A stretch of 64,000 bases of DNA from the NCBI RefSeq assembly GCF_016907695.1, contig NZ_JAFBCK010000001.1, positions 6,436,001 to 6,500,000 of the forward strand, read 5' to 3'. Positions within the stretch are counted from its first letter, which is position 1. Each line of letters starts with the position of its first letter. The position numbers and the translations under genes are program-made. The notes under the pieces are model-generated. The model had not been told where the DNA came from, did no database searches, and saw only the letters and a list, made by a program, of their open reading frames with translations. This DNA is from Actinokineospora baliensis (GTDB lineage Bacteria > Actinomycetota > Actinomycetes > Mycobacteriales > Pseudonocardiaceae). Below are positions 1 through 64,000 of this stretch, piece by piece.

Positions 1-2978
1 CACGGCGTGTCATCGGTCTTGCCGAGCACGACGTCGTCGAGCTTGATGGTCACCTTGCCCTGCTGCGGGCCCTTGGCGAGGTTGATGCCCACTGCGTAGT
101 CGGCCTCGACCGGGATCTTGAACGCCAGGTCGACCGACGCGCCGTTGGCGGTCGCGTCGAAGCCGAGCTGCGCGCCCTCGGACCAGTAGGCGCCGCCGCC
201 CGCCTGGTTCTGCCTGGCCACGGTCATCGACTGGCCGGGGGGCTGGGTCGGGGTGACCTGGCTGGGCTGCTCGGCCTCGAACCGGCCGGTCGGGGTGAGC
301 AGCAGGTAGTCGACGCCCGCGTGGTAGCGCTGACCGGTGGTGAAGCCGTTGGTCCCGGTGACGGTCACCGTCAGCGTGTGCGCGCCCGCGGTCAGCCGTC
401 TGCTGCCCAGCGGGACGTGGCGGGTCCGCACGACCCACTCGAACAGCTCGAACGAGCCGACCGGGCCGTTGAGCGAGGGCTGTCCGACGGCTTGCCCGTC
501 GATCGCGTACGACACCTGCCCGTAGTCCATGGACCGGGTGACACCGAGGCCGAGGTCGTAGTCCTGCTCGGCGCCGACGGTGAAGCCCAGGGTGAACGAC
601 TGGTTGGCCGCGGTGCCGTAGAAGTGCACCTGGGCGCCGTTGGACCAGGTCACGCCGCAGCAGCTGGACTGGTTGACGATGGTCACGCCCTGCCCGCCTG
701 GCTGCGAGACGGTCATCGACTCGGCCTCGAGCTTGGTCGGCGAGAGCAGCGTCGACGGCGCGACGTAGAACTCGTACGCCTGGGTCTCCGCCGAGAGCTT
801 GTGCGAGCGGTCGAAGCTGCGCACGTGCAGGGTGTGGTAGCCGGGCGAGAGGCCCACGGGGATGCGGATGGTCGCCGACGACCCGGAGACCCAGCCGCCG
901 GTGAGGCCGAAGACCTTGTCGAAGTCGCAGTCGGTCGGGCCGGGCAGGACCTCGGTGCCCGGGCCGTTGAAGGTGTAGGTGAAGCCCTCGACCTCGCCGC
1001 CGGCGCTACCGGGGTCGCTCACCGAGATCGACCCGGGGGCGTTGGTCGGGGCACCCCAGGCACCCTTGGGGTAGTCGGGGCTCGGCTTGACCACCGGGGT
1101 CAGCAGCGGTGTCGACCGGACGTTGAAGTCCAAGACCGGCGAGTAGTCCGGTCCCCACAGGTTGCGGCCGGGGTCGCCGGGGTACTGGCTGAGCGCACCG
1201 ACCCGGTAGCGGTAGTCGCCGTCGGGCAGGGTGGGGGTGGTCCAGGTCCCCGTCGTCCCCGAGGCGATCACCACGGCGTTGTTGGAGTTCGCCACCAGTG
1301 CGTTGGTGATGCGGTTGAAGATCTCGTAGCGCAGGATCACCGGCAGCGTCGGGTTGTTGTTGTCGGTCGCCGTGGCCTGCAGGGTCGGGGTCTGGGTGGC
1401 CACCGTCGCGCTGTAGGGCCAGCACTGACCGGCAGCGGGGATGACCAGGCCGCCCGGCTGGTTGGGGCGGTAGCTGAACTCGGCGACCAGCTTCGGCGCC
1501 GCGGCACCGGCAGTGGCGAACTTCTTCCACTGCAGCTGCTGGTTCTCGTCCTGGGCGGCGAGGGCCACGGTGATGTCGTTCCAGCCGCCGTTGGCCGCGG
1601 TCTGCACGAAGTCCTTGACCGGGGCCGCGTCGAACACGACGCCACCGGCACCGCCGCACTGGTCGCCCGCGCCGGAGGACTTGGTGTCCAGCAGGGCGGT
1701 CAGACCGGGGTTGTTCCAGGTCATGCCGGAGAAGATCGGACCGGTGCTCCACAAGCGAACCGGCTCGGCGGTGCACAGGTGCGCGCCGTGGGTCTGGGTG
1801 GTGTACACCCCAGCGGTCCAGACCACCGCGGCCCAGCCGGAGCGGGGCTTGATGGGCTCGGTGTTCAAGCGGAAGTACGACCGCGCGGTGGTCAGCGCGC
1901 CGCACGCGCCGCCGCCGTTGTAGCAGCGGCCGACCTGGGCGTCCATGTTGGCGTTGAAGTAGCTGTAGCCGTTCGCGGTCGTCTCGCCCCACGCGAGCTG
2001 GTTGCCGGTCAGCGAGGGGTCCACGTAGACCGGGTACTTCACGCCCGCGCGGGTCAGCGCCGCGGTGTCGGGGACCACGGTGACCTCGGCGCCACGCACG
2101 GCTTTCTTGCCCGCCGCGGCGGGCTGCTCGACGGCGATCTCGCGGGCGGTGACGGCGACCTTGTCCACCCGGGCTGCCTTGGGGTCCGCCGCGGTCGGGG
2201 CCGGGTCGGTCGCCTTGGGACGCGCGGAGTCCCACATGGTCGGCGTGGAGCCGGAGAACACGGCCTTGCCGTCGGCGTCGACGGCCGATAGCGCACCGTC
2301 CACACCGGTGCGCACGGACAGGCCGGTGGACCTGGCGGTGACCTTCACCTGGCGCAGCGCCGGGTTGGCGGCGGCCTCGGCGTTGTGCACCACGAGGACC
2401 TGCTGGTAGCTCAGCGGGGAGGCGGTCAGGACGAGGTCGACCCCGGGCAGCACCTCCGGGTAGGTCGCGGTGGAACCCTCGACCCTCGGCGCGGGCAGCG
2501 GGGTCGACCAGTGCAGCGCGACCTGGCCCTGGGGGGACTTCAGGGTGACGTACGGCGCGGTGCCGCCACCGGAGAACGAGACGTCGAGCGGGGCGGCCGC
2601 GGGGGTCAGGGTCCCGTCGGCGGCCGCGCGCAGCGCGGCGTCCACGGGCTGCCACTTGCCGCCGCGCTTGACCCGCTGCGGGGCGGCGCTGGACTCGTAG
2701 ACGAACCGGCCGTCCGGTTTCACCAGGACCTGGCTGGTCTCGGTGGTCGCGTCGGCCACCGCGACGGGCTGGCCGGTGGCTTTGGCCTTGGCGAAGGCGT
2801 CCTGCTCCGCGCCGGTCAACGCGCTCTTCTCGGCGGGCGCGGGCTTCGCGGACGGCGCCGCGGTGGCGGTCGTGGTGAGACCGGTCACCGCGAGGGCGGC
2901 GACCAGCAGGACCTGCCCGGTCCGCGCGGCGGCGCGGACGAACAGATCTCGAGTGGGCGTGCGAGAACTTCGGCGCAT
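1..2978 (-). CDS. Large secreted modular protein with tandem CBM6-like domains (3' end outside window)
   Basis: The reading frame opens at an ATG at 2978 behind a G-rich ribosome site and stays open to base 1, so at least 992 residues are present and the C-terminus is missing. Residues 1-40 form a signal peptide: arginines, a hydrophobic stretch (VLLVAALAVTGL) and an Ala-rich cleavage region. Then come a beta-rich N-terminal region, a middle region with several cysteines (CYNGGGACG, HLCTAEP) resembling DNRLRE-type surface modules, a fibronectin III-like stretch, and two successive domains that each start with an EAE motif (KLEAESM, RFEAEQP), as in family 6 carbohydrate-binding modules. Such N-termini occur in giant secreted RHS/polymorphic-toxin proteins and in secreted enzymes. 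The catalytic or toxin part, if any, lies beyond the left edge, so no enzymatic role is claimed. A cell-surface or extracellular location is well supported. Confidence 0.8.
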   Translation of the reverse strand, partial: MRRSSRTPTRDLFVRAAARTGQVLLVAALAVTGLTTTATAAPSAKPAPAEKSALTGAEQDAFAKAKATGQPVAVADATTETSQVLVKPDGRFVYESSAAPQRVKRGGKWQPVDAALRAAADGTLTPAAAPLDVSFSGGGTAPYVTLKSPQGQVALHWSTPLPAPRVEGSTATYPEVLPGVDLVLTASPLSYQQVLVVHNAEAAANPALRQVKVTARSTGLSVRTGVDGALSAVDADGKAVFSGSTPTMWDSARPKATDPAPTAADPKAARVDKVAVTAREIAVEQPAAAGKKAVRGAEVTVVPDTAALTRAGVKYPVYVDPSLTGNQLAWGETTANGYSYFNANMDAQVGRCYNGGGACGALTTARSYFRLNTEPIKPRSGWAAVVWTAGVYTTQTHGAHLCTAEPVRLWSTGPIFSGMTWNNPGLTALLDTKSSGAGDQCGGAGGVVFDAAPVKDFVQTAANGGWNDITVALAAQDENQQLQWKKFATAGAAAPKLVAEFSYRPNQPGGLVIPAAGQCWPYSATVATQTPTLQATATDNNNPTLPVILRYEIFNRITNALVANSNNAVVIASGTTGTWTTPTLPDGDYRYRVGALSQYPGDPGRNLWGPDYSPVLDFNVRSTPLLTPVVKPSPDYPKGAWGAPTNAPGSISVSDPGSAGGEVEGFTYTFNGPGTEVLPGPTDCDFDKVFGLTGGWVSGSSATIRIPVGLSPGYHTLHVRSFDRSHKLSAETQAYEFYVAPSTLLSPTKLEAESMTVSQPGGQGVTIVNQSSCCGVTWSNGAQVHFYGTAANQSFTLGFTVGAEQDYDLGLGVTRSMDYGQVSYAIDGQAVGQPSLNGPVGSFELFEWVVRTRHVPLGSRRLTAGAHTLTVTVTGTNGFTTGQRYHAGVDYLLLTPTGRFEAEQPSQVTPTQPPGQSMTVARQNQAGGGAYWSEGAQLGFDATANGASVDLAFKIPVEADYAVGINLAKGPQQGKVTIKLDDVVLGKTDDTP

Positions 2979-3408
2979 GTGAAACCCCCAGGAATCGGCG
3001 CGGACAACGGGACCATAGCTGCCGGATCCGCGCCGGGGAAGTGCCTGGCGAAGTTTTGGCCGTCGAGGGTTCTCCGGCTGTTGACGATCGTCTGGAGACC
3101 ATGTTTCCCCTGCTCATGGCCTACATCGCCGAACGCGCACCCGCACCGCTACGCCGAACGTCCTACACGGCGGACGCCTGAATGCCGCCTTTATCACAAT
3201 GTTCATCGCACCCACAGCGGCAATTCCGACTCGCCGATCACCAGCCGTTCTCGGGTCTGCCAATTCGCAACACGGTATTCCGGGATATCGCTTGTCGGCA
3301 ACACGCGAGCGGGCGGACACCAAGGTCCCCGGTGCGCGGGACCTAGCTCCCTGGTCGGCGGGGCGGCGCGGGCGAACCCTGGGGTGACTGGCGAAAGAGG
3401 ACGGTGCG
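2979..3408. other. Divergent intergenic region, no gene seen
   Basis: This 430-base gap separates the divergent secreted-protein and nitroreductase genes. Open frames across it have no recognisable protein, no ribosome site and atypical residue composition. It must hold the promoters of both flanking genes; the only specific signal I see is a DevR-like site at 3338-3351, annotated separately. Confidence 0.6.
3338..3351 (+). promoter_or_regulatory. DevR/DosR-like box upstream of nitroreductase gene
   Basis: GGGACCTAGCTCCC lies about 60 bases before the ATG and agrees with the mycobacterial DosR consensus GGGACTWWAGTCCC at 11 of 14 positions. A second weaker half-site (AAGGTCCCC) sits just upstream at about 3322-3330. 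A related site precedes the nearby universal stress gene. Confidence 0.4.
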
Positions 3409-4362
3409 ATGGCCGCGGTGTTCCCGGACGACGAGACGATGATGACCGCCCTGCGGTTGGCGTGCTGCGCGCCGTCGGTGCACAACACCCAGCCGTGGCG
3501 GTGGCGGGTGGGGCCGTCGTCGGTCCACCTGCACGCCGACCCGACCCGGCGGTTGCCCGCGACCGACCCGGACGGCCGGGACCTGGTGATCAGCTGCGGC
3601 GCGGCGCTGCACCACCTGGTCACCGCGTTGGCCGCGTTCGGGTGGCGGTCGCGGGTGCACCGCGCGCCCGACCCCGCTGATCCCACGCGACTGGCCACAG
3701 TGGAACTCGCGTACGCGGCACCGGTCCACGCGGATGTCCTTGCCGCATCGGCCATCACGCGCAGGCGCAGCGACCGGCGCGCCTACGCGGACTGGCCGGT
3801 GGGCGACGCGCAGTTGCGCGAGCTGATCCGCGCGGCGGCGGAATCGGGCGTGCGGGCGCGGGTGGTGACAGGCCCCGCGCTGTCGCGGCTCGCCGAGTTG
3901 ACCAAGCTGGCGGATTCGCCCGCTCGACGCGATGAGTTGGCGCGGTGGTCGGGCAGGCGCGCTGGGTCCCCCGACGGCGTCCCGGCGGCGAACGCGACTC
4001 GCGAGGTCCGGTACGGCGACCTGATCATGCGGCGGTTCTCCTCCCCCGGGCTGCCGTCGCCGCCCGGGGGCCCGGGGACACTTCTGTTGCTGGGGACGGA
4101 ATCCGACGATGTCGGGTCGAGGTTGCGCGCGGGTGAGGCCACCAGCGCGTTGTCGTTGGCGGCGACGGCGCTACGGCTCGCGTCGTGCCCGATCACGCGG
4201 TCGCTGGAGACAGCCGAGTCGCGGGAACGGGTGCGCGTCGAGGTGCTGGGGGAAGAACTGGTGCCGCAGGTGGTGTTCCGGGTCGGCAGGCCCGCGGCGG
4301 GGGCGGGTGCGGTGCCGCGGACGCCGCGCCGACCACTGGCCGAGGTGCTCGACCCGAGCTGA
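3409..4362 (+). CDS. Acg-family FMN-binding nitroreductase-like oxidoreductase
   Basis: The 317-residue product matches the Acg/nitroreductase group of actinobacteria. It has the early CCAPSVHNTQPW motif (about residues 20-32) where FMN binds, a mid-protein ITRRRSDRRAY segment, and a C-terminal part with LASCPIT followed by a PQVVFRVG motif typical of this family. Members bind FMN and are linked to hypoxia or nitrosative stress, although the mycobacterial Acg protein itself is thought to sequester FMN rather than reduce nitro-compounds. The start at 3409 gives the expected length. It converges on the universal stress gene with only 15 bases between stops. A DosR-like box upstream suggests dormancy-type control, which is an inference from sequence similarity alone. 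Confidence 0.85.
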   Translation: MAAVFPDDETMMTALRLACCAPSVHNTQPWRWRVGPSSVHLHADPTRRLPATDPDGRDLVISCGAALHHLVTALAAFGWRSRVHRAPDPADPTRLATVELAYAAPVHADVLAASAITRRRSDRRAYADWPVGDAQLRELIRAAAESGVRARVVTGPALSRLAELTKLADSPARRDELARWSGRRAGSPDGVPAANATREVRYGDLIMRRFSSPGLPSPPGGPGTLLLLGTESDDVGSRLRAGEATSALSLAATALRLASCPITRSLETAESRERVRVEVLGEELVPQVVFRVGRPAAGAGAVPRTPRRPLAEVLDPS

Positions 4363-4377
4363 AGTGCCCGGCCGGGG

Positions 4378-5226
4378 TCAGCGGACCACGGCGACCGGGC
4401 ACGGACTGTGCCGGATCAGGGCCTGGCTGGTCGACCCGAGGAGCAGTCCGGCGAAACCGCCCCTGCCCCGGGACCCGACCACCACCAGTTCGGCGTCCGC
4501 CGCCTGCTCGATCAGCAGCCGGGTGGGGCGGGACCGGGCGACGACCAGGTCGACCGGGACGTCGGGGAACTTGGTGCGCCAGGGGTGCACGCGGTCGGCG
4601 AGCAGGTCACTGGCCTGTGTGGACAGTTGACCCCAGTCGAGTGCCGCGTACCCGGCAGTGTGCGCGGCGTCGAGGACGGTGTCGCTCCACGCGTGGGTGG
4701 CGACGACGGTGCGGTCCCCGCCCGCCGCGTACTCGAAGGCGAACGTGAGGACGGCGTCATCGGTCGGTCCACCGTCGATGCCGACGACGATGCGCGGCGC
4801 CCGAGTTTCGCCGCGCACCACCACGACCGGGCAGGCGCCGTGGGCCGACAGCGCCACGGCGGTTGAACCGAGCAGCATGCCGGAGAAGCCACCGAGCCCG
4901 CGTGAGCCGAGCACCAGCAGCGCGGCTTCCTCGCTCGCCACGCGCAGTTCGGCCACTACATCGCCCTCGATCGCGGCGGTGCGCACAACCAGGTCCGGCA
5001 CGACCGCGGCGCGGGCGTCGGCGAGGGTGGTGTGGGCTTGGTCCCGCAACCCCGCCAGCAACTGGGGGCCGGTGGCCGCCGACTCCGGGAAACCGGTGAT
5101 GGGCCACGGGTAGACGGTGACGATCCGCAGCCAGGTGTTCCTGCGCCGGGCCTCGGCCGCCGCCCAGACCACCGCTTCCCGCGCGGACTCGGATCCGTCG
5201 ACGGCGACCAAGACGGGGTGGTTCAT
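4378..5226 (-). CDS. Universal stress protein, tandem UspA domains
   Basis: This 282-residue cytoplasmic protein carries two UspA domains (about 1-140 and 148-282). Each begins with a VxVDGS/VGIDGG strand and ends with the ATP-binding signature G-x2-G-x9-G-S/T (GSRGLGGFSGMLLGST and GSRGRGGFAGLLLGST), so ATP binding is expected in both halves. The ATG at 5226 is chosen over upstream in-frame starts because it has an AGGAG ribosome site six bases away and begins directly with MNHPVLVAVDG. Tandem Usp proteins in actinobacteria are commonly induced in hypoxia or dormancy, often together with Acg-type nitroreductases such as the convergent neighbour; DevR-like sites lie about 80-110 bases upstream. 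Confidence 0.92.
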   Translation of the reverse strand: MNHPVLVAVDGSESAREAVVWAAAEARRRNTWLRIVTVYPWPITGFPESAATGPQLLAGLRDQAHTTLADARAAVVPDLVVRTAAIEGDVVAELRVASEEAALLVLGSRGLGGFSGMLLGSTAVALSAHGACPVVVVRGETRAPRIVVGIDGGPTDDAVLTFAFEYAAGGDRTVVATHAWSDTVLDAAHTAGYAALDWGQLSTQASDLLADRVHPWRTKFPDVPVDLVVARSRPTRLLIEQAADAELVVVGSRGRGGFAGLLLGSTSQALIRHSPCPVAVVR

Positions 5227-5305
5227 ACCGCACTCCTGTTCACTGTGGACGATGACGTGCGTCAACCCGACGCTAGCGGCGCGGGTGCGGTGGGCGCCGC
5301 CGTCC

Positions 5306-5336
5306 GAGGTCCCAGTCCGACCGGGACCTTGGGCCG
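5306..5336 (-). promoter_or_regulatory. DevR/DosR-like sites upstream of universal stress gene
   Basis: GGGACCTTGGGCCG at 5323-5336 fits the older DosR consensus GGGACTTNNGGCCC at 12 of 14 positions, and an oppositely oriented half-site (GAGGTCCCAG) lies at 5306-5315. Paired sites at this distance (about 80-110 bases) from a start are typical of DevR-controlled promoters. Binding is inferred only. Confidence 0.4.
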
Positions 5337-5338
5337 GT

Positions 5339-5821
5339 CTACTCGCGGACGCGGTGCAGGAAGCCCGCCAGGTTGGCGGTGGTGCGGTCGACCTTCTCGG
5401 CCAGGGTGAGGGATTCGTGCAGGCGGCCGCCGGGTTCGGTCTGCTTCTTGCCGCGCAGGTAGAGGGAGCAGGCGAGGTCGGTGCAGATGTAGGTGCCGAC
5501 GGAACTGGCGGATTGGGGGGACTTGCGGGCGGTCATGAGGGAGACGCCCGCGCCGGGGTGGGTGGTCAGGCACAGCGAGCACATGCTCCGCCGGACCGCG
5601 TTCGCCTGCGGCGCCACGCGCAGGGCCACGCCGACGAGCTCACCGCCGGACTCGGCGACGAGGTAGGCGCGCTCACGGGAGGCGGGGTCGCGCCAACCCA
5701 GGAAGTCGAGGTCCGGCCAGGGCCGTTCGGCCAGGTCGCGCGGGACGGCCAGGCGCTTGGCCTCGCCCTTGGTGCAGTTGACGAAGCAGCCGCGGAGGGC
5801 GTTCTCGGTTATCGGCAGCAT
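5339..5821 (-). CDS. FBP-domain (treble-clef) protein
   Basis: The 160-residue product contains a C-terminal zinc-binding region with four cysteines arranged as CSLCL near residue 80 and CTDLAC near residue 118, matching the FBP treble-clef domain found at the end of elongation-factor-G-binding proteins. Proteins of this group are thought to act at the ribosome, for example in fusidic-acid resistance, but stand-alone actinobacterial members are poorly characterised. The ATG at 5821 begins MLPITENALR, the usual N-terminus; upstream in-frame codons run into the divergent regulator's promoter and do not look coding. It is divergent from the TetR gene, which probably controls it through the shared 55-base region. 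Confidence 0.8.
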   Translation of the reverse strand: MLPITENALRGCFVNCTKGEAKRLAVPRDLAERPWPDLDFLGWRDPASRERAYLVAESGGELVGVALRVAPQANAVRRSMCSLCLTTHPGAGVSLMTARKSPQSASSVGTYICTDLACSLYLRGKKQTEPGGRLHESLTLAEKVDRTTANLAGFLHRVRE

Positions 5822-5876
5822 AGGTAGTATCCTAATACTCCTAGGCAACTGATTAACCGACTTAGGTGGAGAGCGC
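5822..5876. promoter_or_regulatory. Divergent promoter with inverted-repeat operator candidate
   Basis: This AT-rich 55-base spacer between the FBP gene and tetR contains the inverted repeat AGTAT-CCTA-ATACT (5826-5839) and a second imperfect pair, CCTAGG (5840-5845) and CTTAGG (5861-5866). Two symmetrical elements between divergent genes are the usual layout for a self-regulating TetR repressor. The -10 elements TAGTAT/TAATAC overlap the first repeat. Confidence 0.5.
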
Positions 5877-6449
5877 ATGGCGCGAGCCGGGGTGACGGTC
5901 GAGCGGCTGACGGTGGCGGCGGCGGACCTGGCCGACGAGGTCAGCCTGGAGAACGTGACCGTCTCCACCCTGGCGCGGCGGTTCGGGGTGCGCGACGCGA
6001 GCCTGTACTCGCACATCAAGAACGCCCGCGACCTGCGGACGAAGGTCGCCGTGCTGGCGTTGACCGAGCTCGCCGACCGGGTGGCGGAGGCGTTGGCGGG
6101 CCGGTCGGGCAAGGACGCCCTGATCGCCTTCGGCACCGCCTACCGCGACTACGCCCTGAACCACCCCGGCCGCTACGCCGCCGCCCAACTCGACCTGCCC
6201 GACGAGCCCGCCGCAGTCGCCGCCGGGACCAGGCACTCCACCATGACCCGAGCCCTCCTGCGCGGCTACCCCCTCCCCGAACCCACCCAAACCGACGCGA
6301 TCCGCCTCCTCCACAGCACCTTCCACGGCTACGCCACCCTCGAAGCCAGCGGCCGCTTCCGCCACACCCCCCGCGCCACGGACGCGTCGTGGACCGCCAC
6401 CCTCACCGCCCTCGACACCCTCCTGCGCAACTGGCCCACGCAGGGGTAG
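5877..6449 (+). CDS. TetR/AcrR family regulator with WHG-type C-terminal domain
   Basis: The 190-residue protein has an N-terminal helix-turn-helix (about residues 10-55; VSTLARRFGVRDASLYSHI is the recognition region) and a C-terminal TetR_C_33/WHG ligand-binding domain recognised by the phrase LHSTFHGYATLEASGRF near residue 145. The ATG at 5877 follows a GGTGGAG ribosome site. It is divergent from the FBP gene across a short spacer that carries inverted repeats, so it likely represses itself and that gene. The ligand is unknown. Typical of the family in length and composition. Confidence 0.9.
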   Translation: MARAGVTVERLTVAAADLADEVSLENVTVSTLARRFGVRDASLYSHIKNARDLRTKVAVLALTELADRVAEALAGRSGKDALIAFGTAYRDYALNHPGRYAAAQLDLPDEPAAVAAGTRHSTMTRALLRGYPLPEPTQTDAIRLLHSTFHGYATLEASGRFRHTPRATDASWTATLTALDTLLRNWPTQG

Positions 6450-6469
6450 GCCCGACCCGGCGGGAGTGG

Positions 6470-7783
6470 CTAGGGGAAGGGGTGTGCGGGGGCGGCGTTG
6501 AGGGCGGCGGCGATCCGGGTCCAGAGGCCGCGGAGGTCTTGGGGGGTCGCGGGGTCTGCGGCGTAGTGGTCGGCGTGGGCGAGCACGTCCTGGAGCTGCT
6601 CGGGGGTGAAGATCGGGAAGAACTCCCACCTGTCTTCGGTGTTGTCGGCGGTGGGGATGGCGGAGTCACGGCGGTGGTGGAGTTCTCGGGTGATGAGGGT
6701 GAGCCTGAGGGCGTACTCGCGGAGGGTGAGGTCAGCCCGCGGTTGGTCGGCGAACCCGGCCAGGAGCGCGGTCAGCCAGTCGTAGTCTTGGACCGCGAGG
6801 GTGATGGTGTAGCTGAACCGCAGGGTGCTGACCCGGCCTTCCCGTTTCTGCAGTGCCCACACCGGGGCCAGGTCCTCTGGTTTGGGCACTCGGCCGGTGA
6901 CGAGCTTCCCGGCGAATTCGCGGAGATTGCCCTTGCCGATGTTCTGGTAGTACTCGAACGCGACCGCGGGCAGGGTGACCGACGTGGGGTGCAGTGCGGT
7001 GAAGTGCTTCAGCAGTGCGATCTGCTCTTGGTCGGCGAGGACTCCCCATTCTCCGTGCGGGCCACCACTGGTTTCGGAGAGCTCACCGAGGCAATACGCG
7101 ATCGCCATGGGCTCACTTCCATTCCAGTCATCTTCCACCCACCGGTCGAAATCGGATTTCCGCGGCATCGGTTTCCTCTCACTCGGTGCCCGCCGACCGA
7201 ACTCCTTGCGGCCCGCCAGGTTGCCGAGGCCGAGTTCGAGCCGTTCGCGGAGGCCGTCGCGGCGTGAGCGGGCGGCGGCGAGACCGGCGTCGGCGGCTTT
7301 CGAGTACCACTTGAGCGCCTCGCCGGGGTTGCCGTAGTGGTCTTCGTGGACCTGGCCGAGGTAGAGCGCGCCGATGGGGCTGCCCAGGTGCGCTGCCCTG
7401 GTGTACCAGCGCATCGCGGCCTCGACGTCCAACGCGGTCGGGTCGATGTCGGCGCCGGTCAGCGCGGCGTGCAGCCTGCCCTCGATGAACAGGCCGAAGC
7501 GGGCCATCGCGTCGGCGTGGCCCGCGCGCGCCGCCGCGTACAGCAACTCCCTGATCTCGGGAAAGGGGACCTCGTCCGCCCAGTCCATTTCCAGCCTGCA
7601 CGCGGTCTCGAAGAACTCCCGCGCCTGCTCCGGGCTGATCTCGGGCACCTCGTACGGCGCGGAACGACCGGGTTCGGTGAAGTGGTAGTTGTGGACGCCG
7701 CCGGTGACGGTTCCGGCGAGGACGACATTTCCGGAGATCACCGCACCGGAGGCGATCTCGTTGTGGAACTGGGTCCCGCCCAT
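6470..7783 (-). CDS. Sel1/TPR-repeat protein with conflict-type N-terminal motif
   Basis: The 437-residue protein opens with an N-terminal segment containing NEIASGAVISGNVVLAG followed by a GGVHNYHF turn (residues 8-35). This short beta-rich motif is frequent at the start of actinobacterial TPR, STAND-NTPase and other proteins linked to biological conflict or signalling. It is followed by Sel1-like alpha-alpha repeats (about residues 85-185) with the phrases AMRWYTRAAHLG, GALYLGQVHED and ALKWYSKAADAG. The C-terminal half (190-437) is helical, with no family I recognise. There is no signal peptide, so it is probably cytoplasmic and scaffolding. It converges on tetR with 20 bases between stops and is divergent from the subtilase. 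Confidence 0.75.
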   Translation of the reverse strand: MGGTQFHNEIASGAVISGNVVLAGTVTGGVHNYHFTEPGRSAPYEVPEISPEQAREFFETACRLEMDWADEVPFPEIRELLYAAARAGHADAMARFGLFIEGRLHAALTGADIDPTALDVEAAMRWYTRAAHLGSPIGALYLGQVHEDHYGNPGEALKWYSKAADAGLAAARSRRDGLRERLELGLGNLAGRKEFGRRAPSERKPMPRKSDFDRWVEDDWNGSEPMAIAYCLGELSETSGGPHGEWGVLADQEQIALLKHFTALHPTSVTLPAVAFEYYQNIGKGNLREFAGKLVTGRVPKPEDLAPVWALQKREGRVSTLRFSYTITLAVQDYDWLTALLAGFADQPRADLTLREYALRLTLITRELHHRRDSAIPTADNTEDRWEFFPIFTPEQLQDVLAHADHYAADPATPQDLRGLWTRIAAALNAAPAHPFP

Positions 7784-7979
7784 TCCACCACCCCGCCCCG
7801 GCGCGTTCCGACCAGCACCGATGCTACTCGGCCGCTCAATCCACGGACGGGGTGTTCACCCCACGACTGCGCCGAGCGGGTGACGGCGACAGGCATTCCG
7901 GTGAACCGCCGATGATCACCGGTGGCGCAATCCCGCGATTCCTACCCTGCTGGCAGGAGACGGATCGGGGAGGTTCGTA

Positions 7980-9818
7980 GTGCGCGCAGTGGTGGCGCTT
8001 TCGGTTGCGATGGTGGCGTTGTCGGCCGGGGTGGTGCCCGCCGAAGCCGAGGGGAGCACCGGTGACTACCTCGTCGTGCTCAAGGAGGGCCACTCCCCCA
8101 CCAGGTACGCGGGCACGGCGCAGCGGACCTTCCGCGAGGCGCTGAACGGGTTCTCGGCCGAGTTGACCGCGCGGCAGGCCCGCGAGCTCGCGGCGGACCC
8201 GGCGGTGGCCCACGTCCAGCCGAACCGGGTCATCCGGGCCGACACCACGCAGACCAGTCCGCCGTCGTGGGGGTTGGACCGGATCGACCAGCGCGGCGGC
8301 GAACTCGACAGCGGCTACACCTACGGCACCACCGCCGCGAACGTCACCGCCTACATCGTCGACACCGGGATCTACACCGCCAACAACGACTTCGGCGGCC
8401 GCGCGGTGTGGGGCACCAACACCAGCGGCGACGGCCAGGACGCGGACTGCCACGGTCACGGCACGCACGTCGCGGGCACCGTCGGCGGCACCGACCACGG
8501 CGTGGCCAAGGGCGTGCGGCTGGTCGCGGTGAAGGTCCTCGACTGCGCGGGCGACGGCACCACCGAGACGGTCGTCGCCGGGATCGACTGGGTGATCGCG
8601 CACCACACCTCCGGGCCCGCGGTGGCCAACTTCAGCCTGGGCGGTGACCCGGACCCGGTGCTCGACGCCGCGATCCGGCGGCTGATCGCCGACGGGGTGA
8701 CCACCGCCGTGTCGGCGGGCAACGACAACGGCGACGCCTGCGCGCAGTCGCCCGCGCGCACAGCCGAGGCGATCACCGTGGCGTCCTCCAGCGAGGGCGA
8801 CGCGCGGTCGTCGTACTCCAACACCGGCACCTGCGTCGACCTGTTCGCGCCGGGTGAGTCGATCACCTCGGCGTGGAAGGGCTACCCGATGGCGACGAAC
8901 ACGCTCAGCGGCACCTCGATGGCCGCGCCGCACGTCACGGGTGCGGCCGCGCTGCTGCTCGCCGTGGACCCGGCCACCCCTCCCGCGCAGATCGCCGCAC
9001 ACATCCTGGTTGAGGCGACGCCGAACAAGGTGACCAACGCGGGCACGGGGACGCCCAACCGGCTGCTCATCGTCGGCACCGGCAGCAGGCCCGGCTACCC
9101 GATCGTGCCCAACCCCGGCTACCGCGCGCAGCGGACCGGGACGCCGATGACCATCCAGATGACGGCGACCGGCGGCACCGCCCCGTACACCTGGTCGGCG
9201 ACCGGTCTGCCCACCGGCACCGGCATCAACGCGACCACCGGGCTGATCTCCGGCACACCGACGCAGACCCTGGTCAACAGCCCGATCACCGTCTCGGCGA
9301 AGGACGGGGCGAACCGGACCACGACCGTGCGGTTCGACGCCACGGTCGTCCCGCCGAACTGGACCTGCCCCAGCGGCGGCCAGAAGTTCCTCAACCCCGG
9401 CTTCGAGAACGGCAGCACCGACTGGTGGTCGGCCGGCTACTACATCGACCGCTACACCGGCGCCGAGGCCCCGCGCACCGGCTCGTGGGCGGCGAAGGTC
9501 CCCACGTTCGGGTCACTGGGCAACCAGATCACCCAAACGGTCACCATCCCGCGCGAGTGCGCCTGGTCGACGCTCACCTTCTGGGCCAAGGTCACCAACA
9601 ACGCCACACCCGACACCTGGGACCGCCTCATCGTCAAGACCGACGACCGGGAACTGGCCGTGATCCCGGCCAAGGGCGCGCCTGCGGGCTACAAGCAGTA
9701 CACGGTGGACCTGTCCGCCTTCGCGGGCAAAACCACCCGCCTCTGGTTCAACGGCTGGGGCGACACATCCAACGTGGCCAACTTCATCCTCGACGACATG
9801 GCGGTCAACGCCCGCTGA
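7980..9818 (+). CDS. Secreted S8 subtilisin-like serine protease with Ig-like and C-terminal sandwich domains
   Basis: A GTG start at 7980 follows a GGGGAGG ribosome site and encodes a signal peptide (residues 1-23), an inhibitor I9 propeptide (about 26-88), then the S8 catalytic domain with Asp in YIVDTGIY, His in CHGHGTHVAGT and Ser in LSGTSMAAPHVTG. After the protease domain (to about 365) comes a putative Ig domain (about 375-460; motifs GTPMTIQMTATGG and ITVSAKD) and a C-terminal carbohydrate-binding-like beta-sandwich starting FLNPGFENGSTDWW (about 465-612). The enzyme is secreted, autoprocessed and endoproteolytic, similar to proteinase-K-like enzymes of actinomycetes. The 612-residue length fits protease plus two appended modules. 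It is transcribed alone. Confidence 0.95.
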   Translation: MRAVVALSVAMVALSAGVVPAEAEGSTGDYLVVLKEGHSPTRYAGTAQRTFREALNGFSAELTARQARELAADPAVAHVQPNRVIRADTTQTSPPSWGLDRIDQRGGELDSGYTYGTTAANVTAYIVDTGIYTANNDFGGRAVWGTNTSGDGQDADCHGHGTHVAGTVGGTDHGVAKGVRLVAVKVLDCAGDGTTETVVAGIDWVIAHHTSGPAVANFSLGGDPDPVLDAAIRRLIADGVTTAVSAGNDNGDACAQSPARTAEAITVASSSEGDARSSYSNTGTCVDLFAPGESITSAWKGYPMATNTLSGTSMAAPHVTGAAALLLAVDPATPPAQIAAHILVEATPNKVTNAGTGTPNRLLIVGTGSRPGYPIVPNPGYRAQRTGTPMTIQMTATGGTAPYTWSATGLPTGTGINATTGLISGTPTQTLVNSPITVSAKDGANRTTTVRFDATVVPPNWTCPSGGQKFLNPGFENGSTDWWSAGYYIDRYTGAEAPRTGSWAAKVPTFGSLGNQITQTVTIPRECAWSTLTFWAKVTNNATPDTWDRLIVKTDDRELAVIPAKGAPAGYKQYTVDLSAFAGKTTRLWFNGWGDTSNVANFILDDMAVNAR

Positions 9819-9862
9819 CCGACGGTGGCGGGCGGGGCCTCCGGGTGTCCGGGGCCGGTCAC

Positions 9863-9868
9863 TATCAT
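9863..9868 (+). promoter_or_regulatory. Candidate -10 element of lexA (leaderless)
   Basis: TATCAT lies six bases before the chosen lexA GTG at 9875, and no Shine-Dalgarno sequence is present. This spacing predicts a transcript that begins at or next to the start codon. I did not find a clear actinobacterial SOS box (GAAC-N4-GTTC type) here. Confidence 0.4.
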
Positions 9869-9874
9869 CGTGCG

Positions 9875-10519
9875 GTGATCGTCGACGACGAGTTCTTCGT
9901 GGAGGCTGCTGGGTTGCCGCCTCGGCAGCAGCAGATCTTGGGGGCCATTCGGGACTGGGTGGTGCGGCACGGCTACTCCCCCAGCACCCGGGAGATCGGC
10001 GAAGCCGTGGGGTTGCGGTCGGCTTCGGCGGTGTCGCGGCATCTGGCGAGCTTGGAGGACAAGGGGTTCCTGCGGCGCGGGACCTCGGTGTCGCGGCCGA
10101 TCGATGTGCGGGCGTTCCTGGGGACGGTGGAGCGGGAGTCCGACGGGTCGGTGAGTGTGCCGGTGGTGGGCGACATCGCCGCGGGGGTGCCGATCACCGC
10201 GGACGAGCACGTCGACGACGTGTTGACGCTGTCGCGGGAGTTCACCGGGCGGGGGACGGTGTTCGCGCTGCGGGTGCGGGGTGACTCCATGGTGGACGCG
10301 GCGATCTGCGACGGCGACGTCGTGGTGGTGCGGCAGGGGCCGGAGGCGCACTCGGGCCAGGTGGTCGCGGCGATGATCGACGACGAGGCCACCGTGAAGG
10401 TGTACCGGCGGCGCGGCGGGCACGTGTACCTGGAGCCGCGCAACCCCGCGTACGAGGTGATCGACGGGGACAACGCGGTGATCCTGGGCACCGTCGTGTC
10501 CGTGCTGCGCACCATCTGA
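9875..10519 (+). CDS. lexA: SOS-response repressor LexA
   Basis: The 214-residue product has the LexA winged-helix DNA-binding domain (residues 8-72; GYSPSTREIGEAVGLRS and SAVSRHLASLEDKGFL), a self-cleavage site Ala-Gly in DIAAGVP, and the S24 peptidase dyad: serine in RGDSMVDA and lysine in ATVKVYRR. RecA-stimulated autocleavage would release repression of DNA-repair genes. The GTG at 9875 is the only start that gives the standard N-terminus (DDEFF...LPPRQQQIL) without reading into the subtilase terminator region. The neighbouring genes are not SOS genes. No convincing LexA box was seen just upstream, so autoregulation is not demonstrated by this sequence. Confidence 0.95.
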   Translation: MIVDDEFFVEAAGLPPRQQQILGAIRDWVVRHGYSPSTREIGEAVGLRSASAVSRHLASLEDKGFLRRGTSVSRPIDVRAFLGTVERESDGSVSVPVVGDIAAGVPITADEHVDDVLTLSREFTGRGTVFALRVRGDSMVDAAICDGDVVVVRQGPEAHSGQVVAAMIDDEATVKVYRRRGGHVYLEPRNPAYEVIDGDNAVILGTVVSVLRTI

Positions 10520-10565
10520 CGCGCCTATGCTGGGAAGGGCCCGGACCCACGGAGGGACACCCCAG

Positions 10566-10856
10566 ATGAGCGCACCCCAGGGCGACGACCCGACCGTCGT
10601 GGACGCCGAGATCGTCGAGACCACACCGGTCGTCGAGCCCGCTGCCGCGCCGTACTCGGAGTCCGGCGTGCCGAGCTTCGACTACGTGCGCGAGCGCATC
10701 GAGACCCGCGCCGCGACCGCCACCGGGTCGACCGAGTTGGCGGGGATCGGCGGCACGGGCCCGGACGTGAAGTCTCTCGACGAGCAGTTGGCCGAGCGCG
10801 AGGAAGCCGGGCGGGCGCGGCTCGCCGAGATCCGCCGGGCGATGGGCAAAGACTGA
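10566..10856 (+). CDS. Small acidic hypothetical protein
   Basis: A 96-residue soluble, acidic protein with no recognised domain. The ATG at 10566 has a GGAGGGA ribosome site and a -10-like TATGCT at 10525-10530. The N-terminal half is Asp/Glu/Pro/Val-rich and probably disordered (VVDAEIVET); the C-terminal 35 residues (LDEQLAEREEAGRARLAEI) should form one amphipathic, possibly coiled-coil helix. It follows lexA by 46 bases and ends in a perfect hairpin, so it may be part of a lexA transcript or have its own promoter. I do not recognise it and assign no function. Confidence 0.75.
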   Translation: MSAPQGDDPTVVDAEIVETTPVVEPAAAPYSESGVPSFDYVRERIETRAATATGSTELAGIGGTGPDVKSLDEQLAEREEAGRARLAEIRRAMGKD

Positions 10857-10888
10857 CCGCCCCTGGCGCGCGGAGGCGCCAGGGGCGG
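10857..10888 (+). terminator. Perfect 13-bp stem-loop terminator
   Basis: CCGCCCCTGGCGC (10857-10869) and its exact reverse complement (10876-10888) flank a six-base loop, starting directly after the stop codon of the small acidic protein. No U-tract follows, which is common for actinobacterial terminators. Confidence 0.85.
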
Positions 10889-10947
10889 CTCAGGGACACC
10901 GAGTCAGTGGGTGGAGAGGGACCGATCCCGGCGTGTCTATGGGGTTC

Positions 10948-11649
10948 CTAGGCGGCTTCCGCGGTGGGGCGGAGGTGGCCCCTGCGGCGCTTGGGCGCGT
11001 GAACCGGGTCTGGGATGTCGCTGCTGCCCACGGAGTCGTCGTCTTCGCCGACCAGCGCGGGGGTCTGCGGCGTGGGCTTGTCCTTGGTGAGCCGAGCGAC
11101 GAGGTACAGCAGGGCGAGACCAGCCAGCAACGGCAGATGCGACGCGACTCTGGCGAAGGTAGCCGTGCCTTGCGCCAGGTCGTGGATGGACAGCGCCACC
11201 AAGAGGGCCACGAACCCGGTCAGGGTGGGGAGCAGTCCCGACGCTCTCGTCACGCGGACCGCCGCGACGAGCAGGCCGATGCCGAGCGCGAGGTTCCAAG
11301 CGGCGCCTTCGTTGAACAGGTGACCCGAGAGGCCGTGGTCGCCGTGGGCCGACGGCGTGAGCAGCTGGGCCAGGGCGATCCAGAACTGGACCAGCGCCAC
11401 GACGGCCAGGGCGAGCCTGGGGATGAGCGCCGCGGGCCGGGGTCGGACCGCGAGCGCGGCGACCACCAGGTCCGGCGGCTGCTCGGCGGGGCGGACCCGG
11501 ATCGCCCTGGTGAGGGCTTGGGCTCGGACCTGCCACGCGGTGCACGCGGGACACTGCGCCAGGTGCGCGTCGGTCTCGGCGGCGGGTGCGGGTTCGGCCT
11601 CGCCGTCGAGGCGGGCCGAGAGCGCTTCACGGCAGGTTGAGCAGTCCAC
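10948..11649 (-). CDS. zf-HC2 membrane protein, candidate anti-sigma factor for SigC
   Basis: The 233-residue product starts at a GTG (11649) giving [17 protein letters not shown], followed by HLAQCPAC: the H-x3-C-x2-C zinc motif of zf-HC2 anti-sigma factors. After it come about five hydrophobic segments (around residues 75-190: [52 protein letters not shown]) and a basic cytoplasmic tail, so it is an integral membrane protein. In-frame codons upstream of 11649 overlap the divergent sigC promoter. The gene is divergent from sigC with 62 bases between starts. ECF regulators are usually co-transcribed with their sigma factor, so pairing here rests on adjacency and domain content and remains an inference. 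Confidence 0.75.
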
Positions 11650-11711
11650 GTCCCAATAGTCGCGCCATTGGGCATACGGGTTCCCGACGGGTGTGGTTAC
11701 GATCCGGATTC

Positions 11712-12263
11712 GTGACCACACCCGATGACGAGGTGACCCGCTGGGCGCTGCGCGCGCGGACCGGCGACCGCGACGCCCTGGAGCGGTTCGTCCGCGCCAC
11801 CCAGCGCGACGTGTGGCGCTTCGTCGCCCACCTCGCCGGGGTCGCGGTCGCCGACGACCTGGCGCAGGAGACCTACGCCCGCGCGCTGGGCAGCCTGCGC
11901 GGGTTCGCCGGTCGGTCCTCGGCCCGCACCTGGCTGCTGGTGATCGCCCGCCGCGTGGTGGTCGACCAGGTCCGGATGGCCCGCTCCCGCCCGCGCCTGG
12001 CCGGTGGGGTCGGCTGGGAGGCCGAAGCCGACCGGCACGCGGCGCCGTCGGGCTTCGAGGGTGCGGTGGAGCTGAACCTGCTGCTGGACGCCCTCGACCC
12101 GGACCGGCGTGAGGCGCTGGTGCTGACCCAGGTCCTCGGCCTGCCCTACGCCGAGGCCGCCGACGTCGTGGGCTGCCCGGTCGGCACCATCCGCTCCCGG
12201 GTGGCCCGCGCCCGCGACGACCTGATCCGCGCCGTGGACGACCAGGCCACCGAAGCGGGCTGA
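11712..12263 (+). CDS. sigC: ECF RNA polymerase sigma factor, SigC-like
   Basis: The 183-residue product contains sigma region 2 (residues 20-90; [38 protein letters not shown]) and region 4 (about 115-175; [18 protein letters not shown] and [17 protein letters not shown]). The RSSARTWLL and [16 protein letters not shown] wording is that of mycobacterial SigC. GTG at 11712 is chosen because it starts at the conserved N-terminus. It directs RNA polymerase to a small regulon; in mycobacteria SigC is linked to metal (copper) acquisition. Here an Azt-like metal transporter begins 78 bases downstream on the same strand, making a metal-uptake role plausible. A divergent zf-HC2 membrane protein may be its anti-sigma factor. 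Confidence 0.85.
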
Positions 12264-12341
12264 ACTCCCGGGAACTAACGCGATCGGGTGACCGACTCCT
12301 GATCGGGTGCGCCGCGCGGTGTGCCCGGACGGGAGGAGCCG

Positions 12342-12977
12342 GTGACCGCGTTGCCCGTGCGGCTGACCGGGGTGAGCTGCCGCTACGGTTCGCACACCGC
12401 CGTGCGCTCGGCCGACCTCGACGTCCCCGCGGGGCAGCGGGTCGCGCTGGTCGGGACGAACGGCTCGGGGAAGTCGACGCTGCTGCGCGCGGTGCTGGGG
12501 TTCCAGCCGATCACCGCGGGCGTGGTGGCGGTCGGCGGGTCGGTCGCCAAGACGGCATCGCAGTGGCGCGCGCGGCGGGCGGCCGTGGGGTGGGTGCCGC
12601 AACTGCGCTCCAGCGGGCGGTTCCCGTTGCTGCTGGACGAGTTGCTGGCCAGCGGAGGCGACCTGGCGGCGGCCCGCGTGGCCGCGGATCGGTTGGGGCT
12701 GGGCGGTTTGGGCGGCCGCGGGGTGCACACGTTGTCGGGCGGTCAGGTGCAGCGGGCGTGGCTGGCGCGCGCGGTCGGCTGCGTGGCGGCCGGGGCGGGG
12801 GTGTTGCTGGCCGATGAGCCGACCGCGGCACTGGACTTCGCGGGTCAGGAGGAGGCGGCGGAGGTGTTGGCCGGGCTGCCGGTGACGGTGGTGGTGGCCA
12901 CGCACGACCGGGCGGTGGTGCGGGTGTGCGACCGGGTGGTGGAGATGGCGGCGGGGGAACTGCGGGAGGCCCGGTGA
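12342..12977 (+). CDS. aztA: Zinc ABC transporter ATPase, AztA-like
   Basis: The 211-residue ATPase has Walker A (GTNGSGKST), Q-loop (WVPQLRS), the ABC signature LSGGQVQRAWLARA, Walker B (VLLADEPTAAL) and the H-loop (VVVATHDRAVV). It belongs to the metal (Zn/Mn) ABC family. The GTG at 12342 is preferred because GGGAGGAG lies just upstream; a GTG at 12321 and TTG at 12351 are alternatives. It lies 78 bases after sigC. Its permease partner would normally follow directly, but 1.1 kb of repeats separates them, so co-transcription would need to read through the array. The zinc specificity is inherited from family similarity to AztA and is not proven. Confidence 0.8.
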   Translation: MTALPVRLTGVSCRYGSHTAVRSADLDVPAGQRVALVGTNGSGKSTLLRAVLGFQPITAGVVAVGGSVAKTASQWRARRAAVGWVPQLRSSGRFPLLLDELLASGGDLAAARVAADRLGLGGLGGRGVHTLSGGQVQRAWLARAVGCVAAGAGVLLADEPTAALDFAGQEEAAEVLAGLPVTVVVATHDRAVVRVCDRVVEMAAGELREAR

Positions 12978-12982
12978 TGTGT

Positions 12983-14106
12983 GATCTGAGCAGCCCCCGA
13001 TATACAGCTTACCGGGGACAGGCGACAAAACGGGGGCGGCGAGGGGGTGGCTGTGGACAACTCGGGAACGTTCGCGGGAGAGGGGGAAATCGACGCCTCG
13101 GATTCCCCACGCCGCCGCAGCGCAGCCCCGAGTTGTCCACAGCCGACGGTTCACCAGCCCCGTTCTGTCGGTGCTTGCCGGTAGGCTGTGTATTGGGGGC
13201 TGCTCAGATCGGCCCGCTTCAATTCGAACGCGGAAGAAAGCTCTCACGCCCCAGCCAACCGGAAGGTCCTGGCTGCCCGGAACGGGTTCACCGGCGGGCA
13301 CTGGCGGTGCCGCTGACCTGCCCGACGGAACTGAGCAGCCCCCGATATACAGCTTACCGGGAAGCACCGACAGAACGGGGTGGCCGACCAGTCGGGTGTG
13401 GACAACTCGGAAACGTTCACGGGCGCCGCTTCGGACTTTCGGGACCACCGCAACACGGCTCCGAATTGTCCACAGGCGACGGTTCACGCACCTCGTTCTG
13501 TCGCCTGTCTCCGGTAAGCTGTATATCGGGGGCTGCTCAGATCGGCCCGTCTGGAATCGTTGAGGGGAAGCGACTTTCAGAGCCCAGCCGAGGCTCCTCC
13601 TGCCCGGAACGGGCTCACCGGTCGGCGCCAACAAGTCGGCTGCAGCAGCGGCAAGGCTGCTCGACGGAATTGAGCAGCCCCCGATATACAGCTTACCGGG
13701 ATGCACCGGCAGAACGGGGCGAGCGGAAAGCTGGCTGTGGACAACTCTGGTGTGGGTGCGCGGGAGGAGAACCGCGCCACGACGAAGGTGAGACAGCAAC
13801 CGCGCAGGAAAGAGACGCGAGAGACGCTTGCCAGCACGATAAACCAAGGCGAGCTGAAATGAGCAGCCCCCAATACACAGCCTACCGGCAAGCACCGACG
13901 GAACGGGGCGGGCGAACAGATGGCTGTGGACAACTCAGGTGTGGCGCACTACACCGCAGCGGGGGTGAGGCAGCCACTGCGCGGGAACGGGCTGCGGAGG
14001 CGGAAGAACCAAGGTGAGCCGAATTGAGCAGCCCCCAATACACAGCCTACCGGGGAGCGCCGACAGAACTGGGTGTGCGGGCAGGCCGCTGTGGACAACT
14101 CGAGAG
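12983..14106. repeat. Repeat family A: seven 80-bp units, each with a perfect DnaA box
   Basis: The gap between aztA and aztB is filled by seven copies of one element: direct at 12986-13066, inverted at 13128-13207, direct at 13331-13410, inverted at 13461-13540, then direct at 13671-13750, 13861-13938 and 14025-14105. Each unit has GAGCAGCCCC at one end, then GATATACAGCTTACCGG or a close variant, then GACAGAACGGGG, and ends about 78 bases on with TGTGGACAACTC. The last part contains TTGTCCACA, the preferred DnaA box of high-GC actinobacteria, intact in all seven copies. Units 1/2 and 3/4 form long inverted repeats about 210-220 bases across. Frames through the array are not coding. Spacing is about 340 bases between the first three direct units, then 190 and 165. 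Confidence 0.9.
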
Positions 14107-14117
14107 GGGGGTTGGGT

Positions 14118-14927
14118 GTGAGTGATCTGGCGGAGTTGTTGGGGTTGGCGGCGGTGCAGCGGGCGGGGTTGGGGTTGGTGTTGGGGGCCATCGCGCTGCC
14201 GCCGGTGGGGGTGGTGATCGTGGGGCTCGACATCTACCCGGTGCGGTTCGCGATCATGCATGTCGCCCTGTTGGGGGCGGCGGTCGGGATGTTGACGGGG
14301 ACTGATCCGGTGTTGTGGGCGTTGGGGTTGTGCGCGGCGGCGGGGGGTGGGTTGGCGCCGTTCGCGACGCGGCCGGGTGGGTTGAGCGGGGCCATGGGGT
14401 TGTTGATGAGCTTGGCGATCGCGGTGGCGTTGCTGGTGCTGTCGGTGTCGGGGGTTAATGCCAACGGGGCGTTCGAGCTGTTGTGGGGGTCGATCCTGTC
14501 GACCCGGGTGGTGGACCTCTGGGTGTTGGGGGTGCTCGCGGTGGGGGTGCCCGCGCTCTTCTGGTGGCGGCGGCACGACCTGGCGTTGTTGTTGCACGAC
14601 CGGGAGTTGGCGGTCGCCTCGGGGGTTCGGGCCGGGCCGTTGACGGTGGCGCTGCTGGTCGTGGTGGCGGTGGCCATCGCGGGGGCGGTCAAGTTGACGG
14701 GGGCGTTGTTGGTGGACGCGTTGACCCTGTTGCCCGCGTTGGCGGCGCGGCGGATCGGGCGGGGGTTGACCGGGATGGTGGTCGCGTCGGTGGTCATCGG
14801 GTTGGGGGTGGCGGTGGTGGGGTTGTCGCTGGCCCTGGTGCTGGACCAGCCGCCCGGGCCGATCTTGGTGTTGGTGGCCGGGGTGGTGGCTCTGCTCGCC
14901 CAGGCCGTGAGGAGAGGAGAAGCGTGA
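14118..14927 (+). CDS. aztB: Zinc ABC transporter permease, AztB-like
   Basis: The 269-residue protein is highly hydrophobic with about seven or eight membrane segments (for example GLGLVLGAIALPPVGVVIVG, MSLAIAVALLVLSVSGV, VALLVVVAVAIAGAVKLTG, MVVASVVIGLGVAVVGL) and the ABC-3 family phrase GALLVDALTLLPALAAR near residue 205. It forms the transmembrane channel of a metal importer with the AztA-like ATPase and the AztC-like lipoprotein. GTG at 14118 is chosen since it follows GAGAGGGGG at the end of the last repeat A unit. The stop overlaps the next start by four bases (GTGA). Its separation from aztA by the repeat array is unusual for this family. Confidence 0.8.
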   Translation: MSDLAELLGLAAVQRAGLGLVLGAIALPPVGVVIVGLDIYPVRFAIMHVALLGAAVGMLTGTDPVLWALGLCAAAGGGLAPFATRPGGLSGAMGLLMSLAIAVALLVLSVSGVNANGAFELLWGSILSTRVVDLWVLGVLAVGVPALFWWRRHDLALLLHDRELAVASGVRAGPLTVALLVVVAVAIAGAVKLTGALLVDALTLLPALAARRIGRGLTGMVVASVVIGLGVAVVGLSLALVLDQPPGPILVLVAGVVALLAQAVRRGEA

Positions 14928-15661
14928 AGCTCGGGATCGTGGTGCTCGGCGCCGTACTCGCGTTGAGCGCGTGCGGGCAAGCCAAGGGAACCGACAACGC
15001 GGTGCAGGGGAAGAAGGTGGTGGCGGCCACCGCCTGGGAGGGGGCGTTGGCCAAGGCGGCCGGGGCGGGCGAGGTGAAGGTGATCGTCCCGGCTTCCGTG
15101 GTGCACGCGGCCGATTACGACCCGAAGCCCTCGGACCTGGTAGCGGTCGGGGAAGCGGATCTGGTGCTGTACGCGGAGTTCGAGGGTTTCGCGGGCAAGC
15201 TCAAGGAGGCCGCGGGCGGTGACGCCCGGGTCGAGCCGGTGGTGTTGGACAACAAGCCGGACGTCGTGCGGTCCGAGGTGCGGCGCCTTGCGGACCTGTT
15301 GGGCACCAAACAGGCGGCCGAGGCGTGGATCACCGAGTTCGACCGGACGATCACCGGGATCTCCGGCAAGCGCGGGGGCCGGGTCGTCAGCCAGGCGTTC
15401 GTGGCGTATATGGCGGAGATCACCGGTCTTGAGGTGGTCGGCACGTACGGGCCGCAGCCGATCACCCCGGCCCAGGTCGCCGACCTGACCGCCGCGAAGC
15501 CGGACCTGGTGCTGGACAACGCGCACATGCCCACCAGCGGCGGCGTCCTGCCCGACGCGGGCGCCAAGCAGGTCGAGATCGTGAACTACCCGGGACCGGA
15601 CCTCGACCTGCTGCGGGTCTACACCACCAACGCCGAGCGGATCGTCACCGCGCTCGGCTAG
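14924..15661 (+). CDS. aztC: Zinc ABC transporter substrate-binding lipoprotein, AztC-like
   Basis: The 245-residue product starts at a GTG overlapping the aztB stop and has a lipoprotein signal peptide with the lipobox LSAC (Cys about residue 18). The mature part is a TroA/ZnuA-fold metal-binding protein: VVHAADYDPKPSDL supplies the first ligand His and the conserved DPxPxD-like turn, and GTYGPQPITPAQVADL plus LDNAHMPTSG come from the second lobe. There is no His-rich loop, so it is shorter than ZnuA and closer to AztC. It would capture zinc (or manganese) outside the membrane and pass it to AztB. Its last 17 bases overlap the convergent acyl-CoA ligase gene. Confidence 0.8.
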   Translation: MKLGIVVLGAVLALSACGQAKGTDNAVQGKKVVAATAWEGALAKAAGAGEVKVIVPASVVHAADYDPKPSDLVAVGEADLVLYAEFEGFAGKLKEAAGGDARVEPVVLDNKPDVVRSEVRRLADLLGTKQAAEAWITEFDRTITGISGKRGGRVVSQAFVAYMAEITGLEVVGTYGPQPITPAQVADLTAAKPDLVLDNAHMPTSGGVLPDAGAKQVEIVNYPGPDLDLLRVYTTNAERIVTALG

Positions 15662-17255
15662 CGATCAACTCCTGGACCGCCCGCCGGTCGACCTTGCCAG
15701 CCGGGCCAAGCGGCAGTTCCCCGAGCACGACCACGCGCTCGGGGAACTTGCGCGGCTCAAGCCCCTGCGCCGCCAGGTGCGCCGTAACCTCCGCCAACGA
15801 CAGGTCCCGTTCCGCGACAACGCAAGCGCACAACCGTTCACCCAGAACGGGGTCCGACACGGGCACGCAGACGACGTCCCGGATCGCCGGGTGCGTGGCC
15901 AGCAGCCCCTCCACCTCGGCCGGGCTGATGTTGAGGCCGCCGCGGATGATGATGTCCTTGCGGCGACCCACCACGTGCAGGTGCCCGTCCGCGTCGAAGT
16001 GCCCGAGGTCGCCTGTGCAAACCGACCCGTCCGGGAGACGGTAGCGGGCGTTGAGCTCGGGCGCGCCGACGTAGCACATCGGGCTCATCGGTCCTAAAGA
16101 GACGATCTCCCCCACTTCGCCTGCCGCCACCGGACGCAGGTCATCGTCCACAATGGAGATATGTGCGACCTCGGGGTTCGGCCGCCCGGCGCTGTCGGGC
16201 ACACCGTCGACGGCGGTGTGGCAGTTGACGCCGTCCGCGGAGCCGTAGACGTTGACCACCGCGCACCCCAACGACTCCCGGACCCGCCCCGCGGTCACCG
16301 CGTCCAGCGCCGCGCCGCCGAGGGCGACGACGCGCAAGCTGGAGGTGTCCCGCTGAGCCCCGCTGTCGGTGATCATGCGGAACATCGTCGGCACCGCCAA
16401 CACATGCGTCGGCCGGTCCCGCACGATGGCGGCCAGTGCGGTGTCGACGTCGAACCGGGGCCGCAGGACCAGGGTGGCGCCGTGGGTGGCCAGCGTGACC
16501 GCGGTGCCGTTGCTGCCGTAGGACGAAGCGAGCGGCACCATGACGTAGACGCGCGGCGAGGGCGTGTCGCCCAGCAGCGCCGCCATGAACCGGCCCCGAC
16601 CGCCGACGAGCGCGTTGTGCGAGTACAGCACCATTTTCGGCTCGGCCTCGGAGCCGGAGGTGACCAGGATCCGCGCCGGGCCGTCCGGGTCGGGAGTCGC
16701 CTGCTCGAACCGCGCCGGATCCCCGCGCAGCAACGCCGACACCGGAACGCAGCCCGCCGTCTCACCACCGACCTCGATGACCGTGCGCAGGTGGGGGAGA
16801 TCCCCCAGCATCGCCCGAGTTCGCTCCGCACAAGGGTAATCGCCGTGGGACGTTGGAGTGACCACGGCGACGGCTCGCGATCTGCTCAGCAGGCTCCAAG
16901 CCTCCCGGTCGCCCCGCCCGACCGGGTACGGCAACGCGATCGCCCCCACCGCCGCGATGGCCAGGTCGAACGCGCAGGCCAGTCTTTCGTTCGGTAACTG
17001 GACGGCGACCACGTCGTGTTCGCCGACCCCAAGCCCGGTAAGCCCAACGGCCAGGCGCCGCACCAGAACATCCAAGTCCGCATAGGAAATCGCGCCATCC
17101 GCGTCGAGGATGGCTGTGCGGCCGGGGTTCGCGATGGCGTGAGCGCGGAACAGCGAGTAGATGTCTTGGTCGCGGTAGATGCCTTGCGCGGCCCAGGATC
17201 GGCGGAGTTCCTGCGGGACGAGGTCGTGCAGCGTCTGGTCGGCGGCGAGCTTCAC
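15645..17255 (-). CDS. Class I adenylate-forming enzyme (acyl-CoA ligase)
   Basis: The 536-residue protein is an ANL-family ligase that activates a carboxylic acid as acyl-AMP and transfers it to CoA. Visible core motifs are A3-like ILVTSGSEAEPKMVLYSH (about 210), A5-like NVYGSADG (about 340), CTGDLGHFDADG (about 418), the hinge GRRKDIIIRGGLNISPAEVE (about 435) and the catalytic lysine near PLGPAGKVDRR at the C-terminus. The A3 motif is atypical (TSGSEAEPK rather than TSGTTGxPK). GTG at 17255 has a GGAGG ribosome site and overlaps the upstream CoA-transferase stop by four bases (GTGA). Together with the transferase and acyl-CoA dehydrogenase it forms a caiABC-like set; the substrate is not deducible. 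Confidence 0.88.
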   Translation of the reverse strand: MKLAADQTLHDLVPQELRRSWAAQGIYRDQDIYSLFRAHAIANPGRTAILDADGAISYADLDVLVRRLAVGLTGLGVGEHDVVAVQLPNERLACAFDLAIAAVGAIALPYPVGRGDREAWSLLSRSRAVAVVTPTSHGDYPCAERTRAMLGDLPHLRTVIEVGGETAGCVPVSALLRGDPARFEQATPDPDGPARILVTSGSEAEPKMVLYSHNALVGGRGRFMAALLGDTPSPRVYVMVPLASSYGSNGTAVTLATHGATLVLRPRFDVDTALAAIVRDRPTHVLAVPTMFRMITDSGAQRDTSSLRVVALGGAALDAVTAGRVRESLGCAVVNVYGSADGVNCHTAVDGVPDSAGRPNPEVAHISIVDDDLRPVAAGEVGEIVSLGPMSPMCYVGAPELNARYRLPDGSVCTGDLGHFDADGHLHVVGRRKDIIIRGGLNISPAEVEGLLATHPAIRDVVCVPVSDPVLGERLCACVVAERDLSLAEVTAHLAAQGLEPRKFPERVVVLGELPLGPAGKVDRRAVQELIASRAR

Positions 17256-18802
17256 TGGAACCTCCACGGTGCGGTCAGTGCGGGCGAACCGTGCTCGTCA
17301 CGGCTCAGGACGGCGGCGAACGCGGGGTCTACAAGCAGATCAGTGAGGTCGGTGACCACGGGCACGCCCCCGACCTGGCCGTCCACCGGTCGGCGAAACC
17401 CGACCGGTCGGCGGCCGGATACGCCCCGGCTGAGCGCGGTCGCCGCGCCGAGCAGGCTGCTGCGCACCGACACCCCGCGACCGGTGGCGCGGCGGGCCAG
17501 CAGGCCGACGAGGGTCGCCTCGGCGCCGATGAGACCGCCGAGGACGTCGACCAGGGTCATCATCGACGGAGCGGCGACCTCGTCGAGCGGGCGCACCAGG
17601 TCGGCGAGGCCGGTGCGGGCCTGGACCATGAAGTCGGTCCCGATCGGCAGGTCGTCCTCCGGCGCGTCGGCCCAGCCGGAGGTGTGCACGTGGACGGTGC
17701 CCGGTAGGTCTGCGGCGGTCAGGCCCCAGCGTTCGGCGTTGCCGGGCGCCCAGTTGTGCAGGAAGACGTCAGCCGCCCGCACCTGGTCGCGCAGGCGTTG
17801 CCGTTCGTTCGGGTCCTTGAGGTCGACCTCGACGGCTTCCTTGCCCCGGTTCAGCGCCAGCCAGCGCGCGGAGAGCCCGCCCGTCGTGGGGGGCATGCCG
17901 CGCAACGGATCCCCGTCCGGCGGCTCGACCCGGACCACGCGGGCGCCGAGCAACCGCAGCAGGTTCGCCGCCATGGGCGCTTGAATGCGCCGACCCGCCT
18001 CCCACACCGTCTCCAAGCCGACACCGGGCGCCGGATCGGGCAGAGGCGTGACCTGCCAAGGATGTCCGCCCTCGGGTAAGTCGGCCGGATGGCGCAGCGT
18101 GGTCAGGCCCGCGCCGCTGGCCCGCGCCGCCGCCCGCACCTGGTCGAAGGTCGCTGCCCGGCTGGTCTCGTAGAGTTCGACGGGCAGCGGGGCGGTCGCG
18201 GTGGCGTAGCGGAACTGGAACGGCCGCCACCCGACGCCGATGGCGCGGACCGGAGCTCCCAGCGCGGTCCAGAACGCGCCCCACATCTCGGGGACCAGCG
18301 CCTCGAGCTCGTAGCGGACCCCGTCGGCCGTGGTGAACGGCGGCCCACCGGGCAGAAACTCCTCCCCCGCGGCCGCGATGTACTGCGAAACGGTCAGCAG
18401 CGCCGCTTCGGCCACGCTCGTCTCGACGACGTGTTCCCCGAGCGGTTCCCGCAGAACACCGGCGAGCAGGCCCGTCACCGCGAGCACACCCGCCGCCGTG
18501 CCGCAGTGGTCCACGCCCAGGCCGCGCGGTGACCCGGTACTGCGGCCGTGGACGTGCATCACCCCGCAGGCCGCCTGGACCGTGGCCTCGTCGCGCAGCC
18601 CCGGTACGGCGACCGGGCCCGCCCAGTCGACCCGCACGACGTGCCGACCTCCCGGGACGTCGAGGACGGCCTCAGCGGCCAGGTCGGTCGCCCCGCCGTC
18701 GACGACCTCCAACCCGAGGTGGGCGAGGTGGTCGCGCAGCACGGTTGCGGTGGCTCCGGAGCCGGACACGGAGACCTTGGCGTCGAGGAGGGTTCCCGTC
18801 AT
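17252..18802 (-). CDS. Type III (CaiB/BaiF) CoA-transferase, two-domain
   Basis: The 516-residue product carries two CaiB/BaiF segments. The C-terminal part (about 260-515) has the family phrases PMAANLLRLLGARVVRVEPP, WLALNRGKEAVEVDLKDP and ADVFLHNWAPGNAERWGL, and the N-terminal part shows GLGVDHCGTAAGVLAVTGLL and HVVETSVAEAALL. Enzymes of this class move CoA between acyl groups without covalent acyl-enzyme release, often in carnitine, oxalate or aromatic acid metabolism. It is the first gene of a two-gene operon with the acyl-CoA ligase (4-base overlap) and is divergent from the acyl-CoA dehydrogenase across 47 bases. The fused double-domain form is longer than the usual 400 residues. Confidence 0.88.
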   Translation of the reverse strand: MTGTLLDAKVSVSGSGATATVLRDHLAHLGLEVVDGGATDLAAEAVLDVPGGRHVVRVDWAGPVAVPGLRDEATVQAACGVMHVHGRSTGSPRGLGVDHCGTAAGVLAVTGLLAGVLREPLGEHVVETSVAEAALLTVSQYIAAAGEEFLPGGPPFTTADGVRYELEALVPEMWGAFWTALGAPVRAIGVGWRPFQFRYATATAPLPVELYETSRAATFDQVRAAARASGAGLTTLRHPADLPEGGHPWQVTPLPDPAPGVGLETVWEAGRRIQAPMAANLLRLLGARVVRVEPPDGDPLRGMPPTTGGLSARWLALNRGKEAVEVDLKDPNERQRLRDQVRAADVFLHNWAPGNAERWGLTAADLPGTVHVHTSGWADAPEDDLPIGTDFMVQARTGLADLVRPLDEVAAPSMMTLVDVLGGLIGAEATLVGLLARRATGRGVSVRSSLLGAATALSRGVSGRRPVGFRRPVDGQVGGVPVVTDLTDLLVDPAFAAVLSRDEHGSPALTAPWRFQ

Positions 18803-18849
18803 GCCCCACTGGTCGCACGGGCGTCGCCGTCGGTTCCCGTGGTGGTGTG

Positions 18850-19947
18850 ATGTGCCGTGTGAACCGAGAGACCGTGCGCGCGTTCGTCGACCGGGTGGTG
18901 ATCCCCGCGGAGGCCGAGTTGGACACCGGGCTCGACCTTCGCGGGGAGGCGAAGGCCGCGGGCCTGTGGGCGCTGCCGCTGCCCGCGGACCTGGGCGGGG
19001 GCGGGATGCCGCTGGCCCGGTACCTGGAGTTGGCGGAGGACGAGGGCCGCAGCGACTACGGACCCGCTGTGCTCGGGTCCGCCAGTTTGCTCACCGCGCG
19101 CATGCTGGCCGCGCACGCGACCTCGGAATTGCGCGAAGCCGTGTTGCGGCCGTTGGTCTCGGGTGAGCTGGTCTCGGCGTACGCGATGACCGAGCCGGGC
19201 GTGGCGGGATCGGACCCGAGCCTGCTGCGCACCACAGCCCGCCAGCGGCCGGACGGAGCGTGGATCATTGACGGCCGCAAGTGGTTCACCAGCGACGCGG
19301 CCCGCGCGGACCTGGTGCTGGTGGTCGTTCGCACCGGCGAGGAGCTCTCCCTCTTCGCTGTGCCAACGGGTTCTCCGGGGTTCCGGGTCGAGCGGGAGCT
19401 GGACGTCCTCGGCGCGGGCGGGCAGTACGAGATCAGCTTCACCGGTGTGCGCGTACCCGAGGGCAACCTGGTGGGGCCGGTGGGCCAAGGCTTGCGGTTG
19501 GCGGGCGAGCGGTTGGCGCTGGGGCGGACGCTGCGGGCGTTGCGGTGGGTTGGTCAGGCGCAACGGTGTTTGGAGATGTTGGGCGCGCGGGCCGGAAGTC
19601 GTGCACTGGGCGACGGGGTACTCGCCTCGTACCAACTGGTGCAACGGCTGGCTTTCGAGGCAGAGCTGTCGGTCCGGTCGGCGCGGCTGCTCGCGGGTGA
19701 GGCGGCCCGGTTGGTGGCGGCGGGTGAACAGGCGGCGGTGGAGGTGAGCCTGGCGAAGACAGCGGCGGCGCGTGCGCTGGAAACGGCGGTGGACGCGGCG
19801 ATCCAGGTGCACGGGGCGGAGGGCCTGATGGCGGCGTCGGGGTTGCCGCGGATGCTGCGGGTCGCCAGGTCAGCCCGGATCCTGGACGGGGCGGACGAAC
19901 TCCACATCACCACCACCGGACGGCGGCTGCTCCGGGGTTACCACTGA
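18850..19947 (+). CDS. Acyl-CoA dehydrogenase family protein
   Basis: This 365-residue flavoprotein has the acyl-CoA dehydrogenase layout: helical N-domain (AAGLWALPLPADLGGGGMP), beta middle domain with AYAMTEPGVAGSDPSLL and GRKWFTSDA, and C-domain with QVHGAEGLMAASGLPRMLR. Near the C-terminus, where many members have YEG carrying the catalytic Glu, this protein has LDGADELH, resembling the DGPDEVH wording of crotonobetainyl-CoA reductase-like enzymes. It probably oxidises or reduces the CoA ester made by the divergent ligase/CoA-transferase pair. ATG at 18850 gives the expected length; GTG at 18859 is an alternative. The last ten bases overlap the convergent GH88-like gene. Confidence 0.88.
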   Translation: MCRVNRETVRAFVDRVVIPAEAELDTGLDLRGEAKAAGLWALPLPADLGGGGMPLARYLELAEDEGRSDYGPAVLGSASLLTARMLAAHATSELREAVLRPLVSGELVSAYAMTEPGVAGSDPSLLRTTARQRPDGAWIIDGRKWFTSDAARADLVLVVVRTGEELSLFAVPTGSPGFRVERELDVLGAGGQYEISFTGVRVPEGNLVGPVGQGLRLAGERLALGRTLRALRWVGQAQRCLEMLGARAGSRALGDGVLASYQLVQRLAFEAELSVRSARLLAGEAARLVAAGEQAAVEVSLAKTAAARALETAVDAAIQVHGAEGLMAASGLPRMLRVARSARILDGADELHITTTGRRLLRGYH

Positions 19948-20729
19948 TCCGCTGACGTGAGGCCGGTGAGCAGGGCGGCGGCGAGGGCGGTGAAGAACTC
20001 TGCCCAGATGACGCGTAGGCCGGTTCGGCCGTCGTATTCGGAGGTGCCCTTCGCGGCTTCACGCAACAGGCGTTCGCCTAGGGGGTGGTTGGCCTTGATC
20101 AGGGCCGCGGCCGCGATGGCGTTGGCACCCGCGTCGTCGGATGGGGTTGACCAGGGGGCGAGGAGGTCGTCGTTGAGCATGTCTCCGTCCACTGCGGACA
20201 GCAGTAGCCAGGCCGCCCCTCTGTTCCAGCCGGGGATTCCCTGGGCGAGATGGGTTTCCAGGTGGCGTCGAGCGATGTCGACGTGACCGTGGGCTCTGAG
20301 GAGGGGGACGACACCCACGGCGCCGTCGGGGCGGATCGGCGGGCCGTCGGGAGCGAGGGCGGTTCCCCAGGGGATGGCGCCCAGTCGGTCGTCGAAAGCT
20401 TGGGCGAGGTTGTTGGCCACGGCGGCTGTGGTGGATTGAGGTGGGTGCAGGCCGAGGCGCTCGCCCGCGCTGCCGTACCAGAAGATCAGCCCTCGGCACA
20501 CGGTGTCCGCGTCGGCCCAGAGGTCTAGGCGGTGGCGGACGGGCGCGGGGTCGCCGTCCGGGCACAGCGCCAGCAGGCCTGCCCAGAAACCGCCGGTCCA
20601 GGAGCCGCGTGCGGTGGTGCGCCAATGGTCTTGGTCGGCATAGAGGGGGAATCGTTGCCCTACAGTGGCTTCGAGCTCATCGACCCGGTTCCAGAGGTCC
20701 CGCAAGATCGCCTCAGCCCAGTCGGTCAC
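19938..20729 (-). CDS. GH88/GH105-like (alpha/alpha) barrel protein, short
   Basis: The 263-residue protein has features of unsaturated glucuronyl/rhamnogalacturonyl hydrolases: SWTGGFWAGLLAL near residue 45, GWNRGAAWLLLSA (family form WARGQAWA) near residue 180, and DDAGANAIAAAALIK (family form DSSAxAIAA). Family members are about 370 residues, so this one is compact, with shortened inter-helix loops; the catalytic aspartates cannot be placed with certainty. No signal peptide, hence cytoplasmic. GTG at 20729 overlaps the stop of the MFS gene by four bases, so the two are translated together and the hydrolase may act on a sugar or oligosaccharide brought in by that transporter. That link is an inference. 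Confidence 0.65.
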   Translation of the reverse strand: MTDWAEAILRDLWNRVDELEATVGQRFPLYADQDHWRTTARGSWTGGFWAGLLALCPDGDPAPVRHRLDLWADADTVCRGLIFWYGSAGERLGLHPPQSTTAAVANNLAQAFDDRLGAIPWGTALAPDGPPIRPDGAVGVVPLLRAHGHVDIARRHLETHLAQGIPGWNRGAAWLLLSAVDGDMLNDDLLAPWSTPSDDAGANAIAAAALIKANHPLGERLLREAAKGTSEYDGRTGLRVIWAEFFTALAAALLTGLTSADQW

Positions 20730-21835
20730 GTCGCGCTCCGGGTGATCACGAACGCCACCCCAGCCGCGACGAGGAACGCCGCCCCGACGCAAGCCCACAG
20801 CCAGGGGTACCCGGGAACCAGGCCGGTCAGCGGTGGTCCCAGGGCGAATCCGCCGAAGAACCCGGCCGAGACCACGGCGGCTGCCCGGCCCGCCGATGCG
20901 GGTGGGACAGCGCGCATCACCGCCACCATCGACACCGCGTTGCCGGACACCGCGAACACACCCACCCCCACCGCACCGACCCACACGAGCCACGGCGCGG
21001 CTTCAGCCACCGCCACCACCGCGATCGACAGCGCGGCACCCAACGCCAGCAGCGGAAGCACCGACGCTGGGTCCTTCGCCCGCCCGGCGGCCCCGCTCCA
21101 CAGCACGCGCCCCGCGATCCCGAGCACACCCATGACCGCGATCAACCACGCCGCGACCGGTGCCGACAGGCCGAGGCTCACGCCGTAGAGGGCGAAGTAG
21201 GTGTTCACGGACGCGAGCCCGAAACCCAGCGCCAGCGAGAAAGCGGCCAACTTGACCACCCGCGAACCCACGCTCCCGCCACCCTTCGGCGGCACGTGCG
21301 GCACCGGCATCCTGGCCGCGGGTACCACCACCAGGCACAGCAGCGCGAGTGCGGCGACACCCCATCTCCAGTCCACAAAGGACGCGACGGCGGCGAGCGG
21401 CACACCGGCGACGAACGCGCCCACCTGCACGCCGGATTGCTTCCACCCCGTGACCGCGCCGCGCTGCCCCGGCTCGACCGTGGCGAGGATGACTTTGTTG
21501 GTGGCCGGGTTCGCCAACGCTTGCGGCACACCGCCGAGCGCAACCCCCACCGCGACCACCCAAGCCGACGGCGCCACCGCGATGACCCCCAACACCCCAG
21601 CACCGACCACGAACAGCCCGACGAGGCTGCGCCCCGCCCCCACCCGGTCGACCAGCGAGCCCGCGGGCAACGACAGCAGCGCCGCCACCCCGAACCCACC
21701 GGCCACGAGCGCGCCCAGGTGCCACTGCGCCAACCCGAACTCCGCCACCAGCACCGGCCCGAGCGCCCCAAGCACGAACAACGGCAGCATCGACACGGCC
21801 ATCGCCACCGTGCACACCACAGTCACCCTCGTCAT
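20726..21835 (-). CDS. MFS transporter
   Basis: The 369-residue membrane protein has about twelve hydrophobic segments and the MFS loop motif after TM2 (LPAGSLVDRVGAGRSL). The phrase TGWKQSGVQVGAFVAG in the fifth helix region is typical of CynX/NimT-like and sugar-acid MFS carriers. It would move a small solute across the inner membrane. ATG at 21835 starts MTRVTVVCTVAMAVS and is preferred over 21859, which lies in the repeat array. Its first dozen codons and upstream region are the parent of repeat family C. The stop overlaps the start of the GH88-like gene by four bases. The substrate is unknown. Confidence 0.85.
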   Translation of the reverse strand: MTRVTVVCTVAMAVSMLPLFVLGALGPVLVAEFGLAQWHLGALVAGGFGVAALLSLPAGSLVDRVGAGRSLVGLFVVGAGVLGVIAVAPSAWVVAVGVALGGVPQALANPATNKVILATVEPGQRGAVTGWKQSGVQVGAFVAGVPLAAVASFVDWRWGVAALALLCLVVVPAARMPVPHVPPKGGGSVGSRVVKLAAFSLALGFGLASVNTYFALYGVSLGLSAPVAAWLIAVMGVLGIAGRVLWSGAAGRAKDPASVLPLLALGAALSIAVVAVAEAAPWLVWVGAVGVGVFAVSGNAVSMVAVMRAVPPASAGRAAAVVSAGFFGGFALGPPLTGLVPGYPWLWACVGAAFLVAAGVAFVITRSAT

Positions 21836-22575
21836 CACATGCCCATCCCAGCAGACCACCGCCCCGCGCCTCTACGGCAGCCCAAGGGAGGACCACCGAC
21901 GGCCAGGCACCCCGCTAATACCAGACCACGGTCACCTTCGTCGTCACCCACCTCATCCCAGCAGGCCGCGACGCGCCTCCACGGCGACCCGACGGAGGGC
22001 CACCTGACCACAGCCGACCGGCTTGGCACGCGCTCCACCTACCGGCACAGCCATCGCGGCCGCGCACACCACAGTCCCTCGTGCTCACACCCATCCCAGC
22101 GGGCCGCCGCCACACCGACACGGTGACCCGATGGGGACTACCACCCGAGCGCGACGGGCAGCTAGGCACGCACCCACAACCATCCCGACCGTGCACACCA
22201 CAATCACCCGCGTTCTCACGCACCCATCCCAGTAGACCACCGCCACGCGCCGATACAGCGGCGGCCGAGGGCGTGGTGGGCCGGAGACCGGGTGCTGGGG
22301 GTTGTTGGCTGGGGAAGCAGTGTCGGCCACGGCAGTGGCGGAGCCGCGGAGGCGGCGCCCCGGTGAGGCTCAACGAACTGGCCGAGCCAACGGCGTGGCA
22401 CGCGCCCTACCGGAACTGCATCGCCACCGCGCACACGGCGGTCACACTCGTCCTCACGGACCCATCCCAGCAGACCACCGCGACGTGCCAATGCGGTGGT
22501 GCACCACCGCCACCCTCATCCCCACCCCAGCAGAGCGCCGCCACTCACGAATACAGTGGCCCGATGGGGGTCTAC
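21797..22575. repeat. Repeat family C: amplified divergent promoter/start region
   Basis: About six imperfect tandem copies fill the space between the divergent MFS and acetyltransferase genes, anchored by CATCCCAGC-like cores near 21844, 21954, 22092, 22224, 22463 and 22524. Each copy begins with sequence matching the reverse complement of the first MFS codons (GCACACCACAGTCAC and variants), continues through CCCATCCCAGCAGACCACCG, and ends with sequence like the acetyltransferase start (copy 3: GGTGACCCGATGGGGACTAC; real gene: AGTGGCCCGATGGGGGTCTAC). In copies 2-5 the MFS start CAT is replaced by CTC or GTC, so the copies lack that start codon. Spacings are about 110, 138, 132, 239 and 61 bases. 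The array therefore looks like repeated duplication of one bidirectional promoter. Confidence 0.85.
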
Positions 22576-23106
22576 CACTTGGCCGCAGCCGACGCCGATG
22601 ATCTGGCGCGGGCCGGTGAGCAGCTGCACGCGCTCTACCGGCGGTGTTTCGCCGAGCCGCCCTGGGCCGAGACCGAGGAGCAGGTCGCCAAGCAGCCGGA
22701 GCGGTTTGTGCAGCACCTCGCCGAGCCGGGGGCGCACGGTCTCCTCGCCGCCCTCGGCGGAGTGGTCGTGGGGTCGATCTACGGCTGGCCCACCGCGCCG
22801 GGCAGGCCGGACACGCCGTTTTACGAGCGGATCTTCGGCGGGGTAGAGCCCACCGCCCGTCCCCTGCTGGGCCCGCCCGCGCTGGAGGTGGTCGAGCTCA
22901 TGGTCGACCCGGCGCACCGCGGGCACGGGCTGGGGCGCGACCTGCTCGCCCGCTTCATCACCGGGTATCCGCGGGCGTGGCTGTGCACCCACGCCGAGGC
23001 GCCTGCCCGGCGGCTCTACGACGCGTCGGGTTGGTCGGTGGTCGGCTCGTTCACCTCGACCGCGGGGGCACCCCAGGTGGTCTACCTGAGCTGTACTTTC
23101 GGCTGA
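22564..23106 (+). CDS. GNAT family N-acetyltransferase
   Basis: The 180-residue protein carries the GNAT acetyl-CoA-binding motif A, ELMVDPAHRGHGLGRDLLAR (R-x-x-G-x-G), near residue 110, followed by a beta strand and ARRLYDASGW near residue 150. It would acetylate an unknown amine, protein or small molecule. ATG at 22564 is the final copy of the repeated ATGGGG start-like sequence in the family C array; the -10-like TACAGT ends about seven bases before it, so the message is probably leaderless. It is followed by 34 bases and then the histidine kinase gene, which has its own -10. Confidence 0.85.
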   Translation: MGVYHLAAADADDLARAGEQLHALYRRCFAEPPWAETEEQVAKQPERFVQHLAEPGAHGLLAALGGVVVGSIYGWPTAPGRPDTPFYERIFGGVEPTARPLLGPPALEVVELMVDPAHRGHGLGRDLLARFITGYPRAWLCTHAEAPARRLYDASGWSVVGSFTSTAGAPQVVYLSCTFG

Positions 23107-23128
23107 TCCGCGCAGGTCAGGCGGCTCG

Positions 23129-23134
23129 TACACT
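23129..23134 (+). promoter_or_regulatory. Candidate -10 element of the histidine kinase gene
   Basis: TACACT is placed six bases before the GTG at 23141, with no ribosome site in between, the arrangement of a leaderless actinobacterial promoter. Confidence 0.4.
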
Positions 23135-23140
23135 GGGCTC

Positions 23141-24250
23141 GTGCTCGATATCGTCCGCTCGCTGTGGCGGGAACCGCGCCCCACCCCGGTGCCGCCGCTG
23201 ACGTGGTGGGACAAGATGCTGATCGGGGTTCTGGTGCTGGCCGCCGCGCTGGAGGGCCTCTCGCGCCAGCAGTACGCCTCGACCGCCCTGGCGGTCGCCC
23301 TGGCCCAGCTCCTGTGGTGGCGGCGGGACCGGCCGCTGCTCGTGGTGGTCCTCGCCTTCGGCACGTGCGCGGTCGCCTCGGTGGCGCTGGACCGCAACTT
23401 CCCCGACCTGACCGCGCTGGTCTACCTGCTGGTCCTGCCGTTCTCGCTGTACCGGTGGGGATCGGGTCGGGAGGCCGCGCTGGGGTCCCTGGTGATGGTG
23501 GGGCAGGTGGGGCTATCGGTGTTGCTGGGGTACCAGCGGCTGCCGGACGCGCTCGCCGGGACCGGGGTGCTGGCCGCGGCGATGGCGCTCGGCGCGGCCG
23601 CCCGGTACCGAACGCGGTACCGGGCGCGGGAGTTGGACCAGGTCAAGCTGGTCGAGCGGGAGCGGTTGGCCCGCGACCTGCACGACACGGTCGCCCACCA
23701 CGTGTCGGCGATGGCCATCCGGGCGCAGGCGGGCATCGCGATGGCCGCGGCGGACCCGGGTGCGGCGGTCGCGGCGCTGCGGGTGATCGACGCCGAGGCG
23801 GGGAAGGCGCTGGAGGAGATGCGCGGCATGGTGCGGGTGCTGCGCGCCGACGAACCGGCGGAGCGAGCGCCCGGGCACCGCCTCGACGACCTGCACCGGC
23901 TCGCGTCCGACGGCCACCCGGCGGTGTGCGTCGAGGTGATCGGCGACGCTTCCGGCCTCCCGTCACCGATCGGCGCCGCGGCTTACCGGATCGCGCAAGA
24001 GGCCGTCACCAACGCCAGGCGGCACGCGAAGAACGCGACCCAGGTGCGGGTCCGGGCGGACGTGGGCGCGACGGCGGTGCTCCTGCGCGTCACCGACAAC
24101 GGCGACCCCGCAGCTCCCCGTCCCCCGGGCTTCGGCGTCACGGGCATGGCCGAACGCGCTACCCTGCTCGGCGGCACGTGCACGGCGGGCCCGGATCCCG
24201 ACCGCGGGTGGACCGTGGCGGCGACATTGCCCACAAAGGACGGTCGCTAG
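23141..24250 (+). CDS. NarL-type sensor histidine kinase
   Basis: The 369-residue membrane kinase has about five N-terminal hydrophobic helices (residues 25-150), then the HisKA_3 dimerisation domain with phospho-acceptor His181 in RDLHDTVAHHVSAMAIRA, and a HATPase_c domain with IAQEAVTNARRHAK (N box) and GFGVTGMAER (G box). It would sense an envelope or membrane signal, autophosphorylate, and pass phosphate to the response regulator whose start overlaps its stop by one base (TAGTG). There is no periplasmic sensor domain, so signal perception is likely within the membrane. The GTG start at 23141 fits the leaderless -10. Confidence 0.93.
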   Translation: MLDIVRSLWREPRPTPVPPLTWWDKMLIGVLVLAAALEGLSRQQYASTALAVALAQLLWWRRDRPLLVVVLAFGTCAVASVALDRNFPDLTALVYLLVLPFSLYRWGSGREAALGSLVMVGQVGLSVLLGYQRLPDALAGTGVLAAAMALGAAARYRTRYRARELDQVKLVERERLARDLHDTVAHHVSAMAIRAQAGIAMAAADPGAAVAALRVIDAEAGKALEEMRGMVRVLRADEPAERAPGHRLDDLHRLASDGHPAVCVEVIGDASGLPSPIGAAAYRIAQEAVTNARRHAKNATQVRVRADVGATAVLLRVTDNGDPAAPRPPGFGVTGMAERATLLGGTCTAGPDPDRGWTVAATLPTKDGR

Positions 24251-24891
24251 TGGACGGTGATGTGCGGGTCGTGGTGGCCGACGACCAGGAGATCGTGCGC
24301 ACCGGGTTGGCCATGATCCTGGGGGCGCAGCCGGGGATCGAGGTCGTCGGCGAGGCGGGCGACGGCCGGGAAGCGGTGGAGGTGGTGCGGGCGCTGCGGC
24401 CGCACGTGTGCCTGATGGACATCCGGATGCCGGGACTCGACGGGATCGAGGCGACGCGCGAACTCGCCGACGAGGTCGCGGTGGTCGTCATCACGACCTT
24501 CGACCTGGACGAGTACGTGTACGACGCGCTGCGAGCGGGAGCGCGGGGATTCCTGCTCAAGAACGCGGGTGCGGACCTGCTCGCCCAGGCGGTGCACGCG
24601 GCCGCACGGGGCGACGCATTGATCGCGCCGAACATCACGGCGCGGCTACTGGGCGCGTTCGCCGCGGGGGCGCCATCGACCCCCGCGCAACCGGTTGCGC
24701 CGTTGACCGACCGGGAGGAGCAGGTCTTGGCCGCAGTGGCGCGCGGGCGGACCAACAACGAGGTCGCGGCCGAGTTCCACATCACGTTGAGCACGGTGAA
24801 GTCGCACATCGCCAGCCTGATGACCAAGCTGGGCGCCAGGAACCGGGTGGAGATCGTGATCTGGGCGTACGAGACCGGCCGGGTCAGGTAG
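24250..24891 (+). CDS. NarL/LuxR-family response regulator
   Basis: The 213-residue protein has a receiver domain (residues 5-120) with acidic pocket DD at 15-16, phospho-acceptor Asp57 in CLMDIRMPG, Thr in VVITTFD and Lys in FLLKNAG, then a LuxR-type helix-turn-helix (about 148-210; LTDREEQVLAAVARGRTNN and STVKSHIASLMTKLGARNR). It is the partner of the preceding kinase, with which it overlaps by one base, and would activate or repress transcription on phosphorylation. The DUF2306 membrane gene 70 bases downstream is a likely target or co-transcribed gene. GTG at 24250 is the start. Confidence 0.94.
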   Translation: MDGDVRVVVADDQEIVRTGLAMILGAQPGIEVVGEAGDGREAVEVVRALRPHVCLMDIRMPGLDGIEATRELADEVAVVVITTFDLDEYVYDALRAGARGFLLKNAGADLLAQAVHAAARGDALIAPNITARLLGAFAAGAPSTPAQPVAPLTDREEQVLAAVARGRTNNEVAAEFHITLSTVKSHIASLMTKLGARNRVEIVIWAYETGRVR

Positions 24892-24961
24892 CCGAAAGTA
24901 CGACACGGGGATCGTACCCAGCCCTGATGTTACTGGCGGCTGCGCGCGCCACGATTCCCTT

Positions 24962-25570
24962 GTGCTGAAACACATCCGCGTCCCCATCGCACTCCTGCTG
25001 CTCGGCGCCGTCCCCATCGCCGCGGGCGCCTTCCGGCTGACGAAGCTGACCGGCCCAGCCACCGAAGAGGGCGCCCGCTTCGCCGCCGCACCGATCCCGA
25101 TCGTCCTGCACATCGTCGGCGCCACGGTGTTCACGGTGGTCGGCGCCTTCCAGTTCGCCCCGAACCTGCGCCGGTTCGCCTGGCACCGGATCGCGGGCCG
25201 GCTCGCGCTCCCTTGTGGACTGATCGCGGCGCTTTCGGGGCTCTACATGACCATCACCTACCCGCACCCAGCCTCCGACGCGCCGTTGTTGACGGTGTTC
25301 CGCCTGATCTTCGGCACGATCATGGCGGTCGCGCTCGTCCTCGGCCTGTTGGCCATCCGCAGGCGGGACATCGCCGGGCACCGGGCCTGGGTGATCCGCG
25401 GCTACGCGGTCGGCATCGCGTCGGGAACGCAGGCGGTGGTGACCTTGCCGTGGTTCATCGCCTTCGGTGAGCCCACTCCCTTGCCGCGTGCGCTGCTGCT
25501 CGGGGCGGCGTGGGTGCTGAACCTGGTGGTGGCGGAGGCTGCGATTCGGCGGCGGGCGCGATGCTGTTGA
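24962..25570 (+). CDS. DUF2306 membrane protein
   Basis: The 202-residue product has about six hydrophobic segments and the DUF2306 pattern: an early conserved His in IVLHIVGATVFTVVGAFQF, HRIAGRLAL, and GHRAWVIRGYAVG, in which histidines and arginines sit at helix ends. The family resembles small cytochrome-b-like membrane proteins, but haem binding is not established. It lies 70 bases after the response regulator gene on the same strand and may be part of its regulon. The GTG at 24962 directly precedes the first hydrophobic helix. Immediately after its stop begins a degenerate repeat A unit. Confidence 0.8.
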   Translation: MLKHIRVPIALLLLGAVPIAAGAFRLTKLTGPATEEGARFAAAPIPIVLHIVGATVFTVVGAFQFAPNLRRFAWHRIAGRLALPCGLIAALSGLYMTITYPHPASDAPLLTVFRLIFGTIMAVALVLGLLAIRRRDIAGHRAWVIRGYAVGIASGTQAVVTLPWFIAFGEPTPLPRALLLGAAWVLNLVVAEAAIRRRARCC

Positions 25571-25573
25571 GGG

Positions 25574-25675
25574 TTGTCCACAAGGTGCTTGGTTGTGCAC
25601 AGGGGCTTCTCGCTGGTCCTGTTCTGTCGGTGCGCTTCGGTAGGATGTGCATCGGGGGCTTCTGAATCGGGTGAT
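25574..25675 (-). repeat. Degenerate copy of repeat family A
   Basis: Starting four bases after the DUF2306 stop is an inverted-orientation relative of the units between aztA and aztB: TTGTCCACA at 25574-25582, a second near-box TTGTGCACA at 25593-25601, then CCTGTTCTGTCGGTGC, CGGTAGGATGTGCATC and GGGGGCTTCTGAATC, matching CCCGTTCTGTCGGTGC, CGGTAGGCTGTGTATT and GGGGGCTGCTCAGATC. This shows the element is dispersed and not unique to the zinc operon. Confidence 0.8.
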
Positions 25676-25715
25676 CTTCGTTGGACGCCTCGCCTGCGGC
25701 ATCGGGGTCGGTCCG

Positions 25716-26192
25716 TGGTGGTGCGGTGGGCTCGATGGGGCGAACTCGGTTTGCGCGGGGCCCCTGCGCCAGCCGTGGTAGGACCGCAAAGCTGGGGCCG
25801 AAGAGCATGGCCCTATCCGCGCTGAAACGCTACGACTGCCGCCACCCCACGCAAACCGAGTCCGCCCCATCGAGCATGGGGTGGGCGGCTTCCGGGGAGC
25901 GGTGGTTGGGCTGGCGGGCTGACTCGGTGGGCTGGGGTGGCGGGGCCGGTTCGTGGTGGTCCGGTGGGCTCGATGGGGCGAACTCGGTTTGCGCGGGGCC
26001 CCTGCGCCACCCGTGGCAGGACCGCAAAGCTGGGGCCGAAAAGCATGGCCCTGCAGCGAGGCAAGGCTACGGGCACCGCCACCCCACACAAACCAAGTCC
26101 GCCCCATCGAGCATTGGGTGGGCGGCTTCCGGGGAGCGGTGGTTGGGCTGGCGGGGTCGGCTCGGTGGGTTGGGGTGGCACCAGCGGCTTCC
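25716..26192. repeat. Repeat family D: two 238-bp tandem units with internal inverted repeats
   Basis: CTCGATGGGGCGAACTCGG recurs at 25731 and 25969, a period of 238 bases, and the intervening sequence is strongly conserved (CCGTGGTAGGACCGCAAAGC and CCGTGGCAGGACCGCAAAGC). Within each unit the same segment returns inverted about 120 bases later (GCAAACCGAGTCCGCCCCAT at 25851; ACAAACCAAGTCCGCCCCAT in unit 2), so each unit could fold into a long hairpin. The remainder up to 26270 is low-complexity GGT/GGG-rich sequence. No gene is seen in 25571-26270; it separates the ends of two convergent genes. Confidence 0.85.
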
Positions 26193-26270
26193 GAGTGTCC
26201 AATGGTCGGGCTGGTGGGGTCCGCTCTGTGGGCTGACTCGGTGGCTCGGGGGCTGCGGTGAGGGTGGGTG

Positions 26271-27377
26271 CTAAGCCAGGAAGCGTTCGTAGCGGAAGGG
26301 GGCTAGGGCCTCGTCTTGGGGGTCGCCCAGGGCTTCGGCGGCCACCAGGTCGCCTGCGTGGACGCTGAGGGTGGTGCCGCTGTGGGAGACGGCGAAGTGG
26401 AATGTGGGGAGGGTGGTTACTCGGCCCAGGACCGGGAGGCCGTCGGCGGGGATGGGGCGTTCGCCTACTCGGACGCTTTCCACGGTGGCGTCGCGAAGGC
26501 CTGGGTAGAGGGCTCGGCCTGCGGCGACCACCCCCTCAACGGCGGTCGGGTCGACTTCTGTCTTCCCGGCGGTGACGCGGGCGGCGGAGTCTATTTCGTG
26601 GGTGTGCAACAACAACCGCCCGCCGCCGTCGGGGCGTAGGTGTACGTGGGGGGCGTGGACGACCCGGGACACGGAGACGGCTACCGGGGAGGTGTAGATG
26701 AGCACGCCGAGGGTGTTGCGCATGGGCAGCGTGAGACCGGCCAGTTCGGCGATGCGGGCGGCGTGCGGTCCGGCGCAGTTCACGACGGCGTCGGCGGTGA
26801 GGCTTTTGCCGGAGGTGAGCCGGATCTTGACCGTCGTGTCCACGTCGAGGTCGATGGCGGCGTCGTCGCGCAGCAAGCGGGCGCCTCGGGACAGGGCGGT
26901 CGCCAGGAGGTGTCCGATCAGCCGGGTCGGTTCGACCCAGCCCTCGTGCGGGAAGTAGGCGATCTCCCCCGTCGGCAGGCCCGCCGGGTTGATGTCGGGC
27001 TCCAGCGCGACGACCTCCGCTTTGGTCAGCCACCGCGCGCCGTACCCGTACTCGAGGACTCCTGCCACCTTCGCCCGCAGCCGCTCCAGGCCCACCTCGT
27101 CGGCGGCCCACTCGAGGTTGCCGCCCTCGTGGTACCAGTCGGAGTGCGGTGCCGCCGCGGCCAGCCGCTGGTGGGCGGCCATCCCGGCGACGCTGAGGTC
27201 GTGGTAGCTGCGCGGCTGCTTGCCGCACGAGTTGGTCCACGAGAAGGTCGCCCCGGAGGTCCCACCGGCGGGCGCGCCCGCTTCCACCACGGTGACCCGG
27301 GCGCCGCGCTTCGCCAGACCAGCCGCGACCGCCGCCCCGTAGACCCCGGCCCCGATGACCACCACATGCCCGACCAT
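26271..27377 (-). CDS. FAD-dependent oxidoreductase (DAO family)
   Basis: The 368-residue protein starts with the dinucleotide-binding motif VVVIGAGVYGAAVAAGL and the FAD-contacting TVVEAGAPAGGTSGATFSW, and ends with a DAO-type C-terminal FAD motif (PADGLPVLGRV, then HSGTTLSVHAGDLVAAEAL). This is the D-amino-acid oxidase/glycine oxidase/sarcosine oxidase fold; it oxidises an amine or amino acid with FAD, transferring electrons to O2 or an acceptor. The residues that would fix the substrate are not decisive. ATG at 27377 follows AGGGGATG. It is transcribed alone, converging on the DUF2306 gene across the repeat D block. Confidence 0.88.
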   Translation of the reverse strand: MVGHVVVIGAGVYGAAVAAGLAKRGARVTVVEAGAPAGGTSGATFSWTNSCGKQPRSYHDLSVAGMAAHQRLAAAAPHSDWYHEGGNLEWAADEVGLERLRAKVAGVLEYGYGARWLTKAEVVALEPDINPAGLPTGEIAYFPHEGWVEPTRLIGHLLATALSRGARLLRDDAAIDLDVDTTVKIRLTSGKSLTADAVVNCAGPHAARIAELAGLTLPMRNTLGVLIYTSPVAVSVSRVVHAPHVHLRPDGGGRLLLHTHEIDSAARVTAGKTEVDPTAVEGVVAAGRALYPGLRDATVESVRVGERPIPADGLPVLGRVTTLPTFHFAVSHSGTTLSVHAGDLVAAEALGDPQDEALAPFRYERFLA

Positions 27378-27502
27378 GGCGCATCCCCTACCGACGACGA
27401 TTCCCCCCTTTGCTTACCGACGCGCCAGCGGGAGGGACAACCGCCAGCCGGGCAGTCCTGCACCACGACAGGATGACGCCCGGGCGTTGGCGGACAAGGG
27501 GT

Positions 27503-29314
27503 TCAGCGGGTGTAGCCCCGGGCCACCGCGAGGCACGCTTGCGCGACCAAGGCGTACTCGGCCCGGATGGCCGTCATGTCCGCCGGTGAGCCGCCCGCGT
27601 TGTGCTCGAGGGTGAGGAAGAGTTCCGCGAGCGCGGTCGCACCGATGTTGGCCGCGGACCCCTTGAGCGTGTGGGCCTGGGTGACGACCGCTTCGGTGTT
27701 AGCCGTTGTCAGGGCGGCGGCCAGGGAGTCGAGCGCCGCCGGGGTCTTCGTCGTGTACGAGGTGAGCAGCTGCGCCAGGAACTCCACCTCGTCCGCGGGC
27801 GGGTTCGGGCCGGAGATCTCCTCGAGCCGGTCGCGGATCGCCGTTTCCCGGTCGGGGGCAGGCAGGGTCAGCACAGCTGCGCCGCCGGAAGCGACCCCGG
27901 ACAGGGCGGCCACCAGATCGGGTACGCGGACCGGCTTGGCGAGGTGGTCGTCCATCCCCGCGGCCAGGCACGCCGCGCGGTCCTCGACCAACGCGCTCGC
28001 GGTGAGCGCGACGATCAACGGCTGCCGCTCGGCTGGGAGTTCCGTGCGGATCAAGCGGGTGGCGTCCAGCCCGTCCATCACCGGCATGCGGACGTCCATC
28101 AGGACGACGTCGTAGGGGGCGCCGCGCAGGGCCTGGACGGCTTCGTGGCCGTTGGCGACCGTGTCGACGTGGTGGCCCAGGCCCGCGAGCATGAGGCGGG
28201 CGACCTTCTGGTTTATGTGGTTGTCCTCGGCGACCAGGACCCGCAGCGGCCCGGTCGGTGCTGTGGTCGGCGCGGTGCGCGGCGCGACGGCTTCGTCCGA
28301 GGAGACCTCGAGCAGTGCGGTCAGGGTGAAGGTGGACCCGACGCCCGCGATGCTGCTGACGGTGAGGTCACCGCCCATGACCGCGGCCAGGCGCTTGCCG
28401 ATGGCCAACCCGAGGCCGCTGCCGCCGTAGGCGCGGGTGGTGGAACCGTCGACCTGGCTGAACGGGGTGAACAGCGTGTCGAGCTTGTCGGCGGGGACCC
28501 CGACACCGGTGTCGCGGACGGTGATGCGCAGCCACACCCGGCCCGCGGGCGCGGGGTGGACGTCGACGGTGGTCTCGATCTGGCCGCGTTCGGTGAACTT
28601 GACCGCGTTGTCGAGCAGGTTCACCACGACCTGCCGCAACCGGGCCAGGTCGCCCACCAGCCGCGCCGGGCCGTCACCGACGACAACGACCCTGGTCCGC
28701 AACCCCTTGTCCGCCGCGGCGGCGGCGACCAGCGCGGCGGCGCTGTCCACCAGTTCCCGCACCTCGAAGGTGACGTGCTCCAGCTCGCCCTCGCCGGACT
28801 CCAGCTTCGCGAAGTCCAACACGTCGTTGAGGACACCGAGCAGTGCGGTGCCGCTGTCGCGCACGGTGTGCACGAGGTCGCGTTGCTCACCGGTCAGGGT
28901 GGTGTCCAGCAGCAGGCCGGTCAGGCCGACGACGGCGTTCATCGGCGTGCGGATCTCGTGGCTCATCGTGGCCAGGAACGCCGAGCGCGCCGCCGTGGAA
29001 CTGCGCAGCGCCCGCGCCGACGAGTCCAGCGCCGCGGCCATCCTGGCCAGTGCGGCGGGCCACGTCACCGCGGGTACCCGGACATCCGGTTCGCCAGCGC
29101 CCATCCGCGCCGCGGCCTCGGTGACCGCGCGCACACCGGCGCTGACCTGCCGTATCGCCTGCCAGGTGTGCAGCCCGACCAGCGCGGCCGCGGCGACGCA
29201 CACCCACATGACGACGGTGCCGGTGGTCGGCTCGAACACCGCGCTCGCGACGACCACCACCAGGGCCAGACCCGCCAGGGCCAACCCCGCGCTGACCAGC
29301 CGGTATGCGGACAT
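27503..29314 (-). CDS. Hybrid sensor histidine kinase with receiver and HPt domains
   Basis: The 603-residue protein has two N-terminal membrane helices (about residues 5-50), a linker, a HisKA domain with phospho-acceptor His119 in MSHEIRTPMN, HATPase_c (N box NLLDNAVKFTE, G boxes DTGVGVP and GGSGLGLAI), a receiver with phospho-acceptor Asp407 in VLMDVRMPVMDG, and a C-terminal HPt with His548 in AHTLKGSAANIG. A full His-Asp-His relay inside one protein needs a separate final response regulator, which is not adjacent. ATG at 29314 is used; GTG at 29362 is an alternative, as neither has a strong ribosome site. It is divergent from the DUF4383 gene. Confidence 0.9.
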   Translation of the reverse strand: MSAYRLVSAGLALAGLALVVVVASAVFEPTTGTVVMWVCVAAAALVGLHTWQAIRQVSAGVRAVTEAAARMGAGEPDVRVPAVTWPAALARMAAALDSSARALRSSTAARSAFLATMSHEIRTPMNAVVGLTGLLLDTTLTGEQRDLVHTVRDSGTALLGVLNDVLDFAKLESGEGELEHVTFEVRELVDSAAALVAAAAADKGLRTRVVVVGDGPARLVGDLARLRQVVVNLLDNAVKFTERGQIETTVDVHPAPAGRVWLRITVRDTGVGVPADKLDTLFTPFSQVDGSTTRAYGGSGLGLAIGKRLAAVMGGDLTVSSIAGVGSTFTLTALLEVSSDEAVAPRTAPTTAPTGPLRVLVAEDNHINQKVARLMLAGLGHHVDTVANGHEAVQALRGAPYDVVLMDVRMPVMDGLDATRLIRTELPAERQPLIVALTASALVEDRAACLAAGMDDHLAKPVRVPDLVAALSGVASGGAAVLTLPAPDRETAIRDRLEEISGPNPPADEVEFLAQLLTSYTTKTPAALDSLAAALTTANTEAVVTQAHTLKGSAANIGATALAELFLTLEHNAGGSPADMTAIRAEYALVAQACLAVARGYTR

Positions 29315-29480
29315 GCGGGGACCCGAGCGGTCCTCCGCACCCTGCAAACCATCCGTGGTCACCCCTGCGATATCGACACAACGGGCAGGCGGATGAGGCC
29401 GTCGCACGGCCGAGTGCACTTCACAGCGCGCGGGTTTGCCCGCCGCGACTGGTTGGTAGCCGAGGGTGGAGGAGGTCCAC

Positions 29481-29957
29481 ATGTCCACCGCACACCACCT
29501 GCCCCACCGGTTCCCGCGTGACGCCACCACCGTGCTGCAACCGGTCCGCTCCGCCGCCGCCCTCGTCGCAGGCGGGTTTCTGCTGGTCGGGGTGCTCGGG
29601 TTCGTCCCGGGTGTGACCAGCGGCGAGCTCACCTTCGCGGGCCACCACAGCGGCGCCCTGCTGTTGGGCGCCTTCGCGGTGTCGGTGCTGCACAACCTGG
29701 TCCACCTGGCCTTCGGCGTCGCGGGATTCGCGATGGCCCGCCGCGACGGCGGGGCGCGCGAGTACCTGCTCGTCGGCGGGCTCGTCTACCTGGCGCTGTG
29801 GGCCTACGGGATGCTCATCGACCACGACAGCGCGGCGAACTTCGTGCCCGTCAACAACGCCGACAACTGGCTGCACCTGGGCCTCGGCGCGGCCATGGTG
29901 CTGCTCGGGATGATCTTCGGTGTGCGGGTCCGGCGCACCCCGATGGACCTGGGCTAG
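29481..29957 (+). CDS. DUF4383 membrane protein
   Basis: This 158-residue four-helix membrane protein matches DUF4383: LQPVRSAAALVAGGFLLVGV, HHSGALLLGAFAVSVLHNLV, HLAFGVAGFAMARR and the terminal DNWLHLGLGAAMVLLGMIFG are the characteristic phrases. Its function is unknown; members are common in actinobacteria and often stress-induced. ATG at 29481 has GGAGGAGG seven bases upstream. It is followed by a strong hairpin, so it forms its own transcription unit. Confidence 0.88.
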   Translation: MSTAHHLPHRFPRDATTVLQPVRSAAALVAGGFLLVGVLGFVPGVTSGELTFAGHHSGALLLGAFAVSVLHNLVHLAFGVAGFAMARRDGGAREYLLVGGLVYLALWAYGMLIDHDSAANFVPVNNADNWLHLGLGAAMVLLGMIFGVRVRRTPMDLG

Positions 29958-29973
29958 CCGGAATCCGTTGCGC

Positions 29974-30009
29974 GGCGGGAACTTTGCCCCCTCGGGCAGA
30001 GTTCCCGCC
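29974..30009 (+). terminator. Stem-loop terminator after DUF4383 gene
   Basis: GGCGGGAACT (29974-29983) pairs with AGTTCCCGCC (30000-30009), with an inner GCCC/GGGC stem and a four-base loop. It lies 16 bases after the stop and before the next gene's ribosome site. Confidence 0.8.
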
Positions 30010-30073
30010 ACACACTGTCCGGCCCATGATCGACACGGCTAGCTTGGCGGCACCACGAGGAAAGGACGCCCCG

Positions 30074-30787
30074 GTGCGCTTGCCCGCCAAGAAGCAGCTG
30101 CCCGCCGCGCTCGCGCTGGCCGCCATCACCCTCCTCGGCACCCTTGCCGCCACGGCCGCCGCCACCCCCTCCGGTGGCGCCGCCCCCGCGCAGCCCGCCA
30201 GCTTCTCGCCGTACCCCACGACGTCCTGGTACTACCCGACCGGGCCGTGGTCGTCGTCCACCTACCCGACCACCGTGCCTTCGACCACAGTGCCGTCGAC
30301 CACCACGACTGTGCTCCCGACTACCACGGTGCCGCCGAGCACCTCCCCCACCTGGTTCACCCCGTCGGAGAACATCCCGCCACCGCAGCCGGGAGAGGAC
30401 TACGCCCGCGGCGGCACCGCGATCGCGTCCTCCTCCGACATGGCCCCCGGCCTCATCATCGACGGCAACCCCGACACCGCCTGGTCACCCGCGATCGGCC
30501 GCAAGACCACCGACACCCCGGAGTGGGTCTACGTGCGCTGGCTGCACTACCGCGAGGTCAGCCGGGTCGTCGTGCACACCTCGCTGCGCGACTTCGACAT
30601 CCAGGTGCTCAACCAGTACGAACAGTGGTGGGACACGGTGATGACCGTCAACTACGCCAACACGACCACGTTCACCGCGCTCTTCACCCCGCGCATCGCC
30701 CGCGGCGTGCGGATCGTGGCCAAGGTCGGGCCACCGGGGCACCCGAACCTGGTGCGGGTGAACGAGATCCAGGCGTACACGAGCTAG
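30074..30787 (+). CDS. Secreted discoidin (F5/8 type C)-like domain protein
   Basis: The 237-residue product has a signal peptide (ALALAAITLLGTLAATAAA), a Pro/Thr/Ser/Tyr-rich linker (about residues 45-110; repeated PSTTVPSTT), and a C-terminal F5/8 type C-like beta-sandwich (about 118-237): GTAIASSSDMAPGLIIDGNP, DTAWSP, and a final RVNEIQAYTS, the usual start and end of this domain. It is exported and likely binds a carbohydrate or cell-wall ligand; no catalytic domain is attached. GTG at 30074 follows AAGGAC at good spacing; ATG at 30026 would add a non-typical N-terminus. Its stop overlaps the convergent HD gene by four bases. Confidence 0.8.
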   Translation: MRLPAKKQLPAALALAAITLLGTLAATAAATPSGGAAPAQPASFSPYPTTSWYYPTGPWSSSTYPTTVPSTTVPSTTTTVLPTTTVPPSTSPTWFTPSENIPPPQPGEDYARGGTAIASSSDMAPGLIIDGNPDTAWSPAIGRKTTDTPEWVYVRWLHYREVSRVVVHTSLRDFDIQVLNQYEQWWDTVMTVNYANTTTFTALFTPRIARGVRIVAKVGPPGHPNLVRVNEIQAYTS

Positions 30788-31320
30788 AGGCGGCTCTCTA
30801 CGCGGTCGGCCACCTCGTGCAGGTACGGACCGCGGAGGTGGTGGGCGCGGGCGTTGGCCGAGTCGCTGCCGTGCCGCGCCAACATCTCCGCCAACCGGCC
30901 GCGCAGGGTGACGGGACTGCCCCCGGGGTCGGTGGTCTGGTCGGCGTAGGCGAGGGCGTCCGACAGCGGGCTGTCCTCGTGCGGGTACGGCGCCATCAGG
31001 TGGCCGAGACCCTGGGCCTGCGCGGTGAAGCGGGCCCCGGAGTGGTGGGCCACCAAGGCGACCAGCCGGGGCGGCCACCCCAGCCCCGCCAGGTGCCTGG
31101 CGCCGTCGACCGGGTGGAAACCGGTGTCGCGGGCCGCGTACCCGATGTCGTGCAACCAGGCCGCGGCGACCAGGACCTCCCGCTCGGCGGGGTCGACAGT
31201 GCCCGTGAGCTCCCCGGCGCGGTAGGCGACACCGATCGTGTGGTGCCAGCGGGTGCGCATCGGGAACAACAGGCTCGCGGCCAGATCGACCGCCGCGACA
31301 ACCAGAGCCGGGTCGGGCAC
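30784..31320 (-). CDS. HD-domain metal-dependent phosphohydrolase
   Basis: The 178-residue protein has the HD-superfamily ligands: His in RWHHTIGV (residues 26-27), the HD pair at 57-58 in WLHDIGYA, and later His in VAHHSGAR (92-93), and Asp in ALAYADQTTD. HD proteins hydrolyse phosphate esters, often of nucleotides or cyclic dinucleotides; this small stand-alone form resembles the HDIG group. No other domain is present. A GTG at 31320 starts MPDPALVVAAVDLAA. It is divergent from the methyltransferase gene and converges with the discoidin-like gene. Confidence 0.85.
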   Translation of the reverse strand: MPDPALVVAAVDLAASLLFPMRTRWHHTIGVAYRAGELTGTVDPAEREVLVAAAWLHDIGYAARDTGFHPVDGARHLAGLGWPPRLVALVAHHSGARFTAQAQGLGHLMAPYPHEDSPLSDALAYADQTTDPGGSPVTLRGRLAEMLARHGSDSANARAHHLRGPYLHEVADRVESRL

Positions 31321-31465
31321 TGACCCAGACTGCCCAACCGACGGGTCCGGTCAGCGGCATGATCGTTAACTCTGGTGGCCGCCCCCGTGAACGGTTGCCC
31401 ACCCGGCTCTCACGCCGAGGGTGAACCGGTCCCCGCCGCGCCGCCGCTGAGGGCACGGTGGTCAC

Positions 31466-32266
31466 ATGGGCCAAGGATTCAGCGGCGAGGTCGCCGACTA
31501 CTACGACCGCTACCGCCGGGGCTACCCCGCCGAGGCGATCGACGCGGTGGTGCGGGCGTTCGAGCTCGACCGGGACGACGTCGCGATCGACCTGGGGTGC
31601 GGGACCGGGCAGGTCGCCGTGCCACTCGCTTCGCGCGTGCGGGCGGTCGTCGGCCTTGATCCGGAGCCGGACATGCTCCTGCGCGCCGCGGCGCACGCGG
31701 CACCGAACGCCAGCTGGATGATCGGCCGGGACGTCGATCTACCCGCGTTGCGGGCTCTCACCGGCCCTGTGGGGGTTGTGACGGTGGGACAGACCTTGCA
31801 CTGGATGGACCACCCGCGGTTGTTCGCGGAGATCCCGGCCACTGTGCGGCCTGGGGGTGGGGTGGCGGTGCTGACCAACGGAACACCTCTGTGGCTGCAG
31901 GAGACGGAGTGGTCGCGCGCCCTGCGGTCAGTGCTGGAGGAGTGGTTGTCGACTCCTCTTACCGCTGCGTGCGGGACTGATGAAGGTAGCCAGCAACGGT
32001 ACTTGGATGCGATGGCCGAGGCGGGTTTGGCTTGCCACCGCTTCGAGCACACGTATTCGGCGCCGCTCGCGCTATCGGAAATCGTGGGCGGGGTGTTCTC
32101 GGCGCTGTCCGTCGACAGGCTGCCGGGGGCAGCGGGGCGGGCGGAGTTGGCGGAGCGGGTTGAGCGGGCGCTCGGGGGCGGGCCGTTCGAGGAGTTCGTT
32201 CGGGTCACGGTCTTGGTGGGACGGGTCGCGGAACCCGGTTTCCGGACTGGTGGGGCGCGCCGGTGA
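31466..32266 (+). CDS. Class I SAM-dependent methyltransferase
   Basis: The 266-residue protein has the Rossmann SAM-binding motif I IDLGCGTGQVAVPLA, motif II VVGLDPEPDMLLRA, and the TLHWMDHPRLF segment seen in methyltransferase type 11/25 enzymes acting on small molecules. The substrate is unknown. The ATG at 31466 fits the standard YYDRYRRGYP N-terminus. The last 12 or so codons (from EPGFRTGGARR) are read from sequence that matches the repeat B family downstream, so the native C-terminus may have been replaced by repeat sequence. Confidence 0.85.
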   Translation: MGQGFSGEVADYYDRYRRGYPAEAIDAVVRAFELDRDDVAIDLGCGTGQVAVPLASRVRAVVGLDPEPDMLLRAAAHAAPNASWMIGRDVDLPALRALTGPVGVVTVGQTLHWMDHPRLFAEIPATVRPGGGVAVLTNGTPLWLQETEWSRALRSVLEEWLSTPLTAACGTDEGSQQRYLDAMAEAGLACHRFEHTYSAPLALSEIVGGVFSALSVDRLPGAAGRAELAERVERALGGGPFEEFVRVTVLVGRVAEPGFRTGGARR

Positions 32267-32415
32267 TCGGCGGGCGGCGGACATCGGGAAACGCAAGATC
32301 AACCGAACGAGCAGCTCCGGTTTCCAGACTAGCGGGCGCGATGGCGGTGAGAGGGTGGCGAAACCTGGCCTGTGGACAGGTGAAACCGTTGTGGATGAGG
32401 GCAATCCCTCGCCAG
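32228..32415 (+). repeat. Repeat family B, left copy (partial unit plus full unit)
   Basis: A full unit runs 32285-32415: CGGGAAACGCAAGATCAACC, then CTCCGGTTTCCAGACTAGC, then CTGTGGACAGG and CCGTTGTGGATGAGGGC. The same order of elements occurs at 43471-43590 and 43624-43720 in the same orientation. A partial unit (CCCGGTTTCCGGACTGGTGG) at 32230-32268 overlaps the methyltransferase C-terminal codons. There is no intact gene between 32267 and about 32458. Confidence 0.8.
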
Positions 32416-32458
32416 GGTGGGTATCTGGTGCGAGCCCGCGAGGAAGGCGACGACAGGC

Positions 32459-32729
32459 GTTGGCTGGGCGGTTCCCACGCCAGTGTGCCGCCGCCGAAGG
32501 CTTCGGCGTTGGTGAGGTGGACTTGGCTCCACACGGGGGCTTGCGGGTCGTCGAGTTTGTCGCAGGTGCCGACGATCTGGGCTTCGGCGAAGCCTGCGAT
32601 GAAGCCGGGGATGTATCCCTGGCGGAGGTTGTTGTCGCGGCAGAACTGGTCGAGGGCTTCGAAGAAGTCGTCGCCGTGGTCGAAGGTGACGGCGAAGCTG
32701 CGGCCGAGGGTGAGTTCGTGGCTACGCAT
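32459..32729 (-). pseudogene. PPC/DUF296-domain protein, truncated
   Basis: From the ATG at 32729 about 90 residues match the PPC (plants and prokaryotes conserved, DUF296) domain: LTLGRSFAVTFDHGDDFFEAL, NLRQGYIPGFIAGFAEAQI and AFGGGTLAWEPP. The domain should continue with the metal-binding HxH-containing strand (PHVH) but instead the frame passes into non-homologous, then repeat B, sequence (to 32205). So the gene has lost its 3' third. It overlaps the asparaginase stop by eight bases, showing it was once the second gene of that operon. PPC proteins bind DNA or act as small regulatory proteins. Confidence 0.75.
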
Positions 32730-33720
32730 TCCCGCTCCCGGTGAAGACGGCACGGATGGTGTCATGGTCCTGGCCAGTGGCCAGCAGGCGATGCAGCAGG
32801 ATCCGAGCCTTGAGCGGGTCGTGGAACCCCGCGGGGATGAGGCCGCGGGCCAGCAGGTCGGACTCGGAACCGGGGAACGCATAGGTGTGCGTGAGCACAG
32901 AACCGGCGCCAGTGCGGGAAGCCAGCACAACAGGCTTGGTGGCAGCCAGTTCGGTCAGGATCTCGACGACGCCGACGGGTACATGGCCGGCTCCGAACCC
33001 TGCGACGACCACGGCGTCGAAGTGGTTGGCGGTGGCGCGGAGCAGGGTCCCGGTGTCGCCGAGGGTGATGCTGACCAGGCCGACCTCGACTGGATGGTCA
33101 GGCGTGCCCTGGACTGTGACGCGACTGGTCGGTCGGTTGAGGATCCGGGGTTGGCCTTCGACGAGGTAGCCGAGCGGACCGCCGTTGGTGGAGGCGAAGG
33201 TGTGGCCGCTGGTGGAGTGCGTCTTGCGCGCGCGAGCGGCGGCGTGGATCTCGTCGGCGAATACCACCACCGCACCCAGACCTCTGGTGGCGGCGCTGGC
33301 GGCGGTCTGGATCGCGGCGAGCAGATTCGCGGGCCCGTCAGCGCCTGCCATGGTGGGGTTGCGCATCGCGCCGGTGACCACGACCGGTTCCGGGCCAGTG
33401 TGCGCGAGGTCGAGGAAGAACGCGGTCTCCTCAATGGTGTCGGTGCCCTGCGTGACCACCACGCCGTCCGCGCCCGCGGCCAGGTGCTTATCGATCGCAG
33501 CGGCCAGCTCGTCGAGGTCGTTGAATGACAGTGAGGCCCCCGGCACGCGTCGGAAGTCGATCACCTCGACATCGATCCCGGCCTCGGCGAGGCCCGGTAC
33601 CGCTGCCACGAGTTGCTCCGCCGAGAGCGCGGGAACGACACCGCCGCTCGGGGTGGAGGTCATGGCGATGGTGCCGCCGAGGCCGAAGACGACCACGCGT
33701 GGCATCTGGGTGTCTGGCAC
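32722..33720 (-). CDS. Type I-like L-asparaginase
   Basis: The 332-residue enzyme has both asparaginase threonine motifs: GLGGTIAM near residue 17 and VVTQGTDTIEETAFF near residue 95, followed by VVVTGAMRNP and the aspartate-containing GADGPANLL. It hydrolyses L-asparagine to aspartate and ammonia; no signal peptide is seen, so a cytoplasmic form. GTG at 33720 is used because AGGGA lies eight bases upstream and the product begins shortly before the conserved VVVFGLGGT. It forms an operon with the broken PPC gene and is divergent from the remains of an XRE-TPR regulator. Confidence 0.9.
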   Translation of the reverse strand: MPDTQMPRVVVFGLGGTIAMTSTPSGGVVPALSAEQLVAAVPGLAEAGIDVEVIDFRRVPGASLSFNDLDELAAAIDKHLAAGADGVVVTQGTDTIEETAFFLDLAHTGPEPVVVTGAMRNPTMAGADGPANLLAAIQTAASAATRGLGAVVVFADEIHAAARARKTHSTSGHTFASTNGGPLGYLVEGQPRILNRPTSRVTVQGTPDHPVEVGLVSITLGDTGTLLRATANHFDAVVVAGFGAGHVPVGVVEILTELAATKPVVLASRTGAGSVLTHTYAFPGSESDLLARGLIPAGFHDPLKARILLHRLLATGQDHDTIRAVFTGSGNA

Positions 33721-33820
33721 TGCACATCCCTGTGGTTGGTCTGGTCTGACGTTAGTACCGTAGCCAGTGCACACGCTCGGTGATCGATGCTGATCTGGCG
33801 GTTGCTGCTAGCTTCGGCTT

Positions 33821-34242
33821 GTGTCGCGAGATGATGAGGGCGAGCCGAGCGCAGCCGCGGTCGTGTTGGCTGCCGAGGTGCGGCGGCTACGCCGGGAGCG
33901 TTCGGGCCGACCAACGTCGCCATTCACCGCGTCAATACCGCGACCGAACTCGACGACTTCCAGACCGTCCTCGACGCCAAGCCCCTGGACAACGCAGCTG
34001 TGCCGCTGGAGCGGCGCACTCGATATCTGATCGACATCGCCCGCGCCCAGAGCCTCACCGGCCGTCGTGACGAGGCGTTGTCCTCGCTGTTCGCGGCGGA
34101 GCGGGACGCGCCGGAGCACGTGCGGCAACACCATGTGGCGAGGACGGTGGTGGCGACCTTGGTGAGGTCCGCGCGCGGCAAGCCCAGCGCGGGCCTTCAT
34201 CGACTCGCTCAGCGATTCGAACTCACGGGGGCACGATCATGA
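33821..34242 (+). pseudogene. XRE-TPR regulator remnant with internal deletion
   Basis: The GTG at 33821 begins a frame whose first 28 residues end in LAAEVRRLRRERS, like helix 1 of an XRE domain, and then becomes non-coding. In another frame, from about 33901 to the stop at 34242, lies the C-terminal part of an actinobacterial helix-turn-helix/TPR regulator: FGPTNVAIHRVNTATELDDF, RRTRYLIDIARAQSLTGR and HHVARTVVATLVRSARG. About 250 codons of HTH and TPR are missing and the two ends are out of frame, so no functional regulator is made. A GTG at 34000 could still start an 80-residue C-terminal piece, overlapping the NUDIX start by four bases. Confidence 0.75.
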
Positions 34243-34697
34243 TCAACCCAGCCGACTTGTTCGCGACTCCCCGGCTCGCAGCAGGCGCCTTGTTCGTCAA
34301 CGGCAACGAGATCCTGTTGGTGCGCAAGACCTACGGCAATCGCTGGGACATTCCCGGCGGCTACGTCGACCGCGGCGAGTCCCCCGCTGACGCCTGCGAA
34401 CGCGAGATCCGCGAGGAACTGGGCCTCACCCGCACCGTTGAACGGCTATTGGTGCACGACTGGGCACCCAACGGCCCAGAGGGCGACAAGATCCTCTACG
34501 TCTTCGACTGCGGCCCTCTCGGCGACGACGAACACCGCATCCAACTCGACGGCACCGAACTCGACAAAGCCGAGTGGGTCCCCGTCAACCGGCTTGGCGA
34601 GTACCTCATCCCCCGCCTCGAACGTCGCCTTGCCCAAGCTTTCCTGGCCTACAGCGGCACCGCACCCCGCTACCTGGAACACGGTCAGCCCCGCTGA
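34239..34697 (+). CDS. NUDIX hydrolase
   Basis: The 152-residue protein contains a complete NUDIX box (residues 44-66; starts GYVDRGE and ends REIREELGL), so it should hydrolyse a nucleoside diphosphate linked to another moiety using Mg2+. Substrate is not predictable; the short form resembles MutT/ADP-ribose-type clean-up enzymes. The ATG at 34239 overlaps the stop of the broken regulator gene (ATGA). The last 13 bases overlap the convergent metallo-beta-lactamase gene. It lies in the region of the radical SAM/exonuclease/kinase operon and could serve the same nucleotide chemistry, which is inference. Confidence 0.92.
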   Translation: MINPADLFATPRLAAGALFVNGNEILLVRKTYGNRWDIPGGYVDRGESPADACEREIREELGLTRTVERLLVHDWAPNGPEGDKILYVFDCGPLGDDEHRIQLDGTELDKAEWVPVNRLGEYLIPRLERRLAQAFLAYSGTAPRYLEHGQPR

Positions 34698-35413
34698 TCC
34701 GAACTCCACAGCCAGCCCGGCTCAGCGATCGTGGTCGCCACGCCCGGCGTGGTGGGCAGGGCGTGGGGATCCAGTGCCAGCGCGAGGTGGGTGAGCAGTA
34801 GCCGCTTCGCGCCAGCTGCGATCGCTGTGTGGGCTGCCTGCTCAGGGGTGGTGTGGTAGCGATTGGGCGATGCGGTGCCCGCTTCGCACACGAACAGATC
34901 GGCGTCACGGGCGAGGTCGGTGAGCGCGGGGCACGGCTCGGTGTCACCTGAGTACGCCAACCGCGCGTTAGGGCCGTCAATGCGGACACCGAAGCCGGGT
35001 ACTGAATGCTCGACCGCGCGTGCGGTCAGTGTCAGTGGCCCGTAGGCGGCCATGTGGTGATCACAGAGTTCGTGAATCTCGAAGATGCCGTCGACCAAGG
35101 CAGAGTCGCCAGTGAGCATCTGATCGAGCCGCCGCGCCCACCCAGGCGGCCCGTAGACGGGGATACGGGGCGCATTCTCGGTGTTGAGCGCCCAGTTGGA
35201 CCAGGCGAGCAGGTCGGCGCTGTGGTCGGGATGCAGATGCGAGATCCACAACGCGGTGACCTCGCCGGGGTCCAGATAGGTCTGGAGGGCGGCGAAGGTG
35301 CCGGAGCCACAGTCGAGGACGACGTAGGTGTCGCCCTCACTGACCAGGTATCCCGAACAGGGCTGCCCTGGGCGAGGGTAGGGGGTTGCGCAGCCGAGCA
35401 CGGTCAGGTTCAC
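34685..35413 (-). CDS. MBL-fold metallo-hydrolase
   Basis: The 242-residue protein has the metallo-beta-lactamase fold ligands: HLHPDHSAD (HxHxDH) near residue 60, His in AVEHSVPGFG, Asp in YSGDTEPCPAL, and a terminal His in LLTHLAL. The N-terminal LTVLGCATPYPRPGQPCSGY wording is that of the RNase Z/PhnP-like, cyclic-phosphodiester-cleaving branch. Likely a metal-dependent phosphodiesterase; substrate unknown. It sits three bases downstream of the XRE-TPR gene on the same strand, so the two form an operon. Confidence 0.9.
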   Translation of the reverse strand: MNLTVLGCATPYPRPGQPCSGYLVSEGDTYVVLDCGSGTFAALQTYLDPGEVTALWISHLHPDHSADLLAWSNWALNTENAPRIPVYGPPGWARRLDQMLTGDSALVDGIFEIHELCDHHMAAYGPLTLTARAVEHSVPGFGVRIDGPNARLAYSGDTEPCPALTDLARDADLFVCEAGTASPNRYHTTPEQAAHTAIAAGAKRLLLTHLALALDPHALPTTPGVATTIAEPGWLWSSDQRG

Positions 35414-35416
35414 GGG

Positions 35417-36697
35417 TTAGCCCGCCAGGACCGTGTGGGTGGCGAACGCGTCCAGCTCATCCGCCCACGCACGGGCGACCGGATCAGCGTGGAATGCCGC
35501 GGTGGCCAGGTCGCTTCGGAGGTCGCGCACCCTGCGCCGCGCACCTTCCAGACGGCGGGTAGCAGGCATGGTGAGCACGGGTTCGGCGACAGCGACAGCG
35601 GCCTCCAGCTCGCCACGGCCTAGGTGTGTGGCCGCCAAGTCGAGTCGGGTGACGGCGATGACCGCGTAGTCGAACGCACGGTCTCGTTCGTAGCCGTCCA
35701 GGGCTTGCTCCAGGTGGGTTTGGGCGTTGTCGTGGTCGCCGATCCACAGGTAGGCCCCACCGAGGCAGCGTTGGAGGTTCATGTCGGTGAACAGGACAAT
35801 CCCGGTCTCGTCGGCGCGCGCCTGGTCGGGCACCTGAATCTCTGCTGTGCGCCGCAGGGCAGCGACGTCACCGAGACGGGCCAAGGCGCGGGCTCGCATG
35901 GCGATGGCGCGTGAGGCGCTCGATCGAGTGCTGGCCAGCTCCAGAGCTTCAGCCGCGAACTCGTCGGCTGTCCGCCATTGGCCTGCCCAGTACGCGATGG
36001 CCGACTGCACGCTGCGCACCCAGGATCGGAGCTCGTCGTGGTCGGCGAGCTCGGCCAGCTGCCAGGCGCTGCGGGCATGGTCCTCGGCGGCGGCGTACTC
36101 GCCGAAGAAGTCGCTGTCGGCGATCGCCAGGTAGCCGCAGGTCCGCGCGGCGAGCGCGTGCAACCGACGTGCCTGCTGCGGCCATCGCGGCTGGTCAAGC
36201 AGTCGGAACAACTCGTCTCGGATACTTCGACACCGCGCCACGACCGCGGTCGGCGCATCCTCCAAGAACTCGTTCGCCAGGCGCAGCACCTCCGCCTCCA
36301 GTTGCTCCAGCACGGCGCCATGCAGCCCATGACCACCGTGACGACGAGCGAATCTCACCGCCTCGCCCGCGGCCGCGCGTACGGTGTCAAACGGCACCGT
36401 TGCTGTCAGGGCACCGGGTATGACGGCGATGCGGGATTCACGTTGACTTGTGCGAACCTGTGCCGTCACCTCCCGCAACTCAATCAACGCGCCACCTGCG
36501 GCGAGCGCATGGTCGATCGCCTTGATCAGATCCGCTGACGGGAGACCCCCGGGTCGCTCGGCCAGGGACACGTACTGCCGGGAGTAGCCGACCTGCGCTG
36601 CGAGCTGGGCGTGGCTGAGTCCGGCTTCCTTGCGTCGTGCCCGGATCTCCCCGGCGAGGCCAACGGTAGCCCCGGCATTCGGCATGACGTGTTCCAT
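35417..36697 (-). CDS. XRE-family helix-turn-helix regulator with TPR-like C-terminal domain
   Basis: The 426-residue protein begins with an XRE domain (about residues 12-72; IRARRKEAGLSHAQLAAQVG, SRQYVSLAERPGG) and continues with roughly 340 residues of helical TPR-like repeats (WPQQARRLHALAARTCGYLA, AEDHARSAWQLAELADHD, GRGELEAAVAVAEPVLT). This is the common actinobacterial regulator layout and the intact relative of the deleted gene at 33.8 kb. It is divergent from the radical SAM gene (about 180-200 bases) and upstream of the MBL gene, so it probably controls both. Start is 36697 or ATG at 36685. Confidence 0.88.
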   Translation of the reverse strand: MEHVMPNAGATVGLAGEIRARRKEAGLSHAQLAAQVGYSRQYVSLAERPGGLPSADLIKAIDHALAAGGALIELREVTAQVRTSQRESRIAVIPGALTATVPFDTVRAAAGEAVRFARRHGGHGLHGAVLEQLEAEVLRLANEFLEDAPTAVVARCRSIRDELFRLLDQPRWPQQARRLHALAARTCGYLAIADSDFFGEYAAAEDHARSAWQLAELADHDELRSWVRSVQSAIAYWAGQWRTADEFAAEALELASTRSSASRAIAMRARALARLGDVAALRRTAEIQVPDQARADETGIVLFTDMNLQRCLGGAYLWIGDHDNAQTHLEQALDGYERDRAFDYAVIAVTRLDLAATHLGRGELEAAVAVAEPVLTMPATRRLEGARRRVRDLRSDLATAAFHADPVARAWADELDAFATHTVLAG

Positions 36698-36881
36698 CGT
36701 TGATCTCCACGGTCAAGTCGGCTCTCGTCTTGCAGCATAGGCATGCCTGGTAGCGGCTCGGGGGCGCTGTCGACGATGCGCCTCCGCTCAGGAGGCAAAT
36801 CGGCGCGCATGCTGGTTGCGCCCTTGTTGCCTCCTTACCGCCGTGCTCGCGGTCTTGCTCGAATGAGCGGACCAGAGGTCT

Positions 36882-38084
36882 GTGAGCACAGGAAGCGGGT
36901 CCATCGTGACGATCACTCGACAGACAGCGGGGATGCGATCCCTGCCCGTGTTGAGCGCGACGCAACGGGCTGGATTGCGGCCGGAGTTGTTGGAGGTGAT
37001 CGAGTACCGCAAGAGCGGGTTGAGCCTGAACCACGTTGTGGGGTGCCCGTTGGATTGTGGGTATTGCGTGCGGCACTTGTTCGACAACTTCGCGATGAAG
37101 GTCCCCCGCGCGTTGATGTCCGACGAGGACGCGGTCGACCTTCTGGTGGGGCACGCGCACTTCCAGGCGCACGTCACCCCGGTGCAGATCTTCAACCGGG
37201 CCACGGACCCGATGCTGCCGGTGGTCAAGCCGCACACCCTCGCCACGTTGCGGCTGTTGGACGAGCGTGGGTTGACCAATCACGTGCTGGTGATCACCCG
37301 GTGGCGGGTCACGGAGGAAGACTGTGCGGCGCTCAACTCGTTGCGAAACATCAAAGTCACCTTGTTGGTCACGTGGTCGGGTATCAACGACGACAGGATC
37401 GAGCCAGTCGACTCGACCATCGCCGCGTCGTCGTTGAAGATCGCGTTCGAGCACGCGGATCGGTATCGGGTGGTGTTGTACTGGCGGCCGATCGTGCCCG
37501 GCCTCAACGACACCAACGAGCACCTGTCCACAGCTCTGGTCGACCTGAGCCGACATGCGCACGCGACGGTGTTCACGGGGTTGTTCTTCAAGGACGAGAT
37601 CCGCGACTACTACCGGGCCCACGGGCTGCCCGAGCCCTACGAGGACGGGGCACGGCGCAAGATCTTCCCTCAGGACCCGGAGCGCCGGATCCTGGCCGCA
37701 GCGGGAACGCGGGGACATGGATCGCCGTTGTTCCGCAAGACGAGCTGCGCGGTGGCATATGCGCACACTGTGGCGGACTACAACGGGCACTTCGGTATCC
37801 GCGAACTGTGCGACATCTGCCCGGCCACCCAGTTGCAGCGTTGCGCGACCGCGTGGACGCGGCCCGCGGAAGGCCCGGTGGCCGCGTTGGCGGAGGACCT
37901 GGGCGGGAGGTTGGTGGAGATCACCGATCGGGCGATCGTGGTACAGGGGTTGGACGAGCAGCGCCGATATCGGATGCAACATGGGCTCGGCTTCCAGGTC
38001 CATGATGTGGCCAAGCCGCACAAGCCACGCAGGCATGGCCGAGCCGACATTGGCTGGGCCTCTAATACGCAGGAGGAGTCGTGA
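36882..38084 (+). CDS. Radical SAM protein with extra C-terminal cysteine cluster
   Basis: The 400-residue protein has the radical SAM motif C55-x3-C59-x2-C62 (GCPLDCGYCVRHLF), which binds the [4Fe-4S] cluster that cleaves SAM, and a C-terminal cysteine set (C289, C310, C313, C321; ELCDICPATQLQRC) that could hold a second cluster or zinc. The core motif wording is near spore-photoproduct-lyase-like enzymes, but I do not recognise the family. GTG at 36882 is used; GTG at 36906 or ATG at 36933 are possible. Its stop overlaps the exonuclease start by four bases (GTGA), starting a chain of coupled genes. Substrate unknown; nucleic-acid or nucleotide chemistry is suggested by the neighbours. Confidence 0.85.
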   Translation: MSTGSGSIVTITRQTAGMRSLPVLSATQRAGLRPELLEVIEYRKSGLSLNHVVGCPLDCGYCVRHLFDNFAMKVPRALMSDEDAVDLLVGHAHFQAHVTPVQIFNRATDPMLPVVKPHTLATLRLLDERGLTNHVLVITRWRVTEEDCAALNSLRNIKVTLLVTWSGINDDRIEPVDSTIAASSLKIAFEHADRYRVVLYWRPIVPGLNDTNEHLSTALVDLSRHAHATVFTGLFFKDEIRDYYRAHGLPEPYEDGARRKIFPQDPERRILAAAGTRGHGSPLFRKTSCAVAYAHTVADYNGHFGIRELCDICPATQLQRCATAWTRPAEGPVAALAEDLGGRLVEITDRAIVVQGLDEQRRYRMQHGLGFQVHDVAKPHKPRRHGRADIGWASNTQEES

Positions 38085-38683
38085 CCCATCCCATTCCACG
38101 GGTGCTGGCCGGGCAACGCCTCACGGTCGTGGATGTCGAGGGCAACGGCGGCCAGCCACCGGAGATCGTCGAGATCGGCGTGCTCGCACTAGATCAGCCA
38201 TTGCACCCGTCGCGCGTAGCGACGTGGTTGGTGCGGCCGAGGTTGCCGATCAGTTCGGTGGTGACGCGCAAAGTCCACGGCATCAGCAACGCCGATGTCG
38301 CCGACAGTCCCACCTGGCAAGAGGTAGCCGACGAGGTCACGGGTGTGCTGGCCGACCGGGTGATCGTCGCGCACAACGCCGCGGTGGAGCAGCGTGTGCT
38401 GGCCGCGCACCTTCCGGGTTGGACACCGCCGTTGGTGCTCGACACTCTTCGTCTGGCCAGGCATGTCTGGCCAGACCTGGACGGCTACGGCCTGGATCGC
38501 CTCATCGTCCACACCGGTGTCAACCCCGGGGAGTTTCCGGGTCAGCGGCACCGCGCTGGTTTTGACGCGTGGATGACCGCACGTCTCCTGGCCACGCTGG
38601 CGGAGCACTGCGGCGACTGGTCTGTGCTGGTGCGTGTCGCGGCGTTGCCCGGCTTCGACGTGACCGAGGGGGGATTGTGGTGA
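38081..38683 (+). CDS. DnaQ-like DEDDh 3'-5' exonuclease domain protein, altered third acidic residue
   Basis: The 200-residue protein has Exo I Asp18-x-Glu20 (VVDVEGNG), Exo II in VIVAHNAAVEQRVL where the usual Asp is replaced by Glu, and Exo III HRAGFD (H-x4-D). Around these, ISSVVTRKVHGISNADV is the conserved substrate-gating segment of DnaQ-type exonucleases. It should bind two metals and degrade or trim single-stranded nucleic acid or nucleotides; the Asp to Glu change may lower or retune activity. It overlaps both neighbours by GTGA, so it is translated as part of one operon with the radical SAM and kinase genes. Confidence 0.88.
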   Translation: MTHPIPRVLAGQRLTVVDVEGNGGQPPEIVEIGVLALDQPLHPSRVATWLVRPRLPISSVVTRKVHGISNADVADSPTWQEVADEVTGVLADRVIVAHNAAVEQRVLAAHLPGWTPPLVLDTLRLARHVWPDLDGYGLDRLIVHTGVNPGEFPGQRHRAGFDAWMTARLLATLAEHCGDWSVLVRVAALPGFDVTEGGLW

Positions 38684-39288
38684 GTGTCGAGCGTCCAGTC
38701 ATGATCGGCGTGCTGGGAACGCATTCCACCGGCAAGTCCACGTTCCTCGCGCGGCTCGCGCACGAGCTGCGCCGTGACGACATCCAAGTCGCCACCGTGG
38801 CGGATCTGGGTGAACAGGCGCAGCGGATCGGGTTGCCGATCCTGTTCAACCACACCTATGCCTCCACTCTGTGGTTCATCACCCGCGGTATCAGCAACGA
38901 ACTCGAAGCCTGGCTGCACGCCGACGTCGTGCTGGTCGACCGCGCCGTCCCGGACGCGCTCGGCTACTACCGCGCCGCCTACGCCTACCGCGGCGAACAG
39001 CCAGACGCGGCGGCGGTCGCGTCCCTGGAGTCGCTGGTCCGCTCGCACAGCGCCCACTACGACCTGCTGCTGCGGACCACCTTGGATCCTGTTTTGCCGT
39101 TGGGGGTCAACAAGCGTCGCGACCCGAACCTCGACTTTCGCGCATTGGCCGACCGGCACGTCAACCAGGTCCTGCACGATCTCGATCTACCGCACGACCT
39201 GTTGCCCTCTCACGGTCACCAGACCGCCCTCGATCGCGTCGTCGCGTTCACCAGCGCCCGGCTCGCCAGCGCGGGAGTCGGATCATGA
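38680..39288 (+). CDS. NadR/thymidylate-kinase-like P-loop protein
   Basis: The 202-residue protein starts with a Walker A loop (GTHSTGKST, residues 13-21) and has a kinase-type Walker B/LID region, VLVDRAVPDALGYYRAAY (about 85-102), and TTLDPVLPLGVNKRRDPN near residue 130. The pattern fits the NadR/Ttd14-like nucleoside or nucleotide kinase group of P-loop proteins. It would phosphorylate a nucleoside, nucleotide or similar substrate. GTG at 38680 overlaps the exonuclease stop; an adjacent GTG at 38677 is equally in frame. Placed third in the operon after radical SAM and exonuclease genes, it supports a nucleotide-processing theme. Confidence 0.8.
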   Translation: MSVERPVMIGVLGTHSTGKSTFLARLAHELRRDDIQVATVADLGEQAQRIGLPILFNHTYASTLWFITRGISNELEAWLHADVVLVDRAVPDALGYYRAAYAYRGEQPDAAAVASLESLVRSHSAHYDLLLRTTLDPVLPLGVNKRRDPNLDFRALADRHVNQVLHDLDLPHDLLPSHGHQTALDRVVAFTSARLASAGVGS

Positions 39289-39328
39289 GCGCCACGAGAG
39301 ACCAAGTGAACACTCATACCCCGCCCCC

Positions 39329-39532
39329 ATGAACGAGCGTGACTGGGCGGCCGTCGGACACTGCATCAGCCAACGACTGGCCGAACTCGAGTGGACACAA
39401 CACGAACTCGCCGCCCGATCCGGTGTCGCCAAACCCGCAGACCAACACCACCCCGTTACCGCAAAGGGTTTCTCAGATTCACCACCACCCGACACCACAG
39501 TCGCGTGGATCAGGCATACGACGGAAACATGA
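39329..39532 (+). pseudogene. Short XRE gene, probably truncated
   Basis: From ATG at 39329 the first 40 residues (MNERDWAAVGHCISQRL, ELEWTQHELAARSGVA) are an XRE helix-turn-helix start that is clearly paralogous to the two genes at 39.9-40.7 kb. After GVAKPA the alignment is lost and the frame ends at residue 67, without the recognition helix or C-terminal region. It still overlaps the following small gene by ATGA, so the reading frame may be kept for coupling. It starts 40 bases after the P-loop kinase stop. Confidence 0.65.
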
Positions 39533-39789
39533 GGTTCCACCCCGTGCAGACGCCCACGGTCGACATCTACGCCAAGCTCGCCACCGGCTGCTCGATGACC
39601 TACGAGAGCAGCGCCCCGGGCGAGATCGAGTTCACCCTCGGCGGCCGCGTCGACGGCGCCATCATGCTCACCTTCACCGACACCGCCCTACAACAGTTCC
39701 TCACCCTGGCCACCACAGCCATCAACGAGAACCCGACCACCGCATCATCGAACGGCACGGTCACCGCGAGCGGACACACCACCGCATAA
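39529..39789 (+). CDS. Small hypothetical protein in the radical SAM operon
   Basis: An 86-residue protein with no recognised domain. It has a beta-strand-rich pattern (VDIYAKLATGCSMTYESS, EIEFTLGGRVDGAIMLTF) followed by one amphipathic helix (TALQQFLTLATTAI) and a Thr/Asn/Ser tail. ATG at 39529 overlaps the truncated XRE frame's stop, consistent with translational coupling. Sequence composition is similar to the neighbouring XRE genes and different from the operon's enzymes. No function is assigned. Confidence 0.7.
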   Translation: MRFHPVQTPTVDIYAKLATGCSMTYESSAPGEIEFTLGGRVDGAIMLTFTDTALQQFLTLATTAINENPTTASSNGTVTASGHTTA

Positions 39790-39873
39790 GCAGCCATCCG
39801 CTTCCTCGCCCCGACCACTCACTAGCTCCCCGACTCGTCATCGCCCGAATCCCCACCCTCTGGACCCCCTGAC

Positions 39874-40305
39874 ATGCCCCACAGCACCGGGAACTGGGCC
39901 GATGTGGCCGCACTCATCCAACTCCGCATGACCCAAATCGGCATCACAGAACCACAACTCGCCCTCCGGTCACGCGTGTCCCTCACTGTCGTCAAAGAAC
40001 TCGCCCGCAACACCAAGCAATCCAACCGCCACCCCCTCACACTCTCCCGACTCTCACGCGCGCTATGCCTCGACCTCGACCACCTCCGAGAACTCGCCTA
40101 CAGACCCGACCCCGAACCCCACCACGTGGCCCTCGGCGAACTTCACCACGCCGACATCCCGCCCGCCCTACGCGACCTGATCACCGACATCGTGGACCGG
40201 CTCGACACCGCCCCACACGACATCCGCGCCGAACACGCCCGGATCGTCGCCGAATCCGTCCCCACCGGCCACCACGAACAGCCCGCCGACACGCCCACCG
40301 GATGA
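39874..40305 (+). CDS. XRE-like small DNA-binding protein
   Basis: The 143-residue product has an N-terminal XRE-like helix-turn-helix (about residues 8-70; ADVAALIQLRMTQIGIT, QLALRSRVSLTVVKELARN, LSRLSRALCLDLDHL) and an acidic C-terminal helical region (LRDLITDIVDRLDTAPHDIRA). It is paralogous to the adjacent downstream gene and to the truncated copy upstream. ATG at 39874 is 84 bases after the small protein. Its stop overlaps the next start by ATGA. Codon use is unusually rich in CAC/ACC/CCC compared with most of the window, suggesting different ancestry. Confidence 0.8.
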   Translation: MPHSTGNWADVAALIQLRMTQIGITEPQLALRSRVSLTVVKELARNTKQSNRHPLTLSRLSRALCLDLDHLRELAYRPDPEPHHVALGELHHADIPPALRDLITDIVDRLDTAPHDIRAEHARIVAESVPTGHHEQPADTPTG

Positions 40306-40721
40306 ACCGACCCCACACCGGATGGCACGCGGTCGCACGCGCCCTCGACCACCGCCTCCGCGAACTCGGCTGGCGCCAACGAGAACTCGCCACCCGATCC
40401 CAAGTCTCCCAAGCAGTCATCCGGGAACTGCAATACAACACCATCCAGCGCAAACGCAGCACCCGAACCCTCGAAGCCCTCTCCACCGCGCTCGATTGGC
40501 ACCCCCACCACCTCACCGCCATATACGAGGGCAACGAACCACCACACCACGACCAACCCGAATACCAAGACCCCGTAGCAACGCGACTAGACGACATCGA
40601 ACACCGGATCGACACCCTCGCCGACACCCTCCACCAAATACGGATAGACCTCGCGATCCTCCTGCACCGCACCCGCAAGACCCCGCACGGTGGAAAGCGC
40701 AACACCCCTGCGGACGACTGA
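40302..40721 (+). CDS. XRE-like small DNA-binding protein, second paralogue
   Basis: The 139-residue protein has an XRE domain (about residues 8-72; AVARALDHRLRELGWRQREL, RSQVSQAVIRELQYN, LEALSTALDWHPHHL) then a helical C-terminal segment with a heptad-like pattern (RLDDIEHRIDTLADTLHQI), probably a short coiled coil for dimerisation. Its N-terminus matches the truncated gene at 39.3 kb, so three related genes lie in tandem. ATG at 40302 overlaps the previous stop. Likely autoregulates the operon or acts with its products; that is an inference. Confidence 0.8.
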   Translation: MNRPHTGWHAVARALDHRLRELGWRQRELATRSQVSQAVIRELQYNTIQRKRSTRTLEALSTALDWHPHHLTAIYEGNEPPHHDQPEYQDPVATRLDDIEHRIDTLADTLHQIRIDLAILLHRTRKTPHGGKRNTPADD

Positions 40722-40920
40722 TCGACACCGCACGAACCCGCCCCGAACAAGCCACTTCGGGTCCAGCACGACGAGGACGCGCTCGAGCAGATGTTGGACG
40801 GGCGGAGACTCGCCTAGACCTGGAGGCGGTACGCCGACACAGGCGTGGTCAACCCGGACTCACCTAACGCCACAGCGGTCACCCGCTCCACCGTAGCGAA
40901 GCCAGCGGACGCGCGGATCC

Positions 40921-41010
40921 GGTCGCGGTCGTGCCGTGCTGGTGGAGCCAATAGGCGAGTGCGGGCCCAGCGATGCTGGCGCCGGAGATCAGGACGGCGC
41001 GGGACGTGGG
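40921..41010 (-). pseudogene. FAD-dependent monooxygenase, N-terminal remnant
   Basis: On the minus strand about 28 residues (SRAVLISGASIAGPALAYWL followed by HQHGTTAT) match the conserved N-terminal FAD-binding fold of aromatic-ring FAD monooxygenases, after which homology stops. It lies downstream of the DHA2 transporter on the same strand. The rest of the enzyme (about 370 residues) is absent. The remainder of the 40722-41038 gap shows nothing recognisable. Confidence 0.7.
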
Positions 41011-41038
41011 TGTCCTCCTCGAGGAGTGGCGGCGGGGC

Positions 41039-41079
41039 CTGATCATGGGCACCGGGTGGTGACCGGTGCCCATGATCAG
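41039..41079 (-). terminator. Perfect 17-bp stem-loop at end of DHA2 transporter gene
   Basis: CTGATCATGGGCACCGG (41039-41055) and its exact reverse complement (41063-41079) surround a seven-base loop. The stem includes the transporter's TGA stop. No U-tract follows on the minus strand. Confidence 0.85.
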
Positions 41080-42599
41080 CGGGAGCCGTCGGCGGTCCGG
41101 GGCGCTGGCGCGGCGCTCGCCAGCGTGGTGTCCGCGTCCACGATGTCCGCCGGTGTCGTGGTGTCGGTATCGGCGGCGAGGTCCGCGTCGTCGGGGCGGG
41201 CGCGACGGGGGAACAGCGGTGAGATGAGCAGGAACAGTCCGATGACGATCGCCTGGACCACGAGGGCGTCACGGAAGCTCTCGGTCGCCGCACCGCTGAG
41301 GGCGCCTGCGAAGAACACGGTGCTGAACACCGCGACACCGACCGAGCCGCCGATGGACTGGACCGCGGACAGGACGCCGGAGGCGGAGCCGACCTCATCG
41401 TCATCGACGGCGCCGAGCACGGTGTTGAACACCGCGGCGATCACGATGCCCGCGCCGATACCGGCGACAGCGCTGCCGGGCACGATCTGCCAGATCGTGA
41501 AGTCCGTGGTGTCGGCCAGGGCGAGCCACAGCCAGGCGACACCGGCGAACTGGACGATGGCCCCGGCTTGCAGCACCCTGCGGCCGAGTTTGGCGGCGAG
41601 CAGGCCTCCGCTGATGCCGCCGCCGACGGCGGTTCCCAGTGCGACCGGGAGGTTGCCCAGCCCGGCCTGTCCGGCGGTGAACCCCTGGCCGATCTGCAGG
41701 AAGAACGTGAGCACCAACTGGGTGCCGATCAGCCCGCCGAAGAACAACGCGACCGCGACCAGTCCGACGGTGAACGCGGGTTTGCCGAACAGGGCCGGGG
41801 TGACCAGCGGATCGCGGTCCAGGCGCACGACCCGGCGCTGCCACAGCGCGAATCCGACGTAGCCGAGCGCGGCGGCGGACAGCGAAAGCCACGTCCACAA
41901 CGGCCATCCCGCGGCCTGTCCCTCGTTGAGCGGAAGGACCAGCAGCGCGGACGCGGCAGCGACAAGCACGGCTCCGACGACGTCCACGCGCAGCGTCCTG
42001 GTCCCGCCGCCGCGGGGCACCAGCCGCCAGGCGAACACCAATGCCACTAGACCGACCGGGACGTTGACCAGGAACACCAGCCGCCAGCCGAGACCGAACA
42101 GGTCCCAGTCGACCAGCGCGCCACCCAGTACCGGGCCAAGGACACCGCCGAGCCCCAGTACCGGCCCGAAGATCGCGAGGGCCTTGGTGAGGTCGCGGGG
42201 AGCCAGGTTGTCGCGCAGGATGCCGAGGCCCTGCGGCAGCATCATCGCCCCCGCCACACCCTGGACGAGGCGGAGGGTGATCAGCAGGCCGACGCTCGGC
42301 GCGATCGCGCACAGGAGCGACGCGACGGTGAAGGCCACGAGGCCGAACAGGAACATCGGGCGGCGGCCGTAGCGGTCGCCGAGCCGCCCGCCGAGCACGA
42401 GGCCCGCGCCGAGGGTCAGGGCGTAGCCGCCGATCACCCACTGCAAGCCGACCGGGCTCGAATCCAGCGACTTCTCCAGCGACGGGCCCGCCACGTTGAC
42501 GATCGTCGAGTCGAGCAGATCCATCAGCTCGACGACGAGCACCGTGGCCAGCAGCCACCACACCGCCTTCCGCGACATCTTCTTCTCGGGTACAGACAT
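41076..42599 (-). CDS. DHA2-family MFS drug exporter
   Basis: The 507-residue membrane protein has about fourteen hydrophobic segments, the DHA2 layout. Motifs: LDSTIVNVAGPSL (motif D1) in TM1, GGRLGDRYGRRPMF (motif A) after TM2, LRLVQGVAGAMMLPQGLGIL (motif B/C region) in TM4-5. It exports drugs or toxic metabolites using the proton gradient. ATG at 42599 has a GGAG ribosome site six bases away. It lies 127 bases downstream of a MarR gene on the same strand and is probably controlled by it. An FAD monooxygenase remnant follows. Confidence 0.92.
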   Translation of the reverse strand: MSVPEKKMSRKAVWWLLATVLVVELMDLLDSTIVNVAGPSLEKSLDSSPVGLQWVIGGYALTLGAGLVLGGRLGDRYGRRPMFLFGLVAFTVASLLCAIAPSVGLLITLRLVQGVAGAMMLPQGLGILRDNLAPRDLTKALAIFGPVLGLGGVLGPVLGGALVDWDLFGLGWRLVFLVNVPVGLVALVFAWRLVPRGGGTRTLRVDVVGAVLVAAASALLVLPLNEGQAAGWPLWTWLSLSAAALGYVGFALWQRRVVRLDRDPLVTPALFGKPAFTVGLVAVALFFGGLIGTQLVLTFFLQIGQGFTAGQAGLGNLPVALGTAVGGGISGGLLAAKLGRRVLQAGAIVQFAGVAWLWLALADTTDFTIWQIVPGSAVAGIGAGIVIAAVFNTVLGAVDDDEVGSASGVLSAVQSIGGSVGVAVFSTVFFAGALSGAATESFRDALVVQAIVIGLFLLISPLFPRRARPDDADLAADTDTTTPADIVDADTTLASAAPAPRTADGSR

Positions 42600-42726
42600 G
42601 ATTTTCTCCAGATTCTGGTGGTAGCGCCCGTTTCCAGGGCGCATTCGCACGCCGGAGGCCATTCGCGCGCGCAACGAACGCACCCCGGTTGGGTAGGTGT
42701 GGCGGCTTGTCGTCCGCAGCGAGGTG

Positions 42727-43263
42727 TCAGCCTTGGGGGAAGGAATCCGCCGTGTCCGTGTAGATCTGCACGACTCCGGTCAGGAAGGCCTCCACGACAT
42801 CCCTGTCACGGGGGGCCAGCGCTTCGACGAGGCCCTCCACGCCGCGCAGTAGCGGACGCAGGTGACCGAAGAGCCGGTCCATTGACTCCGCGACCGGCTC
42901 GACCATCACCTTGCGGCGATCGGTGGGGTGCGGGCGGCGGACGATGTGCCCGGCCTTCTCGAGCCGGTCGACGATGTGCGTGCTCGCCGCCGTCGAGACC
43001 CGCAGCCTGTCCGCGAGGTCCTTGGCGGTCAGCGGTCCGTCGGTCGTGAGGTGCTCCAGGGCCGCCAGGTCGGTGGCGTTGATCCCCAGCGCGCCGCTCA
43101 GCCGCTGCTCGACCACCCGCGTCAGCACCCCTACCTCTTGCAGGCGCTCCATCACCGCGTTGCCCACGCCAGGGGACTCGACCGGTCGCCTGCCGGACAA
43201 GTGGTCCGGCCCGGTGGCGGGTGGCATGTCGGCGCGACGAGACGCGCGGGCAGAGGAAGGCAT
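42727..43263 (-). CDS. MarR-family transcriptional regulator
   Basis: The 178-residue protein has the MarR winged helix (about residues 65-135; INATDLAALEHLTTDGPLT, LADRLRVSTAASTHIVDRLE, GHIVRRPHPTDRRKVMV) with the DRR wing. Flanking helices form the dimer interface. MarR proteins usually repress a linked exporter and release on binding a phenolic or drug-like ligand; the DHA2 gene is next in the same direction. ATG at 43263 is used. An AT-rich promoter with the palindrome GCTAATTAGC lies 25 bases upstream. Confidence 0.9.
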   Translation of the reverse strand: MPSSARASRRADMPPATGPDHLSGRRPVESPGVGNAVMERLQEVGVLTRVVEQRLSGALGINATDLAALEHLTTDGPLTAKDLADRLRVSTAASTHIVDRLEKAGHIVRRPHPTDRRKVMVEPVAESMDRLFGHLRPLLRGVEGLVEALAPRDRDVVEAFLTGVVQIYTDTADSFPQG

Positions 43264-43287
43264 GACCGATAGACTACTAGGTAAGTC

Positions 43288-43297
43288 GCTAATTAGC
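43288..43297. promoter_or_regulatory. Palindromic MarR operator candidate
   Basis: GCTAATTAGC is a perfect palindrome within an unusually AT-rich stretch (43271-43310) just upstream of the MarR gene start, with flanking TAAG and CTTA. Location and symmetry suit autorepression. Confidence 0.5.
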
Positions 43298-43372
43298 TTA
43301 GTTAAATTGCGTGACGACTGCCACCAGGTCAAGGTCTTCCCCGTAGTGGGTCGACTCCTAGCGTCCGGTCCT

Positions 43373-43767
43373 CATGACGACAAGCCCGTGGACAAGCGAA
43401 ACCGTTGCGGAAGAGGGCAAATGCCGTGCCGGACGTGGGCCTACACGGTCGCCGACGAGGCGGTGGACCTCGGGAGACGCAAGATCAACCGGAGGAGGAG
43501 CCCCCAGTTTCCATCGTAGTGGGGTGCGCAGAGGATGGGCGGGCGGCGAACTGGGCTGCGGACAGGCGACACCGTTGTGGATGGGGCGGTGTCGCGCCGG
43601 GGCACGACGGCGGTGCGGGTTCTCGGGAGATGCAAGATCAACTGATGGGGAAGCCCCCGGTTCCCAGCCTAGTGGGACGCGCGGCTGGTGGGTGAGTGGT
43701 GAACAGGGCTGTGGATGGGGCCAGCGGTTGTGGATGGGGCTAGCGGTTGTGGATGGGGCTAGCGGCG
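43373..43767 (+). repeat. Repeat family B, right cluster
   Basis: Three units in the same orientation as the left copy at 32.3 kb: a 3' partial at 43373-43450 (CGTGGACAAGCGAAACCGTTG), a full unit at 43471-43590 (CGGGAGACGCAAGATCAACC to GTTGTGGATGGGGC) and another at 43624-43720 (CGGGAGATGCAAGATCAACT to CTGTGGATGGGGCC). The block fills the space between the MarR and histidine kinase genes; frames across it are not convincing genes. Each unit carries TGTGGACA/TGTGGAT cores that resemble, but only partly match, a DnaA box. Confidence 0.85.
43711..43767 (+). repeat. Three 19-bp tandem repeats overlapping the kinase stop codon
   Basis: GTGGATGGGGCTAGCGGTT (first copy with CCAGC) recurs at 43711, 43730 and 43749, an exact 19-base period. 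The last copy contains CTAG at 43759, which on the minus strand is the TAG stop of the histidine kinase gene. Confidence 0.85.
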
Positions 43768-45849
43768 GGGGGCTGGGTGGCGGTTGGGGGCTGGGGTGTC
43801 GCTGGTGCGTGGGGGTGGGGCGGTGGGGCTGGCGGGCACGGTGAAGCGGACCCGGGTGCCGCCGGGGTGGTTGGGTTCGATCCAGATCTGGCCGCCGTGG
43901 CGTTCTACTATTCGGCGGCAGGTGCTGAGGCCGATGCCGGTGCCCTGGTAGTCGCTGACGGTGTCGGCGCGGTGGAAGAGGGCGAAGACCCGCTCCCTGG
44001 CGTCGGGGGCGATGCCGATGCCGTTGTCGCTGGTGGTGATGGTGACGGCGCCGTCGACCCATTCGGCGGCGACGTGGACGCGGGGGGTCACCCCGGGGGC
44101 GACGTACTTCACGGCGTTGCCCAGGAGGTTGGCCATGACCTGGCGCAGCAGGGTGGGGTGGCCGGGCACCTCGGGGAGGCGGTCGCGGGTGATCTCCACC
44201 CTGGCGCTGCCCGCGCTGAGCTCGGCGGCGAGGTCGTCGACGATGCCGTCGAGGTCGACCTCGCGCAGGCCGAGGGACTCGTGCGACGAGCGGGCGTGCG
44301 CGAGCAGGTCGTCGATCATGACCGTCATCCGGCCCGCGGCGCGGGAGATCGCCGCCAGTGCCGTGCGCTCGGCCGCGCCGCGGTCGGCGATGAGGTCGGC
44401 GACCACTTCGGTGTAGGCGGTGATGGCGGTCAGCGGCGACTTGAGGTCGTGGGCGACCATCGCGGTGAACCGGTCGAGCTCGTCGTTGGCGGCGGCCAGT
44501 TCGCTGTTGGCCAGCGCGACCCGCTCGCGGGCGGCCTCGCGCTCGGTGACGTCGCGCAGGAACGCGTGGAACCGCCGCTCGCCGCGCCAGGTGAACGACG
44601 CCAGGCTCAGCTCGACCAGCAACCCGCTGCCGTCGCGGCGGCGGGCCGGGACCTGGACGAGGCCGTCGTGCAGGCGGGGCACGCCGGTCTCGGCGCGGGC
44701 GACGAGGCTGTCGTTGTGCGCCTTGGCGAGGCTGGCCGGGATGATCAGCTCGTCGAGGCGGCGACCGGTGGCCTGCTCGGCGGTCCAGCCGAACATCGCC
44801 TCGGCGGCGGGGTTCCACGCGGTGACCGCGCCGCGGGCGTCGGCGACGATGAACGCGTCCGGCGCGGTGTCGAGGATGGTGGCCAGCAGCCGCTCGCGGT
44901 CGGCCAGTTCCTGGCGCTGCGCGCGTTCGACCGTCACGTCGCTCATCGACACGACCGCGCCGAGCGGGGTGCCGTCGGCGCGCTTGAGGGCGCGGCCGGT
45001 GCACACCACGCGGACCGGCTCGCGGCCGTGCGGGGCGATGACCATCTCCACGTCGGCCACCGAGCCGGTGGTCAGCGCGCGGCGCAGCGGGACGTCGTCC
45101 TGCGCGAGCGGGGTGACGCCGTCGGCGGCGTAGAGGCTGTAGCGGTGCGACCAGTCGGCCGGGTCCAGCTCGGGGTCGGGGTCGAGGCCGTGCCAGTCGC
45201 GGGAGGCGCGGTTGAACAGGGTGAGCCTGCCGTGCTCGTCGCAGGCGACGATGGCGACGTCGATGGTCTCGTGGACGGCGTCGGTCAGCTCTTGGCGCGC
45301 TTCGAGGTCGCGGGCGTAGTTCTCGGCGAGTGCGCGCGCCGACTCGGCCTCGGCGGCCAGCGCACTGGTGATCCTGGCGTGCTTGCGCCGCTCGAACAGC
45401 CCCAGCACGACCCGCGCCAGGTCCCCCAGCGCCGCGACCTGGTCGTCGGTGAACTCCCTGGTCTCGGTGTCGAACGCGCACAGCGTGCCGAGCACGTGGC
45501 CGTCGGGGGTGATCAGCGGCACCGACAGGTAGCCGCGGACCTTGCCGATCGCGCCGGTGACCCAGGGGTTGTCGGCGAAGCGGTCGTCGAGGCTGGCGTC
45601 GGGCACGTGCACCGCGACACCGGTGCTGACGACGGTCTCGCACATCGAGTCCACGCGCGGGGAGTTGGCGCCGTCGAAGCCGACCGTGGTCAGCTGGCAC
45701 TGGCGGTGCTCGTCGAGCAGGTTCAGGCTCGCGGTGGGCACTCCGGCGACGTGCGCGGCCACCCGCACCACCGCCGACAGCTCGTCGTCGGCGGGCGCGT
45801 CGAGCACTCCGTACTCGTGCAACGCCGCCAACCGCGCGATCTCGCTCAC
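43759..45849 (-). CDS. Soluble GAF/PAS sensor histidine kinase
   Basis: The 696-residue protein has a GAF domain (about residues 20-155; CQLTTVGFDGANSPR, YLSVPLITPDGHVLGTLCAF), two PAS domains (about 190-310 and 320-440; TAWNPAAEAMFGWTAEQATG), HisKA with His467 in MVAHDLKSPLTA, and HATPase_c (NLLGNAVKYVAPG, DNGIGIAPDARE, GTGIGLSTCRRI). No membrane helices, so it senses an intracellular signal, perhaps redox or light as in related GAF-PAS kinases. No response regulator is adjacent. The GTG at 45849 is used. Its stop codon lies within a 19-bp tandem repeat, and the final ten or so residues are low-complexity Pro/Arg. Confidence 0.92.
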   Translation of the reverse strand: MSEIARLAALHEYGVLDAPADDELSAVVRVAAHVAGVPTASLNLLDEHRQCQLTTVGFDGANSPRVDSMCETVVSTGVAVHVPDASLDDRFADNPWVTGAIGKVRGYLSVPLITPDGHVLGTLCAFDTETREFTDDQVAALGDLARVVLGLFERRKHARITSALAAEAESARALAENYARDLEARQELTDAVHETIDVAIVACDEHGRLTLFNRASRDWHGLDPDPELDPADWSHRYSLYAADGVTPLAQDDVPLRRALTTGSVADVEMVIAPHGREPVRVVCTGRALKRADGTPLGAVVSMSDVTVERAQRQELADRERLLATILDTAPDAFIVADARGAVTAWNPAAEAMFGWTAEQATGRRLDELIIPASLAKAHNDSLVARAETGVPRLHDGLVQVPARRRDGSGLLVELSLASFTWRGERRFHAFLRDVTEREAARERVALANSELAAANDELDRFTAMVAHDLKSPLTAITAYTEVVADLIADRGAAERTALAAISRAAGRMTVMIDDLLAHARSSHESLGLREVDLDGIVDDLAAELSAGSARVEITRDRLPEVPGHPTLLRQVMANLLGNAVKYVAPGVTPRVHVAAEWVDGAVTITTSDNGIGIAPDARERVFALFHRADTVSDYQGTGIGLSTCRRIVERHGGQIWIEPNHPGGTRVRFTVPASPTAPPPRTSDTPAPNRHPAPRR

Positions 45850-46133
45850 CGCCTGCCCTCCCGGTCACGGTCCTCAGTGGGATTCCTGCTCACCTGTCAT
45901 CGACCGGGGCGCACCCCGACATGAACGTAATGAGCGCCACCGGATCGAGTGGCCGGGGCAACCGGAACGCACCCGGATCCGACCCGAATCCCACCGCCAC
46001 GGCGATATCCGGACCCGCGGCTCGGATCGCGTGCGCGGATGCTCACCGTGCGTCCACATCGGCCGGGCGGGCGGTGTGCCGATCAACCCACGGGTGGACG
46101 CCGGGCAACACCGGGCCCGGCCAGGCTCGTCCT

Positions 46134-47459
46134 ATGTGGAGGAAATGGACCCTCGCGGTCCCGCTCGTGCTCGTCGGCTCGGTGCTCACCGCCGTGCCCG
46201 CCGTGGCCGAGGGGATCGCGTGGCAACGGTGTGGCGCCGCGGACTGCGGCGAGGTGCGGGTACCGCTGGACTGGTCGCGGCCGGGCGGGGCGAAGATCAC
46301 GGTGGCGGTGAGCCGGTTGCCCGCGACCGACCCGGCCAGGCGGATCGGGGTGTTGGTGATCAACCCCGGTGGGCCGGGCGGCCCTGGACGGGCCCTGCTG
46401 CGCGACCACGGCACGGAGTTGTTCCCGGCGGACCTGCGGGCGCGCTTCGACATCATCGGCCTCGACCCGCGCGGCGTCGGGGAGAGCAGACCGGCCATCG
46501 CCTGCCCGGTGCCGCCGAACGGGCCCGGGGTGACGCAGTTCCCGACGACCCGCGCGGAGTACGACCGCCTGATCGCCTACAACCGCTCGGTCGCCGCGAG
46601 TTGCCGGACGGCGACCGGACCGCTGATCGATCACGTCGACACGGTCAGCGCCGCCCGTGACATCGACGTCGTGCGGGCGGCGCTGGGCGAGCAGAAGATC
46701 AGCTGGCTCGGGCTGTCGTACGGCTCCATGTTGGGGGCGACCTACGCGGGGATGTACCCGAACCGGGTGCGCGCCGCGGTGCTCGACGGCGCGGTGGACC
46801 ACACGATCGGCAGCCGCCGGATGGCCGTCGACGAGGCGCGGGCGACCGAGGACGTGTTCGGCGCGTTCGCGCGGTGGTGCGCCACCGACACCTCGTGCGC
46901 GCTGCACGGTCGGGATGTGGCGGCCGAGTACCGGGCGCTGCTCGACAGCGGCGCGGACGGGCTGACCGCCGAGCAGATCGGCTACTCCGCCTACGGTCTG
47001 CTCAGCCTCACCGACTACTGGCCCGACCTGGCGACCGCGATCCGGGACCGCACGGGGTTCGAGGAGGGCGGCAGCGCTCCGGCGTACCGGGTGATCGCGT
47101 GCCACGACTTCCCGAGTGACATCCGCTCGTTCGCCGACATGACCGCGCGCCTCGCCGAGATCCGCGCGGTGGCGCCGAACACCCGCGGCCACGTCGAGGG
47201 GTGGGACGTGCAGGCGGGCTGCTTGGGCTGGCCGATCCCGGCGAAGAACCCGTGGGGGCCGACGCCGGTGCGCGGCGCGCCGCCGATCCTGGTGGTCAGC
47301 GGCGAGCACGACCCGGCGACCCCGCACTCCTGGGGGATCGGGCTGGCTTGCCAGATCTCGGGTTCACGCCTGCTGACCTGGACCGGCGTGGGGCACACCG
47401 CGTACTTCAACGACACCACGACCCGGCAGCGGGAGATCGACTACCTGCTGCGGCCCTGA
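46134..47459 (+). CDS. Secreted alpha/beta-hydrolase, tripeptidyl-aminopeptidase type
   Basis: The 441-residue protein has a signal peptide (residues 1-25; LAVPLVLVGSVLTAVPAVA), the oxyanion region INPGGPGGPGRALL, nucleophile Ser in GLSYGSMLGATYA, acid Asp in SGEHDPATP and His in GVGHTAYF, plus the C-terminal TAP-like domain. This is the SlpD/SlpE-like family of Streptomyces secreted tripeptidyl aminopeptidases and related esterases. Length fits. ATG at 46134 gives the signal peptide directly. Transcribed alone, with a strong bidirectional hairpin at its end. Confidence 0.9.
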   Translation: MWRKWTLAVPLVLVGSVLTAVPAVAEGIAWQRCGAADCGEVRVPLDWSRPGGAKITVAVSRLPATDPARRIGVLVINPGGPGGPGRALLRDHGTELFPADLRARFDIIGLDPRGVGESRPAIACPVPPNGPGVTQFPTTRAEYDRLIAYNRSVAASCRTATGPLIDHVDTVSAARDIDVVRAALGEQKISWLGLSYGSMLGATYAGMYPNRVRAAVLDGAVDHTIGSRRMAVDEARATEDVFGAFARWCATDTSCALHGRDVAAEYRALLDSGADGLTAEQIGYSAYGLLSLTDYWPDLATAIRDRTGFEEGGSAPAYRVIACHDFPSDIRSFADMTARLAEIRAVAPNTRGHVEGWDVQAGCLGWPIPAKNPWGPTPVRGAPPILVVSGEHDPATPHSWGIGLACQISGSRLLTWTGVGHTAYFNDTTTRQREIDYLLRP

Positions 47460-47464
47460 TTCCA

Positions 47465-47492
47465 GGGGGAGCGGTTTCACGGCCGCTCCCCC
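47465..47492. terminator. Bidirectional stem-loop between convergent genes
   Basis: GGGGGAGCGG (47465-47474) pairs with CCGCTCCCCC (47483-47492). It starts six bases after the hydrolase stop and overlaps the last codons of the convergent HAD gene. Confidence 0.75.
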
Positions 47493-48133
47493 AACGCCCA
47501 ACGGACCGCGTCTCCCAACTCGCGCACGACTGGCACGCCAAGGCCTTCCGCGCGGGTTTGGCTCACCAGGGCGCCGCGAGTCGGGTGGTAGAGCAGGCAC
47601 GGAACACCGCAGGCCCGTGCGGCGCGGATGTCGTCGTCGCTGTCCCCCACGATGAGCACGCCCTCGACCCCCACGGCGTCGAGGTGTCTGCGCAGGTGGG
47701 GTTCTTTGCGTTGCGGCTCATCGGATCGCATGCCGTCCACCCGGTCGAAGAAGTGGGCGATCGCGTGGAACTGCGGTAAGGCGACCAGGTGTTCGTGCGG
47801 GTACATCGACAGCAGCGACTGGGTTCTCCCGGCGTCTTTCCACGCTGCCAGCGCCGCCACGGTGTGGGCGTGGAGCCGGGCTTGCTCAAGCAGGTCGGCG
47901 TAAGAGCGTTGGAAGTGCGCGTTGATGTCGAGCTGTTGTTGTGCGGTAAGGGCTTGTCCCGCAAGGCGTTCGTAGAAGTCCGTGATGGGGCGGGTGAAGT
48001 TCTCCTGGTACCCGGTCACGGTCACCTCTGGCAGACCGCTGCGGGAGAACGCCTCTATCGTGGCGCGCACCAACGCGTCGCCGTCGTCGAAGAGGGTTCC
48101 GTTCCAGTCCCACACTATGTGGTCGATCCGCAC
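47477..48133 (-). CDS. HAD-superfamily hydrolase
   Basis: The 218-residue phosphatase-type enzyme has HAD motif I DWNGTLFDDG near the N-terminus (nucleophile Asp with the family-typical DxN rather than DxD), motif II/III region QSLLSMYPHEHL and KEPHLRRHL, and motif IV IVGDSDDDIRAARA. It would hydrolyse a phosphate ester; the DWNGT variant is seen in several phosphoglycolate-phosphatase-like groups. GTG at 48133 has AGGAGG five bases upstream and is preferred to 48157. It is divergent from the methyltransferase with 43 bases between starts. Confidence 0.88.
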   Translation of the reverse strand: MRIDHIVWDWNGTLFDDGDALVRATIEAFSRSGLPEVTVTGYQENFTRPITDFYERLAGQALTAQQQLDINAHFQRSYADLLEQARLHAHTVAALAAWKDAGRTQSLLSMYPHEHLVALPQFHAIAHFFDRVDGMRSDEPQRKEPHLRRHLDAVGVEGVLIVGDSDDDIRAARACGVPCLLYHPTRGALVSQTRAEGLGVPVVRELGDAVRWALGERP

Positions 48134-48176
48134 GCGCGGCCTCCTCGCCTCAGCCACGGTCTGCGATCATGGTCGG

Positions 48177-48887
48177 GTGCGGCGAGCGCAGTCCCGGGCC
48201 ACGGCGGCCAACGTGCGCGGCTACTCGGGTGACGAGGTCGCGGGTTACCTGGGCGACCCCTACCACCGGCTGCGGCTGCGGCACGCGCTGGACCTGCTCT
48301 CCGAACACCTGCCGCGCGGCGCCGTCGTGGCCGATCTCGGCGCGGGCGGCGGCGAGGTCGCGGCCCTGCTCACCCAGCGCGGCCTGCGCCCGATCGCCTG
48401 CGACGTGGTCACCGACGCGTGCCGGGTGGCGCTCGACGCCGGGTTCCCGGCTGTGCGCCTGGACGTCGGCGACCTCTTGCCGTTCCGGTCGCGTTCGCTC
48501 GACGGCGTCCTGGCCGGGGAGATCATCGAGCACGTCTACGACCCGGCGCTGCTGCTGGCCGAGTGCCACCGGGTGCTGCGGCCGGGCGGGGTGCTGGTGC
48601 TGACCACGCCCAACCTGGCGCCCGCCCAGGACAGGGTGCGGTTCCTGTTCGGCCGGGCGCCCCGGCAGGTCGACCCGTTCCACGAGTACCTGCACCTGCA
48701 CATCCGCCCGTTCACCTACCCGCTGCTGGCCACCGGCCTGCGCGCGGCGGGGTTCGTGCCGTCGCCGCCGCGGTCCAACCACGTCGTCTGGCGCACCCGC
48801 CGCCGCGAGTTCCGGTCGCGCTGGGCCGCCCGCCGCTGGCCCACCCTCGGCGGATCTCTCGTCGTCGCCGGGCTCCGGCGGCCCTGA
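48177..48887 (+). CDS. Class I SAM-dependent methyltransferase
   Basis: The 236-residue protein has SAM motif I VVADLGAGGGEVAALL, motif II IACDVVTDACRVAL, motif post-I LDGVLAGEIIEHVYDPALLL and VLRPGGVLVLTTPN, the pattern of methyltransferase type 11/23 enzymes acting on quinones, sugars or natural products. HEYLHLHIRPFTYPLL near residue 175 is a segment common in glycan or lipid methylases. Substrate unknown. A GTG at 48177 is used. It converges on the large TIR-NACHT gene with five bases between stops. Confidence 0.85.
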   Translation: MRRAQSRATAANVRGYSGDEVAGYLGDPYHRLRLRHALDLLSEHLPRGAVVADLGAGGGEVAALLTQRGLRPIACDVVTDACRVALDAGFPAVRLDVGDLLPFRSRSLDGVLAGEIIEHVYDPALLLAECHRVLRPGGVLVLTTPNLAPAQDRVRFLFGRAPRQVDPFHEYLHLHIRPFTYPLLATGLRAAGFVPSPPRSNHVVWRTRRREFRSRWAARRWPTLGGSLVVAGLRRP

Positions 48888-48892
48888 CCGGC

Positions 48893-51800
48893 TCAGAACG
48901 GCTCCTCCGGCGGCACCGCGTGCACCTCGCGCAGCACCCCGTCGAGCTCGCCGACCTCGAAGCGGCACAGCCCGACCGCGTGCCAGAACTCCCCCGCCTG
49001 GGTGCCCTCGACCTTGTACCGGCCGTCCGGGGTCACCGCGGCCGATGCCTCGGGCAGGCCGATCATCGTCAGCCGCAGCCCGCGCTCGGCCACGTCCCAC
49101 AGCCGGGTGGTGCCGTCGGCGGCGCCGCTGGCCAGCGTCCGCCCGTCCGGGCTGAACGCCAGTGACAGCACCCGCCTGGTGTGCCCGGCCATGCGGGCCA
49201 GCACGGTCCCGGTCCCGGCCTCCCACAGGTAGATCACCGCGTCGTCACCGGCCACGGCCAGCACGCGGCCGTCCGGGCTGAACGCGCCAGCCCACAACCT
49301 GCCGCGCTGCGCGGTGAACACCCGGACCAGCTCGTGGTCGGCGACCCGCCACAGCACCGCGGTGCCGTCGTTGCTGACGCTGGCCAGCAGTTGCCCGTCC
49401 GGGCTGAACCGCACGTCGTAGACCCGGTCGGTGTGCCCCTCCAGGGTGGCCAGGCAGGCGCCGGTCTCGCGGTCGAACAGCCGGACCTTCGTGTCGTCGC
49501 AGCCGGTGGCGACCAGCGAGCCGTCCGGGCTGAAGACGATCGAGCGCACCCGGCCGCGGTGTTCGAGCAGCACCAGCACCTCGCGGCCGGTCGCCTGCCA
49601 CCACAGCCGGACGGTGTCGTCGTCGTTGGCGGTGGCCAGCACCTCGCCGTCCGGGGAGAACGCGCTGGCCCAGACGTACTCGGTCTCGACGTCGACCTCT
49701 TGGCCCGAGTGCCAGGTGCTCAACTGCCACAGGTGCATGCCGCCGTCGTTGCTCGCCGTGGCCAGCAGCGGTCTCACCGGGTTGAACACCGCGCCGGTGA
49801 GCTGGTCGCCGCGCCCGGTGAGGACCTGGAGCCTGCGGCCGGTTGCCGGGTCCCAGACCCGCACGACACCGTCGTTGCCCGCCGCGGCGAGCAGGTCGCC
49901 CGCGGGGTTGAAGTCCACCTGGGTGACCCGGCGGCCGTGGCCGTGCACCTCGAACCGCTGCCTGCCGCTGGCCGGGTCCCACAGCCGGACCGCGCCGTCG
50001 CGGCCGGTGGTGGCCAACTGCGCGGAGTCCGCGCGGAAAGCCAGCGGCCACACCGCGCCGCGGTGCGCGGCGAGTTCCTGGGTCTCCTGGCCGGTGGTGG
50101 TGTCCCACACGCGCAGGGTGCCGTCGCTGTCGCCGCTGGCGAGCGTGCGGCCGTCGGGGCTGAACGCGAGGTGGTACACGTTGGTGGCGTGCCGGTGCTG
50201 CAACGCCTCGGAGGTGGGCCTGCCGGTCGGCGGGATCGTCCACAACCGCACCGAACCGGAGATGTCGCCGGTGGCCACGACGTCGCGGTGCGGGTGGAAG
50301 GTGGCCGCGTAGACGTGCCCGGTGTGCCCCTCGAGCCGGTGCGCCTCGGTGCCGGACTCGACGTCGAACAGCCGCAGGTGCGCGTGCTGGCCGCCGACCA
50401 CGAGCAACCGGCCGTCGTGGCTGAAGTCCAGGGTGTAGACGGCCGCGCCGGGGCTGGCGAACCGGTGCCGCTCGGTGCCGGTGGCCAGGTCCCAGATCCG
50501 CACCGCGCCCGACTCGTCGGCGCTGGCCAGCAGCGACCCGCCCGGGTGGAACGCGATCGCCCACACCCGTTCCACGTGCCCGCCGAGCCGGTGCACCTGT
50601 TCGCCGCCGGGGACCGAGCGCACGACGACCTCGCCAGCGCTGTCGCCGTAGGCCACCACCGTGCCGTCCGGGGAGATCCGCAGCGGCCACACCGGCGCGG
50701 TGTGCCCGACGCCATCGGCGACCACCACGCCCGGCTCGCCGGTCGCCGGGTCCCAGAACCGCACGGTCCCGTCTGCGGCGACGGTGACCAACGCGCTGTC
50801 CGGCGGGCCGAAGTCGACCGCGTACACCCGGTCCAGGTGGCCGTTGAGGGTGCGCAGCGGCAGGCCCTTCTCCGTGTCGCACAGCAGCACACCGCCGTCG
50901 CCGCTGCCGACGGCGAGCAGCGAGCCGTCGGGGCTGTAGGCCAGCGGGCGGGGCAGGCGGCCGTCCTCGAAGCCGAACTGGACACCGACGCCAGCGGGAC
51001 GCAGACCGGTCAGCACGGGCTGTCCGGGGGTGATCGCGGCCGACCGCAGTTCCCTGGCCGCGCGCAGCGACGGGTCCGCCACCACGTTGATCAGGGCGGC
51101 CCTGGTCCACGTGCTGCCGGTGACCACCACGCCGCGCAGGTCGGCCTCGGCGAGCCGGGCGCCGCTGAGGTCGGCCCCGGACAGGTCGGCGTCGCGCAGC
51201 ACGGCCCGGTCGAGGCGGGCGCGGCGCAGGGTCGCGCCGCGCAGCGTGGCCCTGGCGAGCTTGGTGCCGATGAGCAGCGCGTCGGTCAGGTCGGCGCCGG
51301 TGAGGTCCACACCGGACAGGTCGCGGTGCGAGAGGTCCTCGCCGCGCAGCACCGCTTCCCGCATGTCGGTCTTGGCCGGGGTGCGCAACCGCTTGCTGAT
51401 CTTGAGGGCGTTGGCGTCGGTGACCGGGTCGCCGCCGGGGTGCGCGGCCCACTCGCGCAGCCGACCGGGATCCCCCAGGTCGCACAGGAAGTCCACGGTC
51501 AGCTGGGAGAGCTTGCGGCGGCCCAGCAGCGCGGGCCTGCCGTCGCCGAGGCCGAGCTGGCGGGCGATCTCCTTGGCGACCAACCACTCCATCACCGACG
51601 CGTGGATGAACCCGAACAGGCCGTCGTCGGTGCGCACCAGCAGGCTGCCCGCGCCGACGGCGTGCGTGGCCTGCGGCGGCGACAGCGGGGTGTCGGCCAG
51701 CCCGGCGAGCGCCTCGGCGACCTCGGCGACGTCGTCGAGGCGCAGCAGGACCTGGTCGGACTCCCACACCCGCAGCGCCAGGGTGGTGACGGCGAACCGC

Positions 51801-54800
51801 AGTTCGTCGACGGTGAACCCCGCAGGCGAGCCGGGCGGGTGCGCGCGGCGGTGCTCGTGGGCGAGCCAGGAGGCGAGGATCTCCTCGTAGAGGCCCGCCG
51901 CGCTGATCGTGTCGCGGGCGGCGACGGCGGCCAGCCGCTCGGGGTCCAGACCCGCGACGAAGCTGAGCATCCTCGGGTTGCGCGAGAGCCCGCCGAGGTC
52001 GTCGACCCGGCCGATCAACTCGACCCGTTCGCGTGCGGTCGGCTCGTCCCCGCCGTACCGGTTGACCAGGTAGTCGTCGATCTGGCTCTGGCTGAAGTCC
52101 TCCAGCAGCAGCACGCGCCGCTGGGTCAGCGCGCCGAGCCGCTCGCCGAGCGCGGTGCGGACCTGGTCGTCGCTCTGGAAGTGCTGGGTGCGGCTGGTGA
52201 CCACGACCTTGGCCCTGCCCTCCGCCGCGGCGAGCAGGGTGGTGAGGTGGTCGGCGGCGCGGTCGTAGCTGACCCGGCTGGCCAGCTCGTCGAACCCGTC
52301 GAACAGCAGCACGACCCGGCCCTCGCGCAGCAGGTAGCGGAAGGCGCGCAGGTCGATGCGGGACTCGCCGTGGTTGGCCAGGTGCGCGGCGACCAACCCG
52401 TCGACGCTGTGCGCCTTGTCCAGCGCGTGCAGCTCGATCAGGATCGGCGCCACCCCCGGCAGCCGGGCAGGCAGGGTCATCGCGAGGGTGCGCATGGCGA
52501 AGGTCTTGCCCCGGCCGAAGTCGCCCATCAGCAGCACGAACCGGCCCTCGTCGGCGGAGAGCAGCTCGACGAGTTCCCCGACGACGTCCTCGCGCACCGC
52601 CGCGGCGGAGGCGGCGGTGCCCGCGATCTCGCGGAAGCGTTGCCGCACGTACAGCTCCGGCGGGTACACCCGGTCCTTGGCGAGCCGCTCGGTCTGCGCC
52701 GTGACGTACCCGCGCAGGTCGAGCAGGCCCTGGAACTCGGTGAAGCTGCGCACCCGGACCCCGTCGCGCAGCGCGTCGGAGCGCAGCGTCAGCCCGGGGG
52801 TGGGGCCCTGGTAGACCAGCTCGGAGACCATGTCCTCCGCGTTGCGCCTGCGGACCCTGGCCAGCGCGGCGACCTCGGCGGCGGTGGGTTCGCCGATGTG
52901 CGCGGCGATCAGGAACTGCGGCACCACGTCGCCGTCCGGGTAGCTGACCCGCAGCACCGGCGGGCGGCCGGGCAGCCTGCGCACCGCGGCCCCGGGATGC
53001 CGGACCTCGAGGACCTCGGTGATCCGGCGCAACAACTGGTCGACCGGGTACTCGTCCTCGGTCGAGCGAGCGGGCGCCTCGGTCAGCTGGGGCCCGGTGC
53101 CCGACGGGGCGGTGAACGCCTGGCCCGCGGAGCGCCAGCGGCGTTCGGTGTGGCCGACCCGGCGCGGGGTGCCGTCGAGCGACCAGCTCCGCACGCCGTC
53201 GGCGGTGAGGTGCAGCAGCCGGGGGCCACCGCGCGGCGGCACCACCACGGGACCGCCGTCCGGCCGTGACTCGATTTCGGCACCGCCCGAGCCGTCGCCG
53301 GTGAGCAGCAGGTTGAGGCGGTCCCCGAGGGTGGCGTCGAGGGCCTCGGCGTCGTCGAGCGCGGCGGGGCCACTCGCCGACGGGGTGTGGCCGACGACGC
53401 CGATCCGCAGGTAACCGGCCTGTTCGTAGGAGGCGAGCGCGGTGGCGAACCAGGCGAGCTGCTCGGCACCCAAGTGGCCGGGTTCGTCATGGGTCAGGTG
53501 GGTGCGGGTGACGGTCGAGTTGAGGGCGGCGACGGCCACCCGCAGGTCGGGGACCTCGATGAGCGACCAGGGCTGGTTCGCGTCGAACACCGTGCCGCTG
53601 GGGTGGATCTCGCGGTGCAGGCGCTCGTAGTGCAGCCACTTGCTGAAGTACGGCGGCTCCGGGTCGATGCTCTCCGCGCGGCACTGCGCGAAGTACGCCT
53701 CGCACGCGGGGCCGGTGATGTCGCCGCCACCCGGCACGACCACCAGCCGACCCGCATCGATGCCCAGCAGGGACCGCAGGCCGGTGAGGAAACCGCGGGC
53801 CTGCTCGAACTGCTCGCGGGTGCCGGAGTCGGTGAGGCTGCCGCTGACGATGACCAGTTCCGGTGTGGGCAGCCCGGCTTCGCCGAGGTGGGCCAGGCTC
53901 GCGTCCACAGTGGCCAGTCGGTCGACCGGGTTCTGGCCGCCCGCACCGAACCTTGGGCCGGGGACGAACAGGACGCCGAGTTCGTGGCGCGGCCCGGAGG
54001 CGGGGGCGGCGGGCGGGAAGGTCGCCTTGGCGGTGTCGCGGCGTGGCGCGGGAATGGTCTCCGGCGACGGCGGTCGCTGAGCGGCCGCGCCGGGGTAGCG
54101 CGGGTTGCCGCCGGGCTTGGCGCGGCCGGTGATGGCGTGTTCGAGCCGGTCGAGCAGCCGCGCCTTGGCCAACTCCGGGTCGTCGATGCCGACCAGGTCG
54201 ACGAAGGTGATCGGGGCGAGCAGCCCCTCGGGGAAGACGTCGGCCACCCGCACCGGCAGCAGCAACTTGGTGTCGGGGCGGTCGTGCGCGGCCTGCAGCG
54301 CGGCCATCCACTCGAGCCTTCCGTACTGCGAGCGCAGGTAGTCGCGCGAGAGCACGGCGATCACCGCGCTGGACTCGCGGATGCCCCGGTCGATGAAGTC
54401 CAGGAAGTGCGTGCCCGGCACGAAGTCCCACGCCTGGATCATCACCGAGTACCCGGCCGCCTCCAGTTCGTGCGCGATCCAGGTGGCCCAGGCGTCGTCG
54501 ACCAGCGAGTAGCTGATGAAGAAGTCCACCGGCCCCGACCGCGGTGGCCTGGGGCCGCGGACCGAGGCCCGCTGGCTGGGCAAGGTTGGCTGGGCGGGCT
54601 GGGGTGCGGCGGGCGGGGCCGGTTCGACCAGTTCGGTGACGGCCACGCCGAGGGCCAGAGCCAGCACCGAGATCTCACCGGGCGTGGCGCCCCTGGCGCC
54701 CGACTCGATGGCGGTGATGGCGGTGGTGTCGAGCCCGCCCGCCCCCACCCTGGCGCACTCCACGGCGAGCCGGACCACCGACCAGCCCTGCCGCCTGCGC

Positions 54801-54844
54801 GCCTCGGTGAGGCGTTGGGCCACATCCGACTCCGCTGGGCTCAT
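48893..54844 (-). CDS. XRE-TIR-(degenerate metallophosphatase)-NACHT-pentapeptide-WD40 protein
   Basis: This 1983-residue STAND-type protein reads, in order: an XRE-like helix-turn-helix (5-75); a TIR domain (105-240; DFFISYSLVDDAWATWIA) with the catalytic Glu178 in SRDYLRSQYGRLEW; a calcineurin-like region (288-560) whose metal motifs are broken (LFVPGPRFG, VSGSLTDSG, VVPGGGDI); a conserved linker of unknown fold (600-730); a NACHT NTPase with Walker A GDFGRGKT (774-781), Walker B VLLFDGFDE (845-853) and sensor TSR (883-885); a helical arm ending FGFIHASVMEWLVAKEIA; pentapeptide repeats (about 1165-1245); and 15 WD40 repeats (about 1295-1935), enough for two propellers. Known relatives sense phage or stress, oligomerise and activate TIR NADase. 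A 2H phosphoesterase gene precedes it by 53 bases. The immune role is an inference from architecture. Confidence 0.9.
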   Translation of the reverse strand: MSPAESDVAQRLTEARRRQGWSVVRLAVECARVGAGGLDTTAITAIESGARGATPGEISVLALALGVAVTELVEPAPPAAPQPAQPTLPSQRASVRGPRPPRSGPVDFFISYSLVDDAWATWIAHELEAAGYSVMIQAWDFVPGTHFLDFIDRGIRESSAVIAVLSRDYLRSQYGRLEWMAALQAAHDRPDTKLLLPVRVADVFPEGLLAPITFVDLVGIDDPELAKARLLDRLEHAITGRAKPGGNPRYPGAAAQRPPSPETIPAPRRDTAKATFPPAAPASGPRHELGVLFVPGPRFGAGGQNPVDRLATVDASLAHLGEAGLPTPELVIVSGSLTDSGTREQFEQARGFLTGLRSLLGIDAGRLVVVPGGGDITGPACEAYFAQCRAESIDPEPPYFSKWLHYERLHREIHPSGTVFDANQPWSLIEVPDLRVAVAALNSTVTRTHLTHDEPGHLGAEQLAWFATALASYEQAGYLRIGVVGHTPSASGPAALDDAEALDATLGDRLNLLLTGDGSGGAEIESRPDGGPVVVPPRGGPRLLHLTADGVRSWSLDGTPRRVGHTERRWRSAGQAFTAPSGTGPQLTEAPARSTEDEYPVDQLLRRITEVLEVRHPGAAVRRLPGRPPVLRVSYPDGDVVPQFLIAAHIGEPTAAEVAALARVRRRNAEDMVSELVYQGPTPGLTLRSDALRDGVRVRSFTEFQGLLDLRGYVTAQTERLAKDRVYPPELYVRQRFREIAGTAASAAAVREDVVGELVELLSADEGRFVLLMGDFGRGKTFAMRTLAMTLPARLPGVAPILIELHALDKAHSVDGLVAAHLANHGESRIDLRAFRYLLREGRVVLLFDGFDELASRVSYDRAADHLTTLLAAAEGRAKVVVTSRTQHFQSDDQVRTALGERLGALTQRRVLLLEDFSQSQIDDYLVNRYGGDEPTARERVELIGRVDDLGGLSRNPRMLSFVAGLDPERLAAVAARDTISAAGLYEEILASWLAHEHRRAHPPGSPAGFTVDELRFAVTTLALRVWESDQVLLRLDDVAEVAEALAGLADTPLSPPQATHAVGAGSLLVRTDDGLFGFIHASVMEWLVAKEIARQLGLGDGRPALLGRRKLSQLTVDFLCDLGDPGRLREWAAHPGGDPVTDANALKISKRLRTPAKTDMREAVLRGEDLSHRDLSGVDLTGADLTDALLIGTKLARATLRGATLRRARLDRAVLRDADLSGADLSGARLAEADLRGVVVTGSTWTRAALINVVADPSLRAARELRSAAITPGQPVLTGLRPAGVGVQFGFEDGRLPRPLAYSPDGSLLAVGSGDGGVLLCDTEKGLPLRTLNGHLDRVYAVDFGPPDSALVTVAADGTVRFWDPATGEPGVVVADGVGHTAPVWPLRISPDGTVVAYGDSAGEVVVRSVPGGEQVHRLGGHVERVWAIAFHPGGSLLASADESGAVRIWDLATGTERHRFASPGAAVYTLDFSHDGRLLVVGGQHAHLRLFDVESGTEAHRLEGHTGHVYAATFHPHRDVVATGDISGSVRLWTIPPTGRPTSEALQHRHATNVYHLAFSPDGRTLASGDSDGTLRVWDTTTGQETQELAAHRGAVWPLAFRADSAQLATTGRDGAVRLWDPASGRQRFEVHGHGRRVTQVDFNPAGDLLAAAGNDGVVRVWDPATGRRLQVLTGRGDQLTGAVFNPVRPLLATASNDGGMHLWQLSTWHSGQEVDVETEYVWASAFSPDGEVLATANDDDTVRLWWQATGREVLVLLEHRGRVRSIVFSPDGSLVATGCDDTKVRLFDRETGACLATLEGHTDRVYDVRFSPDGQLLASVSNDGTAVLWRVADHELVRVFTAQRGRLWAGAFSPDGRVLAVAGDDAVIYLWEAGTGTVLARMAGHTRRVLSLAFSPDGRTLASGAADGTTRLWDVAERGLRLTMIGLPEASAAVTPDGRYKVEGTQAGEFWHAVGLCRFEVGELDGVLREVHAVPPEEPF

Positions 54845-54897
54845 CCGTGCCTCCCGTCAGCCGAACAGCGGGCGCGGAAGGGTCGCCCCCTGCCTGG

Positions 54898-55668
54898 CTA
54901 TTCTCCGCGTGCCTGGCGCGAGGAATGGCTGTTGAGCCTACCGGTCGCATTTCCGCTGTCGAATCCCCCGATCGGGGTCCCCGAAAACGGTGCGTCGCCG
55001 AAATGGGTGGTGCAGGTGCCGTAGCGGCTCATGCCGTACACGGCCAGACCGGGCAGGACACCGCTGAACTCGGCGGCGGGCGGCAGGTCGGTGAGGTCGA
55101 TGCGGAACTCGGGGTCGACCGGCCAGGCGAGGGTGACGTGCGGGTTGAACCGGTCGGTCGCGCCGCCGTCCCACTGCTCGGTGATCTCGTCGTAGCCGAA
55201 GCGGGTCAGCTGGGCGCGCCTGGCCGGGTCCTGGGCCGGGTCGCCGATGAGCCCGGCGACGCTCTCGCCAGCGGGGTCGGTGTCGCGCAACCGGCCGCGC
55301 CGCAACGGTTCGACGGCCGCGACGACCGCGCGCTGCAGCGAGATCCACTCGGCGGTCTTGCGGAAGTACAGCTCGGGGGCGCCGACCGGGTTGTGCCGGT
55401 AGTACTGGCCTTCGGCGACCAGCGCGGGCAGCCCGGCGGCCAGCGCGCGGGTGGCGGCCACGACCGCGTCGACCTCGGTGGTCTCGACCGCGAGCATGAA
55501 CAGCGACACGTGCGGGGCACAGGGTCCTGCCTGGTCGAACGGGTCGCCGAGGCGGAACCAGGACGGGCTGCCGCCCACCCGCATCCGGTCGGTGAGCCGG
55601 TCGCTGAGGGCCAGTGCGGTGTCGTCGAGGTGCCGTGGCAGAACCGCCACGATGTCGACTGTCTCCAT
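54898..55668 (-). CDS. 2H phosphoesterase (2'-5' RNA ligase-like)
   Basis: The 256-residue protein has two H-x-S/T motifs, APHVSLFM (about residue 52) and NPHVTLAWP (about residue 190), the paired histidines that define 2H phosphoesterases (CPDase, LigT, AKAP18-like). Such enzymes open 2',3'-cyclic phosphates, ADP-ribose cyclic phosphates or short 2'-5' oligonucleotides. ATG at 55668 has AGGAG six bases upstream. It precedes the TIR-NACHT gene on the same strand with a 53-base gap and no terminator, so they are probably co-transcribed. It could remove a nucleotide signal linked to TIR activity; that is an inference. Confidence 0.8.
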   Translation of the reverse strand: METVDIVAVLPRHLDDTALALSDRLTDRMRVGGSPSWFRLGDPFDQAGPCAPHVSLFMLAVETTEVDAVVAATRALAAGLPALVAEGQYYRHNPVGAPELYFRKTAEWISLQRAVVAAVEPLRRGRLRDTDPAGESVAGLIGDPAQDPARRAQLTRFGYDEITEQWDGGATDRFNPHVTLAWPVDPEFRIDLTDLPPAAEFSGVLPGLAVYGMSRYGTCTTHFGDAPFSGTPIGGFDSGNATGRLNSHSSRQARGE

Positions 55669-55853
55669 GGCGGAACTCCTCGGGGTGGGAATCGCCCGGG
55701 TGTTGTGGTGGTGCGCGCGCGGCACAGGGTAGTGGTGCGGTCGGGGTGCGCGACAGCGGTTCCGGAAAAGTCGAATTCGCCGGTATTCCCTCGTTTGCTG
55801 CGTTCGAGGGAATGGCTAGCCCATTCCGGGGATGAGCGCGCCCGTGTGGCAGC

Positions 55854-57080
55854 ATGGCGCGCATGCCGGACAAGCCGCTGGATGGCGCCACCACCCGCCG
55901 GTTGCCGAAACTGCACGCGCTGGACTGGGTCGCGATCGGTCTGCTGCTCGCGGGCGGGGCGTGCGTGCTGGTGGGGCTGCTGCCCGCGGCCGACGCGGGC
56001 GCCACGATCTCGCGGCTGGTGCCGCTGCTGCTGTTCCTCGGCTCGGTGATCATCCTGGCCGAGCTGACCGCCACCGCCGAGGTGTTCGACGTGGTGGCGA
56101 CCCGGCTGTCGATCCTGGGCCGCGGCCACTACGCGCTGCTGTTCCTGCTGTGCCTGGCGCTGGCCGCGGTCACCACGATGGGGCTCAACCTCGACACCAC
56201 CGCGGTGCTGCTGACCCCGGTCCTGCTGGCCCTCGCGGCCAAGCTGCGGGTGGAGGCGTTGCCGCTGGCGATGACCACGGTCTGGCTGGCCAACACGGCG
56301 AGCCTGCTGCTGCCGGTGTCGAACCTGACGAACCTGCTCGCCGCCGACCGGGTCGCGTTGGCGCCCGCGGAGTTCGCCGCCCGGATGTGGGCGCCGCAAC
56401 TGGCGGCGATCGTGGTGACAGGGGTGTTCCTGTGGGTGTTCTACTGGCGCCGGGCGGGGGACGCGAAGACCGGCTACGCCATCCCGGGCAGGCACGAACC
56501 TCGGGACCCGGTGCTGTTCCGGGTCGCGGCGGTGGCGTGCGTGCTGTTCGTCGTCGGCATCCTGGCCGGGGTGCCGATCGGCATCGCGTCCTCGGTGGCG
56601 GCGGGGATCCTGGTGGTGGCGTTCGCCGTGCGGATGCGTTCGGCGTTGCGGCCCGCGCTGCTCCCGTGGCGGCTGCTGGTGTTCGTGATCGGCTTGTTCC
56701 TCGTGGTGGAGACGGTGAACCGGCACGGGCTGGCGGATCTGGTGCACGCGCTGATGGGCGACGCGGACGACGCGGCTGGCGCGGCCAGGGCGGCGGGCAC
56801 CGGCGCGCTGCTGTCGAACCTGGTGAACAACCTGCCCGCCTACGTGGCGGGCGAATCCGTTGTCCCCCTTGGCAACCACAACCAGTTGCTGGCCCTGCTG
56901 GTCGGCACGAACGTCGGCCCCATCGTCACGCCGTGGGCGTCGCTGGCGACGCTGCTCTGGTACGAGCGCTGCGTCTCCGCGGGCGTCCGCGTCCCGATGC
57001 GCCGGTTCGTGTGGACCAGCGCGGGATTGGCGGTCACCGCACTCGCGGCGACCGTCGCGGCACTGCTGCTGGTCGGCTAG
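55854..57080 (+). CDS. SLC13/ArsB-like anion permease
   Basis: The 408-residue membrane protein has about ten or eleven hydrophobic segments and the ArsB/NhaD-like re-entrant motifs: LNLDTTAVLLTPVLLALAAK in the first half with TVWLANTASLLLPVSNLTNL, and LLSNLVNNLPAYVAGESV with LVGTNVGPIVTPWASLATLL in the second. It would move an inorganic or organic anion, or arsenite, driven by ion gradient. ATG at 55854 or 55863. It is divergent from the 2H phosphoesterase gene and probably unrelated to it. Confidence 0.85.
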   Translation: MARMPDKPLDGATTRRLPKLHALDWVAIGLLLAGGACVLVGLLPAADAGATISRLVPLLLFLGSVIILAELTATAEVFDVVATRLSILGRGHYALLFLLCLALAAVTTMGLNLDTTAVLLTPVLLALAAKLRVEALPLAMTTVWLANTASLLLPVSNLTNLLAADRVALAPAEFAARMWAPQLAAIVVTGVFLWVFYWRRAGDAKTGYAIPGRHEPRDPVLFRVAAVACVLFVVGILAGVPIGIASSVAAGILVVAFAVRMRSALRPALLPWRLLVFVIGLFLVVETVNRHGLADLVHALMGDADDAAGAARAAGTGALLSNLVNNLPAYVAGESVVPLGNHNQLLALLVGTNVGPIVTPWASLATLLWYERCVSAGVRVPMRRFVWTSAGLAVTALAATVAALLLVG

Positions 57081-57088
57081 AGCGCCGA

Positions 57089-57751
57089 TCAGCCGGGGAC
57101 CCGGCCGTCGGCTATGGCGGCGAGCACGACCACGGCCGCGTCCACCGTCTCCTGCCGGGTTCCGGGGCGGCGGCGGACCCGGTGGCTGGTGGTGCGCAGA
57201 CCGCCCAGGGACAGGTCGGCCGTGTTCGGGATGGACGTGCCCAGGGCGACGGTGGCGACGAGGTCCTGGCCGCCGGGGATGACGGTTTCGTGGAAGACGC
57301 CCGCCGGGAGCCGGTAGCTCTCCCCCGCCCGGTGCGTGCTGGTCGCGGTGACGTGCGCGCGGACCAGGCGGTCGGTGGCCTCGATGGTGTCGCCGTCGGT
57401 GTCGCTGAGGACCTCGAACACGCGGTGGGTGGGCGTGGCCGCGGCGGCGACCCGGATGGTCTGGTTGCGGAGCTTGCCGACCAGCACCCAGCTCACCAGG
57501 TCCCAGCTGTGGCAGTGCGTCGGCGATGTCGTGGGCGGCGCGACACCGCGGCCGGGCTCCCACAGGTGCACGCACACGCCCTCGTCGCCGTCGCGGTGCA
57601 CCGGCAGGCAGAGGAAACCCAGCGGGTGCAGCACGGCGGTGACACCGGCGGGCTCGGTGACCACTCGGTTGAGCGCGGCGCGCGCCCAGCTGAGCACCTG
57701 CTCGCCCGCGTCGCGCTCGATGGCGTCGGACAACTCGGAGTACAGCGTCAT
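57089..57751 (-). CDS. Cupin-like protein of unknown function
   Basis: The 220-residue soluble protein has two histidine-bearing strands spaced like a cupin barrel, PTHCHSWDLVSWVLVGKL (about 78-95) and PAGVFHETVIPGG (about 150-162), which could hold a metal as in cysteine-dioxygenase-like proteins. I do not recognise the exact family. ATG at 57751 starts MTLYSELSDAIE; the in-frame extension to 57952 overlaps the next gene's promoter. It is convergent with the permease (eight bases) and divergent from the DUF6191 gene. Confidence 0.7.
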   Translation of the reverse strand: MTLYSELSDAIERDAGEQVLSWARAALNRVVTEPAGVTAVLHPLGFLCLPVHRDGDEGVCVHLWEPGRGVAPPTTSPTHCHSWDLVSWVLVGKLRNQTIRVAAAATPTHRVFEVLSDTDGDTIEATDRLVRAHVTATSTHRAGESYRLPAGVFHETVIPGGQDLVATVALGTSIPNTADLSLGGLRTTSHRVRRRPGTRQETVDAAVVVLAAIADGRVPG

Positions 57752-57896
57752 GGTGAACGCCCCGGAGTTAGGCTTGGAGTGGCCGCCAGCGTAGCAACGC
57801 GCGCGAGGGTGCTGGAAGGTCGCGAACGGCACTGTCACGGTTCTGTCCGATACCGGCAAGCGGAACCGCGGCGCCCGGCCGGGCGTTGGAGGTGGC

Positions 57897-58208
57897 GTGA
57901 ACACCGTCGAGCTGGTCCTGTCGCTCAGCATCCCGGCGGCGACGGTCGGCATGGTCGCGTTCGGGGTCTACGAGCTGCGCCGCCGCAAGAACCGGGGCGG
58001 TGACGGGGCGCCGGTGACCGCGACGTACGTCAACGAGTTCACCGCGATCTTCTACGGCACCAAGCGGATGGAGCTCGACCACCGCGACAGCATGTCGATG
58101 ATGCGCGAGGAGGACGCCCAGGGCGACCGGCCGTGGGACCTCAGCGGCGGCATCACCCTCGACCGCGGCGCGCTGGGGCGGGAGCGCAGGCCCCCGCCCC
58201 AGCCGTGA
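57897..58208 (+). CDS. DUF6191 small membrane protein
   Basis: The 103-residue protein has one N-terminal membrane helix (VELVLSLSIPAATVGMVAFG) followed by a positively charged stop and a polar domain with ATYVNEFTAIFYGTKRMELD and WDLSGGITLDRG, the DUF6191 pattern found in actinobacteria. Function unknown. GTG at 57897 has GGAGG six bases upstream. Its stop is directly adjacent to the stop of the convergent amidohydrolase gene (58208/58209). Confidence 0.85.
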   Translation: MNTVELVLSLSIPAATVGMVAFGVYELRRRKNRGGDGAPVTATYVNEFTAIFYGTKRMELDHRDSMSMMREEDAQGDRPWDLSGGITLDRGALGRERRPPPQP

Positions 58209-61190
58209 TCACCGGGTGATCAGCTCGGCCACCGTGTGCGGCACACCGTTCTTGAGCACCCACCGCACGTCGGCGAGCGCGGCGATGTCGGTGGTCGGGT
58301 CGCCGCCGACGATGAGCAGGTCGGCGAGCTTGCCCGGTTCGACGGTCCCGAGGTCCTTCTCCACGCCGAGCTGCCTGGCGGGGTGCAGCGTCGCGGACTG
58401 GAGCACCTGCAACGGCTCCACGCCGTACTTCGCCATCGACCGCAGGTTCAGGTGCAGGCTGAGCGCGGTGGTGTCGAGCGGGGCGTCGGTCCCGGCCACG
58501 ACAACGGCGCCCGCGGCCAGCAACCGCTTGATCAGCTCGACGTCGCGGCGGGCTTGGGCGGGAGTGCCGTCGAGGAACCCGCACGGGCCCAACCCCTGCG
58601 CGCACAACAGCTTCGCGTTCAGCGCCTGCTTGTCCTGGGTGGTGAACAGCGCCCGCACGCGGGGATCGGTGACCATCGCCGGGTCGTCGGCGAGCAGGGT
58701 GCCCGAGCTGAACAGCGTGGAGCTGAACGGCATCCCGCCCTGACCCGCCAGCCGCAGGACGTCCTCGTACGGCCCGCCGAAGGAGGATTCGCGGGCGAAG
58801 CCGAAGCCCCACTTCGACGGGCCGAACAGGTGCTCCTTCGAGTCGACCCCGGTGGCGATGGCCGGGTACAGGTAGTGCGAGGTCGTCCCGATGCCCAGCC
58901 GGTGGGCGTACGCGGTGGTCTTCGCCTGCCAGTCGACGCGGAAGCGCTCGTAGGTCTTGACCAGGTCGTAGTCCAACTCCTTGACCCGGCTCAGTTCCAG
59001 GGCCAGTTGCCGCTCGTCGCGCACCGGCCGGGAGAACTCCCAGTTGACCCTGGTGCCCTCCAGCATCTCCCCCGTCATGAAGTACCGGGGTCCGATCCGG
59101 GCGCCCGCCGCCAGCGATTCGCGGTCCTCCACGGCCCGGTACACGGCGTCGCCGGTCGAGCGCGTCGAGGTGATCCCGTAGGACAGCAGCAGCCGCCCTT
59201 GGCGGTCGCCGAAGGTCTTGGAGCGCATCTGCTGGTGGTTGTGCACGTCCACGAGCCCGGGGGTCACGGTCAGCTTGCTCGCGTCGATGAACCGGGTGCC
59301 CTCGCGCGGGCGGTCGGGGCGGTGCGGCTCGATTCGCCGGATGCGGTTGCCGACCACCACGATGTCGACGTCGGTCTTCGGCCGCGCGTCGCGGCCGTCC
59401 CACAGCCTGCCCGCGTGGATGACGACCCGGGTGTCTGGACGCTGCTGGGTGTAGGTCAGCCGCAGCGGGACGTCCTTGACCACACCGTCCACTGTGGCCG
59501 TCCGAAGTGTCCCGTTGTGCAGGTGCAGCAGGGTCTTGGAGTCACCCGACCAGCTGGGTGCGTCGCTGGCCTCGGTGGTGACGCGCCTGGGGTGGCCGGT
59601 GGGGGTGCCGTCCGGGGCGACCGGCAGGACCCACAACACGCTGTCCATGGAGTAGGCCAGCCACCGCCCGTCCGGCGAGAACACGGGCCCGTCGTCGCCG
59701 CGCGTGGAGACCGAGCCGCCCTGGCCGGGGTCGACGATCTTGCTCGCGCCGGTCGCTGGGGTGACCAGTTGGATCTGGTTGCGCTCGGCCGCGGTCACCG
59801 CCAACGCGAGGACCTTGCCGTCCGCGGACCAACTCGGTTTACCCGGCACGCTGAACGACCCGGGCAGCACCCTGGTCACCGCCCCGGTGGCCACGTCAAC
59901 GGTCAGGGTCTGGTTGGCGTGGTCCTGGAACGCGAGTGTCGTGCCGTCGGGTGACCAGGCCGGGGCGAACTCGGCCCCGTCGATGGAGGTGACCCGCCGC
60001 TCCCGACCGGTTGCCACGTCGCGGACGTAGAGGTCCTCGGTGCCCGCTTTGTCTGAGGCGTAGGCGAGTTGGGTGCCATCGCGGGACCAGGCCGGGTCGA
60101 TCTCGTAGGCGTCGTCGTCGGTGAGCTTCTTCGGGATGCCGCCCAGCGGCGCCAGCCACAGGTCGTTGAGCGCCTTGAACGCCACCGTTCGGCCGTCCGG
60201 TGACAGGGCCGGGCCGACGATGCCCTGGACGGAACGCGGTCTGGTGTCGTCGAAATCCCGGGCCTTCGGCTTGTAGTGGTCGCGGCGGAGGTGGAAGGTC
60301 GCGCGGAACGGGATGGTCTTGCTGTCACCGGTCGCAGCTTGGGTGGCGACGATGGCGCCGTTCGCGCCGTAGACCAACTCGGCCGGGGAAGACCACCGGG
60401 CGGGGAACGGGAACACGTCGGTGTGGGCGCCGACCTGCCGCACGACACCCGCCTGCCACACCTGCAGCGTCCGGCCGCCCTGGCCGGTGCGCAGGAAGGA
60501 CAGCGACTTGCCGTCCGGGGACCAGGAAGGCGCGGCGACCTGGCCCTGCCCCGCGGGGACGAGCGTCGTGACGGCGCCGGTCGCGAGGTCGACGCTCTCG
60601 ATGGTGTTGCCCTGCACGTAGGCGATGCTGCGGCCGTCCGGGGCCCAGGTCGGCTGGGTTTCGGCGGTGGGCGCGGTCGTGACGCGCCGGGGTTCGCCGC
60701 CGCGGGTGTCCACGGTCCAGATGTCCTCGCCGCCCGCGCGGTCGGAGGTGAAGGTGACGCGGGTGCCGTCCGGGGACCACGCGGGGCAGGTGTCGTCGTT
60801 GTCGCCGCGGGTCAGGACGCGAGACGAGCGGCCGTCGTGGCTGAGGAGGCGGATGTGGAACATGCCGTCGGCGAAGGACTGGACGGCGATCTGCTTGCCG
60901 TCCGGGGAGAACGACGGCCAGTACGGGTCGAGCGTGGTGCCGCCGATCGCTTTGGCGGTACCGCCTTCGCGCGGGAGGGTGAACAACTGGCCCTGCAGGT
61001 CGAACAGGATCGAACCGTCGCGCGGCGAGGTCGCCACGGCGAGGTTGGTCCCCTCGCTGACGGTCACGTCGACCGTCTCCGGGACGGGTGTTGGCTCGGT
61101 TTCGCTGGCACGGGCCGCCGAGGTCGGCAGCACGACGAGGGCGAACGCCATCGCCGCGCCGCCGAACCGGCGGGAGGTCGCGGGGGTCAT
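58209..61190 (-). CDS. Secreted TolB-propeller/amidohydrolase fusion
   Basis: The 993-residue protein has a signal peptide (AMAFALVVLPTSAARA), a long N-terminal beta-propeller of TolB/PD40 repeats (about residues 50-590; repeated SPDGK/WSPDGT wording such as PSFSPDGKQIAVQS, PAWSPDGTRVTFTS), and a C-terminal metal-dependent amidohydrolase barrel (about 600-990) with VDVHNHQQMRS (HxH), SHYLYP and AGTDAPLD ligands. This fusion occurs in many actinobacteria; it probably hydrolyses an extracellular amide or cyclic amide, with the propeller for binding or gating. ATG at 61190 gives the signal peptide directly. It follows the PQQ-type gene on the same strand after a terminator. Confidence 0.9.
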   Translation of the reverse strand: MTPATSRRFGGAAMAFALVVLPTSAARASETEPTPVPETVDVTVSEGTNLAVATSPRDGSILFDLQGQLFTLPREGGTAKAIGGTTLDPYWPSFSPDGKQIAVQSFADGMFHIRLLSHDGRSSRVLTRGDNDDTCPAWSPDGTRVTFTSDRAGGEDIWTVDTRGGEPRRVTTAPTAETQPTWAPDGRSIAYVQGNTIESVDLATGAVTTLVPAGQGQVAAPSWSPDGKSLSFLRTGQGGRTLQVWQAGVVRQVGAHTDVFPFPARWSSPAELVYGANGAIVATQAATGDSKTIPFRATFHLRRDHYKPKARDFDDTRPRSVQGIVGPALSPDGRTVAFKALNDLWLAPLGGIPKKLTDDDAYEIDPAWSRDGTQLAYASDKAGTEDLYVRDVATGRERRVTSIDGAEFAPAWSPDGTTLAFQDHANQTLTVDVATGAVTRVLPGSFSVPGKPSWSADGKVLALAVTAAERNQIQLVTPATGASKIVDPGQGGSVSTRGDDGPVFSPDGRWLAYSMDSVLWVLPVAPDGTPTGHPRRVTTEASDAPSWSGDSKTLLHLHNGTLRTATVDGVVKDVPLRLTYTQQRPDTRVVIHAGRLWDGRDARPKTDVDIVVVGNRIRRIEPHRPDRPREGTRFIDASKLTVTPGLVDVHNHQQMRSKTFGDRQGRLLLSYGITSTRSTGDAVYRAVEDRESLAAGARIGPRYFMTGEMLEGTRVNWEFSRPVRDERQLALELSRVKELDYDLVKTYERFRVDWQAKTTAYAHRLGIGTTSHYLYPAIATGVDSKEHLFGPSKWGFGFARESSFGGPYEDVLRLAGQGGMPFSSTLFSSGTLLADDPAMVTDPRVRALFTTQDKQALNAKLLCAQGLGPCGFLDGTPAQARRDVELIKRLLAAGAVVVAGTDAPLDTTALSLHLNLRSMAKYGVEPLQVLQSATLHPARQLGVEKDLGTVEPGKLADLLIVGGDPTTDIAALADVRWVLKNGVPHTVAELITR

Positions 61191-61210
61191 GTCGCTCCAT
61201 GGCGCGCTCC

Positions 61211-61240
61211 GCCCGCCGGGGCCGCACGACCCCGGCGGGC
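61211..61240 (-). terminator. Perfect 11-bp stem-loop between PQQ-type and amidohydrolase genes
   Basis: GCCCGCCGGGG (61211-61221) and its exact reverse complement (61230-61240) flank an eight-base loop, 11 bases after the PQQ-type gene's stop on the minus strand. Confidence 0.85.
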
Positions 61241-61251
61241 GCAGCGACTGG

Positions 61252-62829
61252 TCAGAGGCCGAATGCGAGCAGGACGTTGCCGTGGTCGGACGGGTAGTTC
61301 GGCCAGTAGCCGGACTGGATGTAGAGCATCCCGTTGGCGACGACAGCACCCCCGTTGCCGGAGATGGCGCTGCCGCTGCCGGTGAGGCCGTTCACGCCCT
61401 GGAAGTCGCGGATCGTGTCGAACGCCCAGAGGACCTTGCCGTCCTTCGCGTCGTAGACCCGCATCTTGCCGTCGACGCTGCCCTCGTAGACGAGCCCGGG
61501 GCTCGAGGTGACCGCCGGGGTGTGGGCGCGCTTGCAGACCGTGGGGTGCTGGGCGGCGCCACCGGTCGTGCACCCGTCCGCCGGGCTCTCGGTCTGCCAG
61601 ACGACGTCACCGTTGGCGGGGTTGAGCGCGAACAACGTGCCGGGGTTGCCCCAGTTGGTCGCGGCGTAGATGTTGCGGCCGTCGAAGCTGGTGCCCCACT
61701 GGATCCCGGAGAGCCCACCGCCGGGCATCGGCACGGACAACTGGCGCCGCCAGGTCGGGTTGCCGGTGCGCGCGTCGAAGGCGTGGAAGACCCCGCTCTT
61801 CTGGCCGACGCCGACGTAGGTGCGGCCGCGGACCGTGAAGAGGTTCGGGGTCGCGCCGATGTCGTAGTCGAGCGCGGTGCCGTCCTTCTGGCCGGGGCAA
61901 TAGCCTTCGCTGTCGGGGAACCCGCACAACAGCCGCCAGGTGTCGGCTTTGGTGACCTGCTGCTTCCACTTCACCGCGCCAGAACGGGCGTTGAGCGCGA
62001 GGAGCGTGTCGAAGTCGCCGGTGGTGCCCGTGTAGAGGTTACCGGTGCCGACGTAGAGGGTGCCGGTGTTCTCGTCGATGATCGGACTGCTCCACACACC
62101 CGCGCCGGACGGTTCGTACCTGGTCGCGCCGCTGGGCCAGGTGCCGACGGCCTTCGGTTCGGGGACGGTGAAGTAGCGCCAGGCGAGGTCACCGGTGTTG
62201 GCGTCGAGCGCGTCGATGTGACCGCGGAAGGTGCAGCACGGGTAGGTGCGGTCCGGGCTGACGTTCTCGCCGCTGGAGGCGCCGATGTAGATGCGGCCGT
62301 CGTGGTAGATGGGCGAACTCGTGTGCTGTCCCGCCACGTGCGGCTCGGTGTCCTTGGCCCACACCAGTTTGCCCGTGCGCTGGTCCAACGCGTAGACGTA
62401 ACCGTTGGTGTCGCCGAAGTACACCTTGCCCTTCGCGACGGCAGGACCGTCGATGACGACCGCGCGGGGAGCCACGGTGCTCAGGTCGAAGGACCAGCGT
62501 GCGGCACCGGTGCGCGCGTCGAGGGCGTGGAACTTGCCGTCGGGACTGCCGAAGTAGATGCCGTCACCGACCACCGCGGGCTGGCTCTTGGCCGGGAACC
62601 CGTTCTTGGGGTAGGCGAAAGCCCACTTCAGGCTCAACTTGCCCACCGTGCGCGGCGTGATCCGCCGCTCGTCGGCGGCGAACCGAGACCCGCCCTTGTC
62701 CCCCGTCCAACTCGGCCAGTCACCGGGCCGGTGCCCCCCGGCCACCTCCCCTGAGGCGGCGGTCTGCCCGCCGACCAACAACACGGCGATGGCCGACAGC
62801 GCCACCACGCGGCGTGTTCTCTGCGACAC
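61252..62829 (-). CDS. Secreted PQQ-binding-like beta-propeller protein
   Basis: The 525-residue protein has a signal peptide (VVALSAIAVLLVGGQTA) and seven or eight repeats of the PQQ/BamB-like propeller, each with a strand ending ALDARTG, ALDQRTGKLVW, ALDANTGDLAW, AFDARTGNPTW or ALNPANGDVVW. Vicinal cysteines in YPCCTFRGH are a feature of quinoprotein dehydrogenases. It resembles polyvinyl-alcohol-dehydrogenase-like proteins, but I cannot prove the active-site residues, so quinoprotein activity is not certain. GTG at 62829 has AGGAG at five bases and is preferred over 62835. Confidence 0.82.
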   Translation of the reverse strand: MSQRTRRVVALSAIAVLLVGGQTAASGEVAGGHRPGDWPSWTGDKGGSRFAADERRITPRTVGKLSLKWAFAYPKNGFPAKSQPAVVGDGIYFGSPDGKFHALDARTGAARWSFDLSTVAPRAVVIDGPAVAKGKVYFGDTNGYVYALDQRTGKLVWAKDTEPHVAGQHTSSPIYHDGRIYIGASSGENVSPDRTYPCCTFRGHIDALDANTGDLAWRYFTVPEPKAVGTWPSGATRYEPSGAGVWSSPIIDENTGTLYVGTGNLYTGTTGDFDTLLALNARSGAVKWKQQVTKADTWRLLCGFPDSEGYCPGQKDGTALDYDIGATPNLFTVRGRTYVGVGQKSGVFHAFDARTGNPTWRRQLSVPMPGGGLSGIQWGTSFDGRNIYAATNWGNPGTLFALNPANGDVVWQTESPADGCTTGGAAQHPTVCKRAHTPAVTSSPGLVYEGSVDGKMRVYDAKDGKVLWAFDTIRDFQGVNGLTGSGSAISGNGGAVVANGMLYIQSGYWPNYPSDHGNVLLAFGL

Positions 62830-63129
62830 AGGCACTCCTCTCGGGTCGTGCGCGGCGGATCCGCCTCACCCCAGTCTCGAACCGGCGAACCACGACCGAC
62901 CAATCACGCCGCGGTGATGGCGCCGCGCTATCGACCAACCCAGCGACCACCATCCCGGTGACCAACTGGCGACCCCGGTCCGGCACGCGAGGCGAGCGCC
63001 CTCCGGTCAGCGACCCGGACCCGCGCAACTGGGAATAACAAGCGCGGGCAACGGATTCAGGTGGTGCCCGAATTCGTTGCCCGCGCGAGGTTTTGGGTCT
63101 ACATCCGGAGCTGAATGATCCAATCCCAC
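62830..63129. other. Intergenic region, no gene seen
   Basis: This 300-base stretch holds the promoter of the PQQ-type gene at its left and the terminator hairpin of the SDR gene at 63043-63085. I see no other gene; open frames here lack ribosome sites and known motifs. Confidence 0.6.
63043..63085 (-). terminator. Stem-loop terminator of the SDR gene
   Basis: CGCGGGCAACGGATTC pairs with GAATTCGTTGCCCGCG (one mismatch) around an 11-base loop, 45 bases after the SDR stop on the minus strand and followed there by TTGTTATT. Confidence 0.75.
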
Positions 63130-63900
63130 TCAGGTGGCGGAGAAGCCGCCGTCCACGAAGATCATCTGCCCGGTCATGTACACCGAGGCCGCCGAGGCGA
63201 GCAGCAGCGTGGCGCCCGCGAAGTCCGGGGCCTCGCCGTTGCGGCCGACCATGGTGCGGGCGGCGAGGGCGGCCACGCGGGCCGGGTCGGTGTAGAGGGG
63301 TTCGGTCAGGGGGGTTCGGACGAAGCCGGGGGCGATGGCGTTGACGCGGACGCCGTGGGGGGACCAGGCCTCGGCTTGGGAGCGGGTCAGGCCCGCCAGG
63401 CCGGACTTGGCCGCTCCGTAGCCGCCGCTGTTGCCGAAGGCGCGGACCGCCTGCTGCGAGGTGACGTTGATGATCCGGCCCCAGCCCGCGGCGGCCATCA
63501 GCGGTCCGAACCGCTGGCCGAGCAGGAACGGGGCATCGAGGTTGGCCCGCAGGGTGTGGTCCCACTCGGCCTCGGTCAGCTCGCCCATCGGCGGCCGCAG
63601 GTTGACCGCCGCCGCGTTGACCAGGATGTCGGGCGCCCCGTGGCGCGCGATCACCTCGTCGGCGACCCGGTGCACCTCGGCCCGGTCGGCCAGGTCGGCG
63701 CTGATCCAGTCGGCCGGGGCGTTCGCGCTCAACTCGGCCGCCGTCCGCTCCAGGGTGTCCACCCGCCGCCCCACCACGACGACCTCGGCGCCCGCTTTGC
63801 TCAGCGCTACCGCCATCCCCCGCCCGATCCCGGAGTTACCCCCGGTGACGACAGCGCGGCGGCCGGTGAGACCGAAGAGGTGGTCGAGGTACTCGGACAT
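63130..63900 (-). CDS. SDR-family oxidoreductase
   Basis: The 256-residue enzyme is a classical short-chain dehydrogenase: NAD(P)-binding TGGNSGIGRGMA, LVNAAAVNL (NNAG variant), catalytic Ser in NVTSQQAVRAF, and YGAAKSG (Y-x3-K), with the C-terminal GQMIFVDGGFSAT. The basic residue VGRR after beta-2 suggests NADP preference. Substrate unknown; sequence is near gluconate-5-dehydrogenase/3-oxoacyl reductase-like members. ATG at 63900 has AGGAG five bases upstream. The next gene to the right on the same strand appears to end 45 bases upstream. Confidence 0.92.
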   Translation of the reverse strand: MSEYLDHLFGLTGRRAVVTGGNSGIGRGMAVALSKAGAEVVVVGRRVDTLERTAAELSANAPADWISADLADRAEVHRVADEVIARHGAPDILVNAAAVNLRPPMGELTEAEWDHTLRANLDAPFLLGQRFGPLMAAAGWGRIINVTSQQAVRAFGNSGGYGAAKSGLAGLTRSQAEAWSPHGVRVNAIAPGFVRTPLTEPLYTDPARVAALAARTMVGRNGEAPDFAGATLLLASAASVYMTGQMIFVDGGFSAT

Positions 63901-63944
63901 CGGACTCCTGGGACTGCTCAGAGGTGGTACCGGCCATTATCGCA

Positions 63945-64000
63945 CTAGGTGCTGACGGAGGTCGCGGCGCGGCGGATTTCCTTACCCGACACAAGGACTG
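63945..64000 (-). CDS. Possible 3' end of a gene running off the right edge
   Basis: On the minus strand an open frame enters from the right edge and stops at TAG (63945-63947), giving the C-terminal residues VSGKEIRRAATSVST. Too little is visible to identify the product. It would be upstream of the SDR gene on the same strand, 44 bases away. Confidence 0.35.
   Translation of the reverse strand, partial: VLVSGKEIRRAATSVST

Follow-up and report, generated by a model that had tools for sequence, protein, structure and literature searches.

Linkage of a TIR-NACHT-WD40 STAND gene with a transporter, a cupin and a 2H-fold phosphoesterase gene in Actinokineospora baliensis

We analyzed a stretch of 64,000 nucleotides from Actinokineospora baliensis (the window) and found that a STAND gene (gene A) and the adjoining gene for a 2H-fold protein (gene B) form a real pair that is part of a larger gene set. 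This set stays linked in distant soil bacteria while its gene order varies. The most constant partner of gene A was gene C, encoding a membrane transporter. Judged from the sequences, it is reasonably probable that A is an immune STAND receptor whose TIR domain makes a nucleotide product, and that its partners act on that product by processing it, exporting it or responding to it.

Results

The genes and sequence features of the locus are as follows.

48893-54844, minus strand: gene A, 1983 aa, ATG start, STAND receptor
54629..54820, minus strand: weak XRE-type helix-turn-helix, A residues 9-72 (HTH_31, below the gathering score)
54173..54523, minus strand: TIR domain, A residues 108-224, with Glu178 (Pfam TIR_2, E-value 3e-31)
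53165..53992, minus strand: metallophosphoesterase-like domain with lost metal-ligand motifs, A residues ~285-560 (NCBIfam DS9_1, motif alignments)
52715..53041, minus strand: NACHT-associated inactive restriction endonuclease fold, A residues 602-710 (Pfam NA-iREase3, E-value 6e-33)
52064..52543, minus strand: NACHT NTPase with Walker A and B, A residues ~768-927 (Pfam NACHT, E-value 9e-11)
51074..51373, minus strand: pentapeptide repeats, A residues ~1158-1257 (NCBIfam models; PF00805 in the precomputed list)
49070..50968, minus strand: 15 WD40 units, probable sensor, A residues ~1293-1925 (counted by eye, and Pfam)
54898-55668, minus strand: gene B, 256 aa, ATG start, 2H-fold phosphoesterase with motifs HVS and HVT
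55809..55827, no strand: inverted repeat GGAATGG-GCTAG-CCATTCC, candidate operator in the divergent B-C region
55854..57080, plus strand: gene C, 408 aa, CitMHS/ArsB-type membrane transporter
57089..57751, minus strand: gene D, 220 aa, cupin with three invariant histidines

The TIR-NACHT-pentapeptide-WD40 gene, with a 2H gene 53 bp upstream of it on the minus strand, was located again as a sequence-only reading of this DNA had described it. The start of B was placed at the ATG at 55668, where conservation with five congeners sets in. Genes B and C are divergent with 185 bp between them, and D is convergent with C across a gap of 8 bp. The sequence-only reading had overlooked C and D adjoining the pair, as well as the two linker domains of A, metallophosphoesterase-like and NA-iREase3.

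Linkage was determined in several sets of genomes. Of 16 Actinokineospora genomes, six carried A, and the same six carried B, C (at least 83% identical) and D. In a sample of the family, B was present in 14 of 249 genomes, each time with A within 2 kb, and in a sample of the class B was present in 7 of 296 genomes, 6 of them in one cluster with A. A scan of genome contigs, which overlaps the family sample in genomes, yielded 19 B loci; 15 of these held A, and the same 15 also held C and D. These A-bearing loci came from Actinokineospora, Saccharothrix, Kibdelosporangium, Actinosynnema, Frankia, Protofrankia, Streptantibioticus and Pseudonocardiales MAGs, and varied in gene order and orientation. 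B was found without A at the remaining four loci of the scan (L042, L048, L049 and the short L051) and in genome G429. The sequence-only reading had made its pairing depend on co-occurrence beyond close relatives, and the adjacency of B and A across genera (14/14 in the family sample, 15/19 in the contig scan) bears the pairing out.

To place the partners on the history of A, a tree of A was built from 37 loci, 28 in A's own clade and 9 in a sister group; the A-positive genomes G201, G036, G073, G234, G247, G380 and G507 are not included in it, and locus L090 was left off as too incomplete. Gene C was present at 28/28 loci of A's clade and 0/9 of the sister group, including 12/12 of the clade loci that had not been supplied by the B search, and D accompanied most members of the clade. 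B varied by lineage, being found in 14/17 clade members of the family sample and 6/11 of the class sample. The claim that the 2H gene is a dedicated partner therefore did not stand: B was missing from 3/17 and 5/11 clade members and is not essential, whereas C was found in all those examined. Matches to A without B numbered 11/25 in the family sample and 14/20 in the class sample, denominators that include sister-group and unexamined matches. Repeated joint gain of TIR and C was considered and rejected since the tree shows a single change for C, and the association thus represents one event rather than repeated gains; a test of independent pairs for TIR and C had only two pairs, too few for the resulting p of 1 to be informative.

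Two further genes, E (a 2TM protein) and F (an IMPase), join the set outside the genus Actinokineospora. The co-directional run E-D-F-A-C-B was observed in two genomes (L058 and L060). Called frames overlap within the run of L058, by 4 bp (E/D), 4 bp (D/F) and 1 bp (F/A). The cluster had at least eight layouts, that is, this run and at least seven others, and protein identity between distant loci was roughly 40-60%. Parts of the set also occurred separately: C without A at 59% identity or more in genomes G343 and G454 and at 64% in G011, and D with E but no nearby A in G399, G506 and G481.

Gene A showed the order of effector, NACHT with Walker A and B, and sensor repeats that is found in bNACHT/STAND immune receptors. 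Conservation of its motifs was determined in an alignment of 120 rows, comprising A and 119 homologues listed of 262 found. Glu178, which we take to be the catalytic TIR glutamate from its motif position, was identical in 120/120 rows, as were Lys780 of Walker A (GDFGRGKT at 774) and Asp849, Asp852 and Glu853 of Walker B (VLLFDGFD at 845), in agreement with the intact motifs proposed earlier. The TIR and NACHT parts of the proposed XRE-TIR-NACHT architecture were likewise borne out, but the XRE part was weaker than stated (HTH_31 E-value 1.7e-4, 22.3 bits against a gathering score of 27). Several NCBIfam pentapeptide models matched, the best with an E-value of 8e-16 and all under their curated cut-offs. 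The count of 15 WD40 repeats was reproduced by eye, and 11 stretches passed independently in Pfam. Matches of the TIR domain to solved TIRs were weak (best E-value 2e-6), and no solved chain matched A residues 1-1150 at an E-value of 1e-5. A few relatives of A carry the source name 'High-affnity carbon uptake protein Hat/HatR'.

The metallophosphoesterase-like segment of A lacks the ligands of an active enzyme. Residues 327-486 matched DS9_1 with an E-value of 2.6e-9 and 36.5 bits, where the cut-off is 420, and PF00149 was absent from this segment in the Pfam scan. Four ligand motifs (D-x-H, GD, GNH and GHxH) were checked. The Asp and His of motif I (D-x-H) were missing in all 120 rows (A and the 119 homologues listed of 262), and A of the window has GS in place of GD and GGG in place of GNH. 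In the sister-group members tested, the N-terminal position was occupied by a trypsin, a divergent TIR or a near-intact phosphoesterase; locus L070 carries Trypsin_2 on the chassis of A, and L065 has near-intact phosphoesterase motifs and no TIR. Effector replacement is visible on the chassis of A: one relative has a near-intact phosphoesterase, and in others its degenerate remnant lies behind a TIR or trypsin. We also considered the 2H enzyme as a substitute for the phosphoesterase activity lost by A. This link was unsupported because motif I was lost in all 28 C-bearing rows, with or without B, and the change from GD to GS was limited to 9 of the 28, in the Actinokineospora/Saccharothrix/Actinosynnema/Kibdelosporangium group.

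Gene B scored below the gathering score of Pfam 2_5_RNA_ligase2 (PF13563; 17.4 against 27), and several of its listed homologues carry that domain. In an alignment of B with 120 homologues listed of 191 (121 rows), HVS was kept in 120/121 rows, one being gapped, and HVT in 121/121. These motifs and the modeled fold, which is LigT/CPDase-like, indicate that B has the 2H fold assigned to it in the sequence-only reading despite the sub-threshold score. A weak profile match to the 2H domain of rotavirus VP3 (E-value 0.009) backs the fold alone. Conserved stretches YRHNP, GAPE and EPLRRGRLR are found in the B family. The best structural neighbors (plant CPDase, drCPDase, YjcG and TT0787) were tied, and no substrate can therefore be deduced from them. 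The substrates of known 2H enzymes are phosphodiesters or cyclic phosphates with a free hydroxyl beside them. On these grounds the earlier suggestion that B clears a cyclic ADP-ribose signal is chemically doubtful; more fitting substrates would be a 2',3'-cNMP, a cyclic phosphate of ADP-ribose or a 2',5'-linkage.

Gene C exceeded the CitMHS/IT-superfamily gathering score in Pfam (117 vs 31.9; CitMHS E-value 1e-33, ArsB E-value 1e-24) and matched the solved ArsB 10tp with an E-value of 9e-27, whereas its NCBIfam ArsB scores of 139, 114 and 104 fell below the cut-offs of 457, 415 and 760. Its IT-type motifs were kept in 14/14. Gene D is a 3-His cupin with conserved motifs and resembles thiol dioxygenases. 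The DPLDGT motif of F was kept in 6/6. For E, no match was found among solved structures, and a marginal match to SLATT (E-value 0.07) was seen in one of two E proteins scanned. PADLOC did not recognize B, C, D or F; of two E proteins it matched only one, by a stray Cas3d hit (E-value 6e-4).

The inverted repeat was compared among the six Actinokineospora genomes. A repeat of this kind was found in the B-C region of four, in one of them with paired changes, and was missing in two. A 7+7 repeat arose in 159 of 1000 shuffles of the region, which makes the evidence for an operator weak, and the window's count of three repeats was reached in 15 of 1000. An XRE operator at this site was accordingly rejected as a result and kept as a lead only.

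A mobile-element origin was also rejected. Searches of 50,697 records of phages and 72,556 of plasmids detected no relative of B. Of 14 records in the plasmid collection that matched A, 13 covered just the TIR part, 19-24% of the query, and the sole wider match was an 11.85-Mb Nonomuraea record that is evidently chromosomal.

Discussion

The available parts of one report describe bNACHT proteins as an N-terminal effector, a central NACHT and C-terminal sensor repeats, and bacterial NLR-related/bNACHT and Avs-type STAND proteins resemble A in this scheme and in effector exchange (PMC12169576). Unlike them, A carries two apparently inert enzyme-like domains in the stretch that separates its effector from NACHT, and up to five conserved genes accompany it as partners. 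In the parts seen of two accounts of STAND conflict systems, N-terminal TIR, calcineurin-type phosphoesterase and trypsin are interchangeable, alternatives shared with the chassis of A, and related systems have 2TM SLATT partners, which may be compared with E (PMC8195603, PMC7159879). The terms '2H phospho' and 'cupin' had 0 occurrences in the text of either paper, and the passages at hand contained no IMPase or CitMHS/ArsB transporter. Our literature search found no description of this combined gene set.

Thoeris consists of a TIR enzyme and separate partner genes. The present set is like it in having a TIR with separate partners; here, in contrast, the TIR and a STAND sensor form one fused chain, and Pfam recognized no SIR2, SLOG or Macro domain in B to D of the window or in the E and F representatives, that is, no separate SIR2-SLOG or equivalent receptor among B to F. 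B differs from plant Appr>p CPDase, LigT and phage Acb1 as a family of its own tied to a STAND gene, and from Acb1 also in being host-encoded rather than a phage counter-measure. C is related to the ArsB arsenite efflux pump in sequence and motifs but scores well under the ArsB cut-offs.

In the mechanism we consider reasonably probable, the WD40 propellers of A would sense an invader and the NACHT NTPase would oligomerize, as in its family. The clustered TIRs may then cleave NAD+ or another nucleotide, as TIR_2 and the invariant Glu suggest. Between TIR and NACHT, the domains resembling a metallophosphoesterase and an REase would serve as inert linkers and are probably relics of earlier effectors. 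A would act with the linked gene set, namely C, mostly D and, by lineage, B, E and F. In the weakest step of this scheme, C would most likely export the TIR product or respond to it at the membrane, and B and F would trim a cyclic or 2'-phosphate from the product or from a by-product such as a 2',3'-cNMP, thereby limiting or shaping the response. The analogy drawn on is the plant phosphodiesterase NUDT7, which, in the portion of the source consulted, suppresses death triggered by TIR and cleaves 2',3'-cAMP/cGMP (PMC9153377). A fuller six-part version in actinomycetes, with a nucleotide made by the receptor's TIR, trimmed by the 2H enzyme and then the IMPase, modified by the cupin, and exported or sensed by the transporter and the 2TM protein, is possible but speculative.

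A could alternatively be a complete NAD+-depleting suicide device, with B, C, D and F as antidotes or maintenance genes against a leaky TIR. A lineage-variable B fits a tolerance gene, and DUF4062-family TIR-like NADases are reported, in the part of the source available, to deplete NAD+ (PMC13174449). The presence of C at every clade locus argues against this, and three to five partners seem, in our judgement, many for mere tolerance; we regard it as unlikely. Slightly less likely still is a metabolic or transport cassette for oxyanion or organophosphate handling with A as its regulator and not an immune receptor. The ArsB-type motifs of C and its match to a solved ArsB, the likeness of D to thiol dioxygenases, the IMPase F with its conserved DPLDGT and the Hat/HatR name on a few A relatives are consistent with such a cassette, but C lies far from the ArsB subfamily cut-offs, the TIR Glu and NTPase motifs were identical throughout the 120 rows (119 homologues listed of 262), and effectors are swapped on one chassis, which parallels the STAND conflict proteins in the passages cited (PMC8195603).

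We think it quite improbable that B is an RNA-end healing enzyme, merely co-located, that repairs ends left with a 2',3'-cyclic phosphate when nucleases have attacked. Opening of RNA 2',3'-cyclic phosphates to leave a 2'-phosphate is common among 2H enzymes, according to the section of the source consulted (PMC9503650), and the LigT/CPDase-like fold of B is consistent with this action. B nevertheless remains with A and C despite rearrangements, and no RNA ligase, KptA or polynucleotide kinase was recognized among the recurrent neighbor clusters, few of which were family-scanned. Chance synteny inherited in one lineage would explain why some flanking genes are also common within Actinokineospora, but it is very improbable, being already contradicted by the varied layouts; the divergence of the distant loci and the co-directional run with overlapping called frames also argue against it.

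A bacterial STAND receptor is usually portrayed as a device made of one protein, and here is one class with a transporter and several small-molecule enzymes. The retention of the partner set through many rearrangements suggests that the TIR output has a processing and a membrane step, which is not named in the literature we searched. If the six-part system were true, bacteria would have a counterpart of plant TIR signaling with its NUDT7 brake. The finding bears on two questions: which product bacterial TIR-STANDs make, and what ends the response.

Receptor gene and its domains

The window lies in a genome of one contig, 7.68 Mb long. Four genes are considered here:

48893-54844, minus strand: gene A, TIR-NACHT-pentapeptide-WD40 STAND receptor, 1983 aa
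54898-55668, minus strand: gene B, 2H-fold phosphoesterase, 256 aa
55854-57080, plus strand: gene C, CitMHS/ArsB-type transporter
57089-57751, minus strand: gene D, three-histidine cupin, 220 aa

A and B are separated by 53 bp. The domain order of A was a weak XRE, TIR, a metallophosphoesterase-like domain, a NACHT-associated inactive REase, NACHT, pentapeptide repeats and WD40. The XRE (weak), TIR, NACHT, pentapeptide and WD40 parts reported by the sequence-only reading were recovered, with two middle domains (metallophosphoesterase-like and inactive REase) that it did not mention. Residue conservation was scored over A and the best 119 of 262 homologues. Glu178 of the TIR, the Lys of Walker A and the acidic residues of Walker B were invariant in 120/120 of these, indicating that the TIR and NTPase are under constraint. 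The Asp and His of phosphoesterase motif I were missing in 120/120 and the motif II Asp was kept in 94/120, so the phosphoesterase looks inactive across the homologues listed.

Just past the 3' end of A are a HAD-type phosphatase (47477-48157, minus) and a class I methyltransferase (47982-48887, plus), whose called frames overlap, leaving their starts unsure. Relatives of the methyltransferase occupy the same place in Actinokineospora and Saccharothrix loci and lie beside B in Protofrankia (locus L043). Elsewhere in the window, 32000-44000 has a G+C content of 65.5-69% compared with 70-75% outside it, and carries an HTH-TPR regulator (35417-36697) alongside further genes that belong to unrelated families. 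A 437-aa protein at 6470-7783 (minus) gave a marginal Sel1 match just under the cut-off; its N-terminal glycine-rich repeat pattern resembles that of actinomycete STAND/TPR proteins.

Conservation of the A-B pair

The 2H gene, picked out in the window by the sequence-only reading, repeatedly adjoins a TIR-NACHT gene in other genomes. Within the genus, B was present in six of 16 genomes, and these are also the six that have A. In the family sample of 249 genomes, B was found in 14 and the middle part of A in 25; the two genes lay no more than 2 kb apart in all 14 B genomes (11 co-directional, 3 convergent). A genome-contig scan with the B alignment, which shares genomes with the family sample so that the counts are not additive, yielded 19 loci, 15 of them with an A containing TIR, phosphoesterase-like, REase, NACHT, pentapeptide and WD40 parts. 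The four without A were an Acidimicrobiales MAG (L042), Mycolicibacterium sediminis (L048), Nocardia alni (L049) and a 3.3-kb Frankia contig (L051). Among 296 genomes of the class, A was detected in 20 and B in 7 (one weak, E 4e-30), in the same cluster in 6 of the 7; in the seventh (G429), B lay beside a shortened C, and tblastn over 16 kb picked up nothing of A. At L048:9944-13217, B (43% identity) is followed by a C-like transporter (35%), and A, D, E and F were not found in this 20.7-kb stretch (E and F are described below). A B-C pair can stand alone, as at this locus.

Partner genes and locus layouts

Clustering of the reading frames around B gave C and D as two further recurrent genes. 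C scored 117 bits against its Pfam family (31.9 required) and matched the solved ArsB 10tp at E 9e-27. D had three histidines invariant in 14/14; its model (pLDDT 89.9) placed it among cupins near thiol dioxygenases such as YubC, with other cupins scoring nearly as high. Both genes were present at all 15 A-bearing contig-scan loci, although in L041 the contig ends within D. Within the genus, D and a C of at least 83% identity occurred in the same 6/16 genomes as A and B; one further genome (G011) had C at 64% alone, and three had remote C-like genes (34-42%). The A-B pair belongs to a larger gene set.

Twenty stretches around A matches were fetched and searched with profiles, and gene calls from 59 loci, one of them the window, were clustered. 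A 2TM protein (E) was found in 13 of the 59 loci and always had a copy adjoining D; L068 carries another copy away from D. An IMPase (F) was found in 7 loci. Neither E nor F had a match within the window. The two F proteins tested matched Pfam Inositol_P at E 7e-44 and 2e-36, and DPLDGT was present in 6/6. E-D-F-A-C-B formed a single co-directional run in L058 and L060; in L058 neighbouring frames of the E-D-F-A part, as called, overlap by 1-4 bp.

Other layouts
D-C-B-A, C divergent from B-A, D facing C: window, L033, L036-L040
D-C-B-A with D flipped: L034, L035
B convergent with A: L041, L044, L047
D-A-C-B: L043, L050
A-C-B, D reversed: L045
C-B-E-D-A: L046
E-D-F facing C, C divergent from A, without B: L064, L067, L068, Nonomuraea gerenzanensis L102

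Partners by lineage

A tree of 37 loci was built from A residues 600-1130 (REase and NACHT region). One branch with support 100 parted them into the clade of A (28) and a sister group of nine. C was present in 28/28 of the clade and 0/9 of the sister group, B in 20/28 of the clade, a share inflated because 15 of the 28 came from the B search and one more is the window. The 12 clade loci supplied otherwise had C in 12, D in 7 (fetched stretches) and B in 4, the last biased low by the prior removal of B-bearing loci. A fairer measure is the count per sample: B in 14/17 clade members of the family sample (absent in G021, G170, G214) and 6/11 of the class sample. D lay within the fetched stretch in 23/28, 7-16 kb away in G264 and G444, and on another contig in G522 and G498; it was not seen in L069, a short contig. 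By parsimony, the presence of C takes a single change on the tree and that of B takes four.

No profile match to B, C or D was obtained in any of the nine sister-group stretches, two of which are short (L062, 8.8 kb; L092, 12 kb). Four of their N-termini were scanned with Pfam, revealing Trypsin_2 (L070), divergent TIR (L063, L066) and no TIR (L065); the other five were scanned by TIR profile only. Given these absences and N-terminal differences, B, C and D accompany one TIR-bearing version of the A chassis. The TIR-less relative at L065:6416-10513 has an N-terminal phosphoesterase (Metallophos E 4e-13) with nearly all metal-ligand motifs (D, GD, GNHD and GHTH present; motif I His replaced by Gln), making it a candidate active phosphoesterase effector on the A chassis.

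Parts of the set found apart

In the class sample, C at 59% identity or more was found in 9/296 genomes, 7 with A and two without (G343, G454); these are lower bounds, since the search missed the C of G370, G410, G498 and G531 that was found by profile. D was found in 15/296; nine of these have A on the same contig at a distance of up to about 16 kb, and in two A is on another contig. G481 has D and a distant TIR-less A, and no A was found in G399, G506 and the weak G387. E adjoins D in G399, G506 and G481. The occurrence of C without A, and of D, with E beside it, without a nearby A, demonstrates that parts of the set can live alone. E-D(-F) in L082, L083, L088 and L089, and C alone in L074, lie near uvrB, and L074, L082 and L083 also near coaE (both genes named by eye); a single chromosomal site may thus retain varying subsets of the module.

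Proposed mechanism and place among known systems

STAND receptors combine a sensor, NACHT and an effector, as outlined in PMC12169576. By this established logic, A would oligomerise upon sensing an invader and its TIR would be activated. The roles of its partners are inferred. C retains transport motifs and therefore probably works as a transporter, the main partner of A at the membrane. Both B and F appear intact, and enzymes of their types can act successively on cyclic and 2'- or 3'-phosphates. Clearing of cADPR by the 2H enzyme, as proposed by the sequence-only reading, is less likely on chemical grounds. Plants provide a precedent in NUDT7, an enzyme that cleaves 2',3'-cAMP and 2',3'-cGMP and suppresses the cell death triggered by TIR (PMC9153377). 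2H enzymes also open RNA 2',3'-cyclic phosphate ends (PMC9503650).

In PMC8195603 and PMC7159879, TIR, calcineurin and trypsin are effectors that can replace one another in STAND and related conflict systems, and a related system has 2TM SLATT proteins as partners; neither text contains "2H phospho" or "cupin". No paper found combined these features, a weak absence because subscription journals were mostly outside the search. The A system is best placed as a variant of bacterial NLR-type immunity: its receptor belongs to a familiar type, and what appears to be new is the conserved set of partners.
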